Positions 1-64,000 of a stretch of 64,000 bases of DNA are shown here, piece by piece (the first letter of the stretch is position 1; each line of letters begins with the position of its first letter). The stretch lies in assembly GCF_018982965.1 (NCBI RefSeq), contig NZ_JACBYP010000005.1:1-64000 (forward strand). The letters run 5' to 3'. The translations under genes were made by a program, and so were the position numbers. Source of the stretch: Streptomyces mayonensis. Its GTDB lineage: Bacteria; Actinomycetota; Actinomycetes; Streptomycetales; Streptomycetaceae. The notes beneath the pieces are model-generated. The model was not told the DNA's origin. It saw only the letters and a list, made by a program, of their open reading frames with translations, and did not search any database.

Positions 1-101
1 TCGTCGGCGTCGTCCTCATCGGCTGGTCCTTCTGGTCCTCCGTCCGCCGCAACAAACGCCTCGCCGAGGCCGGCCCGAAGAGGCCCAGTGATCCACGGTG
101 A
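1..101 (+). CDS. C-terminal end of a membrane protein (partial)
   Basis: Only the last 33 codons are visible, read in the frame starting at base 3 and ending at a TGA at 99-101. They begin with a hydrophobic stretch (VGVVLIGWSFWSSVRR), turn basic, and end in a short polar tail. That is the look of a final transmembrane helix with a positively charged cytoplasmic end. The gene converges on the siderophore operon, whose last gene ends at 129. The family cannot be named from this fragment. Confidence 0.45.
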   Translation, partial: VGVVLIGWSFWSSVRRNKRLAEAGPKRPSDPR

Positions 102-128
102 CGCCGTCGGCGCGGCGGTGCCGGAGCG

Positions 129-929
129 CTAGTGCTGTGCCCGATGGTCCAGTGTCAGCGCCGTGCAGCGGATTCCGCCGCCGCCCTTGGCCAGTTCCGT
201 GGTGTCCAGCTCGACCACCTCGAGCCCGCGGTCCCGCAGCTCGCCCGCGAGCCGTGGGACATGTCGCGCCATGGTCACGGTGGTGCCGTCGCTCACGAGG
301 TTGAGGGCGAACCGTCCGGCCTCCTCCACGCTCACCTCGACGAGGTCGGCACCCAGTCCCCGCAGGGTGTCCAGGCTGCGGGCGTCGAGGGCCTCGGGGC
401 AGTACGCCAGCGTGTTGTCACCGATCACCCCGACGGCCAGGTCGAGGTCGTACCACCGCGCGCCGACCGTTCGCAGGGGCACCACTTCGCGGCCCAGCTC
501 GCGGGCGAGCACGGGGAGCATCCGCTCGTCCGTCCGCTGCCCGTGCCCCACGAGGAGCAGCGGGCCGAAGGCGAGAGCGTCGCCCTGGCCGCTGAAGGCG
601 TAGGGCGCCTCGACCGTCTCGATCCCGCGTCCGGTCAGCCACTCCCGGAAGTGGGGTGTCTCCGACCGGCGTTCCTGGGGTGGGCAGCCCAGCACGGCCC
701 GGCCGTCGCTCACCACGGCGGCGTTCGCCGTGAACACCATGTCGGGGCACTCGGGCACCGACGGCAGGTACTCGACCTTGCGGCCGGCCGCGAGGTGCGC
801 GGCCACGATGGCCCGGTGTTCCGCCGCGGCCGCCTCCGGCGTGGGCTGTGCCCCGATGTGCATGTAGGGGTTGATCTCGTAGTCGACGCGGAAGTGTGCC
901 GTGTCGGAGACGAGCAGCTCGCTGTTCAC
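129..929 (-). CDS. Dimethylargininase / arginine deiminase-like amidinohydrolase
   Basis: A 266-aa protein of the guanidino-group modifying superfamily (DDAH/arginine deiminase fold), at usual family length. Visible landmarks are PDMVFTANAAVV near the N-terminus, ARFALN-like ('GRFALNLVSDG') in the second half, and the C-terminal GGGGIRCTAL, which holds the nucleophilic Cys. The family's catalytic His normally lies in a Y-H-L-D motif; here the motif reads WYDLDL, so the His appears to be Asp. The start is GTG, preceded by AGAGAGG at good spacing. It is the last gene of the siderophore operon, about 100 bases after the formyltransferase. A link to arginine, ornithine or citrulline metabolism for the siderophore is possible but is inference. 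Confidence 0.75.
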   Translation of the reverse strand: MNSELLVSDTAHFRVDYEINPYMHIGAQPTPEAAAAEHRAIVAAHLAAGRKVEYLPSVPECPDMVFTANAAVVSDGRAVLGCPPQERRSETPHFREWLTGRGIETVEAPYAFSGQGDALAFGPLLLVGHGQRTDERMLPVLARELGREVVPLRTVGARWYDLDLAVGVIGDNTLAYCPEALDARSLDTLRGLGADLVEVSVEEAGRFALNLVSDGTTVTMARHVPRLAGELRDRGLEVVELDTTELAKGGGGIRCTALTLDHRAQH

Positions 930-1030
930 GATGCCTCTCTGCGGTCTGCCGGGGCCCGCGGGGTGTGCGGGCGCCGGCGGTGTCCCGGGACGGGGGCGTG
1001 GTACGGCCCGGCCCGGCTTCCCGGCGGTGG

Positions 1031-1978
1031 TCAGGGGCGGTCGGTGAGGTATCCGCCCATCCTGGTGAAGTACTCGGCGGCGGGCAGCTCCCGCCCGTCC
1101 TCGGTGCGTACGCGGGTGACGGCGAGACCGTGGTTCCGGCCCGTCCTGGCGTCCGCGCCGGCGACGATCACGACTCCTTCGCCCTCCCGGTAGAAGATGC
1201 GTCCGGGGGTCCCGCCGTAGCGCTTCTCGGAGACCACGGCGGCGAGGATCTCCAGGCGCCTGCCCCTGTGGTGGGTGAAGGCCGCGGGGTAGGGCGCCGA
1301 CTGGGCCCTGATCAGCCGGTGGAGGTCCTCGGCCGGCCAGTTCCAGTCGATCCGGATGTCGTCCTCGGCGCGCTTGTGGAAGAAGGTGGCCTGCGACCTG
1401 TCCTGCGGGGTGAACTCGGTGCGCCCGGACGCGATCAGCTCCAGGGAGCCGACGGTGACCGGGGCGATGAGGTCGACGGTCTTGTGGAAGAGGTCGGTGG
1501 CCGTGTCCTCGGGGCCCACCGGGACGGAACGCTGGAGGACGATGTCGCCGGCGTCGAGTTCCTCGTCCATCAGGTGGCCGGTGACCCCGACCTCGGACTC
1601 GCCGTTGATGAGCGCCCAGATGATCGGCGAGAAGCCCGCGTACTTCGGGAGCAGGGAGTCGTGGACGTTGAGGGTGCCGTGCCGGGGCAGGTTGTAGACG
1701 CGCGGCGGGATCCAGGTGCGCCAGTTGTTGGCCACGATGATGTCCGGGTCGGCGTCCTTCAGGAGCTGGAAGAGCTCCTCGTCGTCCGGCCGGTTGCGGA
1801 TGATCACCGGGACGCCGTGCTCGGCGGCCAGGTCGGCGACGGAGTCGCTCCAGATCCTCTCGTAGGCGTGCTCGCTCTTCGGGTGGGTCACCACCGTCAC
1901 CACGTCGTGCGGGGAGTCGAGCAGTGCCTGCAGGGTGCGGTGGCCCCAGGTCTGGTAGCCGAACATGACGACGCGCAT
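1031..1978 (-). CDS. N5-hydroxyornithine formyltransferase (methionyl-tRNA formyltransferase-like)
   Basis: A 315-aa protein of the formyl-tetrahydrofolate-dependent formyltransferase family. The N-terminal nucleotide-type fold starts MRVVMFGYQTWG. The catalytic region reads LNVHDSLLPKYAGFSPI, with the Asn/His pair, and a conserved Asp follows in DAGDIVLQ. A C-terminal substrate domain follows. Siderophore versions of this family (CchA in the coelichelin pathway) formylate N5-hydroxyornithine to give a hydroxamate. That role fits here, because the cluster also encodes an ornithine N-monooxygenase and an NRPS. It lies 64 bases after the DAHP synthase in the same direction. A housekeeping methionyl-tRNA formyltransferase is unlikely in this context. 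Confidence 0.88.
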   Translation of the reverse strand: MRVVMFGYQTWGHRTLQALLDSPHDVVTVVTHPKSEHAYERIWSDSVADLAAEHGVPVIIRNRPDDEELFQLLKDADPDIIVANNWRTWIPPRVYNLPRHGTLNVHDSLLPKYAGFSPIIWALINGESEVGVTGHLMDEELDAGDIVLQRSVPVGPEDTATDLFHKTVDLIAPVTVGSLELIASGRTEFTPQDRSQATFFHKRAEDDIRIDWNWPAEDLHRLIRAQSAPYPAAFTHHRGRRLEILAAVVSEKRYGGTPGRIFYREGEGVVIVAGADARTGRNHGLAVTRVRTEDGRELPAAEYFTRMGGYLTDRP

Positions 1979-2042
1979 CAGGTCGTCCTTTCTGAAGGGT
2001 GCGGGTAAAGGGGTACGGGAGAGGTGCGGTGGGGCGGTCGCC

Positions 2043-3128
2043 TCAGACGGGCGCCGCGGTGGCGGGCGTGGCGGTGGCGGGCCCGGTGGGCGTGTTCCGG
2101 CCGGGGCTTCGGGAGTTCCGGCTGCGCCGGTGCCGGGAGGCCAGGGCCAGGGCGTCGAGCAGCGGTTCTGTGCGTGCCCAGCCCAGGCAGGAGTCGGTGA
2201 CGCTGAGGTCGCGGCGCAGTGGCTCCGCGGTGGGCTCCTGCCGGCCGTCGGAGAGGTAGGACTCGATCATCACGCCGGTGAGGGCCGGTTCCCCGGCGTC
2301 GACCCGCCGTGCCAGTTCGGCGACCACCTCCGTCTGGCGGTTGTGGTCCTTGCCGCTGTTCCCGTGGGAGGCGTCCACGACGACGGTCCGCGGCAGGCCG
2401 GACGCCGCGAGCAGGTCCGCTCCTCTCGCCACGTGGTCCGCACCGTGGTTGGGGCCGGCTCCGCCCCGGAGCACGAGGTGCGGGTGGGGGTTGCCGAGGG
2501 TTTCGGTGACCACGAGCCGCCCCTCTGGGGAGAGCATCGGCAGGGCCTGGGGGTGGGCGGCGACCTGGGCCGCGGCCACCGCGGGGGCGAGGTCGCCGGA
2601 GACGCAGTTCTTCATTCCGACCGGCATGGGCAGCCAGGAGGCCAGGCCCCGGTGCGGCTGGCTGGCGACGGTCCGGGCGCCGATGGCGGCCCAGGAGACG
2701 GTGTCCGCCACGTACGGGGCGAGTACCGGGTCGACGAACTCGTAGGCGAGGGGCAGTCCCCGGCCCGCGGCCTCGACGAGGAAGGAGCGTCCGGTCCGCA
2801 GTCCCGTGGCGAGGTCGCTCTTCCCGTCGAGGGCCGGCGCGTCGAGCAGGCCTCTCCAGCCGAGCCCGGTGCGGGGCTTCTCCAGGTAGGCGCGGAGGAC
2901 GATCACGAGGTCGTCGCCGAGACGGCGTGCGGCTTCGGCGAGCAGGTCGGCGTAGTCCAGGGCGGCCTGCGTGTCGTGGACCGAGCAGGGGCCGACGACC
3001 ACGAGCAGCCGTGGGTCGCGGTGGCCGAGGACCGCGGTGACGGTGTCCCGGTGTGCGGCGACGGCCTCGGCGGTCGCCGGGGGAAGAGGGACGGCCGTGT
3101 GGAGCTCGGCCGGGGCGGGCAGCAGCAT
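2043..3128 (-). CDS. Class I 3-deoxy-7-phosphoheptulonate (DAHP) synthase
   Basis: A 361-aa enzyme that condenses phosphoenolpyruvate and erythrose 4-phosphate, the first step to chorismate. It belongs to the AroF/G/H-like class I family. Visible motifs are VVGPCSVHD, AYLEKPRTGLGWRG, the active-site Lys in PMPVGMKN, and VDASHGNSGKDH with metal ligands. The last ~30 residues are a low-complexity Ser/Arg/Pro/Thr/Ala tail outside the catalytic domain. The ATG overlaps the exporter stop by one base (TGATG). In this cluster it most likely boosts chorismate supply for 2,3-dihydroxybenzoate. Streptomyces housekeeping DAHP synthase is generally the class II type, so this looks like a pathway-dedicated copy. 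Confidence 0.88.
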   Translation of the reverse strand: MLLPAPAELHTAVPLPPATAEAVAAHRDTVTAVLGHRDPRLLVVVGPCSVHDTQAALDYADLLAEAARRLGDDLVIVLRAYLEKPRTGLGWRGLLDAPALDGKSDLATGLRTGRSFLVEAAGRGLPLAYEFVDPVLAPYVADTVSWAAIGARTVASQPHRGLASWLPMPVGMKNCVSGDLAPAVAAAQVAAHPQALPMLSPEGRLVVTETLGNPHPHLVLRGGAGPNHGADHVARGADLLAASGLPRTVVVDASHGNSGKDHNRQTEVVAELARRVDAGEPALTGVMIESYLSDGRQEPTAEPLRRDLSVTDSCLGWARTEPLLDALALASRHRRSRNSRSPGRNTPTGPATATPATAAPV

Positions 3129-4558
3129 CACGTACTCCTGACGGCATGGGTTCTGGGCAGCCGGGTGGTCCCGGCCGCGGCGAGCAGCCCGAGCCCGACC
3201 ACCCACCAGAAGGTGTCGGAGAACGCCGCGGTGGCGTCCTGGTGCCGGGCGTCGAGGCGGCTCTGCAGGACCACGGCGAGGGCCGCGGTGCCGAGCGAGC
3301 CGCCGACGGTGTTCAGCAGGCTGAGGGCGCCGGAGGCACGGGCGACGTGCGCGGACTCCATCCGGCTGTAGACGATGTTCATCAACGGGGCGCTGATCAT
3401 GGCCATTCCGAAGCCGCGCACCGCCAGGGAGGCGATCAGTACGGCGTCCGGCAGTCCGTGGTCGAGCTGGGTGAACGGGACGGTCCCGGCGAGGACCAGG
3501 CCGACCCCGGTGACGACCAGGGTCCGGGGAGGCACGGCGCCCACGGTCCGGTTGACCAGTACCGAGCCCGCCGCCGCGCCCACGCCCTGGGGCGCCAGCA
3601 CCAGCCCGGCCTGCCAGGCCGACAGCCCCTCGCCCGTCTGCAGGTAGAGGGGGAGCAGGAAGGCCGTGCCGAACACCGAGGCGCCGAGGACGAGCAGGGC
3701 GAGCGCGGCCGGGCCGAACGGCGGACGCGCGAAGAGGCGCGGATCGATCAGCGCGGTGCCGCGGGTCCGCAGCCCGTGCGCCACGAACGCGGCCAGCATC
3801 AGCACGCCCGCGCCGGCGCCGAGGACGGCCGGCAGCCGGCGCCCCTCGGCGGCCTCGGTCAGCCCGTAGACGAGGGCTGCGAGGCCCGGGGAGAGCAGCA
3901 GCGCGCCGCGTACGTCGAAGGGCACGCCCTTGGCCGCGGGCGCCACGGCGGGTACGTACCGCCGTGCGAGCAGCAGGGCGAGTACGCCGATCGGCAGGTT
4001 GACCAGGAACAGCCACTCCCAGGACGCCGCCGCGAGCAGCGCGCCGCCCGCCACGGGGCCGAGCACCGGTGAGAGCAGCGGCACGACGGCCACGACACTG
4101 ATCACCTTGCCGATGCGGGAAGGGCCGGCGATGCGGGCGAGCAGTGCCTGTCCGGTGGGCGGCAGCAGTCCGCCGCCGAGGCCCTGGACCACGCGGAAGA
4201 CGATCAGGCTGGTCGCCGACCAGGACAGGGCGCACAGCGCCGAACCGGCCAGGAACAGGGTGACGGCGGCCAGCCAGACCCGCCGTCCGCCGAAGCGGTC
4301 GGCGAGCCAGCCGGAGGCCGGCACCGCGGTGACGACGGCCAGCAGGTAGGCGGTGCCGACCCACTGGATGTCCCCGACGGTGGCGTCGAACTCCTGCGCC
4401 AGGGTGTCGATGCCGACGTTGACGATGGTGGCGTCCAGGGTGGCCATGAAGGTGCCGAGCACCAGGACGAAGGCGGTGCGGAGCAGGCCCGTGCCGGTCC
4501 CGGCCGGCGGCGGGGCCTGTGGTGGCGGGGCCTCGGGCGGCCCGGACGGCTTGCTCAC
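3128..4558 (-). CDS. MFS drug/siderophore exporter, DHA2 (14-helix) type
   Basis: A 476-aa integral membrane protein. After a Pro-rich cytoplasmic N-terminus comes the DHA2 start [17 protein letters not shown], then motif A (DRFGGRRV), motif C-like glycine/proline pattern ([12 protein letters not shown]), and about 14 hydrophobic segments. The GTG start overlaps the NRPS stop in a GTGA. Position directly behind the NRPS makes it the probable exporter of the finished apo-siderophore. Substrate is inferred from context only. Confidence 0.88.
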
Positions 4559-7500
4559 TCTCCCTCCAGCAGCGTGCGGACGTCGCGGTCGAGGTGGTCG
4601 CCGAGCGAGCGCAGTGTGGCGAGGAACTCCTCGGCGAGCGCCTGCGCGTCCACCCCGGCCCGGTGGCCGAGGACGCAGGTCCAGCCCTCGCCCTCGGGCA
4701 TCACGGTGAGGGTGACCGGGTGGTGGGTGGCCTCGCGGAAGCGGGTGCCGGCCAGGGTGAGGCCGGGGGCGGGTTCGCGCAGCTTCTCCCGGTCGACGGG
4801 GTAGTTCTCGAAGACGACCATGCTGTCGAAGAGCCGCTGCCTGCCGGTCAGCCGCTCCAGCTCGGACAGGGCGACGTGCTGGTGGTCCAGCAGCGCCCGC
4901 CGGCCGTCCTGGAGGGCGGTGAGCACCTCGGCGAGGGTGCCGGTGAGCCTGGCCCGGACCGGGACGGTGTTGGCGAGCAGGCCGATGATCTCCTCGACGC
5001 CCTCCAGCTCCGGGGGGCGGCAGGCGACCATGGCGCCGAAGCAGACGTCCGTGCGGCCCGCGTGGCGTGCGAGCAGGACCGACCAGGCGCCCTGCACCAG
5101 GGTGTTGGGGGTCCATCCGCGTGCGGCGGCCAGCCGGCCCAGGTCGCCTGCCAGTCCGGCGCCGACGGTGACCACCGCGGGCTCCTGCCAGGCGGGGCCG
5201 GGCGTGCCCGTGCCGAAGTGGTCGCCCTCGGGCAGGTCCGCCAGTTCCTCCGCCCAGGCGGTGAGGTCGGGACGGTGCGCGGCCCGCCAGTCCAGGTACC
5301 GCGTGAACGGCACGGGCTCCGGCAGCTGTGCCTTCTCCCCCGTCACGCGGGCGGTGTAGAGGGCGAAGAGCTCGGTGAGGATGCGCGGTGCCGACCAGCC
5401 GTCGGAGAGGACGTGGTGGGTGGTCAGGACCAGGTCGAAGCGGTCCCCGCCCTGCCGGTTCACGGTCAGCCTGACGAGCGGCCCGGCGCCGAGGTCGAAG
5501 GGCTCGGCCAGGTCGGCGGCGAGGACGTCTCCGGCCGGCCGGTCGAGGACCCGGAAGTCCGGCCGCGCCGACTGCGGGACGAGCCCGAGACCGCCGGGGA
5601 ACACGGCCCCCAGGTTCGGGTGCCGGGCCAGCAGGTCCGCCCCGGCCTCCCGCAGGGCGTCCGTGTCGAGCGCGCCGCTGAGGGAGAAGCAGGACTGGAC
5701 GGTGTACGGATCGGGGCGTTCGGTGCGGGAGTGCCGCAGCATGACCGCCTGCAGCGGGGAGAGCGCCTGGACCTCGGCGACCCGGCGTCCGTCGCCGAGG
5801 GAGACGAGGTCCCCGGCGGCGGCCGCCGTGTCCCGCAGGGCGGTGTGCAGGTGCCCGGCGAGTTCCTCGATCTCGTCGGCCGTGAACAGCTCACCGGGCC
5901 AGGTGAGGCGGACGGCGAGCCGGTCGTCCCGGACCAGGGCGTTGACCGTCAGGGCGTGCGGGAGCGGCAGTTCGTCCGTGCCGCCGGAGCCGAGCGGGTC
6001 CGCGTCCGGCGGGGACTGCCAGGGGGTCTCCCGGGCGGGTGCCCCGGCGTAGCGGCCGAGGTAGTTCCAGGCGATCTCCGGCCGCACCGGGTCGAGGAGT
6101 CCGGCCGTGGTGAGGATGCCGTGTCCGAGTCCGTCGCCCTGGGCGCGCAGCCGCTCCGCCACCGCCGCCGGGTCCTCGGCGGCGTCGAGCAGCACGGGAT
6201 GGACGGCGGTGAACCAGCCCACGGTCTGGGACAGGTCCACGTGTGCGGGCCGGCCGTGGCTCTCCAGGGCGACCAGCAGCCGCGGGTGGCCCCGCCAGGC
6301 GTGTACCGCCCGGGCGAGGGCCGGGAGCAGTGCCGCGTCGGGGGTGGCGCGCAGGGCGCCGGGCAGGGTGGTGACGAGCGCGCGGGTGGACTCGGCGTCC
6401 AGGTGGATCTCGTGGTGCACGGCGGTGGCGACGGTGTCCCGGGCCGGGTCGAGCGCCCGGGCCGCCAGTGCCGGGGTGGGCGTGATCCGCCGCCAGTGCG
6501 GGAGTTCGGACCGCCGGTCGGCCTCGCGCAGGGAACGCGCCCGGGCGAGGAACGACAGACCGTGCCGGGTGAGGGAGCCGCCCTCGTGGGCGTGCCGGAG
6601 GTCGTCGACGAGGATCCGCCAGGAGACGCCGTCCACCAGGAGGTGGTGGGCGATCAGGACGAGCCTGCCCGGTGCCGAGGGTCCGGCGTCCACCCACAGG
6701 GCGCGCAGCAGCGGACCGCGGGCGGGCGCCATCTCCGCGCGGGCCCCGGCGGTCCACGCGTCGATCAGCGCGCGCAGTTCCCCGGCGGGCAGGTCGCCGC
6801 TGACGGGGGTGCGGTGGAGCACCTCGGCCGCGGTGACGGCGCCGGCCGGCGGGATGCGCAGCAGGTCGCCGGCGAGGTGGGCGCGGAGCACGTCGTGCCG
6901 TTCCAGTACGGCGTCGAGGGTGCGGCGCCAGCGTTCCTCGTCCCCGCCGGCGGGGACGGCGACCTCCGTCCACTGGCAGAAGCCGTCGGCCGCCGTGCCC
7001 GCGCGGCGCAGCAGGTCCCGCATCACGGGGGTGAGCGGGGCGTCGCCCACCGCGGGGGCCTCGGCCTCCTCAAGGGTGCGGGCGCGGGCGGCGATCCCCG
7101 CGATCGTCGCCCCTTCGAAGACGTCGCGGGCGCGCAGTCCGAGCCCCTGCCGGCGGGCCCGGGAGACGACTTGCAGGGAGACGATGCTGTCTCCGCCGAC
7201 GGCGAAGAAGTCGTCGTCGGGGCCGATCTCGTCGGTTCCGAGGATGTCCTTGAGGACGGCCAGCAGAACGGTCTCGGCCGGGTTCGCGGCCTCCCGGCGC
7301 CGGGTCGCGGCGGTCTCGGGGGCGGGCAGCGCCGAGGCGTCCAGCTTGCCGCTGGGGCTCAGCGGCAGCCGGTCGATCACCACGAGGGCGGTGGGGACCA
7401 TGTGGTCCGGCAGCTGCGCCGCGAGGTGGGCGCGGACGTCGGTGACGTCGGGGGTGGCGCCGTCGGCGGGGATCAGGTAGCCGACGAGGCGGCCGTCGCG

Positions 7501-10500
7501 CACGACCGCGGCGCCGGCGCGGACCTGCGGGTGCCGTGCCAGCGCGGACTCGACCTCGCCGAGTTCGACGCGGAACCCGCGGATCTTGACCTGGTGGTCC
7601 ACCCGCCCGAGGAACACGAGTTGTCCGTCCGGACGCCACTGGACCAGGTCGCCGGTGCGGTACATCCGCTCGCCGGGCGGTCCGAAGGGGTCGGCCACGA
7701 AGGCGGCCGCGGTCAGCGCGGGCCGGCCCAGGTAGCCCCGGGCCAGGCTGGGGCCGGCGAGGTGCAGCTCGCCCGTGACGCCGGTGCCGACGGGCTGCAG
7801 CCCCCGGTCGAGTACGTAGGCGCGGACGTTCGGGTCGGGCCGGCCGATGGGCAGCGGCCCGGCGTCGTCCGGGTCGTAGTGCCAGGTCACCGAGTTGATG
7901 GTGACCTCGGTGGGGCCGTAGGCGTTGAAGAGCGCCCGTCGGCCCCTGCCCCAGCGGCGGGCGAGTGCGGGGTCGAGCCGTTCGGCGCCGACGACGAAGA
8001 AGACGTCGGGGTCCACGGTGCGGTCGTCGGGCATGGCCGCCAGGAAGGACGGCAGCAGGTTCACGCCGGTCACCCGGTGCTCGACGATGTAGTCGAGGAG
8101 TTCGTCGCCCGGTACGCGCACCTCCTCGGGGGCGATCACCGAGGTGCCGCCGGAGAGCAGCGGGACCATGGTCTGCCAGAACGCCACGTCGAAGCCGGTC
8201 GAGGCGAAGTGCAGGTAGCGGTCGTGCTCGGTGACGCCGACGACCTCCTCCTGGAGGGCGACCAGGTCGGGCACCCCGCGGTGGGTCACGCCGACGCCCT
8301 TGGGGCGCCCGGTGGTTCCGGAGGTGTAGATGACGTACGCCAGGGAGTCCTCGGTCAGCCCGGCCCGCGCCTCGGCCGGGTCGGTGTCCGGCACCCCGTC
8401 GAGGGTGGCCGGGTCGTCGAGCCGCAGTACGGGGATCCCGCGTTCCGCGGGCAGGGCGGCGCCGGTGGTGACGGCGGCCGCCGGGGCGAGGTCGTCCAGC
8501 ATGTACGCCAGCCGGTCCGCGGGGTAACTCGCGTCCATCGGCACGTACACCGCGCCCGCCTTGGCGACCCCGAAGAGCGCCACGGTCATCTCCACGTCCC
8601 GGCCGAGGAAGACGGCGACGGGATCCTCGGGCCGTACCCCGCTGCGCAGCAGCGCGTGGGCCAGCCGGTTGGCCCGCCGGTCGAGTTCCTCGTACGTCAG
8701 GCTGCGGTCGCGGCAGACCAGGGCCTCGGCGGTGGGCTTGCGGCGTACCCAGGAGGCGAAGACGTCCAGCCAGGGGCCGTACTCGCGGGCGGGGACGGCT
8801 TCGGTGCCGGTGCGCAGCATCCGCTGCCGCTCCTCCGGTTCCAGCACGGGCAGGGCGAGCGCCGGCCGCAGCGGGTCGCGGACGATCTCCCGCAGCAGGT
8901 GGTGCAGCCAGCGGCCGATGTCGCGCACCCGGGACTCGGGGAAGGCGCTCGGCTGGTAGCCGAGGCCGAGGGTGATCGCCTCGTCGGGGAGCACGATCAC
9001 GGTGAGCGGGTAGTGGGTGGCGTCGGTGATGTCCACCGCGGCGAGGTCGAGCCCGGGAGCGAAGGGGGTGCGCCTGCGGCTGGAGAGCGGGAAGTTCTCC
9101 ATCACCAGCATGGTGTCGAAGAGTTCACCGGCTCCGGCGAGGCGCTGGATCTCGGGCAGGCCGAGGTAGTGGTGCTCGGCGAGCCGGACGCTCTCGGCGT
9201 GCACCTCGGCGAGGAGGTCGCGGGCCGTCTGGTCCTGGTGGTGGCGTACCCGGACCGGGATGGTGGTGCCGAGCTGGCCGATCATGGACTCCACGCCTTC
9301 GACCTCGGCGGGCCGGCCGGACACCGGTCCGCCGAACACCACGTCGGTGCGTCCGGTGAGCCGGCCGAGGAGCAGACCCCAGGCGGTCTGGAGGACCGTG
9401 GTCAGGGTGACGCCCTGCTCGCCGGCGAAGGCGCGCAGCCGGTCGCTGAACTCCGTGCCGAGGTCGACGGAGATCCGCGCGGGCCGCTCCACCGCGGCGC
9501 CGGCCGTGGCGGGGGCGAGCCGGGTGGCTCCGTCCACTCCGTCGAGTGCCTGCTGCCAGGCCTTCTGTGAGGCGGTGCGGTCGCGGGCGGCCAGCCAGCG
9601 GTGGTAGGCGGACAGGTCGGCGGCCGGCGGTACGGCGGGGCCGCCGCCCAGTTCGGCGTAGAGACCGAGCAGGGCGCGGCCGACCAGCGGCATGGACCAG
9701 CCGTCGAGGAGCGCGTGGTGGTTGGTGATGGCCAGCTTGTGCACGTCCGGGCCGGTCCGGGAGAGCAGGAAGCGGATCAGCGGCCCGGTGGTGGGGTCGA
9801 AGGGGCGCGACAGCTCCTCGCGTGCGGCGGTCTCGAAGTCGTCGTCCTGCCGCCACCGGGGTGCGGCCTCGGCGGGCACCACCTGCACCACCTCGTCGCC
9901 CGGGGAGGCGAGGTGGATCCTGAGCGAGGGATGGCGGCGCAGCAGTTCCGTCGCCGCCTCGGCCATGCGCGCCGGGTCGAGGGCGCCTTCGAGGGTAGTG
10001 ACGGCCTGGACGACGTAGACGTCGGTGTCGTCCTCGTCACGGAGTTCGGTGTGGAGGGCGAGCCCCACCTGGAGCGGGGTGGCGGGCCAGACGTCCGCCA
10101 GCGGGCCGCGGCTCTCCAGGGCGGTGATGGTCTCCTGGTCGAGGCGGACGAGCGGCAGGTCGGAGGGGGTGAGTCCGCCGGTGGCGTGCCGGGCGTGCTC
10201 CGCCAGGACGGTCAGGGCACGGTCCCAGGCCTGCTGCAGCCGGGCGAGGTCCGCGGCGGCGAGTATCCGGCCGGCCGCCGTCCACTCGACGGCGAGGCGC
10301 GGCTCGCCGTCCTCGTGGACGAAGCAGTTGAGGGCCAGCACCTGTTCCAGTGCCTTGGCTCCGGGTTCGAGGACGGAGAAGGCGTCCTGCTCCGGCAGCC
10401 GCCAGCCGTCGCCGGAGGAAGTGGTGAACCGGCCCAGGTAGTTGAGGAGCACGTCGGGGGCGGGGACGGCGGCGAGCGGGGCGCCCTGCGGGTCCAGGTG

Positions 10501-13500
10501 GCGCAGGACGCCGTAGCCGAGGCCGTTGCCGGGGGTGCCTCGCTTGGCCTCCTTGGCCGCGCGCAGCACGTCCGCCGGTCCGCCGGCCGCGGGCACCCGC
10601 ACCGGGTACTCGCTGGTGAACCAGCCGACCGTGCGGGAGAGGTCGAGGTCCTCGCGGCCGTGGCCCTCCATCGTCACGGTGACCGTGTCGGCGAGGCCCG
10701 TGCGGCCGTCGTGGTTCCCGGTCTCGCGGAGTGCGAGGACGAGCGCCGCGAGCAGGACCTCGTCCACGCCGGCCCGGTAGACCGCGGGCAGCGTGGTCAG
10801 CAGGGCCCGGGTGACCTCCGGGGAGGCGTGGGTGACCGAGCGGTGGGCCGTGGCGACGGTGTCCCGCGCGGGGTCGAGGGTGCGGGGGCCGAGCCGGGTG
10901 GCGGAGTCCAGCACGGGCTGCCAGTGGGCGAGTTCCGCCCGGCAGGCGCCGGTCCGGGCGCGCTCGGCGAGGAGTTCGGCGTGCCGCCGCCAGGAGGCAC
11001 CGACCGGCTGGGGCTGCCCGCCGGTCGAGGCCGGCTGGGACTGCCGGCCGGTCGAGGCCGGCTGGGACTGCCGGCCGGTCGAGGCCGGCTGGGACTGCCG
11101 GCCGGTCGAGGCCGCTTCCAGGTCGGGGACGAGGATGCGCCAGGACACGCCGTCCACGGCGAGGTGGTGGACGACCACGACCACCTCGTCGGGCCGGCCG
11201 GCTCCGGTACGGATCAGGGCGGCGCGCAGAAGGTCGCCGCGGCGGGGGTCGAGTTCGCCCGCCAGCCGCTCGGCGACGCTCCCGGCGTGCTCGCCGTGCA
11301 CCTCGGTGACCCGCGCGGAGACCGTGCCGCGCGGCAGCACCTCGGTACCGGAGTCGCCGGCGGACAGGCGCAGGGCGTCGTGCCGGTCGAGGACGGTGCG
11401 CACGCCGGAGCGGAGGTCGTCGAGGGCGAGTTCGCCGACGCGCAGGGCGGTCCACTGCGCGTAGCCCGCGACCACGTCCACGTCGGGGTGGAGGTCGAGC
11501 AGCTGGCGGACGATGGGCGGGGCGGTCACCGGGCCGGTCGGCTCGTCGGCCGGTTCGGCGGCGGGGACGGCCTCGGTGGCGGTGGCCGCGAGAGCGGCGA
11601 AGGTACGGCGGGCCAGCAGGTCCCGGGGGCGCAGGGCGAGGCCCGCGGCGCGCAGCCGGCTGCTGACGGTGATCGCGGTGATGCTGTCGCCGCCGAGGGC
11701 GAAGAAGTCGTCGTCGACACCGACCCGTTCGGTCTCGAAGACCTCGGCCAGCACCCGGCAGAGCACACGTTCCTTCTCGGTGCTCGCCTCCCGGCCGCCG
11801 CCCGCCGCGGCGGGAGCGGGCAGGGCGGCCCGGTCGAGCTTTCCGTTGGGGGTCAGCGGCAGGGCGTCGAGCACCACCACGGCGGCGGGCACCAGGTGGT
11901 CGGGCAGCCGCTCGGCGAGGGCGGCGCGGACGCCCTCGGGGGTGACCTCGGAGGTGAGGGGGCCGGCGGGCACCACGTAGCCGACCAGGCGGCCGGCGCG
12001 GACGTCCGCTCCGGCGGCGCCCACCCCGGGCAGCGCGGTCAGCGCGGACTCGACCTCGCCGATCTCCACCCGGTGGCCGCGCACCTTCACCTGGCCGTCG
12101 GCGCGGCCGAGGTAGTCCAGTCCGCGTCCGGGCACCCAGCGGACCAGGTCGCCGGTGCGGTACATGCGCGAGCCCGGCGGGCCGTAGGGGTCGGCCACGA
12201 AGCGTTCGGCGCTGGTTGCGGGCATGCCGAGGTAGCCGCGGGCCAGGTGCGGGCCCGCCAGGTACAGCTCGCCGGTGGCGCCCGGGGGCACGGGCTGCAG
12301 GGCGTGGTCCAGTACGTGGACACGGGTGCCCGCGAGGGGGTGCCCGATGGTCGGCTCCGTACCCGACAGGACGGCGGTGGTGCTGTCGACGGTGGCCTCG
12401 GTGGGGCCGTACATGTTGCGGGCGCTGATCCCGGCGGCGGTGATCCGCCGCCACAGGGCGGGCGGCGTGGCCTCGCCGCCGAGCACGAGCAGCGTCGGCC
12501 GCAGGTCGAGCAGTCCCGCGTCGAGCAGCGGGACGGCCATCGAGGGGGTGGTGTCGACCACGTCGACGCCGTCCGCCGCGCAGGCCGCGAGCAGCAGGTC
12601 GGCGTCGCGGACCGTCTCGGCGTCGTAGACGTGCAGTTCGTGTCCGCACAGCAGCCAGACGAGGTGGTCGAAGGCGGAGTCGAAGGCGAAGGAATACGTG
12701 TGGGCGACCCGCAGCGGCCGGCCCGCGGAGCGTTCCGCCTCGGCGACGACGGTGGAGCGCTGGTGGTGCAGCAGGGCGGCGAGTCCGCCGGACCGGCCGA
12801 GCACGCCCTTGGGGCGGCCGGAGGAGCCGGAGGTGTGGATGATGTAGGCGAGGTGCTCCGGGTGCCGGGCGGCGGCGAGTTCGGCGGGCGCCAGCGGGGT
12901 TCCGGGGAGCCCCTCAGCCTCTTCCAGCAGGATCTTCCAGTCGGTTCCCTCGATGCCCTCGATGCCTGCCGACCCGCCCGAGGTCACCACGAGAGCGGGG
13001 CGGACGTCGTCGACGAGGGCGCGCAGCCGCTCGGGGGGATGCGCGGCGTCCAGGGGCAGGAAGGCGGCACCGGCGTCGAGCACCGCGAGCAGCGCGGTGA
13101 CCGTCTCGGCGGAGCGGGGCAGCGCGAGGGCCACCACGTCCTCGGCACCGATCCCGCGGGCGCGCAGGGCCCGGGCCAGCCGGTGCACGCGTTGTGCCAG
13201 CTCACCGGCGCTCCAGCGGTCCTCCCCGCAGACCAGGGCGGTCCGCCCCGGGTCGGCCGCGGCCAGCGCCTGAAGCGCCTCCGGTACCGACAGTCGCGTG
13301 CCCGGCAGGGCGGGCGGCGCCCACTCGGCCGGGAGGCCCGCGGGGTTCAGCGGGACGCGCCCCACCGGCAGACCGTCGACCAGCCCCGTCAGCAGGGTCC
13401 GCAGCCCGGTCAGTTTGCCGTCCACGGTCGACTGGTCGTTGTCCCGGGCGTCCACCTCGAAGCCGAGGAGGAGTCCGCCGCCGGCGGTGGGCAGCACCGA

Positions 13501-14667
13501 CAGGCCCATGTCCTCGGGCGGTCCGCCGGCCACGTTGCGCATCACCGCCCGCGCACCGGCGAAGTCCGTCGTCAGGTCGAAGGCCTTGAGGTTGATCCCG
13601 CGGCCGTGCAGCAGCGCGCCGGCGCCGGGCACCGCGAGGTCCCGCGGCAGGTCCTCGCCGCGGTAGCGCTGGTGCCTGCGCATCTCGCGCAGGATGCCGG
13701 CGACCCGCCGGGTCAGTTCGGCGAGTGAGTCGCCGGGGCCGACGCGGGTGCGCAGCGGCAGCACGTTGACCCCCATCGACGGGGTGCGCAGCTCCACCGC
13801 GCCGGTACGGCACATCAGCGGCAGCGCGAAGACGACCTCGTCGTCGCCCGTCACACGGTGCAGGAAGGCGGCGTAGCCGGCGATCACCGCCTCGCCCCAG
13901 GTGACGTTCTCCCGCTGGGCGAAGGCGTGCAGCCGCTCCGTGTCCTCGCGGCCCAGTTCCGCGCGGGCGGTGAGCGAGCGGCCGGAGGGCTCGGCGGGTG
14001 CCGCCGAGCCGACCGGCTCGGGCAGCGGGGTGAAGCGGTCCACCCAGTACGCGCGGTCCCGCTGCGCGCGCTCGCTCTCCCGGTACTCCCGGTCGGCGGC
14101 GACCAGGGCCGCCATGGTGCCGAAGGTGCAGGGCGGGGCCTCGGTGCCGCGGACCAGGGCGGTGTAGTGGGCGGCGGTGCGGCGGACCAGCATGGCGCCG
14201 CTGTAGCCGTCGAAGACCAGGTGGTGGCCGAGCTGGGTGTACCAGACCTCGTGGTCCGACAGCCGGATGACGACGGGTGCGTACAGGGGGCGGTCGGTCA
14301 TCGGCCGGCAGTACTCGGCGGCGCGGGCCCGTTCGTCCTCGACCAGTGCCCCGGCCGCTGCGGCCGAGTCCTGACGGTCGCTCAGGTCGATGACACGGGG
14401 CAGCCGCACCGGCTCGGCGCTGACCCACTGGCGGGGCCCGTCCGGGGTGTCGTGCACGCGCAGCCGCAGGCTCTCGGCCTCCTGGACGGTGGCGCGGACC
14501 GCCCGGGCCACCGCCCCGGCGTCCACCGGTTCCGGGCCGGATATCTCCACCACGTCCCCGACCAGGTAGTAGGGGGAGTCGGGTTCCAGGCGCTGGGCGT
14601 TCCAGATGCCCCACTGGGCGCCGGTCAGCGGAAGCAGCCGGTCCGCGGGGACGTGTGGCGTGGTCAC
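4555..14667 (-). CDS. Siderophore NRPS, C-A-T-E-C-A-T-E-C
   Basis: A 3370-aa peptide synthetase. By motif the domains are: C about 10-450 (HHLVFDG); A about 460-950 ([16 protein letters not shown]); T with Ser995 in LGGDSI; E about 1050-1495 (HHLAVDG); C about 1505-1950 (HHALLDG); A about 1960-2450 ([11 protein letters not shown]); T with Ser2494 in VGGDSI; E about 2540-2950 (HHLLVDG); final C about 2965-3370 (HHVLSDG). There is no thioesterase or reductase. The first C has no upstream T domain, so it should accept DHB from the free aryl carrier protein. By-eye specificity codes are DSDDVGMVDK for A1 (two acidic residues, suggesting a cationic side chain such as Arg) and DVWNVGAINK for A2 (possibly modified ornithine). 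Epimerisation after both modules predicts two D residues. GTG start. This layout agrees with mirubactin, a DHB/D-Arg/formyl-hydroxy-ornithine siderophore as I recall it. Confidence 0.93.
11005..11112 (-). repeat. In-frame 27-bp tandem repeat inside the first E domain of the NRPS
   Basis: Residues 1186-1221 of the NRPS consist of three identical nonapeptides ASTGRQSQP followed by a variant ASTGGQPQP. At DNA level this is a 27-bp direct repeat. It sits about 15 residues after the E-domain HHLAVDG motif, where other domains of this family have a shorter loop. The second E domain of the same protein has no such insert. It is probably a flexible surface loop that grew by replication slippage. Confidence 0.93.
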
Positions 14668-14668
14668 T

Positions 14669-15454
14669 TCAGTCTCCTTGCAGGGTGGGGACGACCATCG
14701 GAGTACCGGCCACCGGGTCGGGGACGATCACGCTCGGCAGGTCGAACACGTCCTTGATCAGCGCCGCGTCCACGATGTCCCCGGGTCTGCCCTCGGCCAC
14801 CACCTTCCCGTCGCGCATGGCGACGAGGTGGTCCGCGAAGCGGCAGGCCTGGTTGATGTCGTGCAGGACGGCGACGACGGTGCGGCCCCGGTCGCGCAGC
14901 CGGGCCAGCAGGTGCAGCAGTTGGTACTGGTGGGTGATGTCCAGGAAGGACGTCGGCTCGTCGAGCAGCAGGTAGGGGGTCTCCTGGGCCAGCGCCATGG
15001 CGATCCACACGCGCTGCCGCTGGCCGCCGGAGAGTTCCTGTACCGGGCGGTCGGCCAGCTCGGTGACCTCGGCCGCCGCCATGGCCTCCCGCACGGCCGA
15101 CTCGTCCTGCTGCGACCTCGGCGACAGCAGCGTCCGGTGGGGGAAGCGGCCGCGGGACACCAGTTGGCGGACCTTGATGTCGTCCGGAGCGAGCGGGTCC
15201 TGCGGCAGGAAGCCGACCTGCCGGGCCAGTTCCTTCGAGGGGTACGAGGCGACCTCCCGCCCGTCCAGTTCGACCTGCCCCTCGGCGGGCCGCAGCAGGC
15301 GGACCAGGGCGCGCAGCAGCGTGGACTTGCCGCAGGCGTTGGGGCCGACGACGGCCGTGAAGGAGCCGTCGGGCACGTCGAGGCTCAGCCGGGTGGAGAC
15401 CACCCGGTCGCCGTAGCGCAGGGTGATCTCCCGCGCGGTCAGGCGTGCGCTCAC
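14669..15454 (-). CDS. ABC transporter ATPase for ferric-siderophore import (FepC/FhuC type)
   Basis: A 261-aa nucleotide-binding subunit. Walker A is GPNACGKST near residues 37-45, the signature is [10 protein letters not shown], Walker B is YLLLDEPT, and the switch His is in VLHDINQA. The H-D-I/L-N-Q-A pattern is typical of iron-siderophore and B12 importers. The GTG start overlaps the preceding permease stop (GTGA), and the stop lies one base before the NRPS start. It powers uptake through the two permeases encoded just upstream. Confidence 0.93.
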
Positions 15455-16473
15455 GCGCGCCTCACCTCCTTGGTCAGCAGCCAGATCAGGTAGCAGCCGC
15501 CGACGGCGGTGCTCACCACGCCGACGGGCAGTGCCTCGGGCGCCAGCAGCGCCTGGGCGAGCAGGTCCGCGCCCTGCAGCAGGACGGCCCCGGTCAGCGC
15601 GGCCGGGAGCAGGGGGGTACCGGGCGAGCCGGTGAGGCGGCGGCCGATCTGCGGGGCGGCCAGCGCGATGAAGGCGATCGGTCCGGCCACCGCGGTCACG
15701 GTCGCCGTGCAGCCGACGCCGACCAGCACCATCAGCAGGCGGAGCCGTCCGAGTCCGACGCCGGTGGTGACCGCGAGGGCGTCCCCGAGCAGCGTCTGGT
15801 GCAGGGCGCGGGTCCGCAGGGAGATCACCGCGAACAGCAGCGCGATGATCCAGAACGGGACCCGCAGGTCGGCCCAGTCGACGCCGTTGAGGGAGCCGGC
15901 GCTCCAGCCCACCGCGGCGATGGCCACGTCGGTGTCGGCACGCAGGACGATCCACGAGTTGAAGGCGGTCACCATCGCGTTGACCGCGATGCCGATGACC
16001 ACCAGGCGCAGTCCGGAGAAGCCGCGGTCGAAGGAGAGCAGGTACACGACGATGGTGGCGAGGAGCCCGCCGAGCACCGAGAACGCGGCCAGCTGGGCGG
16101 CGGTGCCGCTCAGTGCGTAGAGGGCGAACAGGGCGCCGGTGTAGGCGCCGGAGTCCAGGCCGATGACGTCGGGGCTGCCCAGCGGGTTGCGGGTCAGGTT
16201 CTGGAAGAGGGCGCCGGACAGGCCGAGCGCCGCCCCGAAGACCAGGCCGGCCGCCACCCGCGGCAGCCGCCACTCGGTGATGACCACGGAGGGGTCGGTA
16301 CCGGCGAGCGCGGCGAACACCTCGGCCGGGGTGGACCAGGAGGCGCCGTAGCACAGTCCGGTCACGCCGAGCGCGACGACCAGGACGCCCAGCGCCGCGC
16401 AGACCAGCAGCGGCCGCCGCTCCGCCCGCAGGCCGAGGGGGAGGCGGACCGTCCCGGGTGCGTAGGTGCTCAC
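15451..16473 (-). CDS. Iron-siderophore ABC permease, FecCD family (second subunit)
   Basis: A 340-aa membrane protein with about nine to ten hydrophobic segments. It has the FecCD hallmarks: WRLPRVAAGLVFGAALGLSG, the NPLGSPDVIGLDSGA segment, and GPIAFIALAAPQIGRRL near the C-terminus, the coupling region that contacts the ATPase. GTG start in a GTGA overlap with the partner permease. With that partner it forms the heterodimeric channel for the ferric siderophore. Confidence 0.92.
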   Translation of the reverse strand: MSTYAPGTVRLPLGLRAERRPLLVCAALGVLVVALGVTGLCYGASWSTPAEVFAALAGTDPSVVITEWRLPRVAAGLVFGAALGLSGALFQNLTRNPLGSPDVIGLDSGAYTGALFALYALSGTAAQLAAFSVLGGLLATIVVYLLSFDRGFSGLRLVVIGIAVNAMVTAFNSWIVLRADTDVAIAAVGWSAGSLNGVDWADLRVPFWIIALLFAVISLRTRALHQTLLGDALAVTTGVGLGRLRLLMVLVGVGCTATVTAVAGPIAFIALAAPQIGRRLTGSPGTPLLPAALTGAVLLQGADLLAQALLAPEALPVGVVSTAVGGCYLIWLLTKEVRRA

Positions 16474-17495
16474 AGTGCCCCCGCCCCGTACTTGCGTACG
16501 GTCCAGATCAGCATCGGGCCTCCCAGGAAGGCGGTGACGATCGCCACCGGCACCTCGCCGGTGGGCAGGAGGACGCGGGCCGCGGAGTCCGCGGCCAGCA
16601 GCAGGACGGGTCCGAGCACCATCGAGTGGAGCAGCAGCCAGGGGACCGATCCCTGCGCGAGCCTGCGGACCAGGTGCGGGACGATCAGCCCGACGAACAG
16701 GATCGGTCCGGCCACGGCGGTGGCGGCGCCGCACAGGACGGTGATCAGCACCAGCGTGAGCGCCTGGGTCCGCGCCACGCTCACGCCGAGGGCGCGGGCG
16801 ACGTTCTCGCCCAGGCTGAGCGCGTTCAGCCCCCGGCTGATCGTGAGGGCCAGCACCAGGCAGAGCGCGATGCCGGTCAGCGGCAGCGTCAGCGGTTCCT
16901 GCTCGCGCCCCGCGAGGGTGCCCACCGACCAGAACCGGTAGGTGTCGAAGGTCTCGGGGTCCATCAGGCGCAGCCCCAGGGCGAGTCCGCCGAGGACCGC
17001 GGTCAGGGCGGTCCCGGTGAGCACCAGCCGCAGGGGCGAGGTGCGCCCGACCGCCGCCACGAGGAGGGCGGCGAGGACGGAGCCCGCGATGGCCCAGAGC
17101 AGCTGTCCGCCCTGGCCGGCGGCGAGTCCGAGACCGGCGCCGACGGTGATGGCGAAGCCGGCGCCCGCGGTGACGCCGAGGACGCCCGGCTCGGCCAGCG
17201 GGTTGCGGGCGAGGGTCTGGATCAGTGCCCCGGCGGCAGCGAGGGCGGCTCCCACGGCCGTCGCCAGTACGGCGCGCGGCAGCCGGATGTCCCGCACGAT
17301 CACGTGGTCGTCGTCGCCCGCGTGGTAGTCGAACAGCGCGCGCAGCACCTCCCCGGGGGACACCTGGTGGGCGCCCACCCCGAGGCTGAGCACGGCGACG
17401 ACGGCCAGCAGGACCAGTCCGCCGAGGAGCGGGGCTGCCTGCGGCAGGCTCCGGCGGCCTGCCGGCCTCTCGACGGGACGGTCCACGGCGGTCAC
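16470..17495 (-). CDS. Iron-siderophore ABC permease, FecCD family (first subunit)
   Basis: A 341-aa membrane protein of the FecCD family. Landmarks are IRLPRAVLATAVGAALAAAG, ARNPLAEPGVLGVTAGA, and the coupling segment GPILFVGLIVPHLVRRL. GTG start, overlapping the binding-protein stop by four bases (GTGA), which indicates translational coupling. It pairs with the second permease encoded immediately downstream. Confidence 0.92.
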   Translation of the reverse strand: MTAVDRPVERPAGRRSLPQAAPLLGGLVLLAVVAVLSLGVGAHQVSPGEVLRALFDYHAGDDDHVIVRDIRLPRAVLATAVGAALAAAGALIQTLARNPLAEPGVLGVTAGAGFAITVGAGLGLAAGQGGQLLWAIAGSVLAALLVAAVGRTSPLRLVLTGTALTAVLGGLALGLRLMDPETFDTYRFWSVGTLAGREQEPLTLPLTGIALCLVLALTISRGLNALSLGENVARALGVSVARTQALTLVLITVLCGAATAVAGPILFVGLIVPHLVRRLAQGSVPWLLLHSMVLGPVLLLAADSAARVLLPTGEVPVAIVTAFLGGPMLIWTVRKYGAGAL

Positions 17496-18502
17496 TTGTC
17501 CAGCAGGGGCGCGAACGACTTGTCGATCGCGTCGAGGGTCTTCATGGCGTCGCCGTAGGTGGCGGCCTCGGTGAAGGCGACGGGGAAGGCCCGCTGCTTC
17601 TTCACGGCCGGCAGGTTCTTCCACAGCTTGGAGTCGAGGACGGCCTGCACCGCGTCGGGAACGCTGCCGTCGGTGTTCACGGAGTAGGTGATGACGTCCG
17701 ACGCGCCGAGGGAGTCCGACAGTTCCTCGAGGGAGGGGTACTCGCTCACGGACCTGGAGCCGGGGCCCGGTTCCTTGGGCTTGCCGACGTAGTCCGCGCC
17801 GACGTCCTGGGCGGCGTTGGTGCCCCAGGAGCCGTTGAACTCGCGCTGGAAGGTGCCCTTGGAGGTGTCGCCGTACGAGCCGACGTGGCCGAACTTCAGC
17901 CCGTCGAGCGCGTCGGCGTACTTCTTCTTCAGCTCGGCCGCCTTGGCGTCGTACGCGTCCTCGGCCTTCTCGTAGGTGTCCAGGACGCCGGCGGCGTCGG
18001 CGTGTTGGCGGGAGACCTCGCGCCACTCGGAGGGCACCATCGGGCCGACCGCGACGACCGGGGCGATCGACTTCAGCCGGTCCATGTCGATGTCGCCGAG
18101 CACCGGGACCGGCACACCGAGGACGATGAGGTCGGGTTCGGCCTCGGCGATCGCCTCGTAGTTGGTCTCCGAGGCCAGTTCGCCGGCGACCTTGGGCAGC
18201 TTGTCGTAGGCGGCCTTCTCCTCGCCGTCCATCATCGGCTCGCCCCGCTTCCACGAGGAGATGCCGACCAGCGGGGCGTCGGCCTGGATCAGGGTCGGCA
18301 CGGCGTACCCGGTGGCCACGACCCGCTCGGGGTCGGCCGGGATGGAGACCTTCTCGTCGCCCACGGTGAACTCGCGGGTCTTCTGCCCCGACTTGTCCGA
18401 CGCGTCGCCGGCCGACGAATCGCTGTCCGAGGACCCGCAGGAGGTCAGGGCCACGGCGAGTGCCACGGCACCTGCCAGGCCCGGGATTCTGCGAGCGAAC
18501 AT
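17492..18502 (-). CDS. Ferric-siderophore binding lipoprotein (FhuD/FepB type)
   Basis: A 336-aa substrate-binding protein. The N-terminus is a lipoprotein signal: MFARR, a hydrophobic core, and the lipobox LTSC with lipidated Cys22. A Ser/Asp-rich linker follows. The mature part is a class III periplasmic-binding fold, with RVVATGYAVPT near the start, EAIAEAEPDLIVLG in the first lobe and a long connecting helix. It captures ferric siderophore outside the membrane and delivers it to the two permeases encoded next. A hairpin separates it from the upstream siderophore-interacting protein. Confidence 0.92.
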   Translation of the reverse strand: MFARRIPGLAGAVALAVALTSCGSSDSDSSAGDASDKSGQKTREFTVGDEKVSIPADPERVVATGYAVPTLIQADAPLVGISSWKRGEPMMDGEEKAAYDKLPKVAGELASETNYEAIAEAEPDLIVLGVPVPVLGDIDMDRLKSIAPVVAVGPMVPSEWREVSRQHADAAGVLDTYEKAEDAYDAKAAELKKKYADALDGLKFGHVGSYGDTSKGTFQREFNGSWGTNAAQDVGADYVGKPKEPGPGSRSVSEYPSLEELSDSLGASDVITYSVNTDGSVPDAVQAVLDSKLWKNLPAVKKQRAFPVAFTEAATYGDAMKTLDAIDKSFAPLLDK

Positions 18503-18568
18503 GGTGCGACTCCTTCTGCTGGGCGAGACCGGCCCGCCGGCGGGGGCGGGGGTCCGCTCGGTCTGTGA

Positions 18569-18591
18569 CTCCCCGGCGGTTGACCGGGGAG
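18569..18591 (-). terminator. Hairpin between the reductase and binding-protein genes
   Basis: A perfect 8-bp inverted repeat, CTCCCCGG and CCGGGGAG with a 7-base loop, lies in the 123-base gap between the siderophore-interacting protein and the binding protein. It has no T-run, as is common in high-GC actinobacteria. It could lower read-through or protect the 3' end of the upstream message. Function is inferred. Confidence 0.45.
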
Positions 18592-18625
18592 GGTCGGGGT
18601 GAGTGGGGCAGTGGGCGCGGGGGCC

Positions 18626-19618
18626 TCAGTGCCGGTGGTCGTCGTGGTGCTCGTGCTTGTGCCGTCCGTGCGGGGCGCGGTCGTCCGGCGCGTGCTCGTG
18701 CTTGTGCCGTCCGTGCGGGGCACGGCCGTCCGGCGCGTGCTCCTGCGGCACGTGGTCGTCCGGCGGATGGTCGTGCTCGTCGTCGAAGTCGGCGACGCCG
18801 CGCTTCCAGTAGCCGGAGATCTCGTGGTCCGAGCGCGGCAGGCGCAGCACGTCGCGGATCCAGCGGCGCAGGGGCTTGATCTGCCCTGCCTCGCCGGCGA
18901 TCCAGGCGTACAGTCGCTCGCCCTCGGGTACGGCGATCGTGGTGACGGACCGTTCCAGAAGGCCGCCGGTGCCGGCCGGGCGGGCACCGCGGTGCAGCCA
19001 GCGCACCTCCATTCCCTCCGGGGCGGCGAGCGGGATCTCCTCCGTGGCGTCGGCGACTTCGACGAAGGCCCAGCCGCGGGCGTCACGGGGCAGCTGCTCC
19101 AGCCAGCAGGCGACCGCGGGCAGTGCCGTGATGTCACCGACCAGCAGGTAACGGTCGTAGACGGGTGGCACGATCAGCCCGCCGGGCGGGCCCGCGACGT
19201 GGGCGACGGCGCCGGGGGCCACCTCCTGGGCCCAGTCGGAGGCCAGTCCCCCCGGGTGCGGGGCGATGTCGATGTCGATCTCGCCGGCCACCGGGTCGTG
19301 GCGGCGCACCGTGTACTCCCGCGAGGGGGGGGCCGGACGCGGCCAGCGCAGCAGGTCGCCGTCCGGCTCGGGAAGCCGCAGCGAGCCGTCGGGCTCCGGG
19401 AAGATCAGCTTCACGTGGTCGATCGGCGAGTGCGACTCGAAGCCCTCGACGCCGGAGCCGCCGAGGGTCAGCCGCAGCAGCCCGGAGCCCACCATGGTGG
19501 TGCGCACCACCCGTGTCTCCCGGACCCGGATGGGGTAGCGGACCTTCGCCGGGACGTCCCCCGCCCTTACCTGGGCGATCCGCTCCAGATGGCGGTGCCC
19601 GTGGTCGGTGCGCGTCAC
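18626..19618 (-). CDS. Siderophore-interacting protein (ferric-siderophore reductase) with His-rich tail
   Basis: A 330-aa flavoprotein of the ViuB/SIP family that reduces imported ferric siderophore in the cytoplasm. The FAD-binding barrel contains SREYTVRR (the R-x-Y-T/S motif). The NAD(P)-type lobe contains DRYLLVGDITALPA and ends with the family's KPLRRWIRDVL and SGYWKRG. After about residue 275 comes a 50-residue His/Asp/Arg tail with a near-perfect repeat of DDRAPHGRHKHEH, ending HHDDHRH. The catalytic domains are complete, so the tail is an addition that may bind metal. The start overlaps the carrier-protein stop by four bases (ATGA). Confidence 0.92.
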   Translation of the reverse strand: MTRTDHGHRHLERIAQVRAGDVPAKVRYPIRVRETRVVRTTMVGSGLLRLTLGGSGVEGFESHSPIDHVKLIFPEPDGSLRLPEPDGDLLRWPRPAPPSREYTVRRHDPVAGEIDIDIAPHPGGLASDWAQEVAPGAVAHVAGPPGGLIVPPVYDRYLLVGDITALPAVACWLEQLPRDARGWAFVEVADATEEIPLAAPEGMEVRWLHRGARPAGTGGLLERSVTTIAVPEGERLYAWIAGEAGQIKPLRRWIRDVLRLPRSDHEISGYWKRGVADFDDEHDHPPDDHVPQEHAPDGRAPHGRHKHEHAPDDRAPHGRHKHEHHDDHRH

Positions 19619-19854
19619 TCCTTCTCCCCCGTCAGCACGGTGATCCAGTGGGCGACTTCGGGGCGCTCGGCGAGGTCGGGCAGCTCCAGTCCGGGCGCGC
19701 CGGCGGACCGCCAGCGCTCGACCAGGGTCATCAGCCGGACCGAGTCGAGGCCGAGGTCGAAGAGATCGTCCCCGGGGCGGATGTCCGAGATGTCACAGCC
19801 GATGATCTCGGCCACGTCCGCGCGGATCCGGTCGGACGTCAGTGACTGGTTCAC
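19615..19854 (-). CDS. Free-standing aryl carrier protein for 2,3-dihydroxybenzoate
   Basis: A 79-aa carrier protein with phosphopantetheine site LFDLGLDSVRLM. The GTG start (VNQSLTSDRI) is preceded by AGGAG at seven bases, which decides it over longer readings. In enterobactin-type pathways this domain is fused to isochorismatase (EntB/DhbB); here isochorismatase is separate, so this small protein must carry DHB. It should be charged by the DHB-AMP ligase and donate to the first condensation domain of the NRPS. Confidence 0.9.
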   Translation of the reverse strand: MNQSLTSDRIRADVAEIIGCDISDIRPGDDLFDLGLDSVRLMTLVERWRSAGAPGLELPDLAERPEVAHWITVLTGEKE

Positions 19855-20009
19855 CTGTGGGCTCCTGGGAAGTGTGTGCACGGACCGGACGGCCGGCGCG
19901 GCGGGTGGGAAGGGGCGGGAGCGTCGGCGCGGACGACTGGGACGCTCTGTGGGTGCGGGTGTGGGGGCGGGGCGGGGCGGGTGGGGTGCGGGCCCGGGGT
20001 GTGGCAGGC

Positions 20010-21206
20010 TCACGCCACGTCCGCCAGACCGAGCGCCTCCAGCAGGGTGCGGAACTTGGCGGTGGTCTCGGCGAGTTCGGCCTCCGGCCGCGAGTCCGCG
20101 ACCACGCCGGCGCCCGCGAACACGCGGACCGTCCGGTCACTGACCTCGGCGCTGCGGATGGTCACGGCCCATTCGCCGTCGCCCTTCAGGTCGTTCCAGC
20201 CGACCATGCCGGCGTAGTAGCCGCGGTCCCCGGGCTCGATCGCGGCGATGGCGTCGAGGGCCGCGGCCGCGGGCACCCCGCCGACGGCCGGGGTCGGGTG
20301 GAGCGCCTCCGCCAGCGCGAGCGCCGAGGAGGCCGGGTCCTCGGCATCGCGCAGCCGGCCGGTGATGCGGCTGGACAGGTGCCACATGGTGGGGGTGCCG
20401 ATGACCTCGGGTCCGGCGGGCACCTCGAGGTCGGTGCAGAACCGGCCGAGGACCTCCGCCACCTGTGCGGCGGTGTGGGCGTGTTCCCCGAGGTCCTTGG
20501 CCGATCCCCGCAGTCGCGCGACGCGTTCCCGGTCGACGGCCTCGTCGCCGGAGCGCGGTGCGGAACCGGCCAGCGGATTGGCGCTCACGGTCGTGCCCCG
20601 CCGGGACACCAGCAGTTCGGGGCTGGCCCCGACCACGGTACGGAAGGCGGAGTCGCCGGGCGCGGTGACGTCGGCGGCGAAGGCGTAGGCGGCCGGGTTG
20701 GCGTGCACCAGCCGGGTCAGCAGCGAGGGCACCCGGACGGGGGCGTCGGCGGTGAGTTCCAGGCAGCGGGCGAGGACCACCTTGCGCAGCCTGTCGTCCC
20801 GGATGAGGTCCACCGCACGGCGTACACCGTCGGCGTAGCCCTCGGGCCTCGGCAGCGGCCGCACCCGCCATCCCGCACCGGTCCGGGCGGCGGGGACCGG
20901 CAGGTACTCGGGCGCACCCGCGCGCCGCACCACGGCGGGCACCACCAGGGACGCCCGCGCCTCGGGCCGGAAGCCGATGGCTCCGACCACCACCGGGTCC
21001 GGCAGCCCCGCCGCGGCCGCCGACTCCAGCGCCCGGGCGACTGGTGCCGCCCGCGGTCCCGCGGCCGCCGCGACCCGGGAGTACACGCCGTCCGCCAGCA
21101 TCGTGCCGCGTGCCGAGGAGAAGTAGAACGATCCCGTCAGATAGGCCGCCAGCAGGTCGGCGGCCTCGTACACGGGCTGGGGGCGCACCGCTGTGGATAT
21201 GGACAC
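20010..21206 (-). CDS. dhbC: Isochorismate synthase
   Basis: A 398-aa chorismate-utilising enzyme of the EntC/DhbC family that turns chorismate into isochorismate. The C-terminal catalytic half shows VVLARCLELTA, the substrate/Mg region HPTPAVGGVP, and GWNDLKGDGEWAVTIRSAE, all typical of MST enzymes. The GTG start (VSISTAVRPQ) follows AAAGGA at suitable spacing. No pyruvate-lyase activity is implied, because isochorismatase and dehydrogenase genes are both present. A repeat-bearing 250-base gap separates it from the MbtH gene upstream. Confidence 0.92.
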   Translation of the reverse strand: MSISTAVRPQPVYEAADLLAAYLTGSFYFSSARGTMLADGVYSRVAAAAGPRAAPVARALESAAAAGLPDPVVVGAIGFRPEARASLVVPAVVRRAGAPEYLPVPAARTGAGWRVRPLPRPEGYADGVRRAVDLIRDDRLRKVVLARCLELTADAPVRVPSLLTRLVHANPAAYAFAADVTAPGDSAFRTVVGASPELLVSRRGTTVSANPLAGSAPRSGDEAVDRERVARLRGSAKDLGEHAHTAAQVAEVLGRFCTDLEVPAGPEVIGTPTMWHLSSRITGRLRDAEDPASSALALAEALHPTPAVGGVPAAAALDAIAAIEPGDRGYYAGMVGWNDLKGDGEWAVTIRSAEVSDRTVRVFAGAGVVADSRPEAELAETTAKFRTLLEALGLADVA

Positions 21207-21255
21207 GTCCGCGAATCCTTTGCTCCGGCGAAACGGGTGAGGCTTGGGTCGAGCC

Positions 21256-21333
21256 GATCGTGACGACCGGACTGATCGTGACGACAGGGCTGATCGAACT
21301 GATCGGGCTGATCGGGCTGATCGGGCTGATGGT
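21256..21333. repeat. Short tandem array, mostly CTGATCGGG units
   Basis: The gap between the MbtH and isochorismate synthase genes contains repeated GATCGTGACGAC-type units that run into three consecutive 9-bp CTGATCGGG copies with degenerate neighbours. No coding frame is supported. Its position within about 130 bases of the isochorismate synthase start could affect spacing or mRNA structure. Confidence 0.85.
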
Positions 21334-21390
21334 CGGGGCTGGTGGAGTACGTCCTGGTCGAAGCCGGGCCGCGCGGTCCGCGGGGCCACC

Positions 21391-21428
21391 GCGGTGGGAC
21401 GGAGTCGGCGCGGTGGGACGGAGTCGGC
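21391..21428. repeat. 19-bp direct repeat, two copies
   Basis: Two adjacent copies of a 19-bp unit beginning GCGGTGGGACGGAGTCGG lie just downstream of the MbtH gene. They belong to the same repeat-rich gap as the CTGATCGGG array. Confidence 0.85.
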
Positions 21429-21456
21429 GCGGGCCCGGGAGCGGGCTGCCGGCACC

Positions 21457-21675
21457 TCAGCGGGTGCGTTCGGCGTGCGCCACCAGACTGGCCGGACGCA
21501 GGTCCGTCCAGTGCTCCTCCACGTAGGCGAGGCAGGCGGCGCGGGTGTCCTCGCCGTGCACCACCGACCATCCCCCGGGTACTTCGGCGAACGCGGGCCA
21601 CAGCGAGTGCTGGTTCTCCTGGTTGACCAGGACGAGGAAGCGGGCCTCGTCGTCATCGAACGGGTTGGCGCCCAT
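21457..21675 (-). CDS. MbtH-family NRPS activator
   Basis: A 72-aa protein with the full MbtH signature: MGANPFDDD, then [19 protein letters not shown], and TDLRPASL near the end. MbtH proteins bind the N-terminal part of adenylation domains and keep them soluble and active. The partner is expected to be the two A domains of the siderophore NRPS. It lies 71 bases after the monooxygenase gene. Confidence 0.95.
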
Positions 21676-21746
21676 GGGGTCTCCTTGTGGGGGATGCCGG
21701 GAGGGGGGCCGCCGGCGGTGGTACGGCGATTGCGCGCGTCCGGGGC

Positions 21747-23135
21747 TCAGTCGGCCGTGACGGCGAGGTCCTCGGCCGGCTCCGCCCCGGCGGCCGTGAC
21801 CGGCACGCTCCGTCCGGCACGGTCCAGCAGCAGGGCGTCGCAGATCTCGCCGGAGCGGACCGCGAGCGTGGACAGCAGCGAGGACGTGATGCCGTGCGTG
21901 TGCTGCGAGATCGCACCCTGCACGTAGATTCCCGCGCGTACCCGCGACGTGGTGAGGACCCGGTGGTCGCGGCTGATCCGCAGCCGCCCCCGGCCGTCCG
22001 TCAGACACTCCTCGGCCAGTGGACCGAGCAGGGTGCGCGGGTCGGCGGGGCGGTACCCGGTCGCCATCACCACCGCGTCGCAGTCCAGGGTGTACGGCTC
22101 GCCCTCGACCAGTGGGCGCAGGTGCAGCCGCACATCGCCCTCGCGCTCCTCGACGGCCGTGAGGGACGTCGTGTTGAGGAAGCGCAGCCGCTCGGCACCC
22201 GCGATCTTCTCCTGGTAGGAGGTCCGGTACAGCTGCTCGATCAGGTCGGGGTCGACGACCGAGTAGTTGGTGTTGGAGTGGTAGTCCATCAGGGACTGCT
22301 TGACGTCCTCCGGCGCGGAGTAGAAGTGGTCCACCGCGTCCGGGTCGAAGATCCGGTTGGCGAAGGCGCTGTCGTCCGAGGGGCTGTACCCGTACCGGCC
22401 GAAGACCGCGCAGACGTCGGCGTCGGGGAACTCGCGGTGCAGGAACTCGACGGTCTCCGCGGCGGACTGGCCGGCGCCGACGACGGCGAAGCGGCGGTGC
22501 GGGCGGCCGGTCAGCGAACGGTGGTGCGGCAGGAGGTCCCGGTTGTGCCACACCCGCGGGCCCGGTTCGACGCCCTCGGGGAACTTGGGCGTGAGTCCGG
22601 TCCCGACGACGAGGTTCCGGGCCCGCAGCGCCTCGGCCGCGGCCGTGGGGTCGTCCACCGGCCGGGAGAGCACCTCGAGGACGTCGCCGTCGCCCGGCAG
22701 CCGTACCGAGTGGACCTGCCGGCCGTAGCGCACCTGTTCGCCCATCGCGGCGGCGCACCAGCTCAGGTACTCGTGGAACTCGATCCGGGTGGGGAAGAAG
22801 GTCTTCTGGTTCATGAAGTCCACGAGGCGGCCGCGCTCGTGCAGGAACCGCAGGAAGGTGAAGCGGCTGCCGGGGTCGCGCAGGGTGGCCAGGTCCTTCA
22901 GGAAGGACACCTGCATGGTGGCGCCGGCGAGCAGCATGCCCCGGTGCCAGCCGAACTCCCGCTGCCGTTCGAGGAAAGCCGTGCGGAGCGCGCGGGCGCC
23001 GCCGCTGTGCGCGTTGTGTTCCGCGATGGCGATGGCCAGTGCGAGGTTGGCCGGGCCGAACCCGATGCCGACCAGATCGTGGACCGGCTGCTCGTCGTAC
23101 CGCTCCGCGCCTGCGTCTGCGTGCCCTGCTGACAT
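21747..23135 (-). CDS. L-ornithine N5-monooxygenase
   Basis: A 462-aa flavin- and NADPH-dependent N-hydroxylase of the SidA/PvdA/CchB family. It has the FAD motif [15 protein letters not shown], the NADPH-binding segment [22 protein letters not shown] in the substrate region, and the family's C-terminal [13 protein letters not shown]. It makes N5-hydroxyornithine, which the formyltransferase then converts to a hydroxamate. It is the first gene after a perfect-looking iron box, so it should be induced under iron starvation. Confidence 0.93.
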
Positions 23136-23194
23136 CCTCTTCCTTCGCTCGGGGCCCGACGGGGCCGCCTTCGTTGATTCCCGCCCGATGTTTA

Positions 23195-23213
23195 TTAGGT
23201 AAGCCTCACCTAA
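23195..23213 (-). promoter_or_regulatory. Iron box (DmdR1/IdeR operator) upstream of the monooxygenase
   Basis: The 19-bp site TTAGGTAAGCCTCACCTAA is an inverted repeat close to the actinobacterial DmdR1/IdeR consensus. It ends about 60 bases before the monooxygenase start. Fe-loaded repressor bound here would block transcription when iron is plentiful. Confidence 0.88.
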
Positions 23214-23240
23214 CTTTTCTCATTGTTGGCGCGGTGTCAA
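23214..23240 (-). promoter_or_regulatory. Probable promoter of the monooxygenase-led operon
   Basis: On the minus strand a consensus -35 hexamer TTGACA (bases 23235-23240) precedes the iron box by about 21 bases. The expected -10 region therefore falls at the edge of or inside the iron box, an arrangement in which the repressor would occlude RNA polymerase. The -10 sequence itself is weak. Confidence 0.5.
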
Positions 23241-23300
23241 GCCCGCTCAGCCCCTGATCCGGTACAGCCGTGCCGCGAGGGTCCACGGGCCGACGGGCAC

Positions 23301-23933
23301 TCATCGGTCCGCGAACACGCGGTCCGTGGTGGTCACCACCGCACAGCGTCCCGCCGACCAGCGCAGGGCCATCGCGTGTTCCTCCGGTGAGAAGTCCGCC
23401 GTGGCATCGGCGACCACGAAGGACCTGATGTCACGCATCCAGGCGTCGCAGGCCGTCGTCATGACGCCGATGTGCGCGTACACCCCGACGATCACCAGTT
23501 GGTCGCGGCCCCAGCCGCGGATCCGTTCCTCCAGGTCGGTACGGGCGAACGCGCTGTACTTCCATTTGGTCAGGACGGTGTCCCCCGGCGCCGGAGCCAC
23601 CTGCGCGGGCACTTCGAGGATCGCCGGGTCGTCGGCCGCTCCCGGCCCCCAGAAGTCGAGTTGGAGGCCCCGCTGCTCGGGGGTCTGCCCGCCGATCTGG
23701 GTGGAGTACACGACCGGCACACCGAGGGCGCGCGCCCGCTCCAGGAGCCGGGCGGTGTTCGTGAGCATCCCGGTCAGCGGCTGGTCCCCGGCCGGGAAGG
23801 CGGACAGGAAGTGCTGTTGCAGGTCGTGCACGAGCAGGACGGACCGCGCCGGGTCCGCCGTCCAGGAGACCCGGTTCTCGGGCAACTCGTCGGACGTGGG
23901 GAGCGGGTAGGCGGCGATGGCGGGAAGTGCCAT
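23301..23933 (-). CDS. Isochorismatase (single-domain)
   Basis: A 210-aa enzyme that hydrolyses isochorismate to 2,3-dihydro-2,3-dihydroxybenzoate and pyruvate. It matches the N-terminal half of EntB/DhbB: SVLLVHDLQQHFLSAF with the catalytic Asp, TVLTKWKYSAF with the Lys, and VGVYAHIGVMTTACDA. The aryl carrier domain usually fused to it is absent and is supplied by a separate gene. It lies 12 bases after the DHB-AMP ligase in the same direction. Confidence 0.92.
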   Translation of the reverse strand: MALPAIAAYPLPTSDELPENRVSWTADPARSVLLVHDLQQHFLSAFPAGDQPLTGMLTNTARLLERARALGVPVVYSTQIGGQTPEQRGLQLDFWGPGAADDPAILEVPAQVAPAPGDTVLTKWKYSAFARTDLEERIRGWGRDQLVIVGVYAHIGVMTTACDAWMRDIRSFVVADATADFSPEEHAMALRWSAGRCAVVTTTDRVFADR

Positions 23934-23945
23934 GGGGCTGGCCTC

Positions 23946-25718
23946 TCAGTGCTGTTCGGAGGTGTCCACGTGCTGTTCGGCGGTGTCCACGTGCTGTTCA
24001 GGTGCGTCTGCGTGCTGTTCGGGTGTGTCCGCGTGCAGTTCGGCGGTGTTCGCGTGCAGTTCGGGGGTGCCCGCGGCGGAGCGCAGGCCCTTCTTGCTGA
24101 CCTTGCCGACACCCGTCTGCGGGAAGGCGTCCACGAAGCGGACGAGATCCGGGACCTTGTACGCGGCGACCCCGCGGGAGCGCACGAACGCCTTGACGTC
24201 CGCGGGCCGCAGCGGTTCGGCGTCCTCGCGCAGGATCACGTGCGCGAGGGTGCGCTCGCCCAGGAACTCGTCGGGCACCGCCACGAGCGAGACGTCGTGG
24301 ACGGCGGGGTGGGCGAGGATGATGTTCTCGACCTCCTCGGGGGCGACCTTCTCGCCGCCCCGGTTGATCTGGTCCTTGGCCCGCCCCTCCACCACCAGGT
24401 GACCGGTGGGAGTCCGGCGCACGATGTCGCCGGTGCGGTAGAAGCCGTCGGAGGTGAACGACCGGGCGTTGTGCTCGGGAGCCCGCCAGTAGCCCCGGAC
24501 GGTGTACGGCCCGCGGGTGAGCAGGTGGCCGAACTCCCCCTCGGGCACGTCCCGGTCGGCGTCGTCGACGACCCGGATCTCGTCGTCCGGTGAGATCGGC
24601 AGGCCCTGAGTGGTGACGACCGTCTCCGTCCCGTCGTCGAGGCGCGTGTAGTTGACCAGCCCCTCCGCCATCCCGAAGACCTGCATCAGCCGGCACCCGA
24701 GTGCGGGCTCCAGCCGTCGCGCCGCCTGTTCGCTGTATTTGGCGCCCCCGACGAGGACCAGGCGGAGCGAGGTCAGGTCGTACTCCGTGCGCGCGGCCGC
24801 TTCCGTCCAGAGAAGGGCCAGCGGGGGAACGAGACCGGTGAGGGTGACGGCCTCGCTCTCGATCAGCGGGAAGGCGACGGCCGGCTCGGGCCCGGGACAC
24901 AGGACGACCGTGCCGCCCGCGTAGAGGGTGCCCAGCCAGCCGGGCGAACTCATCGGGAAGTTGTGAGCCGCCGGCAGCGTCACGAGGTACCGCGTGTCCC
25001 CGTCCACGCCGCAGATCTCGTTCGACCCGCGCAGCGAGTAGACGTAGTCGTCGTGGGTGCGGGGTATCAGCTTGGACACACCGGTGGTCCCGCCCGAGAG
25101 CTGCAGGAACGCCAGCTCGTGCGGCTCGGGGCCGGGCAGCGGCCCGGACGGCTCGCGGGGCACGTCGGCGAGCGCCGTGTGCTCGCCGGGATCGCCCAGC
25201 ACGAACACCTCCTTCAGCCGCGGGCAGTTCTCCCGGACCCGGGAGGCGAGCGCGCGGTGGTCGAAGCCGCCGAGCTCGTCCGGGACGACGTACGCCACGG
25301 CCTCGCTGAAGGAGCAGAAGTGCTGGATCTCGGTGTCGCGGTGGGCCGGCAGCGCGAACACCGGCAGGGCGCCGATCCTGAACAGCGCGAAGACCACCTC
25401 GGCGAACTCGGCCACGTTCGGGAGCTGGACGACGACGCGGTCGCCCCGTCCGATCCCGCGTTCCGCGAAACCGGCGGCCAACCGGTCCGCCGCCTCGTCC
25501 AGTTCCCGGTAGGTACGAGTCCTGCGCCGGGGCGCGGGATCCACCAGCGCGACCCGGTCGGGGTGTGCCGCGGCCCGCTCGCGCAGCACTCCGCCGAAGG
25601 TCTCGCCGCGCCAGTAACCCCGCTCGCGATAGCGGTCGGCGAACTCGGCGGGCCAGGTCGGGGCGTCCAGGCCCGGGGTGAGCGCGTCCGGCGGGGTGCG
25701 GGGCTGTTCAGCGGTCAC
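23946..25718 (-). CDS. dhbE: 2,3-dihydroxybenzoate-AMP ligase with heptapeptide-repeat tail
   Basis: A 590-aa aryl-activating enzyme of the EntE/DhbE family. It adenylates DHB and loads it on the aryl carrier protein. Motifs are [15 protein letters not shown] (P-loop), [13 protein letters not shown] (DHB ligase active-site segment), [21 protein letters not shown], and the catalytic C-terminal Lys in [12 protein letters not shown]. The normal protein would end near residue 550. Here 40 more residues form five and two-thirds copies of a 7-residue unit (T/A-P/A-E-Q/L-H-A/V-D), giving one His per repeat. ATG start. The ligase sits between the dehydrogenase and isochorismatase genes. Confidence 0.93.
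23949..24068 (-). repeat. 21-bp tandem repeat encoding the His-bearing tail of the DHB-AMP ligase
   Basis: Five complete 21-bp units and a partial sixth encode heptapeptides such as [14 protein letters not shown] and TAEQHVD, ending in TSEQH. Each unit contributes one His and one Glu. The array stays in frame up to the stop codon, so its copy number can change without breaking the enzyme. Confidence 0.93.
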
Positions 25719-25760
25719 GGCAAGACTCCGAGGTGGTACGGAAGAAGGACAGGACAGGAA

Positions 25761-25795
25761 GGTCAGGTCAGGTCAGGTCAGGTCAGGTCAGGTCA
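25761..25795. repeat. Pentanucleotide array (GGTCA)7
   Basis: Seven perfect copies of GGTCA lie in the 166-base gap between the DHB dehydrogenase stop and the DHB-AMP ligase start. Related AGGAC and AGGAA sequence precedes them. Slippage here would change the distance between the two genes but not the proteins. Confidence 0.95.
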
Positions 25796-25884
25796 AAACA
25801 TGTCAGGCCAGGACATCAGGGCGTGCGGGAGCGGCCCGTGCGGGGTCCGCTTCCGCGCCCCGACGGCGGCACGGCGCCGTCGGC

Positions 25885-26688
25885 TCAGGCGCGCAGAGTG
25901 GCGCCGCCGTCGACGTAGAGGTCGTGCATGGTGATGTGCCGGGCCCGGTCGGAGGCCAGGAACGCCACGGCGTCCGCGACGTCGGCGGGCTCGGCGATCC
26001 GGCCGAGCGGGATGCCCGTCCGGTACGCGGCGAGGTCTCCCTCGATGACGCCCCGGCGCCCGGCCTCGGCACCTCCCGGGGCGTCCTCCCACATGGCCCG
26101 CTGCATCTCCGTCAGGGTGGAACCCGGCGAGACGGTGTTGCAGCGCACGCCGCGGGGCGCGACCTCCAGACCGAGGCACTTGGTGAACATCACCGAGGCC
26201 GCCTTGGACGCCGCGTACGCCGCCATTCCGGCACGCGGAACGCCTGCCGCGTTGGAGGCCACGGTGACGATGCTGCCCCGGCCCCGGGCGGCCATCCCCC
26301 GTGCCACCGCCCGGGAGACGTGCATGACGCCGTGGGTGTTGACGCCGAACACTGCGGCCCAGTCGGCGTCGTCCAGTTCGAGCACGGGACCGCCCCGCAG
26401 GACGCCTGCCACGTTCACCAGGATGTCGAGCGGCCCGAGTTCACGTTCGGCCACGTCGACCACGCGCTCCACGGCAGCCACGTCACTCACGTCCAGCTGT
26501 CGTGCGACGACGCTGCCACCGGCCTCCGTGTGCCCCTTGGCGACGGCCTCGGCCGCGCCTGCGTCCACGTCGGTCGCACACACCCGGGCTCCCTGCCCGA
26601 CCAGGGCGTCCACCACGGCGGCGCCTATACCCCGGCCCGCGCCGGTGACCAGGGCCGACCGCCCCTCCAACTCCCGCACCCGGCTCAC
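25885..26688 (-). CDS. dhbA: 2,3-dihydro-2,3-dihydroxybenzoate dehydrogenase
   Basis: A 267-aa short-chain dehydrogenase/reductase. It has the NAD-binding [11 protein letters not shown], the NVAGVLR motif, the catalytic triad in [10 protein letters not shown] and YAASKAA (Ser, Tyr, Lys), and C-terminal [13 protein letters not shown]. The terminal pattern is typical of EntA/DhbA. It oxidises the isochorismatase product to 2,3-dihydroxybenzoate. The GTG start was chosen because GGGGGACAG lies just before it and the family N-terminus begins there. It is the first gene of the DHB arm, about 180 bases after an iron box. Confidence 0.9.
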
Positions 26689-26865
26689 CTGTCCCCCGCC
26701 GTCCGCCCCGCGGGCCCACGGTGTGGTCCGGCGCCACGGCAACGGCCGAGCGCGGAGGCGGGACTTGGCGAACAGTGACCTGACGGCGTCATGACCTCGA
26801 AGTCTCCTTGCGGTTCGTACTCTGGCCACGCATGGCAGGACACAGGGCACCCCCCGGGGCGTAAC

Positions 26866-26884
26866 ATAGGTAAGGCTAACCATA
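26866..26884 (-). promoter_or_regulatory. Iron box (DmdR1/IdeR operator) upstream of the DHB arm
   Basis: The site ATAGGTAAGGCTAACCATA, within a wider TAGGT...ACCTA symmetry, matches the core AGGTNAGGCTAACC of the actinobacterial iron box. It lies about 180 bases before the dehydrogenase start. It should place the DHB biosynthetic genes under iron control together with the second box at 23195. The leader between box and gene holds no supported small ORF. Confidence 0.82.
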
Positions 26885-27177
26885 CCTACGCTGTCCGGTG
26901 GCTGCCAGCCCGCCGCCCCACAGCGCCGGGCGCACCCGTACGCTGCGGACTGCGGACTGCGGCCCGTCCGCCGAGGCACACGGACCCGGCATTCCCTCAG
27001 AACGAGCGGCGAACGAGCGTCACGCCCGGCCGGAGGGACACCTCTGCCGAGCCGCGCCCGCGAGGGCTTCCAACAACACTTCGGCCACCAGTTCCTGGAC
27101 CACGGCGGTACCGTGCTCCGCCACGGCCTCGGCCAACGTGATCGGCCCCCGCCGCACGGCGCCTGGCGGGACGGGCG
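26885..27177. other. Non-coding gap between the siderophore cluster and an IS remnant
   Basis: No gene is supported here. A 44-codon minus-strand reading at about 27025-27160 looks like a helix-rich protein end ([20 protein letters not shown]), but it has no start signal and no recognisable family. It may be debris of another mobile element. Confidence 0.4.
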
Positions 27178-27490
27178 GTCGCCGACCACATGCGGGCCGA
27201 CCTTGTCATCGACGCCCCGCACGCGGCCGAACGGACCCGCGCCGGCCTCACCGGAGCCGTCCTCCACAGCGATCACGGGGCCCAGTGCCGCGGCTGGGCC
27301 TCCGCCGACGCCCACCGCGAGGCCGGCGTCACGCGGTCCATGGGCGCGAGCGGCTCCGGCGCGGACTCCGCACTCGCCGCCTCCTGCAACTCGACCCGCG
27401 AGCGGGAGATTCTCCACGGCCCGCCGGGCCCGGGACACCGCGCGCGAAGCCCGTCCGGACCTCTTCCGCCGGCTTCACCGCGTGGGACTT
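27178..27490 (+). pseudogene. Decayed IS3-family transposase (integrase catalytic core)
   Basis: The reading [27 protein letters not shown] and [18 protein letters not shown] matches the DDE core of IS3-type OrfB transposases, whose usual forms are VFHSDHGSQY and [22 protein letters not shown]. The catalytic-region Glu of ALAESFN is lost (ALAASC). After [12 protein letters not shown] the homology shifts frame and continues as [14 protein letters not shown]. No start, no intact end and no inverted terminal repeats were found, so this is an old fragment. It marks the boundary between the siderophore cluster and the DUF6603-like operon. Confidence 0.72.
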
Positions 27491-27611
27491 CTTGCCGGAG
27501 GCGACCACCTTGGGGTGTCCGGGGCCGGAGTGGGACCTACTCTGCGCCCTGTTCAAGGCCCACACCCGCGCCGAAAGGCCGCACCGACCTGCGGATCCTT
27601 CAGTGACTGCG

Positions 27612-27646
<35 letters not shown>

Positions 27647-27656
27647 GCCCGTCTCC

Positions 27657-28988
27657 TCAGCGCTTCCCGCCGTTACGTCCCGCGAGGACCAGGACGGCTT
27701 CGTCCCCTCGCGGGGTTTCGGCGGTCAGGACCAGGGAGGCGACGTCGGGCGCCTTCGGGGCGGTGCAGCGCAGCGAGATCTTCTTGACGGGAGGGAGCAG
27801 GTTCGGCAGACCTGCCGTCGGTGACGCACTCGCGGGCAGCAGGGCGGCGAGCACCTTGCCGAGCGGGATGCCGTCCTCGAAGACCGATGTCGCGGTCAGA
27901 CCCACCGATTCCGGATCCTTGTCCGCCTCCAAGTCGAACTGCATCGACGGCTCTTCCTCCTCCGCGGAGCCGAGGGCGAAGGAGCCCTTGACCGTGACCT
28001 CGATGGCACGGCCCTTGTCGGTGCCTTCTTTGGCGGCACCCTCCTTCGCGGCGGGGGCGTCCTCGGCGGTGTCCTCTTTGGCGGTGCCGTCCTTGACGGT
28101 GATCTTCATGTCGAGTCCGACCCGGGTCTGGACATCGGAGGTCAGGGGGAACTCGGCGAACGCCTTCGCCTCAAACTTTCGTCCGGATTCAGTGGACTCG
28201 ACCGTGAAGCTGAGTTCCTGCAGGGTCAGTTCGGCCAACGAGGCCGGAAGACCACTGCCCATGGTCTGCTCGGCCAGGGTGCTGATGTCATGGAAGGAGA
28301 TGCTCTCGGCCTTCGCGTCCAGCTTCCAGCTCCTGGGGTCCTGGCTTTCCTCCGTCCTCGCCTCGATTTCCGTACTGCCCACGGTGAGCTTGCCCTCCAG
28401 CGTGCGTCGGTCCTTCTGCTCGGAGGCGAGGAACAGCACCGGTTCGGCGAGGTCGGGCAGTTTCCACCGGGCTCCGGAGAGGACAGGGGCTCTGGAGGCG
28501 ACCGAAGTCTTCTCCTGCCCGGCTTCCTCGACCTCTGCGGCTTTCTTCCCCTCTGCAGCTTTCTCTGCCTTCTGCTCCTTCTCACCCCCTTCCTCTTTCG
28601 TGCCAGGGACCGCGTTGAACGCGGCCACGAGTGACTGTGCCCCCAGGCTGCGGAGCGGGCTGAGGTCGAACGCGGGGAAGGGCTCCGGCAGGCGCCACCC
28701 CGGGGCGTCCACGAGCAGCGTGAATCCCAGGACCGTGCCGTCCGGCGGGTCGGCCCGGAGGAACGTCGCCACTGCTCGGCACGGCTCCTTGCCGAGGGCG
28801 CGCACGGCGCAGCGCCCTCGCGCCGTCATGCTTTTCTCGGTGTACTCCAGCACCTTGAATTCCAGCTCGGAGCATGCGAGATGTGTGGAGAAGACGCCGC
28901 TGACCACAGGGTCGGCGAAATGGTCGGCCCGGAGCTTCAGGCTCCCCTTCTGTGCCATGTCGGCGATTTCCTCTACGGACAACGGCAT
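27657..28988 (-). CDS. Uncharacterised 443-aa beta-rich protein
   Basis: No named family is recognised with confidence. The protein has no signal peptide or membrane segment. Residues about 1-130 form one unit (LPEPFPAFDLSPLRSLG). A charged, low-complexity Lys/Glu/Ala linker runs from about 135 to 160. A beta-rich unit follows, with LPASLAELTLQELSFTVES and alternating hydrophobic strands, interrupted by a second Lys/Glu/Ala stretch. The strand pattern resembles the N-terminal parts of large DUF6603 proteins, and a DUF6603-like protein is encoded upstream in the same gene set. It is separated from the glycine-rich gene by 184 bases with a strong hairpin, so it may have its own promoter. Confidence 0.8.
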   Translation of the reverse strand: MPLSVEEIADMAQKGSLKLRADHFADPVVSGVFSTHLACSELEFKVLEYTEKSMTARGRCAVRALGKEPCRAVATFLRADPPDGTVLGFTLLVDAPGWRLPEPFPAFDLSPLRSLGAQSLVAAFNAVPGTKEEGGEKEQKAEKAAEGKKAAEVEEAGQEKTSVASRAPVLSGARWKLPDLAEPVLFLASEQKDRRTLEGKLTVGSTEIEARTEESQDPRSWKLDAKAESISFHDISTLAEQTMGSGLPASLAELTLQELSFTVESTESGRKFEAKAFAEFPLTSDVQTRVGLDMKITVKDGTAKEDTAEDAPAAKEGAAKEGTDKGRAIEVTVKGSFALGSAEEEEPSMQFDLEADKDPESVGLTATSVFEDGIPLGKVLAALLPASASPTAGLPNLLPPVKKISLRCTAPKAPDVASLVLTAETPRGDEAVLVLAGRNGGKR

Positions 28989-29139
28989 TGCTGCATCCCG
29001 TCCTCGATGGTGTGTGGCCGCTTCAGCCGCCCGTTTGGTGAACGGGGGCTCGGCGTCGTGCTGGGCGGTGCATGTCGCGTGCCGAGCCCGGTGGAAGCCT
29101 GTGGTGCAGGGGTTCCCGGCAATTCCCGGGGGCGGGGAT

Positions 29140-29169
29140 CCGGCCCGGCTCAGGGCGATGCCGGGCCGG
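29140..29169 (-). terminator. Perfect 10-bp hairpin after the glycine-rich gene
   Basis: CCGGCCCGGC and GCCGGGCCGG form a perfect 10-bp stem with a 10-base loop, starting three bases after the stop of the glycine-rich gene. There is no T-run. Position and strength make it the likely end of the five-gene operon, leaving the 443-aa gene as a separate or read-through unit. Confidence 0.75.
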
Positions 29170-29172
29170 GTC

Positions 29173-30318
29173 TCAGTCGGGGAACACGTGGTTTCCCCAC
29201 GCGATGGTGACCTTCGCGGGGCCGGTGTTGTTCACGTCGGCGGAGACGAGCGTGGCCCGGTCGGCGTTGAAGTAACTGTCGCCGCCGCGCCCGCCGCTGC
29301 CTCCGCCCCCGCCGGCTCCTCCGCCACCGCCTCCTCCGCCGCCGCCTGCTGCGTACGTGCCCGACCAACCTTGCCCGGAGCCTCCCCCACCACCTCCTCC
29401 ACCGCCCATGCCCGCAGGCCCTCCACTGCCACTGCTCCCGGTCCCGTGGCCACTGCCGTTCACACCGCCGCAGCCACCTTGCCCGCCGTAGCCGCCCTGT
29501 CCCCCGTGGCCGCCGTTGCCGCCGCGGTTGAATGGACCATCGCTGTACTTGGGCAGGCCCCCGCGGCCGCCGTTCTGTCCGGATCCGTATCCGCCGCTGT
29601 TTCCCTCCTGTCTCCCAGCATGACCGCCGGTACCGGCCTGGGACGGTGTCCCGCCCGTACCTCCGCCTCCGCCACCGCCTCCGTACTGCCAGGTGACGAG
29701 GTTGGTTCCCCAGCCCTCGGCTGCGTCGGCCCCGCTACTACCCGGGCTTCCGTCCGCAGCGCTCCCGCCCGGGCTGCCTGCGAACGTGCCGACGGCGGCG
29801 CCGGCGAGTCCGGCATCGCCTCCGACGCCTCCCCGTCCTCCGTCACCGCCCCACCCGCCCAGTCCGCCCTCGGCGTAGCGATTCGGAGTACCCGGCCCGC
29901 CGCGCGCGCCGGCTTCCCCGTTCTCCCCTCTGCCACCCGAACGCCCGGCGTCCCCGCCACTGCCCGCTCCCGCGATCAGTGTGTCGCCGCGAAAGATCTG
30001 TGCCGACGCACCCGACGCGCCCGACGCGCCGTCACGGGCCATACGGACGCGGATGACGTCTCCTGGACGGACGTGGAACAGGGCCCGGATCCCCGCGCCC
30101 CTGCCTCCGGTCGCCCCGTTGTCGGACCTGCCACCGGCGCCCTGGGCATGCATCGAGAGGATCGTGACGCCGGCAGGAACAGCGAACGTGTGGTCCATGG
30201 TCGTACCACTGTCGGTGAAGTCCAGATGGCCGGCCGGGTTGCGGATGCGCAGCTTGCCGTCGGCCCTGATGTCTCCCTTGGCATTGAGCCGCCCGCCCAC
30301 GGTGACCTTGCCCGTCAT
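29173..30318 (-). CDS. Glycine-rich fibre/adhesin-like protein
   Basis: A 381-aa protein with three parts. Residues 1-35 are a short strand-turn repeat (KVTVGGRLNAKGDIRADGKL). Residues about 43-120 resemble the glycine-rich-domain entry seen in phage fibres and secreted proteins: HTFAVPAGVTILSMHAQGAG followed by HVRPGDVIRVRMA. From about 115 to 350 it is extreme Gly-rich sequence (GGxGGxGG, runs of eight to ten Gly, few hydrophobics). The tail NNTGPAKVTIAWG closes a beta fold. Such sequence can pack as a polyglycine-II bundle, as in some phage adhesins; that is inference. There is no signal peptide. The ATG overlaps the 373-aa gene stop (ATGA). It is not a PE_PGRS protein, since no PE domain is present. 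Confidence 0.85.
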   Translation of the reverse strand: MTGKVTVGGRLNAKGDIRADGKLRIRNPAGHLDFTDSGTTMDHTFAVPAGVTILSMHAQGAGGRSDNGATGGRGAGIRALFHVRPGDVIRVRMARDGASGASGASAQIFRGDTLIAGAGSGGDAGRSGGRGENGEAGARGGPGTPNRYAEGGLGGWGGDGGRGGVGGDAGLAGAAVGTFAGSPGGSAADGSPGSSGADAAEGWGTNLVTWQYGGGGGGGGTGGTPSQAGTGGHAGRQEGNSGGYGSGQNGGRGGLPKYSDGPFNRGGNGGHGGQGGYGGQGGCGGVNGSGHGTGSSGSGGPAGMGGGGGGGGGSGQGWSGTYAAGGGGGGGGGGAGGGGGSGGRGGDSYFNADRATLVSADVNNTGPAKVTIAWGNHVFPD

Positions 30319-31436
30319 GAGAGCTGCCCCCGAAACGGCGTGCCCTTGGCGTCGCGGAACTGCGCGTCGGTGGTGATGTCGCCGGTCGAGGCGACAGCGC
30401 CGGTGACGTTCATGTCGGTGCCGACGGTGAGGTCCTTCTTCGCGACCACGGAGTCCCCGACCGTGAGGGTGCCCATTCCGCCGTACAGGGTGCCGGAGAC
30501 ATGGCATGCCTTGTCGACGACCACCGCACCCTCGATCCTGAGGTAGGGGGTTTTGTCGATGTTGTCCGGGCCGCTCGGCTTGATGCTCTTGACCGTCAGG
30601 CGGTCGATGGCCGGTTCTTCGACGGCGACCGCGGTCGAGAGGTGGTGGGTGATGGTCTCGCCGGAGCGCTTGAGCGTCACTCGGACACGGAAGTGCGTGT
30701 CGCGGGTGATACCGGTGACGGGGAGCTGCCATTTCTCCTGGCGGGTCAGCTGAACCGGGGGCTTGTCCCCGTAGTAGACGTCGCAGACGGCGTCCGGCGG
30801 TGCGGTCCACGTGAGGACGGTCTTCTGGTCCGGTTTGAGCAGAGTGGCAGGGGTGGAACGGGGATTGCCCTGGGCGTCGGCCTCGTAGAGGGCGAGGTCG
30901 CCGACCACGTCGGCGGTGAGGGCCTCGGCCGGCGGGAACTTGGCGACAGCAAGGCTGACATGGTGCTCCTCCCAGGTATCGCCCCTGTCGACGCTCACGG
31001 TCTCCTGGATGGCCAGCAGGGCCGTTCCCGCGCGCGCGTTGGTCCTGAAGTCCGTGATGCGAAGGAGGAGGCCATGGGTGGTGGGGGAAACCGGCTCACC
31101 GTTGACCGGGCGGACCGTGACCTTCGTGCCCTCCGCCGCCGGGAAGGCGGCCGTCTCGTCCTGGGGCAGGGCGAGGAGGACTCCGTCCTGGATCTCGTCG
31201 ACGGTCCACTGGTCGGCCGGTTCGGCGGTGACGGTGACCTGCTGGCGCGCGGGCACCAGGTGCTTGGGGAGGTCGCCGGCGGGGAGGACCACGCTGATCT
31301 GTTGGCACAGGACGTCTCGGGGCCCCGAGTTGGACACGACGACGTAGAGGTGAGCGGGCCGGTCGGTGGCCAGCGTGGCCGGGACCGTGGCCAGGCTGTA
31401 GGTCAGGCGGCTGGTGCCGTCGTGCTGGGCGCTCAT
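30315..31436 (-). CDS. Uncharacterised 373-aa protein with fibre-like C-terminus
   Basis: No full-length family is recognised. The N-terminal ~130 residues look like an immunoglobulin-like beta domain (PAHLYVVVSNSGPRDV). A second beta unit with TVLTWTAPPDAVCDVYYG, similar in style to fibronectin type III, follows near residues 200-270. The last ~90 residues are a strand-turn ladder (GTLTVGDSVVAKKDLTVGTD, then TGDITTDAQF) like the repeats of phage tail fibres. The Gly-rich protein encoded next starts with the same type of ladder. No signal peptide or membrane segment. The start follows GGAGGA and lies 30 bases after the 1157-aa gene. Confidence 0.83.
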   Translation of the reverse strand: MSAQHDGTSRLTYSLATVPATLATDRPAHLYVVVSNSGPRDVLCQQISVVLPAGDLPKHLVPARQQVTVTAEPADQWTVDEIQDGVLLALPQDETAAFPAAEGTKVTVRPVNGEPVSPTTHGLLLRITDFRTNARAGTALLAIQETVSVDRGDTWEEHHVSLAVAKFPPAEALTADVVGDLALYEADAQGNPRSTPATLLKPDQKTVLTWTAPPDAVCDVYYGDKPPVQLTRQEKWQLPVTGITRDTHFRVRVTLKRSGETITHHLSTAVAVEEPAIDRLTVKSIKPSGPDNIDKTPYLRIEGAVVVDKACHVSGTLYGGMGTLTVGDSVVAKKDLTVGTDMNVTGAVASTGDITTDAQFRDAKGTPFRGQLS

Positions 31437-31466
31437 GTGTGGCTGTTCCTCCGGCTTTCGCGGCGG

Positions 31467-34400
31467 TTACGGGGATGTGGTGTCGGCGGCCGGCGGGGGC
31501 GGGGGCGGGCCGGAGGAGGTGAGCAGGCCGGAACGCAGGACGGGGGCCCGGCCGGTCCAGCGCGGGCCGGTGCTCGCGGCCGAGGTCGCGAAGTGGGTCC
31601 AGGTGGCGCCGTCCGTGGCGCGCTCCGCCCAGGTCCACGTCTGGTCGTCGACGGTCCGTACCGGCAGGGCGACGGTGTCCTCCCGTGCGGTGGCCGCCGG
31701 AGTGAGCAGCGGTCCGCTGCGCAGGACGGTTCGCATACGGTCCAGTGGTCCGTCGGTGAAGCGGCGGGGGATCTCCAGTGTCGTGGTGGGCAGCAGGCCG
31801 GTGGTGGCGTGCACGGGGGCATGCGGGTCGGCCAGCAGCGTCAGGTGCTGAGGTGTTCCGGCCATGACGTGGAGGTGGGTTCCGTCCCCGATGGCGGCGA
31901 GTTGCGGATGGGTGCCGTCCGGTGCGGCCACGGTCCGCAGCACGCCGGGCTCGGTGTCGGTGAAGTAGCCCACCAGGCCGTCGCCGACGCGCTGTTGTTC
32001 GCCCAGGCGCACCGGCCAGGGGTAGTCGGTGAACTCCGGGCTCGGCGGCTCGGGGTCGAAGACGTGCTGCCAGCCGGGGTCGGTGGGCGGTGGCCCGTCC
32101 AGGTCCAGTCGGAGGCGGCAGCGGACGAGGGCCAGCGGGCGCCCGGCCAGTGCGGCCGAGGCCGAGGTGGCGCCCGCGGTGGGCAGGACGTCCGCCAGGG
32201 AGGTTTTGAGGATGTCCAGGGCGGCGGGCAGCGGGCTGTCCTCGGCGTCGACGCCCTGGAACCAGGTGATCAGCGCCCGCAGATGCGGTGAGGTGGCGGA
32301 CAGCGCGGGGACGCCGGCGGACTCGCGCGGCAGTGGTGTCCACACGGCCTCCGGGGCCGGCCTGCCGAGCCGGTAGGCCCGGCGCAGCAGGCCGAGGGCG
32401 GTGCCGTCGGGTTCGTAGACGGCGAGTGAGGCGTCGATCGGGTTGGGGACGATCCAGCCGGCGATCGGATTGCCGTCGCCCAGGGAAGCGGCCTGGTAGG
32501 TGCCGCGGGTGGCGTCCATGAGCTCGATCCCGAGGCGCGCGGCCTGCGGCAGGCGCGGCGGCAGTTGGACGACGTGTTCCGGGGTGGTGTCCAGGGCCTC
32601 GGGAACGTGCTGCGGGCGCAGGCGGTCGGCGACCACGGGGTGCCGGTGACCGCTCGTTCCGCCGGTGCCCGCGGGGGTGATGACGTCCAGGGAACGCCCG
32701 AAGGAGTCCACCAGGGTCAGGCGGAGGAAGCGGAACTGTCCTGCCCGCAGCTGCTGGAATCCGGAGGCCGGCCAGCCGGTGAGGTCGTCGGGCAGGGGGC
32801 CGGGGTCGGGGCTGGTGCGGTAGGCGTCGCCGATCAGTTCGGCCAGCTCCGGCGGTGCGCCCAGGGGCGGGACGCCCTGGCCGGGGTCCTGGCCGATGAG
32901 CATGTCGCGCAGTCCTGCCAGTGAGCTGGACAGGATGTCCCCTTGGTCCACCCGACAGGCCAGGGCCTCGCAGTGGGGGGCCAGTTCGGGGGCGTGGAGC
33001 GCGTACTGCCGGATCCGGCCTGCCAGGCTGCGCGGCAGGTGGTCGCTGAGCAGTGTCCGGCCGGTGTAGGTGCGCGCGGGCTCGGGCCTCGGGCCGGTGC
33101 AGGTGTAGTCGTCGCCGTCGAATTCCCACTGGCCGTGGGGCAGGGGGTGGTACTCGATCTTCCAGAGCAGGTGGAGCGGGTTCCACGGCTGTTCCCAGGG
33201 GTCGCCGCCGAAGGCCGGGGCGGTGCCGGTGCGCGGGGTCGGCACCGCCCCCGCGTCCGGTCGGCTGACCGCGCCCAGCACGACGGGGCAGTTCGGGTCG
33301 AGCAGGAACGCCTCGCGCAGCAGAGCGCGGGTGGAGCCCGGCATGACGGAGTGCTCGCCCGCGCCGAGGTCGAGGGTGTTGCACGCGAGGTCGCCCCGTT
33401 CGGCGTTCAGCCCGTCGGGGCTGCCGGGGTGGTGGACGGCGGTCACGGTCCGGTCGCCGAACCGGCAGGGCAGTGTGGTGTCGTCCGGGGCGGGCAGGGA
33501 GCCGGCGCCCTGCAGGACGACGGCGGGGTCCAACGCACGGTGGAAGGGGGCCGGGGCCACGCGCTTGAGGTCCCAGCCGTCGGGCAGGTGGCGCTGGGCG
33601 TACTGGCCGATGGACGCCGCCAGTTGTTCGGGTGTGTCGCCGCCGGGGATGCGGGCCCGGAGGCGTTCGGCCTCCTGACGGCGGGTGCGGACGCGAGCGG
33701 CGAGGCTGTCCGTGCGCCGGAGGTCGAGCTCCTGGGCCAGCCGCTCCCGGTAGCCGTCCGGCAGTACGGGCAGACCCTGGAGGCGCCACATGCCGTGCAG
33801 CCTCCGGCGCAGCCCGGCCAGCTCGCGCTCCGCCTCGTCGTAGGTGTGCTGCGCGGCGTTCAGGGCGGCCTCGGCCTCCCGGGCCTGCTGCTCGTCGTGG
33901 GGCGGTGCGGGCTCTTGCGCGGTGCTGGGCGGCACCGCGTGCCAGGCGTACGAGGTGGTGCCTTCGGCGAATCCGGCACCGAGCCGGATGTCCGCGAGGC
34001 GCTGCGTGTGGTCCGGCTCGTCCGCCCGGTCGAGCGTGCCGGACTGGAGCTGGTCGAGCAGTGCGGGGGCGAGGGTGAGGGCGGGGTCGGTGGCCGCCCT
34101 GTCGGCGGCCAGGGCGGTGAGCGCGGAGTCGGCACTGTCGGCGACGGCCACGGTCGGGTCGGGCCACTGTTCGTCGGTGGGGTCGTGGCGGCGCAGGACG
34201 CTGTGGACGCGGCCGGTGTAGACGGTGCGGGTGCCGGGGGGCGGGGGGCTGTCGGTCTGCCAGCCCAGGGAGGATTCCAGCGTTTCGCGTACCTGCGGGT
34301 CGGCGAGCGGGTCGTCGGAGTCCACCGCGTGCCAGCCGATGACCTGGTAGGCCAGGCGGTCGTACGGGTCGGGCAGGAGCGCCAGCGGGTCGTGGAAGGA

Positions 34401-34940
34401 GAAGACGTTCCGGCAGTGGGGCTGGAACGCGGCGAACGAGAGGGACCCGGGGCCGATCGCGGTCAGGAAGGTGGGCTGCCGCGCGGCGGTTTCCGTCCAC
34501 CGCGCGGCCTCGGTGTGGCGGCCGATCCTGGTGGGTGCGACCCGGCCCCGGCCGGGCCGCAGGTAGGGCGCGGTGCCCTTGCTGTTGTCTAGGAAGTCGC
34601 TCTCGACGACCCAGGCGGCGGTGGCGTACTCGCCGTCGGCTGTGCAGGCGTGCCGGACGACCAGCCAGCGGTTCGGGGCGGGCGGGAGCGTGACCTCGCC
34701 GCCGGGAGTGGTGGCCCGCCGGAGTGCCGCCGGAAGTTCCCAGTGCAGGTGCACACCGTCGTTCTTCGGGTCGGTGGCGAACTCCGTGTCGGTGCTGGCG
34801 TAGGGCGAGGGGTCCGGGGAGCGGCGGACGCTCAGGAGGCGGTAGTTGGGTGTCCAGCGGTGGAAGGAGTCCCGGCCGCGCACCTGGTCGTTGACGACCA
34901 GCGCCCGGAGCCTGACGGGAACCAGCAGGTCGGTGTTCAT
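31467..34940 (-). CDS. Uncharacterised 1157-aa protein with central coiled coil
   Basis: No named domain is recognised. The N-terminal third contains dense aromatic/His motifs (GVHLHWELPAALRR, FAAFQPHCRNVFSFHDPLA, RLAYQVIGWHAVDSDD). Residues about 350-432 form a long Arg/Glu/Ala/Leu coiled coil (AEAALNAAQHTYDEAERELA). The C-terminal two-thirds are beta-rich, with WNPLHLLWKIEYHPLPHGQW, and end in a Pro-rich tail. There is no signal peptide or membrane segment. ATG start with AAGGA six bases before it; the ATG overlaps the stop of the 726-aa gene (ATGA). The size and coiled coil suggest a structural or scaffold role; this is inference. Confidence 0.85.
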   Translation of the reverse strand: MNTDLLVPVRLRALVVNDQVRGRDSFHRWTPNYRLLSVRRSPDPSPYASTDTEFATDPKNDGVHLHWELPAALRRATTPGGEVTLPPAPNRWLVVRHACTADGEYATAAWVVESDFLDNSKGTAPYLRPGRGRVAPTRIGRHTEAARWTETAARQPTFLTAIGPGSLSFAAFQPHCRNVFSFHDPLALLPDPYDRLAYQVIGWHAVDSDDPLADPQVRETLESSLGWQTDSPPPPGTRTVYTGRVHSVLRRHDPTDEQWPDPTVAVADSADSALTALAADRAATDPALTLAPALLDQLQSGTLDRADEPDHTQRLADIRLGAGFAEGTTSYAWHAVPPSTAQEPAPPHDEQQAREAEAALNAAQHTYDEAERELAGLRRRLHGMWRLQGLPVLPDGYRERLAQELDLRRTDSLAARVRTRRQEAERLRARIPGGDTPEQLAASIGQYAQRHLPDGWDLKRVAPAPFHRALDPAVVLQGAGSLPAPDDTTLPCRFGDRTVTAVHHPGSPDGLNAERGDLACNTLDLGAGEHSVMPGSTRALLREAFLLDPNCPVVLGAVSRPDAGAVPTPRTGTAPAFGGDPWEQPWNPLHLLWKIEYHPLPHGQWEFDGDDYTCTGPRPEPARTYTGRTLLSDHLPRSLAGRIRQYALHAPELAPHCEALACRVDQGDILSSSLAGLRDMLIGQDPGQGVPPLGAPPELAELIGDAYRTSPDPGPLPDDLTGWPASGFQQLRAGQFRFLRLTLVDSFGRSLDVITPAGTGGTSGHRHPVVADRLRPQHVPEALDTTPEHVVQLPPRLPQAARLGIELMDATRGTYQAASLGDGNPIAGWIVPNPIDASLAVYEPDGTALGLLRRAYRLGRPAPEAVWTPLPRESAGVPALSATSPHLRALITWFQGVDAEDSPLPAALDILKTSLADVLPTAGATSASAALAGRPLALVRCRLRLDLDGPPPTDPGWQHVFDPEPPSPEFTDYPWPVRLGEQQRVGDGLVGYFTDTEPGVLRTVAAPDGTHPQLAAIGDGTHLHVMAGTPQHLTLLADPHAPVHATTGLLPTTTLEIPRRFTDGPLDRMRTVLRSGPLLTPAATAREDTVALPVRTVDDQTWTWAERATDGATWTHFATSAASTGPRWTGRAPVLRSGLLTSSGPPPPPPAADTTSP

Positions 34941-37117
34941 CGGGTTCCTTCGAAGGAGAGGGTGAGCCGCTGCGGGGCGCGCACCAGCTGCACGGCGAAC
35001 TCGGCGGGGGTGAGCGTCGTCCGGGGCGCGATCTCCGGCGCCAGTTCCCGGGCCAGGAGGGCCCCGAGGCGGCCGGCGTCCAGGATCCGCGCCCCGGCGG
35101 CAGTGGTGGTGATCGGCGCGGTGACCGCGCGGCCGTCCAGCGGCGTGCCGGTCCGGCCGGGGGTCAGGGTGCGCGGTGTCACCGTCGCGTTCCTCGTGCT
35201 GCCCACGCCGAAGTGCAGTCCCTGGGCGGGTTCGCTGAGGGTCAGGCGGTCGGGCATCCGGTCGAAGAGCATCAGCAGGACGTCGGCGCCCAGGGCCTCG
35301 CTGCGGATCACCTCGACCGGTGCGGTGTCGGCGGCGGCCTCGAAGATCAGGGCGGGCCAGCCCGGGACGAGGGCCGAGCGCAGCAGCAGGCCTGCAGTCG
35401 GAACGGGCCCGTGGGTGTCGAGCAGGCCGTCCAGTTCGGTATCGGTGGCGGCATCGGCGTCGCTGTGCCGGTCCAGGCTGCGCGCGCCGTCGAGCAGGGC
35501 GTCGAGCCAGCCGCGGTCGACGTGGAACAGGCGGAGACTCTCGGGTGGCAGCATCCGCTGGTCCGGTACCAGGCAGTCGAACGGCACCCCGCTGAGTGTG
35601 CGCAGCCGGTTCAGCCACTGGGCCGCCTCTCGCGCGTCCGGCGACGGCTCCTGCGGCGCGGAGAGGTCTCGCGGGGCGTCGGGGCGGTGGGTGGCAGGGG
35701 CCGTGGCCGGGGGGCGCGTCTCGTCCTCGGGGGCGCCGAGGGCCGTGGCCAGCGCGTCGAGGGTGCCACCGCGCAGCAGCTCCTCGAACAGCTCGCGCGG
35801 TGACCCGCCGGCCGTCGGTCCGGTGGGCAGGTCGCCGCCGTGGAGCTGCCGTTGGTACGTCGCGTACTGGCGGACGGTCGCCCGGCGCAGTCTGCCCCGG
35901 TGACGCAGGCGGACCAGGGTCGTGGCGAATCCGGGGTCGGCGAGGGCCAGGGCACGGCCGGTGTTCCAGGCGCAGGCGTAACCGGCGGCGAAGGTGCCGG
36001 TGCGTGGTTCGTGGAGCAGGAGGCCGTCGGCGTCGGGGAAGTGGCCGTCCGCCGGGCGGGGCAGCGCGGGCGCGACGCGGGGCAGGAACGGGCCGTTGTA
36101 CCAGGCCAGGGCGCGTTCTCCGGAGTCCGTGATGTGGGTCGTCGGGACGAGGCCCTGCTCCAGCAGGGAGCCCAGGTGCGGCGGCAGTCCGGTACCCGCG
36201 GCAGGGGGACGCAAGGGTGCGGCGCTGTGCTCGCCGTTGCCCTGGGCGAAGCGTTCGGCCAGCAGGCCGAAGCTTTCCCCGGCCCGGGGGCCGGAGGTGA
36301 AGGTCCAGCTGTGCAGCGACACCAGACGTACGGGCCTGCCGTCGGCCTGCGCCCCGGGCTCCCGGTGTCCCTCCAGCGAGACCAGGTGGGCCGCGTACCT
36401 GGCCTCCTTGGCTCCCGGCGCCTCGGTGGGGAAGCGCGTCGTGGTGACGACCGCGTACGCGGCCGGTGCGGTGTCCTGGCCCTGGGCGGGCGCCGCGTCC
36501 CGGCCGCCGGTGCGGGCGTGGGCGAGGAGTCCGAGGTCGTGCGTCTTCGGGAGGAGCTGTTCCAGCAGGTCCTCGGGTACGTCGATGACGTGGCAGGGGG
36601 TGTCGAGCAGGGCGGGACCCGCGCTGTCCCGGTCCAGGGCGGGTCCCTTGACCGCGGTGTCGCCGTCGAGGAGCGTTCTCACGGTCACCGAGTGGGTGGT
36701 GCCCAGGGCGTTGGGATCACCGGGCAGTTCGCCCTCGCCGAACAGCAGCAGCGCCAGCCAGGGAGCCTTGTCACGGCCCGGGACCTGGTCGGTGAAGGGC
36801 CTGCGCTGCCAGGGCAGGGCCGCCGTGTCGAGGGTGATGTGCGGGAGCAGGTCGTGGAAGGGGCCCTGGCTGTGGGGGGCCGGGTACACGGCGTGCACCC
36901 ATGAGGGGTCGAGACGGAACTGCGGGGCACGGACGTCGACGATCTGTTCCACCGTGCCGAGCCCGTCTTCCGGCAGCTGCGCGGAGGGCAGTCGCTGCTC
37001 GACGGTGATCAGGTAGCGGCCTGCCTCGATGCCGGGCTGCAGGCGATCGTCGAAACGGACGAGGTTCTCGTCGGGTGCGAGCTGCCCGGCCGGATGCGTG
37101 GTCATGAGGTCCTTCAC
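34937..37117 (-). CDS. Uncharacterised 726-aa protein
   Basis: No named domain is recognised. The N-terminus has a distinctive block: GIEAGRYLITVEQRL, then FRLDPSWVHAVYPAPHSQG, FHDLLPHITLDTAALPWQR and PWLALLLFGEGEL. The middle contains AWYNGPFLPR and GYACAWNTGRALALADP, and a charged helical region follows near residue 400. The C-terminal third is mixed. No signal peptide or membrane segment. The GTG shown overlaps the DUF6603-like gene stop (GTGA), but an ATG four codons later, with AAGGA in front, may be the true start. It is translationally coupled to genes on both sides. Confidence 0.83.
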   Translation of the reverse strand: MKDLMTTHPAGQLAPDENLVRFDDRLQPGIEAGRYLITVEQRLPSAQLPEDGLGTVEQIVDVRAPQFRLDPSWVHAVYPAPHSQGPFHDLLPHITLDTAALPWQRRPFTDQVPGRDKAPWLALLLFGEGELPGDPNALGTTHSVTVRTLLDGDTAVKGPALDRDSAGPALLDTPCHVIDVPEDLLEQLLPKTHDLGLLAHARTGGRDAAPAQGQDTAPAAYAVVTTTRFPTEAPGAKEARYAAHLVSLEGHREPGAQADGRPVRLVSLHSWTFTSGPRAGESFGLLAERFAQGNGEHSAAPLRPPAAGTGLPPHLGSLLEQGLVPTTHITDSGERALAWYNGPFLPRVAPALPRPADGHFPDADGLLLHEPRTGTFAAGYACAWNTGRALALADPGFATTLVRLRHRGRLRRATVRQYATYQRQLHGGDLPTGPTAGGSPRELFEELLRGGTLDALATALGAPEDETRPPATAPATHRPDAPRDLSAPQEPSPDAREAAQWLNRLRTLSGVPFDCLVPDQRMLPPESLRLFHVDRGWLDALLDGARSLDRHSDADAATDTELDGLLDTHGPVPTAGLLLRSALVPGWPALIFEAAADTAPVEVIRSEALGADVLLMLFDRMPDRLTLSEPAQGLHFGVGSTRNATVTPRTLTPGRTGTPLDGRAVTAPITTTAAGARILDAGRLGALLARELAPEIAPRTTLTPAEFAVQLVRAPQRLTLSFEGTR

Positions 37118-39678
37118 AGGTGGGCGAGGCGCAGGGGCGGGGAGGAGAAGGCGGCTTCACGGGCGAGGCGGTCGAGCTCCGGGGCGGCGTCGAGCTGGTA
37201 GCCGGCGGCGGTCAGGGCATCGAGCGCGTCCCGCCGCAGCGCGGTCTGCTCCTTGGTGTCGACCACAAGTGCGCCGGTGCCGTCGGTCTCCGCCCTCACT
37301 CCGCGCACCCCCGTGGCAACCGCGCCCGGGTCGAGCGGCAGTGTCCCCCGGCCCAGCGGGATGTGGTCGAGCGATGCGCGGCAGGTCTCGGCGTCCTCGG
37401 GCAGGGAAGGGGGCGGTACCTCGATGCGTGCCCCGCTGACCAGGCCCTCGACGAGGGCGGCCTGACCGTTGCCGAGTACGTCGCCGGGCTTCCCCTTCCC
37501 CCACAGCGCCGTCGGCTGCGGGGTGGCGTGGGCGGTGACGCGCCAGCTCCGCAGGCGGTCGGCGGACAGGGCGTCCCAGGTGCCGCGCGTGTTCTTCTTC
37601 GCGACCGTCACCGAGAGCGGGACGTCGAGGTCCGTCTTGCCCATCGGACGGATGCTGACCAGGGTTCCCTCTCTCCCGCTCCGGCCGGCGCCGTTCACCT
37701 TCAGCGCGGAAGCAGGGAAGGCGCTGTTGACGGTGAAGGACAGGCCGTCGCAGGTGGCGGTCCACGCCTTGGCCGCGTCGGGGTCGCTGCCGGCCGGTTC
37801 GTTCTGCTGTCGCGCGGCGGCGTGGTCGGGGTGGAGTCCGTCCACGGGGGCGAGCGTCAGGGGCTGCGACGGCAGCAGCGTGCGGAACTGCTCCCAGCCG
37901 ATGGGGGCGGGAGGGGTTCTGGGCTCGCCGAAGTCGATCGGGATGGTGATGCCGAGGACCTTCACCCGCGCGGTGCCGCCGAACGGCGGGCCCCACACCG
38001 ACAGCCACGCGCCCAGCGACGTCTCGCCGCTCCAGCCGAGCAGCAGCCACACCTGGGCGGTGATCTCCGCCCACACGTCCATCTCGTAGTGGAACGGCGC
38101 CCACTCGACCAGGGCGTCGAAGCCGATACCGACCCGGGCCCTGGCCCACGAGCCGTCGTAACGGAGATCCAGGCGGCCGCCGGCCATGACGGCCGCGGGG
38201 GTCAGCGCGAAGTAGCTGGTGCCCTTCAGGGTCAGGGAAGAGCCGGAAGCCCAGTCCACACCGACGGGGTCCGGGCGCGGATAGTGGGCGGGCGGGGTGT
38301 AGCGCGGGTGGTAGCCGCCGATGGTGAAGACGAAGTCGCCGGGGTGCTCACTGTTGCCGAACCACAGGCGCAGCGCCGCCCCGCCGGTCAGGTGCACTGC
38401 CGGATCGAGCAGGAAACTCTCCGGGGAGAGCCGGGCATCGACGGCGAGTACGTCGGCGGAACGCCGGTAGACGGCAGAGAGCGCCAGTTCCACGTCGGCG
38501 TACGGCTTGCCCAGCTTCTTCTCCGGGTCGGGGAACTGGGCCCTGGCCGTGCCCAGCAGCCCCACCACCAGGTCGTCCGCGCCGAACTCGGCGAACGCCA
38601 GGGCCTTGCAGTGCACCGTCTCGAAGATGGCCGCGTTCAGGCCGAGAGCCAGCCAGATGCTGCCGTCGTGCGGGGTGACCCAGGCGGGGGCGCTGTCGGT
38701 CCCCCCGGTCAGCTCCTTGAGCACCTCCAGTGGCTCGGGCGGCGTGTCCCGGCCCGCGCGGTCGATACCGGCCAGCAGGGGGAATCCGGCCACCTCGTCG
38801 ATGGCGGGCACGCGCAAGCTGCTGTTGTAGCCGAAGCCGGCTTTGACGCCGGTGATCCGGAAGGCCGGCGGGCCGCCGAACTTGCCTCCCAACTCGGCGT
38901 ACAGAAAGAGCGACTGCGCACCGTCGCTCTTCAGGGTTCCGTAGGCGCCGGTCGCCGCGAACGCGGCGCTGGGAGTCCTGATCAGGGCGCTGCCCTCGAT
39001 CAGGAGGCTGTAGGGCGACTCGCTGCCGACCGGGGTGTTCAGGAATGCGCCGGACATCTCCAGCGGCGGCTTGTCGAAGGTCAGGCTCAGCCCGTCGAGC
39101 CGACCGCAGGGCGGGGAATCCTTGCCGTCCAGGGCAAGGCCCAGCCCGAGCCCGTCCACTTCCAGCTCCAGGGGACCGGCGCGCACGCCGGCGTCGCACA
39201 GGACCCACACCCTCTCGTCGTGGTAGCTCGCGCCCAGCCGCCGCAGGAGCAGAGGCCCGAAGGAGTGGTCGAGGTCGGCCCAGGCGACGGCCGGTGCCGC
39301 CGGTTCCTCGTCGGCGGCCGGCACGGCCTCGGTCAGGGCACGCGGTTCGGCTCCGGCCTTCGGCTTCCTGGTCTCCGTCGAGGACTTGGCGTCGGCGAGG
39401 CGGAACAGCAGAGGGGCGCGCCGCTTGCCTGCCCACGTGTAGTCGAGTGCCACCAGGGCGGCCCCGCGGGACTTCTCGGGAAACGCGGGGTGGGTGCCGT
39501 CGAGGCGGGACACCTGGTCGTTGAGACCCTTCACCAGTTCGGCTGTGAGAGCCGGGGAGGCGATGACAGCCTTCACGCCCGTGATGCCGAGGTCGTGCTC
39601 AGGGGAGATGTAGTCGCTGACAAGGGGGAGAGCGGAGAGTTTGGCGGTGAGCCGGGCATCGACGAGCAGGGCGAACAA
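37114..39678 (-). CDS. DUF6603-like 854-aa protein
   Basis: Residues about 280-600 match my memory of the DUF6603 pattern: GGPPAFRITGVKAGFGYNSS, VPAIDEVAGFPLL, FTIGGYHPRYTPPAHYPRP and SYFALTPAAVMAGGRLDLRY. DUF6603 has no established function. The N-terminal ~100 residues form a separate small domain, and the last ~250 are beta/helical with a repeat-poor tail. No signal peptide is evident. The start is TTG, supported by GGAAGG six bases upstream. It is the first gene of the operon, with a 718-base non-coding region ahead of it. Confidence 0.82.
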   Translation of the reverse strand: MFALLVDARLTAKLSALPLVSDYISPEHDLGITGVKAVIASPALTAELVKGLNDQVSRLDGTHPAFPEKSRGAALVALDYTWAGKRRAPLLFRLADAKSSTETRKPKAGAEPRALTEAVPAADEEPAAPAVAWADLDHSFGPLLLRRLGASYHDERVWVLCDAGVRAGPLELEVDGLGLGLALDGKDSPPCGRLDGLSLTFDKPPLEMSGAFLNTPVGSESPYSLLIEGSALIRTPSAAFAATGAYGTLKSDGAQSLFLYAELGGKFGGPPAFRITGVKAGFGYNSSLRVPAIDEVAGFPLLAGIDRAGRDTPPEPLEVLKELTGGTDSAPAWVTPHDGSIWLALGLNAAIFETVHCKALAFAEFGADDLVVGLLGTARAQFPDPEKKLGKPYADVELALSAVYRRSADVLAVDARLSPESFLLDPAVHLTGGAALRLWFGNSEHPGDFVFTIGGYHPRYTPPAHYPRPDPVGVDWASGSSLTLKGTSYFALTPAAVMAGGRLDLRYDGSWARARVGIGFDALVEWAPFHYEMDVWAEITAQVWLLLGWSGETSLGAWLSVWGPPFGGTARVKVLGITIPIDFGEPRTPPAPIGWEQFRTLLPSQPLTLAPVDGLHPDHAAARQQNEPAGSDPDAAKAWTATCDGLSFTVNSAFPASALKVNGAGRSGREGTLVSIRPMGKTDLDVPLSVTVAKKNTRGTWDALSADRLRSWRVTAHATPQPTALWGKGKPGDVLGNGQAALVEGLVSGARIEVPPPSLPEDAETCRASLDHIPLGRGTLPLDPGAVATGVRGVRAETDGTGALVVDTKEQTALRRDALDALTAAGYQLDAAPELDRLAREAAFSSPPLRLAHL

Positions 39679-40396
39679 GAGATGCCTTCCGGGCCGGAGA
39701 CGGAAACGGGGGAAGCTGGAGAAAATCGATGTTGCCCCGATGGACCGAAACGAATCTGATGGACCTCTTCGGCCTTCATTGCGAGACGCGTGAGACGCCT
39801 CGCGCGGAACGCCCCACAGATTTCGACCCTAGTCATGCTTCGTCGCACCGGACGCCTGCAGAAACGTTTGCGAACGAGGGCTCGGGCGGAGATTCGCCAG
39901 AAGAGGTGAATCCCGCAATACACGGATCACTCGGATCACCCACATGATCGACGTCACATCAGTGCACGTCAGTCGGCACTTCGCGCCCGCGGGTGGTCTC
40001 GGCGATCAGTGGGCGCGAGGAACTCCTCATGGCTGGCGGCCGGTGCCGGGGTCGAAGACTGACTCGGCCGGACATCGACACGGATGTCGAGGACGATTCT
40101 TCCCGTCGTCGGGTGCGGTGCGGCTCCTTCTGGGCACGGGGATACGTGACCCTCGCGGCTCACTGGGTGTCCTGCCCATGAGTCGAATGGATCTGATCGA
40201 CAAGCGAGGCACTCCGGAGGCCGGTCGACTCCCCTTTTGCGGAAGCGACAGGTGACTCCAACCGGCCGCAACTCATTCGATCCCGGTGCGCATCAGCTGA
40301 CCAAGCGCGGCTGTCGGCCGGGGGACAGCGGTACTTCGTGTGGAGAAGGCAACCTGGTGGACCGCGGGAACGACTCGGTGCCCGGTCAAAGGACCA
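39679..40396. other. Long intergenic region upstream of the DUF6603-like operon
   Basis: About 720 bases lie between the operon start and the terminator of the dicarboxylate symporter gene. GC is lower than in the flanking genes near 39680-39960. Short open readings exist on both strands but have no recognisable protein pattern, ribosome site or consistent third-position GC. The operon promoter must lie here, but no clear -35/-10 pair was found. Confidence 0.6.
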
Positions 40397-40433
40397 GGCA
40401 CCGAGCGGCGTACGCGTCTGGCGTACGCGTGCC
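40397..40433 (-). terminator. Hairpin downstream of the first DctA-type gene
   Basis: GCGTACGC, a 5-base loop and GCGTACGC form an 8-bp stem. Outer arms GGCAC and GTGCC extend it past an internal bulge. It lies 35 bases after the symporter stop on the minus strand, as expected for a transcription terminator. Confidence 0.65.
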
Positions 40434-40467
40434 CGGGCCGGCGCGACGGAGCCCGGGAGACGGGGTG

Positions 40468-41826
40468 TCAGGTCTTGCTGGGGACCTGCAGTGGGGGCGC
40501 GTCGGCGGGTTTGGCCTGTGGTTCGTGTGTGCCGGTGTGCAGGACCTTGTTGACGTGGGCGGTGTCGAGGGCGTTTTCCCAGCGGGCGACGACGAGGGTG
40601 GCGACGCTGTTGCCTGCGAGGTTGGTCAGGGCGCGGCACTCCGACATGAACTTGTCGATGCCGAAGATCAGCATGATGCCGGCGGCGGGGACGGTGCCGA
40701 CGGTGGAGAGGGTGGCTGCCAGGGCGATGAAGCCGGCGCCGGTGATGCCGCCGGATCCCTTGGAGGTGAGGATCATGACGGCAAGCAGGCCGAGTTGCTG
40801 GCCGATGCTGAGGGGGGTGTCGGTGGCCTGGGCGATGTAGACGGCAGCGAGAGAGAGGTAGATGGAGCTGCCGTCGAGGTTGAAGGAGTACCCGGTGGGG
40901 ACGGTCAGTCCGACGATGTCGCGGCGGATGCCGAGACCTTCCAGCTTCATCATCAGGCGCGGCAGGGCGCTCTCTGAGGAGGAGGTGCCCAGCACGAGGA
41001 CGAACTCTTCGCGGAGGTGGCGCAGCAGCCGGAAGATGTTGATGCGGAGTGCTGCGGTGACGGTGCCGAGGACGACGATCACGAAGAACGCTGAGGTGCC
41101 GTAGAAGAGGCCGATGAGGTGCCCGAGGCTGGTGAGGGTGGAGATGCCGTATTCGCCGATGGTGTAGGCCATGGCGCCGAAGGCGCCCACCGGGGCGGCC
41201 AGCATCACGTAGTGCAGGATCTTGAAGACGACCGTGCTCAGGCGCTGGATGCCGTCCACGAGCGGTTCGCCCACGGGGCCGACGGCCTTGAGAGCGACAC
41301 CGAACAGTACCGAGAAGAAGATGACTTGGAGGATGTCGCCGTCGGCGAAGGCGCCGACCGCGCTGGTGGGCACGAGATCGGTCAGGAAGTGCCACCAGGT
41401 CTGGTTTTCGCCGTCCTTGACGTACTGGCCGGCGTCGCCGGCGAGGTGGAGGTCGCCGGGATGGGCGTGGACGCCGGCGCCGGGCTGGAAGACGTTGACG
41501 GCGGCCAGGCCGACGAGCAGGGCGATGAGGGTTCCGGCCTGGAAGTAGAGCAGGGACTTCAGGCCGACTCGGCCCACGCGGCCGAGGCTGTCGACGGAGC
41601 CGATGCCCGCCACGATGGTCAGGAAGACGATCGGCGTGATCAGCATTTTGATCGCCGCGACGAAGGTGGTGCCGACCGGTTCCATGGCGGTGCCCACGGA
41701 GGGCCACAGCCAGCCGGTGAGGACACCGGTGACGATGGCGGTCAGGACCCAGAAGTACAACTGCCGGTACCAGGGCCTTTGGGGGCTGTCGGCGGCGTGT
41801 GGTGCGAGCGTTGCGGGTGCTGCCAT
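40468..41826 (-). CDS. dctA: C4-dicarboxylate/cation symporter (DctA, glutamate-transporter fold)
   Basis: A 452-aa transporter of the DAACS family. It has LITPIVFLTIVAGI, the serine-rich hairpin LGTSSSESALPRLM, TGYSFNLDGSSIYLSLA and the NLAGNSVATLVVA ending. It imports C4-dicarboxylates with cations, here probably tartrate or malate given its neighbours. Start ATG with GAGGAGA upstream. It is separated from the tartrate dehydrogenase gene by a terminator-like hairpin, so it is likely transcribed on its own. A second paralogue is encoded on the other strand at 46306. Confidence 0.92.
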   Translation of the reverse strand: MAAPATLAPHAADSPQRPWYRQLYFWVLTAIVTGVLTGWLWPSVGTAMEPVGTTFVAAIKMLITPIVFLTIVAGIGSVDSLGRVGRVGLKSLLYFQAGTLIALLVGLAAVNVFQPGAGVHAHPGDLHLAGDAGQYVKDGENQTWWHFLTDLVPTSAVGAFADGDILQVIFFSVLFGVALKAVGPVGEPLVDGIQRLSTVVFKILHYVMLAAPVGAFGAMAYTIGEYGISTLTSLGHLIGLFYGTSAFFVIVVLGTVTAALRINIFRLLRHLREEFVLVLGTSSSESALPRLMMKLEGLGIRRDIVGLTVPTGYSFNLDGSSIYLSLAAVYIAQATDTPLSIGQQLGLLAVMILTSKGSGGITGAGFIALAATLSTVGTVPAAGIMLIFGIDKFMSECRALTNLAGNSVATLVVARWENALDTAHVNKVLHTGTHEPQAKPADAPPLQVPSKT

Positions 41827-42015
41827 GACGTTTCTCCTCGTTGAGGAACGGGCGCAACCGGGACGCGTCCGGTCTTCCGCGGGAAAGGGCGGGAGTCCGG
41901 TGGGGCGCGGCTCGGGAAGACGGAGGCGACGGCGAGTGCCGTCAGGGGCCGTGGCGGCGGCGTCCGTGCCGCGCGGCGTGTGTGGCTCCGGGCATGAGGG
42001 GCTGCATGTGGGGCT

Positions 42016-42046
42016 GGGCGGACCCGTGCGGAACACGGGCCCGCCC
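42016..42046 (-). terminator. Hairpin after the tartrate/D-malate dehydrogenase gene
   Basis: A 13-position stem with a single mismatch (GGGCGGACCCGTG against CACGGGCCCGCCC) and a 5-base loop begins 27 bases after the dehydrogenase stop. It should separate that gene from the symporter gene downstream. Confidence 0.7.
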
Positions 42047-42072
42047 CCCCCGGATGGTGGGGAGGTCCTCGG

Positions 42073-43131
42073 CTACAGCACTTCGAGGAGCTTGTCGGTG
42101 AACTCGGCGGTGGTGGCCGTGCCGCCGAGGTCGCGGGTGCGCAGGTCGGTCTTGGCCAGGACGGCGGCGATGGCGTCGGTGATGTCCCTGGCGGCCTGCG
42201 GATGGCCGAGGTGGTCGAGCATCATGGCGGCCGACCAGATCGCGCCCAGTGGGTTGGCGATGCCTTTCCCGGCGATGTCGGGGGCCGAGCCGTGCACGGG
42301 TTCGAACATGGAGGGGAACTGCCGCTCCGGGTCGAGGTTGGCGGCCGGGGCGATGCCGATCGATCCGGCGACTGCGGCCGCGAGGTCGCTGAGGATGTCG
42401 CCGAACAGGTTGGAGCCGACGACGACGTCGAAGCGTGAGGGCTCCAGCACGAACTTGGCGGCGAGGGCGTCGATGTGCTCCTGGTCCCAGGCCACCTCGG
42501 GGTGGTGGGCGGCTCGTTCGGCGACGAGCTGGTCCCAGAACGGCATGGTGTGGACGATGCCGTTCGACTTGGTCGCCGATGTCAGACGGCCGCCGCGCTG
42601 GGTGGCGAGCTCGAAGGCGTAGTCCAGGACCCGGGTGACACCGGTGCGGGTGAAGACGGCCTCCTGAACGGCCATCTCGTCTTCGAAGCCCCGGTTGAGG
42701 CGCCCGCCGACTTCGCTGTACTCACCCTCCACGTTCTCGCGGACCACGACGAAGTCGACCTCGCCCGCCACTGCGCCGCGCACCGGGCTGTCGATGCCTT
42801 CGAACACCCGGATGGGCCGCAAGTTCACGTACTGGCGGAAGCTGCGCCGGATCGGGATCAGCAGCCCCCACAGCGAGACGTGATCGGGTACTCCGGGGTA
42901 GCCCACTGCCCCGAGCAGGATGGCGTCCTTGTCGCGGAGCTGGTCGATGCCGTCCTCGGGCATCATCGCGCCTTCGCGCAGGTAGCGCTCGCACGACCAG
43001 TCGTCGTAGCTGGTGTAGCTGAGGGTGAAGCCGTGGCGGCGGCCCAGGACGTCGAGGACCTGCTGTGCGGGCGGCAGGACTTCGGCGCCGATGCCGTCGC
43101 CGGGGACGAGGGCGATGCGGTGGTTCGTCAT
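42073..43131 (-). CDS. Tartrate / D-malate dehydrogenase (decarboxylating)
   Basis: A 352-aa NAD-dependent beta-decarboxylating dehydrogenase of the isocitrate/isopropylmalate family. Landmarks are ALVPGDGIGAEVLPP, LRPIRVFEGIDSP, VVVRENVEGEYSEVGG, the Lys in TKSNGI, and FEPVHGSAPDIAGKGIANP. The LWGLLIPIRRSFRQYVNLRP segment is typical of the TtuC/DmlA (YeaU) branch, which oxidises tartrate or D-malate, rather than of LeuB. It lies downstream of a LysR gene on the same strand, with a CTTATAAG site in between. L-tartrate, meso-tartrate or D-malate could be the true substrate. Confidence 0.88.
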   Translation of the reverse strand: MTNHRIALVPGDGIGAEVLPPAQQVLDVLGRRHGFTLSYTSYDDWSCERYLREGAMMPEDGIDQLRDKDAILLGAVGYPGVPDHVSLWGLLIPIRRSFRQYVNLRPIRVFEGIDSPVRGAVAGEVDFVVVRENVEGEYSEVGGRLNRGFEDEMAVQEAVFTRTGVTRVLDYAFELATQRGGRLTSATKSNGIVHTMPFWDQLVAERAAHHPEVAWDQEHIDALAAKFVLEPSRFDVVVGSNLFGDILSDLAAAVAGSIGIAPAANLDPERQFPSMFEPVHGSAPDIAGKGIANPLGAIWSAAMMLDHLGHPQAARDITDAIAAVLAKTDLRTRDLGGTATTAEFTDKLLEVL

Positions 43132-43187
43132 GCCGTCGATTGCAGCAACGGGCCGGGCACGGCGTCCAAGACGCAGTTCGGATCTCC

Positions 43188-43195
43188 CTTATAAG
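43188..43195. promoter_or_regulatory. CTTATAAG palindrome in front of the tartrate/D-malate dehydrogenase
   Basis: A perfect 8-bp palindrome, flanked by GGACCTG and GGAGATCC on the minus strand, lies about 57 bases before the dehydrogenase start. The same 8 bases occur in front of the D-tartrate dehydratase gene. A TTATAA core is rare in this GC-rich DNA, so it is a candidate operator for the LysR or GntR regulator encoded nearby. Confidence 0.55.
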
Positions 43196-43201
43196 CAGGT
43201 C

Positions 43202-44107
43202 CTATGAGTTCAGGTCCTCTGAGCCCGGCGGCTGGGTGGTGCGGGCGGTGTCCAAGAACGCGGCGGCAGCAGGGGACACGAGACCGCGGCGGCTGACGAG
43301 GCCGACGTGAAGGGCGGTTTCCGGGGTGATGTCCAGGACGCTCGCCCCGGCCTGCCGGGCCAGGCCGCGCCAGGACTCGGTGACCACCGCGAGCCCGACG
43401 CCCGCCAGGACCAGGGGCAGCAACGCGACCCGGTGCTCGATCTCTGCAGCCACGGTGAAGTCGACCCCCTGCTCGTGAAGGGAGTCGACATAGGCGCGCA
43501 TCCCGGTCCCCGGCTGGCCGACGATCAGCCGGCGCCCCGACAGCTCCTCGCCCGACACGCTCCCTCTGCCGACGAGCGGATCCTCCGGTGGAACGAGCAG
43601 GACGAAGCGCTGCCGCCCGAGGGAGAGCGAGGCGACTTCCTTCTCCGGCAGCACACCGGTCGCGGCGAGCAGCCCGAGTTCCACGGCCCCGGTCCGGACG
43701 GCTTCGACGACGTCGCGCGTGGTGAACACCGCCTTCACCGCCACCACGACCTCCGGGTACCGGCTGCTGAAAGCACGGATCAGTGAGGTGAGGGGCTCGA
43801 CGGCCTGCGAGGGCATCGACGCCACGTCCAGCCGCCCCGATCGCAGTTCGTGTACGGAAGCGACGCCGGCCCGGGCAGTTTCCAGACTGCGCACGGCCGC
43901 TCGGGCCGGCTCGATCAGGGCACGCCCTGCCTCGGTGAGCACCGCCCGCCGCCCGATCCGGTGGAAGAGCTCGGAACCCAGATCCCGCTCCAGCGCTCGA
44001 ACCGCCTGCGACAGGGAGGGCTGCGACACGTACAGGGTGGTGGCCGCACGGTTGAAACCGCCGGAATCGACGATCGCCAGGAAGTACTCGAGCTGGCGGA
44101 TGTCCAT
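43202..44107 (-). CDS. LysR-family transcriptional regulator
   Basis: A 301-aa regulator. The N-terminal winged HTH reads MDIRQLEYFLAIVDSGGFNR and VSQPSLSQAVRALERDLGS. A periplasmic-binding-like effector domain follows, with AVVTESWRGLARQAG near the end. It is cotranscribed with, or read just ahead of, the tartrate/D-malate dehydrogenase gene 70 bases downstream. It probably activates that gene in response to the substrate. Confidence 0.92.
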   Translation of the reverse strand: MDIRQLEYFLAIVDSGGFNRAATTLYVSQPSLSQAVRALERDLGSELFHRIGRRAVLTEAGRALIEPARAAVRSLETARAGVASVHELRSGRLDVASMPSQAVEPLTSLIRAFSSRYPEVVVAVKAVFTTRDVVEAVRTGAVELGLLAATGVLPEKEVASLSLGRQRFVLLVPPEDPLVGRGSVSGEELSGRRLIVGQPGTGMRAYVDSLHEQGVDFTVAAEIEHRVALLPLVLAGVGLAVVTESWRGLARQAGASVLDITPETALHVGLVSRRGLVSPAAAAFLDTARTTQPPGSEDLNS

Positions 44108-44185
44108 CGCATCTCTCCGGATGGGCTGGTGCGCGCAGTGGTCGGGGTGACGGCCCTCCCGTGCAGCGCCCGACCCGTGCTCGGT

Positions 44186-44863
44186 CTACGGATGGTTTTC
44201 GCGGACCTCGAGCGCGCTGATGGCGGTGGCGGTGAGGCTGTTGGCGATGTGGTCGTGCATGAGCTGTGCGGCCTGGTCCGCCTGGCCGTCGACGACGAGG
44301 TCGACCAGGCGGTGGTGTTCCTGGAGGTCGCGGGTGCGGGGTTCGTCGCCGGGCGGCAGGTCGAGTCCGAGACGGCGGTAGCGGTCGGACTTGTCCCACA
44401 GATCGTCGAGCATCTTGATGAGGACGTCGTTGTGGGAGGCCCGGTACAGGGTCTGGTGGAAGACGCGGTGGGCGGTGAGGGCCCCTTCGCCCCACTGGCG
44501 CGTGACGGGCAGGAGCTGGTCGACAGCGGCCCGCAGCGCGGTGATGTCGGCGTCGGTGCGGCGTGCGGCAGCCAGCTTGGCCGCGGTCGGGTCGAGCGAG
44601 AGGCGGACCTCGAAGAGCTGGCGGGCCTCGTCCGCGGTCATCGTGGACACCCGTACGTCCCGGTGGGTCTCCACCGTCAGAAGCCCCTCGCTGCTCAGGC
44701 GCCGGATGGCCTCCCGCAGCGGGGTGATGCTCATGTTCAGCGACTCGGCGAGCTCGTACTGCGCCAGGCGGGACCCGGCCGGCAGACCCCCGGTGAGGAT
44801 CTTCTCGCGCAGCTCCGCGTAGGCGAGATCGCTCTTGCTGAGGAACATGTTCTGGCTCTGCAT
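44186..44863 (-). CDS. GntR-family transcriptional regulator (FadR/FCD subfamily)
   Basis: A 225-aa regulator. The winged HTH is LRGG-style (LREKILTGGLPAGSRLAQYE, then SITPLREAIRRLSSEGLL). The helical FCD effector domain holds the metal/ligand-binding Asp and His residues (SLDPTAAKLA, HRVFHQTLYRAS, EHHRLVDLVVDGQ). It is divergent from the D-tartrate dehydratase gene, and the 107-base gap contains a strong palindrome, so autoregulation and control of the dehydratase operon are likely. ATG start. Confidence 0.92.
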   Translation of the reverse strand: MQSQNMFLSKSDLAYAELREKILTGGLPAGSRLAQYELAESLNMSITPLREAIRRLSSEGLLTVETHRDVRVSTMTADEARQLFEVRLSLDPTAAKLAAARRTDADITALRAAVDQLLPVTRQWGEGALTAHRVFHQTLYRASHNDVLIKMLDDLWDKSDRYRRLGLDLPPGDEPRTRDLQEHHRLVDLVVDGQADQAAQLMHDHIANSLTATAISALEVRENHP

Positions 44864-44900
44864 GACCCTTGACCGTTCCCTTCCCGAGGTTCCCCACCCC

Positions 44901-44937
44901 TTGACACTCCCCCGGGGTGCAGCTCACTCTAACAGCC
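44901..44937 (+). promoter_or_regulatory. Probable promoter of the D-tartrate dehydratase operon
   Basis: A consensus -35 TTGACA is at 44901-44906. The -10 region, about 17-19 bases further on, is poor (CACTCT). A palindromic operator follows at 44938-44959, immediately before the ribosome site, a classical repressor position. Confidence 0.4.
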
Positions 44938-44959
44938 CTCGCATCTTATAAGTTACGAG
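44938..44959. promoter_or_regulatory. Extended palindrome CTCG-N3-CTTATAAG-N3-CGAG (GntR operator candidate)
   Basis: A 22-base dyad with an 8-bp perfect centre and 4-bp outer arms lies between the divergent GntR and dehydratase genes, ending 11 bases before the GTG start. The symmetry and position suit a GntR-type dimer. The core is shared with the site at 43188. Confidence 0.65.
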
Positions 44960-44970
44960 AAAGGCTCACT

Positions 44971-46137
44971 GTGAAGATCACCAACGTCTACGAGGGCGTC
45001 GTCCCGATCAGCTCCTCGATTCGCAACGCCTGGATCGACTTCTCCTCCATGGACTGCTCGATCGTCGCGATCGAGAGCGACGTCATCCGGGACGGCAAGC
45101 CCGTCGTCGGCTACGGCTTCAACTCCAACGGCCGCTACAGCGCCGGCGAGATCCTGCGCCGCCGCGTCCTGCCGCGCCTGACCGCCGCCGAACCCGGCAG
45201 CCTGCTCAACGAGGCCGGCGAGCTGGACCCCACCAAGGCGTGGGACGTGATGATGCGCAACGAGAAGCCCGGCGGGCACGGAGAGCGCTCGGTCGCGGTC
45301 GGCGTCGTGGACATGGCCCTCTTCGACCTCGCCTCGAAGATCGCCGGACAGCCGCTGTACCGCTACCTGTCCGAGCGCCACGGCGACGGCACGCCCGACG
45401 ACTCCGTCTTCGTCTACGCCGCCGGCGGCTACTACGCCCCCGGCAAGACGCTCACCGACCTGCAGAACGAGATGAAGGCATTCCTCGACCAGGGCTACGA
45501 CGTCGTCAAGATGAAGATCGGCGGCGCCGACCTCGCCGAGGACCTGCGCCGCATCGAGGCCGTCATCGAGGTCCTGGACGGCGACGGCTCCCGCCTGGCC
45601 GTCGACGTCAACGGCCGCTTCGACCTGGCCACCGCCCTCGAGTACGGGCGCGCCATCGAGCCGTACAACCTGTTCTGGTACGAGGAGATCGGCGACCCGC
45701 TCGACTACCACCTCAACGCCACCGTCGCCGAGCACTACGCCGGTGCGATCGCCACCGGCGAGAACCTCTTCTCCCTCCAGGACGCCCGCAACCTGATCCG
45801 CTACGGCGGCATGCGCCCCGACCGCGACACCCTGCAGTTCGACCCCGCGCTGAGCTACGGCCTGACCGAGTACCTGCGCATCCAGGACATGCTCGAGCAG
45901 CACGGCTGGTCCTCGCGCCGCTGCATCCCGCACGGCGGCCACCAGTTCTCCCTGCACATCGCGGCCGCCCTCAAGCTCGGCGGCAACGAGTCCTACCCCG
46001 GCGAGTTCCAGCCCACCGGCGGCTTCGCCGACGACGCCGTGGTCGAGAAGAGCCGCGTCGGCCTGACCGACATCCCCGGCATCGGATTCGAGGGCAAGGC
46101 CGCCTTCTACAAGGTGCTGCGCGCCCTGCACGGCTGA
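44971..46137 (+). CDS. tarD: D(-)-tartrate dehydratase (enolase superfamily)
   Basis: A 388-aa enzyme that dehydrates D-tartrate to oxaloacetate. The GTG start (VKITNVYEGV) follows AGAAAGG, and the length equals that recalled for Bradyrhizobium TarD. Enolase-superfamily residues are in place: KMK at 180-182, Asp212 in VDVNGRFD, Glu238/239 in WYEEIGD, Glu264 in TGENLF, and His321 in IPHGGHQFSLH. Mg2+ is coordinated by the three acidic residues. It is the first gene of a plus-strand operon with a symporter, malic enzyme and FAH-family enzyme. Confidence 0.9.
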   Translation: MKITNVYEGVVPISSSIRNAWIDFSSMDCSIVAIESDVIRDGKPVVGYGFNSNGRYSAGEILRRRVLPRLTAAEPGSLLNEAGELDPTKAWDVMMRNEKPGGHGERSVAVGVVDMALFDLASKIAGQPLYRYLSERHGDGTPDDSVFVYAAGGYYAPGKTLTDLQNEMKAFLDQGYDVVKMKIGGADLAEDLRRIEAVIEVLDGDGSRLAVDVNGRFDLATALEYGRAIEPYNLFWYEEIGDPLDYHLNATVAEHYAGAIATGENLFSLQDARNLIRYGGMRPDRDTLQFDPALSYGLTEYLRIQDMLEQHGWSSRRCIPHGGHQFSLHIAAALKLGGNESYPGEFQPTGGFADDAVVEKSRVGLTDIPGIGFEGKAAFYKVLRALHG

Positions 46138-46149
46138 ACCTCACCGCAC

Positions 46150-46186
46150 CGCGACCGCGCGCCCGCTGCAGGCGGGCGCCGTCGCG
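46150..46186 (+). terminator. Strong two-part hairpin between dehydratase and symporter genes
   Basis: GCGCCCGC and GCGGGCGC form an 8-bp stem with a 5-base loop. Outer arms CGCGAC and GTCGCG add six more pairs. It starts 12 bases after the dehydratase stop. It may be an internal partial terminator that sets the ratio of dehydratase to transporter message, or a 3'-end stabiliser. Confidence 0.6.
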
Positions 46187-46305
46187 CCGGCGCAGCTCCA
46201 TCGACGCGCCACGTACGACACCGGGGACCGCGAGCCGCAGCGCACCGTCCCCGGAACCCCACGGGACAGGGCTACACACGATCGTCGTGCAAGGGAGCAC
46301 CAACG

Positions 46306-47655
46306 ATGACATCCACTACCGCCACCGACCGCCCGCCCCGGTCGAGGCTGAGCCGCCTGCTGCGTGAACTGTGGTTCCAGGTCGTCCTGGCCGCCGTCCT
46401 CGGTATTGCCGTCGGACTGGTCGCGCCGGGGTTCGGTGAGGAACTCAAGCCGCTGAACGACTGGTTCATCGCGCTGGTCAAGATGATCGTGATCCCGGTC
46501 GTCTTCTGCGTGGTCACCACCGGCATCGCCTCCATGGACAACCTGCGCAAGGCCGGCCGCATCGGCGTCAAGGCGATCGGGTACTTCCTGGTGCTGTCGC
46601 TGGTCTCGATGCTGATCGGCCTCGTGGTCGCCAACATCTTCCACCCCGGCACCGGCCTGGACGTCGACCCCTCCACGCTGCGGGCCGACGACGTGCCGGA
46701 GACCGCCACCGAACACGCCACCTTCACCGGCTTCATCTCCTCGCTGATCCCCACCTCGCTGCTCGGGGCGATCACGGGCGACGCGATCCTGTCCGCGCTC
46801 ATGGTCTCCATCGTCTTCGGCGTCGCGCTGAACATGGCCGGTGAGGACGGCGCCCCGCTGACCCGCGGCATCAAGGCCCTCTCCGACGTGGTCTTCCGCA
46901 TCGTGGGCTGGGTGATGCGCCTGGCACCGCTGGGCACCTTCGGCGCACTGGCCACCGTCGTCGCCACGTACGGCGCCGAGAGCCTGAAGCAACTCGCCTA
47001 CCTGATCATCCTGTTCACTGCTACCTGCGTCCTCTACGTCCTGGTGATCCTCGGCGCCATCATGCGTGCCTGCCGCATGAACCTGTTCGCCCTGATGCGC
47101 TTCCTCAAGGCCGAACTCCTCGTCGCGCTGAGCACGTGTTCCAGCGAGGCCGTGCTGCCGCAGTTGGTGAAGAAGCTGGAGACGCTGGGCGTGGGCCGCC
47201 CTGTGGTCGGCATCGTCATCCCCTCCGGGTTCTCCTTCAACCTGGACGGGTCCGCCGTCTACCTCACGATGGCCTCGATGTTCCTGGCCCAGGCCATGGG
47301 CATCGACCTGTCCTGGCAGCAGCAGCTCGTCATGGTCGGCGTCATGATGCTCACCAGCAAGGGCACCGCGGGCATCGCCGGTGGCGCGTTCATCGTGCTG
47401 GCCAGCACTGTCACCGCGGTCGGCCACATCCCGCTGGCCGCGCTGTCGCTCATCGTGGGCGTCGACCGGATCCTCAACGAGGGCCGCGTCTTCATCAACG
47501 TCCTCGGCAACGCGGTGGCCACCATCGTGATCGGCAAGTGGGAGAAGGACTTCGACGCCGAACAGGCCCGCTCCGTGCTGCACCCGGACAAGGACAGGAC
47601 GCCGCCCCCGCCGCCCGCAGCCCTCGACACCACCAAGGTCGGCGCCGACAGCTGA
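46306..47655 (+). CDS. Dicarboxylate/cation symporter (DctA-like, second paralogue)
   Basis: A 449-aa DAACS-family transporter. Landmarks are LVKMIVIPVVFCVVTTGIAS, the hairpin LSTCSSEAVLPQLV, SGFSFNLDGSAVYLTMASMF and NVLGNAVATIVIG. It differs from the paralogue at 40468 in the serine-rich hairpin (STCSSE against TSSSES), which hints at different substrate preference. Its place directly after the dehydratase gene makes D-tartrate the probable substrate. The C-terminus is Pro-rich and cytoplasmic. Confidence 0.9.
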   Translation: MTSTTATDRPPRSRLSRLLRELWFQVVLAAVLGIAVGLVAPGFGEELKPLNDWFIALVKMIVIPVVFCVVTTGIASMDNLRKAGRIGVKAIGYFLVLSLVSMLIGLVVANIFHPGTGLDVDPSTLRADDVPETATEHATFTGFISSLIPTSLLGAITGDAILSALMVSIVFGVALNMAGEDGAPLTRGIKALSDVVFRIVGWVMRLAPLGTFGALATVVATYGAESLKQLAYLIILFTATCVLYVLVILGAIMRACRMNLFALMRFLKAELLVALSTCSSEAVLPQLVKKLETLGVGRPVVGIVIPSGFSFNLDGSAVYLTMASMFLAQAMGIDLSWQQQLVMVGVMMLTSKGTAGIAGGAFIVLASTVTAVGHIPLAALSLIVGVDRILNEGRVFINVLGNAVATIVIGKWEKDFDAEQARSVLHPDKDRTPPPPPAALDTTKVGADS

Positions 47656-47726
47656 CCCGCCCTCTTCCCGCCGACCGCCGGGCGACTTGGACACCCGGCG
47701 CCACACACCAGCAAAGGAACGTTCCG

Positions 47727-49142
47727 ATGAGCGCGCCCAGCGTCTCCTACTCGATCACCATCCGGCTCGAAGTCCCCGCGGGCGGCAGCGCCGTCTCGCA
47801 GCTGACGGCCACCATGGAAGCGCTGGGCGGCTCGGTCACCGCACTCGACGTCATCTCCTCCGACGCCGACCGCCTCGGCCTCGACGTCACCGTCGCCGCC
47901 ACCTCCACCACCCATGCCGAGGAGATCGTCGACAAGCTGCGCGGCATCGAGGGCGTCACGCTCGGCAAGGTGTCCGACCGTACGTTCCTCATGCACCTCG
48001 GCGGCAAGATCGAGATGGCGTCCAAGCACCCCATCCGCAACCGTGACGACCTGTCCATGGTCTACACGCCCGGCGTGGCCCGCATCTGCATGGCGATCGC
48101 CGAGAACCCCGAGGACGCCCGCCGCCTGACCATCAAGCGGAACACGGTTGCGGTCGTGACGGACGGCTCCGCCGTCCTCGGCCTCGGCAACATCGGCCCG
48201 ATGGCCGCCATGCCGGTCATGGAGGGCAAGGCGGCCCTCTTCAAGCGCTTCGCCGGCATCGACGCCTGGCCGATCTGCCTGGATACCCAGGACACCGACG
48301 CGATCGTCGAGATCGTCAAGGCCATCGCCCCCGGTTTCGCCGGCATCAACCTAGAGGACGTCTCGGCGCCCCGCTGCTTCGAGATCGAGGCCCGGCTGCG
48401 CGAGGCCCTCGACATCCCCGTCTTCCACGACGACCAGCACGGCACCGCCATCGTGGTGCTTGCCGCGCTGACCAACGCGCTGCGCGTCGCGAACAAGGAC
48501 ATGGGCGACATCCGCGTCGTCATGTCGGGCGCCGGCGCCGCCGGCACGGCCATCCTCAAGCTGCTGCTCGCGGCGGGCGTCAAGAACGCCGTCGTGGCCG
48601 ACATCCACGGTGTCGTGCACGCGGGCCGCGAGGACCTCAAGGACGCCGCGAGCGACTCGCCGCTGCGCTGGATCGCCGACAACACCAACCCCGAGGGCCT
48701 CACCGGCACCCTCAAGGAGGCCGTGCACGGCGCGGACGTGTTCATCGGCGTGTCCGCCCCGAACGTCCTGGACGGCGACGACGTGGCCGCCATGGCGGAC
48801 GGTGCGATCGTGTTCGCGCTCGCGAACCCGGACCCCGAGGTGGACCCGGCCGTGGCCCGCGAGACGGCGGCGGTCGTGGCCACCGGCCGCAGCGACTTCC
48901 CGAACCAGATCAACAACGTGCTGGTCTTCCCCGGCGTCTTCCGCGGCCTGCTCGACGCCCAGTCGCGCACGGTCAACACCGAGATGATGCTGGCCGCCGC
49001 CGCGGCCCTGGCCGGCGTGGTCGGCGAGGACGAGCTCAACCCGAACTACATCATCCCCAGCGTCTTCAACGACAAGGTCGCCGGCGCCGTCGCCGACGCC
49101 GTCCGCGACGCCGCCACCAATGCCGGCGCTCACCACCTCTGA
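47727..49142 (+). CDS. NAD-dependent malic enzyme with N-terminal ACT domain
   Basis: A 471-aa enzyme that oxidatively decarboxylates malate to pyruvate. Residues about 5-80 are an ACT-type regulatory domain. The catalytic part shows MVYTPGVARI, MEGKAALFKRF with the catalytic Lys, INLEDVSAPRCFEIE, FHDDQHGTAIV and the NAD site GAGAAGTAIL. In this operon it could drain malate or oxaloacetate-derived carbon to pyruvate. ATG start with AAAGGAA upstream. The ACT domain suggests allosteric control; the ligand is unknown. Confidence 0.92.
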   Translation: MSAPSVSYSITIRLEVPAGGSAVSQLTATMEALGGSVTALDVISSDADRLGLDVTVAATSTTHAEEIVDKLRGIEGVTLGKVSDRTFLMHLGGKIEMASKHPIRNRDDLSMVYTPGVARICMAIAENPEDARRLTIKRNTVAVVTDGSAVLGLGNIGPMAAMPVMEGKAALFKRFAGIDAWPICLDTQDTDAIVEIVKAIAPGFAGINLEDVSAPRCFEIEARLREALDIPVFHDDQHGTAIVVLAALTNALRVANKDMGDIRVVMSGAGAAGTAILKLLLAAGVKNAVVADIHGVVHAGREDLKDAASDSPLRWIADNTNPEGLTGTLKEAVHGADVFIGVSAPNVLDGDDVAAMADGAIVFALANPDPEVDPAVARETAAVVATGRSDFPNQINNVLVFPGVFRGLLDAQSRTVNTEMMLAAAAALAGVVGEDELNPNYIIPSVFNDKVAGAVADAVRDAATNAGAHHL

Positions 49143-49183
49143 CACCGACCGACCACTGCCTCACACCAGCGGAAACACACGTC

Positions 49184-50068
49184 ATGAAGCTGATGCGCAT
49201 CGGGCCTGCCGGCTCCGAACGCCCTGTCGTTCGCAACGACGCCCACACCTACATCGACGTCGGCGATCTCGTCGACGACTACGGCACAGCCTTCTTCGCG
49301 GCAGGCGGCCCCACACTCCTGGCTGGAGCCGTCGCCGAGCGCCGCGCCGCCGGCCGACTACACCCCTTCGACGGCCAACGCATCGGCGCACCGATCGCCC
49401 GCCCCCACCAGATCCTGGGCGTTGGCGCCAACTACCGCACGGTGGACTCGAACCGGTCGGCTCCCGAGGAACCCCTCGTCTTCACCAAGGCACCCAACTC
49501 CCTGTGCGGGCCCAACGACGACCTGATCATCCCGCGGGGCTCACACCACACCGACTGGGAGGTCGAGCTCGGAATCGTCATCGGATCCCGCAGCCACTGC
49601 CTCACCGACACCCACGAGGCCCTCGCCGCCATCGCCGGATACGTACTCGTCAACGACATCAGCGAGCGCACCTTTCAGCGCGAACGCGGCGGCCAATGGC
49701 TCAAGGGGAAATCCGCGCCCACCTTCACCCCCTGCGGCCCCTGGTTGTCCACCCCCGACTCCGTCGGAGACCCCGTAGAGCTCGACTTGTGGCTCGAGCA
49801 CAACACCACTCGCCGCCAAGACGGCAACTCCCGCGACATGATCTTCAGCCCAGCCTGGATTGTCCATCACCTCAGCCAGTTCATGGCCCTGGAGCCCGGC
49901 GACCTCATCAGCACCGGAACCCCCTTCGGAGCCGGCAAGGACCTCACCCCGCCCCAGTACCTCACTTCCGGCGACACTCTCACATGCGGTGCGGACGGGT
50001 TGGGCATCCAGCATCAGAGAGTGACGTCGGCCGACCGCGGGAGGATCAGAGACCGTCGTGCATCGTAG
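49184..50068 (+). CDS. Fumarylacetoacetate hydrolase (FAH) family protein
   Basis: A 294-aa enzyme of the FAH superfamily, which cleaves or decarboxylates 2-oxo acids using a metal held by Glu, Glu and Asp. Visible motifs are VGANYRTV, DWEVELGIVIG (metal-binding Glu pair), GYVLVNDISERTFQ (metal Asp), LKGKSAPTFTPCGPWL and ISTGTPFGAG. Members include oxaloacetate decarboxylase (FAHD1) and hydroxyheptadienedioate isomerase. Because tartrate dehydratase makes oxaloacetate, an oxaloacetate decarboxylase role is attractive but inferred. It has about ten extra C-terminal residues beyond the usual end. Confidence 0.87.
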   Translation: MKLMRIGPAGSERPVVRNDAHTYIDVGDLVDDYGTAFFAAGGPTLLAGAVAERRAAGRLHPFDGQRIGAPIARPHQILGVGANYRTVDSNRSAPEEPLVFTKAPNSLCGPNDDLIIPRGSHHTDWEVELGIVIGSRSHCLTDTHEALAAIAGYVLVNDISERTFQRERGGQWLKGKSAPTFTPCGPWLSTPDSVGDPVELDLWLEHNTTRRQDGNSRDMIFSPAWIVHHLSQFMALEPGDLISTGTPFGAGKDLTPPQYLTSGDTLTCGADGLGIQHQRVTSADRGRIRDRRAS

Positions 50069-50237
50069 TGGTCCCTTCGGGCCAGCAGTCGCACGCAGCC
50101 ACACCACAGGAGTTGGCCGGCTGGATTGGTGTGACGACGCGGATCCCGGAGTTCGACAAGCAAATCGATGCTGAACTGGAGCGGTTGGGGCACCCCAGTA
50201 CTCCCCCGGCAGGAAAGCGATGGCCCTGGCCCGCGCG

Positions 50238-50274
50238 CCGCTGCCGTCCTCGACCACGTCGAGGACGGCAGCGG
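50238..50274. terminator. Perfect 17-bp hairpin between convergent units
   Basis: Two 17-base arms (CCGCTGCCGTCCTCGAC and its exact complement) flank a 3-base loop. It lies 170 bases after the FAH-family gene and at the end of a minus-strand pseudogene, so it can serve as a bidirectional terminator. Confidence 0.8.
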
Positions 50275-50343
50275 GATTCGCACATTCAGGGCATGCCGGC
50301 CAGTCCTCCATGCCCTCGCTGCGGCCCGAACGTGCACGACGAT

Positions 50344-50584
50344 GTTGCGGTACCAGGAGCCGACGTCACTGACCTCGATCCCGGACATCACCGACGCGCT
50401 CCAGATGCCGGCACCGAAGTGGAGGCCGGGCGTCTTGATGATGTAGACGGTGTGCAGCACGCGCGGTGTACCGGACCCGTCGTCGGCCCAGTGGATGGCA
50501 AGGATGCGAACGCGCTCACGCAGGGGAAGCCTCAGGAAGACCGCCGGCTCGACCGGCTGCGGCGACGGGTTGCTGGATCCCCAT
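50344..50584 (-). pseudogene. Frameshifted N-terminal remnant of a DUF3556-like membrane protein
   Basis: An ATG at 50582-50584 has GAGGAG six bases upstream, but the coherent protein reads in the next frame: SSNPSPQPVEPAVF, LPLRERVRILAIHWADDGSG and TPRVLHTVYIIK. This resembles the start of DUF3556 transmembrane proteins, which as I recall are often encoded next to PucR-type regulators in actinobacteria. The similarity fades by VSDVGSWYRN, and only ~80 of several hundred residues remain. The frame loss and truncation indicate a dead gene. Confidence 0.45.
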
Positions 50585-50844
50585 GGGTGCTCCTCGTGGA
50601 TGGTCGTCCGGGCGGCACGCAGGAGTCGCTGCCCTGCCGGCGTTGGCACGCCGTCGGCCCAAAGGGCCGCGTCACGCGATCCGGAAGCACGGATTCTGGA
50701 AGCCGGTGAGACCTGGCACACTGTGCGCGCGAACCAAAAGAGCTGGTAAGCATTGGGCTTCGTACGCTGCTGTTCCGGCAGTGACAACCCAAGAGTCCGC
50801 CGCGCACCTGTGCCCGGGGACCGACGCAGGACGAAAGGCCGACC

Positions 50845-52131
50845 ATGGATCCCTCGGCGAACGGCGAGGAGATCGCCCGCCGCGCGGCCGCCCGCGTCGC
50901 CGACATCGCCGCGGCCACGAGCGCGCAACTCGACGACGTGGCGCGCGTGCTGCAGGTCGAGCTCGCCGAGTCGATCTCGGAGCTTCGCGGGGACCAGCTG
51001 ATGCTCGGCCTCCTCTACGCGAGTGTGGAGAGCAACGTGAAGACGTTCTTCGACATCGCGCGGTACGGGGTTCCGGTCGACACGGTGGAGGCACCATGGC
51101 CGGCCGTCGAGTACGCACGACGCCTTGCTCAGCGCGAGATCTCCTCGAACGCCCTGCTGCGCGCATACCGCCTCGGTCATCGGCGCGCCCTTGAGTGGGT
51201 GGCCGGGGAGCTGGCCGTCGTCGAGCCGGACGGCAGGGTCTCCTTCGCTGCGTTGCAGCTGCTTCAGGAAGCCGCCTTCGCCTACATCGACCGGGTTTCC
51301 GAGCTGGTCGTCGCGGAGTACGAGACCGAGCGGGAGCGGTGGCTGGCGAATCGCAACACGATCCGCGCGGCCACGCTGAGCGCGCTCCTCGCCGGCGAGG
51401 AGGTGGACGTGGCCACGGCGGAGCAGGTACTTGGCTACCGACTCCGCCAGGAGCACCTCGGACTCGTCCTCTGGGCGGACGAGCGGATGGCCTCGACGGG
51501 ACCGCTGGAGCGTCTTGGGCAGCTGACCGGCGAGATAGCCCAGGAGGTTGGTTCGGAGGGCTCGCCGCTGTTCGTCCCGCAGGACCGCTCGCTCGGCTGG
51601 GGCTGGGTGCCGCTGCCCGCAGGGGCGAGCATCGACCTCAACCGCTTGGCCCGAAGTCTTGCTGGGGCGGGGGATGAGGTGAAGGCGGCGATCGGCGCCG
51701 TCGGGACGGGACCGGCGGGCTTCCGTGCGACACATCGTCAGGCATTGCAGGCTCACCAGGTCGCCGTCGTCGGAGCTGATCGGGCCCACCGGATCACCTC
51801 GTTCACGGCCCCCGGACTCCGGGCAGCCGCGATCCTCGCAGGCGACCTCACGATCGCCCGCGACCTCGTCACATCGATGCTCGGGGGGCTGGCGCAGGAC
51901 GACGAAGGTGTCGAGCGGCTGCGTGAGACCCTCACCGTCTTCCTCCAGCAGAACCAGAGCTATGTCTCGACCGCTGCGAAGGTTCACCTTCACAAGAACA
52001 CGGTCAAGTACCGGGTGGACAAAGCGGTGCGGCTGCGAGGGCGGCCGATCGAGGAGGACCGGTTCGACCTCGAGCTCGCGCTCGCCGCATGCCGCTGGCT
52101 CGGACCTGCCGTGCTCCCCCGATCTCCGTGA
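50845..52131 (+). CDS. PucR-family transcriptional regulator
   Basis: A 428-aa regulator. The N-terminal half is helical (IARRAAARVADIAAATSAQL) with an LLRAYRLGHRRALEWV segment typical of RsbT-co-antagonist-like sensors. A GGDEF-like degenerate domain follows, and the C-terminus has the PucR helix-turn-helix AAKVHLHKNTVKYRVDKAVR. ATG start with GAAAGG upstream. It is divergent from the DUF3556-like remnant and upstream of an alpha/beta hydrolase gene, the likely target. Confidence 0.9.
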   Translation: MDPSANGEEIARRAAARVADIAAATSAQLDDVARVLQVELAESISELRGDQLMLGLLYASVESNVKTFFDIARYGVPVDTVEAPWPAVEYARRLAQREISSNALLRAYRLGHRRALEWVAGELAVVEPDGRVSFAALQLLQEAAFAYIDRVSELVVAEYETERERWLANRNTIRAATLSALLAGEEVDVATAEQVLGYRLRQEHLGLVLWADERMASTGPLERLGQLTGEIAQEVGSEGSPLFVPQDRSLGWGWVPLPAGASIDLNRLARSLAGAGDEVKAAIGAVGTGPAGFRATHRQALQAHQVAVVGADRAHRITSFTAPGLRAAAILAGDLTIARDLVTSMLGGLAQDDEGVERLRETLTVFLQQNQSYVSTAAKVHLHKNTVKYRVDKAVRLRGRPIEEDRFDLELALAACRWLGPAVLPRSP

Positions 52132-52477
52132 TCTCCACCAGATCCCCGCACGGATGAGAACGGATTGGTCCGCGCGCACTGAGGGAGCCGCTCTTTTTGG
52201 TGTGTCCGACCGAGGACTTCTTCGTCTGCACGGACGAGTCTGGGCCCCTCGCCATGGCGGAGGCAACGCCGTGAGCAGTGCGAGGATCACCAGCAGCACG
52301 GGGTGCTTCGCGAGGCTCCCGGCTCTTCCCGAGCGATCGGCGCGACGCCCATGACAGCGTGGTGGCGCGGCGGCTGCCGAAGTGGCGCGCATGCGCGGCG
52401 TGGACCGGCGTCCGCCGGTCAAGAACCGCCCATCGCCTTGAACATCGTCAGACGACGCAGTCAGAGAGGAGTGCAGC
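52132..52477. other. Intergenic region before the alpha/beta hydrolase gene
   Basis: No gene is supported in these 346 bases. Open readings on either strand have no family pattern. The promoter of the hydrolase gene probably lies here, but no clear hexamers or dyad were found. Confidence 0.5.
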
Positions 52478-53419
52478 ATGGCCGAGCCGCACGACGGCAC
52501 GTACACGACGTCGGAGGAGTGGTTCGACTCCGGCGGCACCCGCTGTGCCGCTCGCGTCCACCGGCCCACCGCTGCGGATCAGCCGTTGCCCGTCGTCGTG
52601 ATGGCGCACGGTTTCGGCGCGGTGCGGGCGCTACGGCTCTATGCCTACGCCGAGCGCTTCGCCGCCGCCGGATACGCCGTCGTCGTCTTCGACTACCGGG
52701 GTTTCGGGGAGAGCGAGGGTGCGCCGCGCCAGGTCCTGGACATCGCGATGCAGCACGAGGACTGGCGCGCCGCCCTCCGCTTCGCCAGGTCGCTTGAGGG
52801 GATCGACTCCGCACGAGTCGTGGCATGGGGTACCTCGTTCGCCGGCGGCCACGTCATCACCATCGCCGGCCGAGGAGAGCCTCTCGCCGCCGTCATCGCT
52901 CAGGTCCCGCACGTCAGCGGCCCGGCAGCCGTGAGGTCGACCGGCCTGCGGGCCGCCCTCAGGGTCGGCGTGCCGGGGATTCGTGATGCGATCGCCTCCC
53001 GGCTCGGTCGTGAACCTGTGTACGTCCAGAGCGTCGACCGTCCCGGACGCACCGCGATGATGACGTCACCGGACGCCTACCCGGGCATGCACACGCTCTT
53101 CCGCGAGTCGGGGCTGAAGGAGGACACCTACCCCCGCACGGTGGCAGCCCGCATCGCCCTGAAGATAGGCCTCTACTCGCCCCAGCGTTGGGCCGGCAAC
53201 ATCGAGTGCCCGGTCCTGGTCCAGATCGTCGCGCAGGACGCGATCACTCCCCGGCGCGTCGCCGAACGCGCAGCGGGCAGGATGCGGCACTCCACCGTCC
53301 GCGTCTACGACGGTGGCCACTTCGACCCCTACGTCGAGCCCCTGTTCGACGCCGTCGTCGCGGACCAGATCAAGTTCCTGCACCAGCACGTCCCTCTTCT
53401 GCCGCGAAGGCACGCATGA
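52478..53419 (+). CDS. Alpha/beta hydrolase
   Basis: A 313-aa cytoplasmic hydrolase. VVVMAHGFGAVRALRL carries the oxyanion HG, VVFDYRGFGESEG follows strand 4, and the nucleophile elbow is WGTSFAGGH (G-T-S-F-A-G). The acid and base appear as QDAIT and GGHFDPY near the C-terminus. This pattern resembles peptidase S15/acetyl-xylan-esterase-like hydrolases. Start ATG with GAGGAG upstream. Substrate unknown; the adjacent PucR-type gene may regulate it. Confidence 0.87.
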   Translation: MAEPHDGTYTTSEEWFDSGGTRCAARVHRPTAADQPLPVVVMAHGFGAVRALRLYAYAERFAAAGYAVVVFDYRGFGESEGAPRQVLDIAMQHEDWRAALRFARSLEGIDSARVVAWGTSFAGGHVITIAGRGEPLAAVIAQVPHVSGPAAVRSTGLRAALRVGVPGIRDAIASRLGREPVYVQSVDRPGRTAMMTSPDAYPGMHTLFRESGLKEDTYPRTVAARIALKIGLYSPQRWAGNIECPVLVQIVAQDAITPRRVAERAAGRMRHSTVRVYDGGHFDPYVEPLFDAVVADQIKFLHQHVPLLPRRHA

Positions 53420-53801
53420 ATCCCGCCCCGAACCGCTCTCGTCACCAGATCACCTCCGAGGCGGAAGCCGTCGCCATCCGCGGGCTCGATGACGCCACCA
53501 GCACCGCGCTTCGCGCTGGACATCACTTTCCTCCCGACGGCCGAGGACTGGCTCTGCCTCCCCAGCGAGTACGCGTCGGCCCACTTCCGCTACCACTCAC
53601 ACGAGTTGGGTATGCGGCAGAGCTGCGGCCTCACCCCGGCCGAGACCAGGCAAAGGCATCAACGCACCCTCGCGACACAACCATCGAGTGTCCAGGAGTA
53701 CGAGCAGACTTCACGCGCCGGCATCCACGTCGGCCTGCTCCAACTCGCCTGCAGCATCATCTGCTTGAGACGACTCCGCAACCTCACTTCGAAACGATCG
53801 G
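53420..53801. other. Stretch without a convincing gene between convergent units
   Basis: A plus-strand reading from about 53489 (PPAPRFALDITFLPTAEDW and onward) is open for ~100 codons but runs into the 3' end of the minus-strand exporter gene and matches no family I know. It could be a worn fragment. No terminator-like hairpin of note was seen. Confidence 0.4.
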
Positions 53802-54965
53802 TCAGACCGGTGCAGGCGCGGGCTCGGTGGGCCGGTCCTTGCGCAGGAGGCGGAGTTCGGTCACGACTGCCGAGGCGCAAAGGACCGCTGCCATCAACGG
53901 GAGCCAGCGCGGTGCCGCCTGCCCGAGGAACAGTCCGCCGGCCCCGCCGCCGAGTGCGGCGCCGACGTAGATGACGGAGCTGTTCAGGGACACGGCCACG
54001 GGGCCCGCCGGCCCGGCCAGTCGGAGCAGGCGGTGCTGTTGGGGTGCGGCGTACATCCAGCCGGTGACACCCCACAGCACCATGGCGACGAGCGCCCCCG
54101 GGAACGACCCGCTCAGCTGTGGCATCGCCAGGAAGGCGACCGTCATCCCTGCCACCGAGACCAGAACCAGTCGCCGGCCCGCCGGACGGTCCAGGTACGC
54201 GCCGGCGAGGGAGTTGCCGACCAGGCCGCCGAGTCCGAAGGCGAAGAGCAGCACCGCGAGCCGACTGCCCTCGCCGGCGGTGGCCCCGGCGAACACCGTG
54301 GCGGCATAGGTCAGCACCGCGTACTCCGCGATCACCGCGAAGATCGTGACGGTCAGAACCATGCGGACCAGAGGTCCACGCAGGGCGGCGAACCTTTCCC
54401 CCGGCCGTTGCGCGGTGTGCTGGGAGCCGACGCCGCGCAGCCCGGCTGCGAGGGGCACGGCCACGGCGGCGGTGGCCGCTGCGAGGGCCGCCAGAGTCGG
54501 ACGCCAGCCGAAGACGTCTGCCGCCCAGGTGCCCGAGGGCACCCCCACCACCGACCCCATCACCAGGCCGCTGGTGACCAGCGCGAGGGACTTGCCCGAG
54601 CGACCTTTCGGGGCGAGGGCCGCCGCGAGCGAGCTCGCGTGCGGAGTGAACTGGCTGGCCCCGGCCGCGACGAGCAGCCGCCCGGCCATGGCGGTCGGCA
54701 GCGAGCCGGCGACCGCGCACACCACGTTCCCCAGGGCGACGGCGACCAGTGCCGCGGTGAGCGCGGCCCGTGGTGACCGGCGGCTGAGGGGGCCCGCGAG
54801 CAGCGGGCCGAGAACTGCGTACCCGACGGAGAACACCGTCATGAGCTGTCCCGCCGCCGATACGGAAACGTCCAGCGAGGCGCCGATCTGGGGAAGCATG
54901 CCGGCGATGACGAACACGTCGGTGCCGATGAGGAACGTTCCCACGGCCAGCAGCAGAGGTCTCAT
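53802..54965 (-). CDS. MFS exporter, DHA1-type (12 helices)
   Basis: A 387-aa membrane protein. The first helix reads LLLAVGTFLIGTDVFVIAGM, motif A-like sequence is GPLSRRSPRAAL, and GVPSGTWAADVFGWR marks motif C/central loop. About 12 hydrophobic segments are visible. The family includes Cmx/AraJ-like drug exporters. The ATG overlaps the thioesterase stop (ATGA). As the last gene of the NRPS-PKS operon it probably exports the product or gives self-resistance. Confidence 0.9.
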   Translation of the reverse strand: MRPLLLAVGTFLIGTDVFVIAGMLPQIGASLDVSVSAAGQLMTVFSVGYAVLGPLLAGPLSRRSPRAALTAALVAVALGNVVCAVAGSLPTAMAGRLLVAAGASQFTPHASSLAAALAPKGRSGKSLALVTSGLVMGSVVGVPSGTWAADVFGWRPTLAALAAATAAVAVPLAAGLRGVGSQHTAQRPGERFAALRGPLVRMVLTVTIFAVIAEYAVLTYAATVFAGATAGEGSRLAVLLFAFGLGGLVGNSLAGAYLDRPAGRRLVLVSVAGMTVAFLAMPQLSGSFPGALVAMVLWGVTGWMYAAPQQHRLLRLAGPAGPVAVSLNSSVIYVGAALGGGAGGLFLGQAAPRWLPLMAAVLCASAVVTELRLLRKDRPTEPAPAPV

Positions 54966-55774
54966 ATGTCCGTCCTGGTCCGTGCCTGCCCGATGCAGTC
55001 GGTCGTAGGGGCGACTGCGGTACGTACCGCCTCCACGATCGGCGGCGGGAAGCCGTCCAGATAGAAGTGACCGCCGGCGAAGTCCCGGGTGCGGAACTCC
55101 GCGGTGGTGTGCTCGGCCCAGGCTTGCAGGTCGCCGTGGCTGAGTTCGTCGTCCCGGCCCGTCCAGGCGGTGATGGGGCAGGAGAGCAGCGCGGGGCAGC
55201 TGCCGGGCCGGTAGGCGGCGGCAGCCCGGAGGTCGCTGCGCAGGGCCGGCAGGGTCATCGCCAAGAGCTCGGGATTTCCGATGACCGCCGGGTCGGTGCC
55301 GCCCAGCCTCAGCAGTGCCTCCACGGCGGCATCCTCGCCGTCGGCGGACAGTCGCAAGGACGTGCACCGGTACGGCGCCTGCATGCCGGAGACGATCAGC
55401 CCCGCGGGCGGGGCACCGTAGCGGTGCTCGAGCCGGGCGGCCGTCTCGAAGGCGACCAGGGCGCCCAGGCTGTGTCCGAACAGGACCGGTGCGGAAGCCG
55501 GCCGCGGCTCGGCGAGCAGCCGTGCGATCTCGTCCGCGAGCTGTGCGACGTCCTCGAAGGCGGGCTCGGCACAGCGGTCCTGGCGCCCCGGATACTGCAC
55601 GGCCAGGACCCGGACATCGGAGGCGAGCGCCGCGGAGAGCGGGAAGTACTGGCCCGCGCTGCCGCCCGCGTGGGGGAAGCACACGAGCGTGCGGGCCTGT
55701 TCGCGGGCGCCGTGGAAGGCACGGAGCCAGGCGGCGCGGTCGCTCGCCCCGTTGTGGGCGGTCGGAAGGGTCAT
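54962..55774 (-). CDS. Type II thioesterase
   Basis: A 270-aa alpha/beta hydrolase. It starts with LVCFPHAGGSAGQYFPLS, typical of type II thioesterases, has the nucleophile motif FGHSLGALVAFE, and the catalytic His in FAGGHFYLDG. Such enzymes remove stalled or wrong acyl groups from carrier domains. It is coupled by ATGA overlaps to the A-T gene before it and the exporter after it. Confidence 0.93.
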   Translation of the reverse strand: MTLPTAHNGASDRAAWLRAFHGAREQARTLVCFPHAGGSAGQYFPLSAALASDVRVLAVQYPGRQDRCAEPAFEDVAQLADEIARLLAEPRPASAPVLFGHSLGALVAFETAARLEHRYGAPPAGLIVSGMQAPYRCTSLRLSADGEDAAVEALLRLGGTDPAVIGNPELLAMTLPALRSDLRAAAAYRPGSCPALLSCPITAWTGRDDELSHGDLQAWAEHTTAEFRTRDFAGGHFYLDGFPPPIVEAVRTAVAPTTDCIGQARTRTDI

Positions 55775-57531
55775 GCGGCGGCTCGTTCCGTGATCAGTGC
55801 GGCGATCGCGTCCACTGTGGGGTCGTACAGGAACTCCTGTACGGACACCTGGACTTGAAAACGCTGATGGAGGCGGGTCACGACCAGCGCAGCGGAGAGC
55901 GAGGTACCCCCCAGGTCCATGAAGTGCCGGTCGGGAGGTATGTCGGCAACGCCGAGCACCGTCGACCAGATGACGGTGACGGCCGAGCGCACATCGCCGG
56001 GCTCGGGGAGTGTACCGGCGCTGTCGTCAGCGTCGCCGGGGGCCGGCAGGCGGCTGCGGTCGATCTTCCCATTCGGGGAGAGCGGCAGCTCGGGTGCGAG
56101 GACCACGTGGTGCGGAACCATGTAATCGGGCAGCAACCCGGCGGCATGAGCACGCAGTTCGGCCGCGTCGGGTGCGCGCCCGGGCACGGCCACGACATGG
56201 GCGACCAGCCTGCGTTCCTCGCTGCCAGACGATGTCCGGGCCACCACGGCGCACTCCCGCACCGCGGGGTGGCGGAGCAGGGCTGTTTCGATGTCACCGG
56301 GCTCGACCCGGTATCCGCGGATCTTGAGCTGTCCGTCGGCCCGGCCCAGGTACTCCAGGGCTCCGTCGGTCCGCTCCCGCACCAGGTCACCGGTGCGGTA
56401 CGCGCGTACGGTCCGGCCCTCGACCAGGATGCTGCGGAACCGCTCCTGCGTCTGCTGCGGGTCGTGCACATAGCCATGGGCGAGGCCGACCCCGGTCAGC
56501 CACAGCTCGCCGCCCTCCGCACGCGGGACGACATGGGCCGTCATGCCGGGAAGGGGCCGCCCGATAGGGGGAAGGTCGGGCCAGGAGCGCGGCGGACCGG
56601 TGAGAGTGTGGGCGACGGCGACATGAGTTTCCGCCGGACCGTAGTGGTTGTGCAGACGCGCCGCGGGCAGCCGTCCGAACAGTTCCCGGATGGCGGGTGT
56701 GATGTGCAGCGCCTCGCCCGCCACCGCCACCTCGCGAAGCGCGCCGGGCAGTATGCCGAACTCGACGGTCAGATCCGCCAGACGGCGCAGTGCCACGGGA
56801 GGCAGGAAGACCCGCTGGATCTCGCGTTCGCGGCACAGCTCCCACACGCACTGCAGGTCGACGCGTTCGGCGTCGGACGGTGTGTACAAGCAGCCCCCGC
56901 TGCACCAGGCCGTGAACACCTCCTGGACGAACACGTCGAAGCCGAGCGGGGCGAACAGCAGCGTGCGCAGTGGCTCGGAAGACGTGCTGGCCAGCGTCCA
57001 CTCGATCAGGTTGTCCAGGCAACGGTGCGGCATCAGGACCGCCTTGGGCCCGCCGGTGGACCCGGACGTGAAGACCAGGTACGCGGGATCCTCGCTGCCC
57101 GGCTCCGCTCGGTGAGGCGCCGGGGCACGGTGCGCGCTGCCGGGCGTGGCGTACTGCCGGAGGGGCAGCACGACGGGACCGTCCGGCACGTCCGGGGCTC
57201 GCAGACCCGACTCGATCAGCGCGAACCGGGCATGGCTGCGCCGCCACATGTGCTGGATACGGTCCGCCGGATACTGCGGATCCACCACACAGAAGGCCCC
57301 GCCCGACCGGAGTACAGCGAGGAGGGCCACGCCGAGCGCGACTCCGCGGGAGGCCTGGATGAGCACTACGTCCCCCGGGCGCACCCCCTGTCGCGTCAGA
57401 TGTCCGGCCAGGTCGGCCGATCTGCGGTCGAGTTCGGCATAGTCGAGGCTGCCGTCGGGTGCGACCAGCGCGGCCGCCCGGGGGTGGCGACGTACCTGGG
57501 CGTCGATCATCTCCACTACACGGCCGGGCAA
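55771..57531 (-). CDS. NRPS A-T didomain, predicted proline-activating
   Basis: A 586-aa protein with an adenylation domain ([22 protein letters not shown], catalytic Lys in LSPNGKIDRS) followed by a carrier domain (FMDLGGTSLSAALV). The by-eye specificity code is DVQFVAHVAK, a standard proline code. It has no condensation domain, so it loads Pro in trans or as a starter. The start is TTG, chosen to keep the A-domain N-terminus, but the ribosome site is weak; a GTG five codons on is an alternative. Its start overlaps the thioesterase-like gene by 16 bases. Confidence 0.9.
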   Translation of the reverse strand: MPGRVVEMIDAQVRRHPRAAALVAPDGSLDYAELDRRSADLAGHLTRQGVRPGDVVLIQASRGVALGVALLAVLRSGGAFCVVDPQYPADRIQHMWRRSHARFALIESGLRAPDVPDGPVVLPLRQYATPGSAHRAPAPHRAEPGSEDPAYLVFTSGSTGGPKAVLMPHRCLDNLIEWTLASTSSEPLRTLLFAPLGFDVFVQEVFTAWCSGGCLYTPSDAERVDLQCVWELCREREIQRVFLPPVALRRLADLTVEFGILPGALREVAVAGEALHITPAIRELFGRLPAARLHNHYGPAETHVAVAHTLTGPPRSWPDLPPIGRPLPGMTAHVVPRAEGGELWLTGVGLAHGYVHDPQQTQERFRSILVEGRTVRAYRTGDLVRERTDGALEYLGRADGQLKIRGYRVEPGDIETALLRHPAVRECAVVARTSSGSEERRLVAHVVAVPGRAPDAAELRAHAAGLLPDYMVPHHVVLAPELPLSPNGKIDRSRLPAPGDADDSAGTLPEPGDVRSAVTVIWSTVLGVADIPPDRHFMDLGGTSLSAALVVTRLHQRFQVQVSVQEFLYDPTVDAIAALITERAAA

Positions 57532-58346
57532 TGCTCTGTCTTCTCCCTCGTGGCCGACGTGAGCGGGAGGCCCAGCGCATCGAGGACCGACGCACGCGTC
57601 TCCTCGGACCTGAGCAGTTCGAACCGGTCGCAGCTCAGGCGCAGTGTGCGCTGCCGCCCGTGCCCGGCCGCGCGAGCGAAGCCGGACGGGTCGGCGTCCG
57701 CGGAGACCAGATGCAGCACCTCCCCCTCCCAGGGCGACGTACGTGCGTGGTGGGCCGCGATCAGATGGCTCAGCCAGTCCGTATACGCACTCACCATGTG
57801 CCCGGCGCTTGCCGCGATCTCCGCTTCGCCGGCGCCTGCCGCGCGCAGCGCCGCGTGGGCCTGGCGGGCCACTTCGCCGGTGAGTTCGTCGACGAAGCGC
57901 TCCGGGTCCTCGGCCAGTGCGGCGGTGTCGACCCGCTCGCTCAGCTCCTGCTCGTCCGGCTGGACGCCGAGACCGCCGAGCCGCGCCCGGTAGTCCGCCG
58001 TGATCGAGTCCAGGGACGTGGCCTCGGCGTCGAACAGCACGATCAACGGTGGCTCCCCGCCCAGGGCGGCGGCCACCTCGAAGGCGAGCGGCGCCGAGGC
58101 GCAGTAGGCGGCGACCGCCGCGATCGGCCCCGTCCCGGACGGCACGTTCGCCAGCAGCCGGGCAGCGTAGTCGGCGCCGCTCACCGCCCGCGGCAGAGGG
58201 GCTCGTAGCAGGCCGTGGACCCGTACCCCGTGCCCGTCCAGGCCCAGTTCGTCGATCCGGGCCTCCTTCCGGTAACCGGGGTAGTCGAGTGTGAGAACCA
58301 CAGGCTCTTCCCTCTGGGGCATGGACGAGGTCCTTTCGCTGCTCAC
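57516..58346 (-). CDS. Thioesterase-like protein with altered catalytic residues
   Basis: A 276-aa protein with the layout of a type I thioesterase domain. The nucleophile elbow reads AAYCASAPLAFEVA, where Cys takes the place of the usual Ser in GWSFGG-type elbows. The Asp strand is LIVLFDAEA. The C-terminal catalytic-His position reads CDRFELL, with Arg instead of His. It may therefore use unusual chemistry or be non-catalytic. The GTG start overlaps the PKS stop (GTGA). A later ATG (MPQREEP) with AAAGGA in front is an equally good start and would give 268 aa. Confidence 0.75.
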   Translation of the reverse strand: MSSERTSSMPQREEPVVLTLDYPGYRKEARIDELGLDGHGVRVHGLLRAPLPRAVSGADYAARLLANVPSGTGPIAAVAAYCASAPLAFEVAAALGGEPPLIVLFDAEATSLDSITADYRARLGGLGVQPDEQELSERVDTAALAEDPERFVDELTGEVARQAHAALRAAGAGEAEIAASAGHMVSAYTDWLSHLIAAHHARTSPWEGEVLHLVSADADPSGFARAAGHGRQRTLRLSCDRFELLRSEETRASVLDALGLPLTSATREKTEHCPAV

Positions 58347-61300
58347 TGCGGGTCCCCGCCGACGAGGCCGGACAGCGTGCTCAGTTGTGCGGTCATCAGC
58401 TCGTGGGCGCCGTCGACGAGTTCCTCCATGGAGGCGAGCTGCTGTCCGGCGACGGCGGTGAAGGTCCGCGCTGCGCTGCTGGGCTCCGGGGCGGCCGTGG
58501 GCCCGATCGGCCCGGACACGGCGCCCGCCGGCGGGGGCGTTCCCTCCACCGGCCTCTCCACCCGGGTGAGCCGGGGCAGTTCCGGCGTCGGGTACGGCTC
58601 GCGGCGGAAGGGATAGCCGGGCAGCCGAACCCGGCCGCCGCCCGTCCCCATGGTTCGCCAGTCAAGGCTCAGGCCACGGCGGTACAGCTCCGCCAGCGCC
58701 TCGTGCAGCCCGCCGGCACCGGCCGGCTCCCCCGACTGGGTCGCGATCCAGTGAGTGCCGGGCAGCGCCGTCCGGCCCAGCGACGTGAGTACGCCCGCGG
58801 GCCCGAGCTCCAGAAAGTCGACGTGGCCCAGCGCGTGCACAGCGGCCACGGTCCGCTGGAACAGCACCGGCCGGCGCGCCTGACGCACCAGGTGTTCCGC
58901 GTCCACGACGGACCCCGCGGGCAGCACCTCGCCCCGCGCGCCGGCGCCGCACGGCAACCGCAGCGGCGTGAACGTGAGGGAGTCGGCGGCCTCCCTCAGC
59001 GCGGGAAGCACCGGGTCGAGCAGCGCGGAGTGGAAGGCGCGATCCCCGTCGAGCGGCCGGCAGGCGGTGTCCTCCCCGGCCAGCACCCGGTGGGCGGCCG
59101 CCTCGATGGCCTCGGGGTCACCGGACAGCACGAGAGAACGCGGCCCGTTGACCGCGGCGATCTCCACCGGCAGCCCGGCGCACAGCTCCCTCACGGTGTC
59201 GGCGTCGCTGTGCACGGCCAGCATGCGGCCGGGAGCGGCGGCCCTCATGAGGTTGCCCCGCGCGGTGGTGAAACGCAGCCCGTCGGCGAGTGAGAAGGCA
59301 CCCGCGGTGCAGAGCGCTGCCATCTCGCCGAGGCTGTGCCCGAGCACGCACTCGGGCTCGACCCCGAACTGCCGCCACAGCCGCACGAGTGCCATCTGCA
59401 GCGCGAACTGGGCTGCCTGCGTGACCACTCCCGCACCGTCCGAAGGCGGCGTCAGGAGTACGTCGAGCAGGCTGCCCTGTGCCTCCTCCTGCCGGTACGT
59501 CTCCTCGCACTCGTCCAGGACCTCGCGTACGACGGCGTACTGCCGGTACAACTCCCGTGCCATCCCCGCGGTCGCACGACCCTGCCCGGAGAAGGCGAAG
59601 GCGATCGGTCCTGCAGTGGCCGGCCGTTCCTCGTCGCGCAGCCGCAGGAACCGGTCGAGGCCGTCGGCCAGTTCCGCGGCGGTCCGGCCGTGCACCACCG
59701 TGCGGTGGGGATGGTGCGTGCGGCCCAGCGCCAGCGTGGTGTGAACGTCGGCGACGCCGAGCCCGGGTCGTGCTCTCAGCTCGTCCCGCAGTCGCGTGGC
59801 GACCTCGTGCAGGACCTCCTGGGACCGTGCGCTGATCGGGACCGGAAGCGGATGAGCGGGCTGCGGGCGGACCGTCGCCGCCGGCGGTTCCTCGAGGAGC
59901 ACATGGGCGTTCGTACCGCCGAACCCCAGAGCGCTGACCCCGCCCCGGCGCGGCACGCCCCGCGGCGTCCGCCACTCCTCGGCGGCGGTGGCCAGGCGGA
60001 ACGGGCTGGTCTCCCAGGGCAGCCGGGGACTTGGCCGGGTCACGTTCGCGGTGGGCACGATGATGCCGTGCCGCAGCATCAGCACCGTTTTGACGAGCCC
60101 CGCCATCCCGGCACAGGTGTCCAGGTGCCCGAGGCCGGGTTTGACGGAGCCGAGGGTGCAGAACGTGGTCCTGCCCCGCTGCGAGCGGTACGCCCGTGAC
60201 AGCGCTTCGAACTCGACCAGGTCGCCCAGCTCGGTTCCGGTGCCGTGGGCTTCCACATGGCCGACGGAATCGACGTCGATGCCCGCGCGGGCCAGTGCGA
60301 GCCGGACGACCTCCGTGTGGCCCGGCACGCCGGGGGCGGTGAAGCCGGCCTTGGCGGCGCCGTCGTTGTTGACCGCGGAGCCCAGGACGACCGCCTGGAT
60401 CTCGTCCCCGTCGGCCAGGGCCGCGTCCAGCCGCTTGAGCAGCACGACGGCAACGCCGTTGCCCCCGACCGTGCCGTCCGACGCGGCGTCGAAGGCCCGG
60501 CACACCCCGCTCGGAGACAGGATGAACTCCGGATCGGGCACGTACCCCGCGGTCTGTGGCAGATGCACGGCCGCGGCCCCGGCCAGGACCAGGTCGTTCT
60601 CGCCCGACAGCAGTGACTGGGCGGCCAGATGGACCGCGACGAGCCCGGTCGAGCAGGCGCTCTGGACGGCGACGGCCGCACCTGTGAGACCGAGGCGGTA
60701 GGCGACCCGGGTGGCGAGGAAGTCCTGCTGCCCGCCGATCAGCCCTTGCATCTCCTCCATGACGTTCGCCGAGGGCGCGACGCCGCCCATGCCGTGCCGG
60801 GCGAAGTACGGCAGAACGGGGCCGTACAGGTTCATCCCGCCGCCCGCGTACACCCCGACGCGACGGCCGTGGGCCTGGCCCGCGTATCCGCCGTCCTCCA
60901 GGGCGTGGGCGCAGCACTCCAGGAACAGCCGGTGCGCCGGATCGGTGAGAGCTGCCTCTTTCCGGCTCATCCCGAAGTGGTCCGCGTCGAAGCACTCGGC
61001 GTCGTCGACGAGTCCCGCAGCCCGCACCCGCCCGTCGTCGCCCTGCCCGCTGCCCAGGGTGCGCACGCTGCTTCTGCCGGCGCGCAGATTTTCCCAGAGC
61101 GAGGCGAGGTCCGGCGCGCCCGGCAGTCGCGCGGCCATGCCGATGACGGCGATCCGCCCGTCGGTGGCCGCCGGCGCGGACCCGGAACCATGGGGCCCCG
61201 GGTCCGCGCCGGGAGCGAGGTGTGCGGCGAGCGCGGCGATGCTGCTGTGCTCGAACAGAGCGGTGTCGTCCAGGGAGAGGCCGAGAGTGGCTTCCAGGAG

Positions 61301-61438
61301 GACCTTGACCCGCATCAGCGCCAGGGAGGTGAGTCCCAGGTCGAGGAACGAGACCTGCGGATCGGCCGTGCGGCCGATCACCTCCTCGACGAGCGCACCG
61401 ATGCGCTGTCGCAGCTCCCGCTCGCTGAGCGCCTCCAT
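58343..61438 (-). CDS. Type I PKS module, ACP-KS-AT
   Basis: A 1031-aa protein. An N-terminal carrier domain (FLDLGLTSLALMRVK) is followed by a ketosynthase at about 95-520: active-site Cys in VQSACSTGLVAVH, His in EAHGTGTELGD and GHLDTCAGMAG. An acyltransferase lies at about 600-900, with FSGQGRATAGM and GHSLGEMAALC. RAFHSALL at the selectivity position suggests malonyl-CoA. There are no ketoreductase, dehydratase or enoylreductase domains and no C-terminal carrier. The last ~40 residues (GQQLASMEELVDGAHELMT) could be a docking helix. The ATG lies one base after the NRPS stop. The KS probably extends a peptidyl or prolyl thioester by one ketide unit. Confidence 0.92.
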   Translation of the reverse strand: MEALSERELRQRIGALVEEVIGRTADPQVSFLDLGLTSLALMRVKVLLEATLGLSLDDTALFEHSSIAALAAHLAPGADPGPHGSGSAPAATDGRIAVIGMAARLPGAPDLASLWENLRAGRSSVRTLGSGQGDDGRVRAAGLVDDAECFDADHFGMSRKEAALTDPAHRLFLECCAHALEDGGYAGQAHGRRVGVYAGGGMNLYGPVLPYFARHGMGGVAPSANVMEEMQGLIGGQQDFLATRVAYRLGLTGAAVAVQSACSTGLVAVHLAAQSLLSGENDLVLAGAAAVHLPQTAGYVPDPEFILSPSGVCRAFDAASDGTVGGNGVAVVLLKRLDAALADGDEIQAVVLGSAVNNDGAAKAGFTAPGVPGHTEVVRLALARAGIDVDSVGHVEAHGTGTELGDLVEFEALSRAYRSQRGRTTFCTLGSVKPGLGHLDTCAGMAGLVKTVLMLRHGIIVPTANVTRPSPRLPWETSPFRLATAAEEWRTPRGVPRRGGVSALGFGGTNAHVLLEEPPAATVRPQPAHPLPVPISARSQEVLHEVATRLRDELRARPGLGVADVHTTLALGRTHHPHRTVVHGRTAAELADGLDRFLRLRDEERPATAGPIAFAFSGQGRATAGMARELYRQYAVVREVLDECEETYRQEEAQGSLLDVLLTPPSDGAGVVTQAAQFALQMALVRLWRQFGVEPECVLGHSLGEMAALCTAGAFSLADGLRFTTARGNLMRAAAPGRMLAVHSDADTVRELCAGLPVEIAAVNGPRSLVLSGDPEAIEAAAHRVLAGEDTACRPLDGDRAFHSALLDPVLPALREAADSLTFTPLRLPCGAGARGEVLPAGSVVDAEHLVRQARRPVLFQRTVAAVHALGHVDFLELGPAGVLTSLGRTALPGTHWIATQSGEPAGAGGLHEALAELYRRGLSLDWRTMGTGGGRVRLPGYPFRREPYPTPELPRLTRVERPVEGTPPPAGAVSGPIGPTAAPEPSSAARTFTAVAGQQLASMEELVDGAHELMTAQLSTLSGLVGGDPQ

Positions 61439-61439
61439 G

Positions 61440-64000
61440 TCAGCGCTCCTCTGCCTGCGGGACGGTCAGCCGGTGCGCCACCCCGCGGATCGTGGGCGCG
61501 GCGAAGAAGTCGGCCACGGGTATGCGCTGCCCGAACTCCGTGAAGACGCGCTCCAGGACACGTACCGCCGACAGCGAGTTGCCGCCGATGTCGAAGAATG
61601 AGGTGTCCGGTGCGATCGGGTCGACGCCCAGCTCGACCGCCCAGAGCTTGTGGACCGTGAGCTCGAGACCGCTGAGTTCGAAGTCCGTTGCCACAAGGGT
61701 CGGTTCGGCTCGCAGGGTGAGCAGCTCGTCGCGGGCGAGTTTGCCGGTCGCGCCGTACGGAATCCGGTCGAGCCGCACCCAGGACTGCGGTACGAGGTAG
61801 TGCGGCAGTACCGCGGCCAGCTGTGCGCGCAGCGGGGCGCTCCAGTCGCCGTCGGGTGCATGCGCCGGCGAGAGCACCACGAAGGCGGCTAGTTCGGTGT
61901 CACCGGACTCGCCGGGACGGGCCAGGACGACGGCCTCGCGCACACCGTCGAGGCGGCCGAGCGCCCACTGGGCCTCCTCGGGTTCCACCCGGTAGCCGCG
62001 GATCTTCACCTGTTCGTCGATGCGGCCGATGTACTCGAGGACGCCGTCGTCACGCCACCGCACCAGGTCACCGGTGCGATAGCGCCGTTCGCCCGAGTCC
62101 GGCGCCCGAAAGAAGCTGCGCGCGGTGGCGTCGGGGTTGCCGTGGTAGCCATGTGAGACGGCGACACCGCCGATGACGAGTTCGCCGGGGACACCGAGCG
62201 GCACCGGCCGCCCCGAGTCGTCGACCACGACGAGTGTGACATTGTCCACCGGCCGTCCGATCGGTACCACCGTCTCGGTCGCCGGGTTCACCCGGTGCGA
62301 GGTGACCGCGACGGACGTCTCGGTGGGCCCGTACTGGTTGTACAGGCTCAGCTCGGGGCAGTGTGCGGTGAGTTCGCGCAGCTCGGGGGTGAGTGTCAGC
62401 TTTTCGCCGCCGATCAGCAACTGGCGCAGGGACGGCACCGCCTTGAGCTCGCGGGCCAGGTACTTGAGAGGGGTGAACGGCATACTCATCCGCTCCACCT
62501 CGAAGTGGCGCAGCTTCGCGGCGACGGCGGCCGGGTCGTAGCGGGTCTCGTCGTCGACGGTGATCAGCGCCTGTCCTGAGGCGAGGGTGGAGAAGATCTC
62601 CTGGACGCTCGCATCGAAGCCCGCCGAGGCCCATTGCGCGGTCCGCAGCGCACCGAGCGTGCGCAGTTGCCAGCGGATCAGGTTCACCGGGCCCCGGTGC
62701 GGGACGACCACCGGCTTGGGGCGGCCGCTGGAGCCCGAGGTGTAGATCAAGTACGCCGTGGCCTCGTCGTCCACGGTCCGGCCCAGCGGCCCGTCCGTGT
62801 CGCTGGGCGCCACGTCCTCCAGCCACTGCACCGGGCACGGCAGAGTGTCGGCCATGTCGCCGTCGAGCGTGCGGTCGGCGATGACGAGGCGGGCTCCGCT
62901 GTCCGACAGCATGAACGCGCGCCGTTCGACGGGCAGGGCCCGGTCAACCGGCACATAGGCGGCACCGCACTTGAGCACGGCGAGTACCGCCGTCACCAGA
63001 CCCGGGCCGCGCGGCACGCTGACGGCGGCGACCTCGCCCTCGGCCAGGCCCCGGCCGGCGAGCCGCCGTGCGAGGCGGTTGGCCGCTGCGTCCAGCTGCG
63101 CGTAGGTGAGCGGGTCGCCCACGCCGGCCACCGCGAGGGCGTCCGGTGTCAGAGCGGCCTGCTCCTCGAACAGCCCGTGCAGGGTGGCGGGTTCGGTCTC
63201 CCTGCGCTCACCCTGGAAGCCGGCCAGGGTTCGCTCGTCACGTGCGGTCGGCGCCAGCAGCTCGCAGAGGGCGGCGCCCGGAGCATCGACCGAGCGGCGC
63301 AGCAGCTCCTCGATGTACTCGACGATCCGTCGCACCGTCGAATCGTCGAAGAGCCCGGCATCGTATTCGACGGTGCAGCGGATGCCCGCCGCCTGGTCGG
63401 TGAAGTAGAAGGTCAGGCCGAACGGTGCGTGCTTGCGCGGTACGTGGCGGAACTCTGCCGTCAGCCCGGTGTCCTCGAAGACGGAGTCCAGCTCCTCCTC
63501 GTACTCCACCGCTACCTGGAACAGCGGGTTCGCGCCACTGCTGCGGTCCGGGTTGACGGCCTCCACGATCTGGTCGAACGGGACACCCTTGTGGTCCATG
63601 GCCGCCGTGGTGCGGGCCTTGACACGGTGCAGCAGTTCCCGGAAGCCGATGCCGCCGGACAGGTCGAGCCGCAGCGCGACCGTCTCGACGAACATGCCCA
63701 CCACGTCGGCCGCGTCCTCGGGCCGGTTGGTGACCGCCGTACCAAGGACGATGTCGTCCTGCGCGGCGAACCGGCCCAGGGTGGCGGACACCGCACCGAG
63801 CAGTGCCATGAACGGAGTGCAGCCCTCGGCCCGCGCGAGAGAGCGGATGCCGCCGCGCAGCTCGCCGTCGATCTCGTGCACCAGTGTCGCTCCGCGGACC
63901 TCGTGTCCGGCCGGGCGCGGCCGGTCGGTGGGCAGCGTGAGCGGGGCGGCGTCCGCCAGTTCCCGTTGCCAGTAGGCGAGTCCGTCGGCGGCGGAGTCTT
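61440..64000 (-). CDS. NRPS C-A-T module (N-terminus beyond the window edge)
   Basis: About 852 residues are visible. They begin inside a condensation domain (AYWQRELADAAPLTLPTDRP and VVGMFVETVALRLDLSGGIG). A complete adenylation domain follows ([44 protein letters not shown]), then a carrier domain with FDIGGNSLSAVRVL. The by-eye specificity code is DAQSLGQVAK, which I cannot assign. The gene continues past base 64000, so upstream modules cannot be judged. It feeds the ACP-KS-AT protein encoded one base downstream. Confidence 0.93.
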   Translation of the reverse strand, partial: DSAADGLAYWQRELADAAPLTLPTDRPRPAGHEVRGATLVHEIDGELRGGIRSLARAEGCTPFMALLGAVSATLGRFAAQDDIVLGTAVTNRPEDAADVVGMFVETVALRLDLSGGIGFRELLHRVKARTTAAMDHKGVPFDQIVEAVNPDRSSGANPLFQVAVEYEEELDSVFEDTGLTAEFRHVPRKHAPFGLTFYFTDQAAGIRCTVEYDAGLFDDSTVRRIVEYIEELLRRSVDAPGAALCELLAPTARDERTLAGFQGERRETEPATLHGLFEEQAALTPDALAVAGVGDPLTYAQLDAAANRLARRLAGRGLAEGEVAAVSVPRGPGLVTAVLAVLKCGAAYVPVDRALPVERRAFMLSDSGARLVIADRTLDGDMADTLPCPVQWLEDVAPSDTDGPLGRTVDDEATAYLIYTSGSSGRPKPVVVPHRGPVNLIRWQLRTLGALRTAQWASAGFDASVQEIFSTLASGQALITVDDETRYDPAAVAAKLRHFEVERMSMPFTPLKYLARELKAVPSLRQLLIGGEKLTLTPELRELTAHCPELSLYNQYGPTETSVAVTSHRVNPATETVVPIGRPVDNVTLVVVDDSGRPVPLGVPGELVIGGVAVSHGYHGNPDATARSFFRAPDSGERRYRTGDLVRWRDDGVLEYIGRIDEQVKIRGYRVEPEEAQWALGRLDGVREAVVLARPGESGDTELAAFVVLSPAHAPDGDWSAPLRAQLAAVLPHYLVPQSWVRLDRIPYGATGKLARDELLTLRAEPTLVATDFELSGLELTVHKLWAVELGVDPIAPDTSFFDIGGNSLSAVRVLERVFTEFGQRIPVADFFAAPTIRGVAHRLTVPQAEER

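Follow-up and report, generated by a model that had tools for sequence, protein, structure and literature searches.

The window analysed here, a stretch of 64,000 nucleotides from Streptomyces mayonensis, contains six open reading frames on the minus strand, P1 to P6, which an ORF check confirmed together with the lengths assigned to them in a preliminary description of the locus. They comprise P1 (854 aa; 37114..39678), P2 (726 aa as listed; 34937..37117), P3 (1157 aa; 31467..34940), P4 (373 aa; 30315..31436), P5 (381 aa; 29173..30318) and P6 (443 aa; 27657..28988). The longest stop-free frame of this 12 kb region extends over 1749 codons, as compared to a maximum of 870 in 100 Markov-1 sequences, and dN/dS values of 0.32-0.65 across four Streptomyces, calculated with our own script, place P1-P4 under purifying selection. 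Inspection by eye revealed neither a signal peptide nor a membrane segment in the operon proteins.

The first five genes had been described as joined by 4-base overlaps or a 30-base gap. This holds for P2/P3 and P4/P5, which overlap in an ATGA, and for P3/P4, which are separated by 30 nt, but not for P1/P2, where a 4-base overlap requires P2 to start at a GTG. Since the related loci L002-L004 share the MTTHP of P2 and not the upstream GTG, and since the ATG at 37105 possesses an AAGGA site, P2 is probably a 722-aa protein starting at this ATG, with a gap of 8 nt to P1. P1 initiates at a TTG with a GGAAGG site, and the conservation of both in L002-L004 rules out that a frameshift cut the protein down. 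Past the 3’ end of P5 lies the strong hairpin noted before (about 29137..29172, minus strand): a 96-nt stretch folds with -43.4 kcal/mol (z -3.5), a value equalled by none of 200 shuffles, yet the hairpin lacks a run of U and was not listed by a terminator scan.

P1 had been likened to DUF6603 proteins, and profile searches place it firmly in that family, with 444.3 bits to PF20248 against a cut-off of 27 (E 6.9e-133) and a match covering profile positions 2-499 of 502. DUF6603 is a family without function, and the operon around P1 falls outside the family definition; neither the DUF6603 name nor a description of the operon was found in the parts of the searched literature that were available. 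P2-P6 gave no match above cut-off in Pfam or NCBIfam, P3 belongs to no known family, and profiles of P1, P2 and P3 returned no PDB profile match below E 1 (a P2 match at E 1.9 was disregarded). The AlphaFold model of P2, for which four close sequences were provided, had a mean pLDDT of 28. To call P3 a coiled-coil giant appears overstated, as a single heptad-like stretch is visible by eye (residues ~350-440 of 1157). Given the absence of sequence matches from the libraries searched, we rate the operon as a new system, whose proteins may have a hidden fold relationship to known families.

The 443-aa gene at the end of the operon had been described as a partner. It is not an independent one, as the relatives of P6 align with long DUF6603 proteins over the N-terminal part of the latter, and P1 corresponds to the C-terminal part of a single long protein in other genomes. 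Judged from these alignments, a long DUF6603 protein has lost its N-terminal part, which is now P6, detached and relocated to the operon’s end. The S. mayonensis version is ~140 residues shorter than its relatives, leaves ~200 profile positions unmatched and has a dN/dS of 0.70-0.75 versus 0.28-0.36 among the relatives; it looks degraded.

To assess the conservation of the gene order, we collected 37 loci through searches with P3, P2 or DUF6603, all of which hold P3. L061 and L063 had been dropped before counting as they lie on the same contigs as L002 and L006, and the two copies on one contig, L081 and L082, were counted as two loci. P1-P2-P3 occur in this order in 31 of the 37 loci and P2-P3-P4 in 26, with ordered loci found in Streptomyces, Embleya, other Actinomycetota and Paenibacillus. 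The six loci without the P1-P2-P3 order were counted as failures and include one with no recognised P1 (L010), one at a contig end (L082), one rearrangement (L085) and three fragments (L084, L086 and L087). Across 27 loci—the other ten having P1, P2 or P3 missing or partial—the distances of P1, P2 and P3 were tightly correlated (r 0.970, 0.989 and 0.979), and none of 999 permutations matched these correlations. The homologues are therefore neither scattered nor known unrelated enzymes; at the level of sequence, P1 (with P6), P2 and P3 constitute a conserved, co-inherited core. Co-inheritance of P1-P3 would follow from linkage alone, and adjacency does not equal binding; the shell-like assembly and stoichiometric complex proposed earlier are putative.

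The remaining genes change faster. When L003 is compared to L004, P1-P3 are 86-90% identical, and P4 is 87% identical over its first 280 residues, after which the ends are unrelated. Similarly, between L072 and both L073 and L074, P1-P3 share 93-97% and P4 shares 67-76% identity, and the P4 proteins differ in shaft length and in their ends, with indels in the shaft. P5, which consists of 44% glycine across residues 61-345, is present in the S. mayonensis window, L002 and L004, and a fused tip takes its place in L003 and L062, indicating that P5 is one of the exchanged tips. The PDB matches of P5 resemble glycine-rich linkers and were disregarded.

P4 combines an N-terminal part, a middle domain (~170-273) and a short-repeat ladder. 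Its model had a mean pLDDT of 43, exceeding 60 only at residues ~180-258 and reaching 70-79 over part of the middle domain. VIA-align superposed this domain onto fibronectin type III (FnIII) chains with Z scores of 6.9-7.8 (2.4-3.5 Å over ~73-98 residues), bearing in mind that Z values below 8 can reflect a common arrangement. We gave no weight to the top row, the PrgB Ig-like domains (Z 8.6, but rmsd 17.3), or to a lone viral Foldseek match (E 4.7e-4, but TM 0.17), and disregarded Antigen 43 as a relative (E 0.81); Foldseek with the P4 model returned no PDB match at E 0.001 or better. Variation in shaft length and exchange of the tip support the earlier view of a fibre. In these comparisons P4, here together with P5, behaves as a fibre that changes faster than the core and combines an FnIII-like domain with a variable shaft and an exchanged tip.

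In phages, tail fibres of the T-even gp38 type bear glycine-rich adhesin tips. The operon resembles them in its conserved base, variable repeat shaft and exchanged, glycine-rich tip, and differs in having no sequence relative in the phage records or viral contigs searched and no recognised adjoining tail genes. The fibre, with its variable shaft and tip, may point to a phage tail, or an injection machine derived from one, that was domesticated and whose proteins are now too diverged to be recognised. The FnIII-like domain matched some phage tail-tip chains in structure, P. polymyxa has a baseplate-V-like gene ~9 kb ahead of its DUF6603 gene, and Streptomyces contain cytoplasmic tail-like systems, the contractile injection systems (PMC10066040), which are multi-protein and may carry effectors. 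The operon shares their multi-protein nature but has no sheath gene, and the only sheath match of the genome (PF04984) resides on contig C130, whereas the window lies on C241. Searches by tblastn against 50,697 phage records matched none of P1, P3, P4 and P5, and alignment searches identified no relative of P1, P2 or P3 in viral contigs. In PHROGs, P1-P6 had no hit with an E-value below 0.4, and ten P2 members had none of 0.1 or lower. We consider a tail origin decidedly unlikely. The large co-encoded proteins also suggest a comparison with Tc-type toxin complexes.

An IS remnant at one edge had hinted at acquisition of the operon, and the sharp boundaries of homology agree with this. DNA identity of ~80% to the relatives stops 28 bp before P1, and the flanks, compared over a few kb beside the operon in the relatives’ loci, are unrelated. 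The IS3-like transposase fragment adjoining the operon (27190..27420, plus strand) has no Pfam match, and its NF033516 match (E 2.7e-7) scores 30 bits, under the cut-off of 160. The boundaries, the unrelated flanks and the fragment support acquisition, and we regard the operon, whose distribution is patchy, as horizontally mobile.

Some of the operons carry enzyme genes at their edges, encoding ComEC-like metallo-beta-lactamase, M91, M64, subtilase or PhoD proteins. A metallo-beta-lactamase gene directly precedes P1, or its split N-terminal part, in at least eight of the 37 loci; enzyme counts are lower bounds, since Pfam scans covered a hand-picked set of neighbours, with gene calls from a simple script. 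In the eight loci, the two genes overlap by 4 bp at one extreme and lie 29 bp apart at the other, and the gene is seen alongside P1 in its long form, which together argues for a functional link. In the PDB, the L005 protein matched ComEC best (9vc6, E 0.0043), with which the edge proteins share only the metallo-beta-lactamase part, and the metal motifs are damaged in the relatives from L003 and L062. An M91 gene follows P6 in L002-L004; a GajB match of the M91 protein (E 0.0054) was disregarded. Among the neighbours sampled, most of the 37 loci had no recognised edge enzyme; none was recognised beside the S. mayonensis operon, the ComEC-like type included, and a search of this genome, run without a positive control, found no M91 relative.

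These enzymes bear on two further explanations. In an intracellular defence system, the large proteins would detect invaders and the enzyme from the edge would act as effector, in line with the patchy, mobile distribution and with matches of the edge metallo-beta-lactamases to the PADLOC models LmuA, RTasMBL and Avs1a (E 1e-3 to 1e-12). Those matches, however, are to a large superfamily, none of P1, P2, P3, P4 and P6 hits a PADLOC model at E 0.01, and shaft and tip exchange better fits binding of an extracellular ligand, making a defence role very improbable. A static adhesive or surface layer on hyphae or spores, its variable tips tuning adhesion, would account for the fibre architecture and tip exchange, for the F5/8 C domains found in both P3 and P4 of the relative L007 and for large proteins that appear beta-rich by eye. 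The edge enzymes, recognised in fewer than half of the 37 P3 loci, would then be unrelated neighbours. Yet no export or anchoring signal was seen by eye, and the metallo-beta-lactamase gene abuts P1 in eight loci and accompanies its long form; such a layer seems unlikely.

Our favoured reading, held tentatively and at slightly less than even confidence, is that of a horizontally mobile operon encoding a target-binding protein complex with a core base and a fibre. P1-P3 would form the base carrying the P4/P5 fibre, which may recognise a ligand located either on other cells or on some surface; in some genomes, the edge enzyme could be displayed on or carried by the base. As no export signal was seen by eye and the contractile injection systems of Streptomyces are likewise cytoplasmic, the complex might be assembled in the cytoplasm and released by lysis or another route. 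In S. mayonensis, where no edge enzyme was recognised and P6 looks degraded, base and fibre are perhaps the only parts still functional. Should the complex bind and modify other cells, it would be a new way for microbes to interact and a modular scaffold for binding, and the natural tip swaps make the question of its ligand directly testable.

DUF6603, a family known by number only, marks a conserved multi-gene system with a constant core and an exchangeable fibre tip and edge enzyme. Six further DUF6603 operons from Rhizobium, Streptomyces and haloarchaea all have a weakly P2-like gene next to DUF6603 (6/6), the common part being the N-terminal region of P2, in comparisons whose E-values were calculated for a few dozen proteins at a time. 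Between P3 and the large or terminal proteins encoded in these operons we saw no homology, and such a link was rejected (hhalign E 0.66 and 0.13, each for a single pair). It is conceivable, if doubtful, that bacterial and archaeal DUF6603 operons encode a class of particle that delivers to a target without a tail and has yet to be described, with a DUF6603/P2 core, lineage-specific large subunits, a swappable edge-encoded enzyme as cargo and an exchangeable receptor-binding fibre. M64 and PhoD genes precede other DUF6603 genes, and the multi-gene system occurs in Actinomycetota, Bacillota, Pseudomonadota and haloarchaea, partly on plasmids.

All six genes of the preliminary description were recovered on the minus strand of the window, in the 8.65-Mb genome carrying this contig (C241). 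In transcription order, they are P1 (37114-39678), P2 (34937-37117), P3 (31467-34940), P4 (30315-31436), P5 (29173-30318) and P6 (27657-28988). P2 probably starts at the ATG at 37105, because the related operons of Streptomyces klenkii, S. griseocarneus and S. abikoensis (loci L002-L004) have MTTHP in common but lack the upstream GTG. The suspected DUF6603 protein proved to be P1 (Pfam E 6.9e-133), the only recognised product of the six; P2-P6 had no above-cut-off match in Pfam or NCBIfam. A stable hairpin does lie 3' of P5, albeit without a run of U. Our literature search found no paper naming DUF6603 or PF20248.

A search of genome contigs returned the same gene set in L002-L004, with P1-P3 sharing 66-77% identity with the window over the best segments, and eight plasmid records harbored it as well (three from S. 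clavuligerus, one from Streptomyces NBC_01276, two each from Embleya and Paenibacillus). P3 occurs in 22 of 392 genomes of the genus (the window genome counted), some with two copies. The proposed fixed gene order held: by profile matches, P1-P2-P3 lie on one strand in 31 of 37 P3 loci, and P2-P3-P4 in 26. The six exceptions comprise a locus with no recognised P1 (L010), a contig end (L082), three fragments (L084, L086, L087) and one rearrangement (L085). Where P1, P2 and P3 are all nearly complete (27 loci), pairwise distances were tightly correlated (r 0.970 for P1-P2, 0.989 for P2-P3, 0.979 for P1-P3; 0 of 999 permutations as high). Since linked genes would correlate likewise, this demonstrates that the three are inherited as a block, not that they bind.

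DNA identity between the window and L002, L003, L004 and L062 amounts to ~80-82% across P1-P4 and 69-78% in pieces of P5-P6, and breaks off 28 bp upstream of P1. For neither flank in the window (14.0-27.1 kb, 40.4-48.0 kb) did these four loci contain a match. By these comparisons, the operon is evidently mobile. In the window it is flanked by dctA and catecholate siderophore genes. The siderophore region (4555-26661) includes a 3370-aa frame (4555-14667), an ABC transporter (14669-16354), and above-cut-off matches to isochorismate synthase (20010-21656), DHB-AMP ligase (23946-25718) and dhbA (25885-26661), along with below-cut-off N-monooxygenase-like (21747-23135) and isochorismatase-like (23301-23933) genes. 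A second biosynthetic cluster, with thioesterase, ketosynthase/acyltransferase and NRPS modules, occupies 54962-63881.

A phylum survey of 396 genomes detected DUF6603 in 12 and P2 in four, all within those 12. In all six further annotated DUF6603 loci (two haloarchaea, one Rhizobium, three Streptomyces), the gene 3' of DUF6603 gave a weak match to the P2 profile (E 2e-7 to 1.5e-3 when 30 proteins were searched), and pairwise profile comparison aligned P2 with these next genes over ~195 columns (probability 95.7, E 9e-9), which supports common descent over that stretch. The phylum search supplied another seven DUF6603 loci: five with a P2-like next gene (L098, L099, L100, L102, L103; E 0.006 or better), one ending at that point of the contig (L097) and one with no P2-like next gene (L101). 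Given these P2-like neighbours, and as the other large proteins further along the wider operons bore no visible similarity to P3, DUF6603 plus P2 looks like the core that they share, and P3-P4-P5 like additions belonging to the window's operon type.

In 13 loci, P1 carries an extra 373-689 residues (2121 in L089) N-terminal of the region in common with window P1. The L002 P6 aligned to residues 15-559 of the 1853-aa Embleya frame in L008 (E 4e-27), and 539 columns of the P6 profile aligned with the profile of the N-terminal parts from the long P1 proteins (probability 99.3, E 6e-21). Taken singly, nine of these 13 parts were found by the P6 profile at E ≤0.001; E lay above 0.1 for L069, L077 and L089, and L088 had no listed match. 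In the Embleya locus L007, a P6-like frame directly precedes P1. These alignments and the L007 arrangement imply that P6 is a piece of P1: the long protein was cut in two in the window's clade, its N-terminal half now standing last in the operon. Window P6 is ~140 residues shorter than its L002-L004 counterparts, with a dN/dS of 0.70-0.75 as compared to 0.28-0.36 among the latter. Alongside the S. griseocarneus operon (L003), the opposite strand encodes a further P6-like protein as well as a metallo-beta-lactamase relative whose metal motif is damaged (2701-4764 and 1048-2217). L089 (3592-13293) encodes a DUF6603 protein of ~3230 aa, with ~2100 residues ahead of the DUF6603 part. In L008, the long DUF6603 gene is preceded by one (3683-5878) that contains two tandem repeats, nearly identical by eye; its product matched no Pfam family above cut-off.

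P4 comprises a common N-terminal part, an FnIII-like domain, a short-repeat ladder of varying length and a variable end. Only residues 181-260 were modelled with some confidence, in blocks at pLDDT 61-79, and numerous FnIII chains aligned with the modelled domain (Z up to 7.8). L003 and L004 share 86%, 88% and 90% identity in P1, P2 and P3, respectively, and their P4 proteins are 87% identical up to residue 280. Beyond this point, L003, and L062 likewise, run on into a fused tip of unrecognised fold, whereas P4 of L004, L002 and the window passes into the separate, glycine-rich P5. Likewise, P1-P3 of L072 are 93-97% identical to those of L073 and L074, as compared to 67% and 76% for P4, whose shaft lengths and ends differ. 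An F5/8 C domain occurs in one of ten P3 members, that of L007, and also in P4 of this locus. P4 and P5 have the build of a fibre with an exchangeable end. Beside P4, L075 (14297-15886) and L078 (13024-14628) have related genes; Pfam, run on that of L075, gave beta-propeller and hemopexin-like matches that all fell short of the cut-offs.

A slowly changing base with a fast, exchanged tip is how a receptor-binding fibre behaves, a step that we infer from the pattern. Our best reading is that the operon encodes a target-binding complex, in which P1/P6, P2 and P3 would assemble into a base and the P4/P5 fibre would sit with this base and bind a putative ligand. The complex may be exported, and may carry an enzyme as cargo where the genome has one. 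A possible rival reading takes the products for a static adhesive layer; another sees a domesticated tail, and here PHROGs returned nothing better than E 0.4 for P2-P6. A third possibility is a conflict system; P1, P2, P3, P4 and P6 matched no PADLOC model at E 0.01.

As to possible cargo of the proposed target-binding complex, enzyme genes were recognised at the operon edge in a minority of loci. A ComEC-type metallo-beta-lactamase gene directly precedes P1 in 8 of 37 loci (L005, L007, L067, L070, L076, L080, L085, L088; in L007 it precedes the split N-terminal part), spaced from a 4-bp overlap to 29 bp; P1 is long in seven of these and split in L007. Pfam scans of five such proteins placed L007, L080 and L062 above cut-off and L005 and L088 below, the latter two also matching PADLOC metallo-beta-lactamase models; L067, L070, L076 and L085 were assigned by blast cluster membership. 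The metal motif is present in L005, L007, L067, L070, L080 and L085, falls outside the L076 fragment, and is damaged in the L003 and L062 relatives, which sit elsewhere. In L081, a subtilase gene precedes P1. L002-L004 have an M91 peptidase-like gene 40-142 bp after P6 (85-90% DNA identity among them), assigned by Pfam for L002 and by blast clustering with it for L003 and L004; the L002 protein had no match in the window genome, in a search run without a positive control. Some other DUF6603 genes have an M64 peptidase ahead of them (L098, L099) or a PhoD-like phosphatase (above cut-off in L091, below it in L100). The DUF6603 gene on the Paenibacillus polymyxa plasmid (L011) has, ~8-14 kb ahead of it (13611-19623), genes whose annotations read baseplate assembly protein V, DUF4280 and fragment of a GH-E nuclease.
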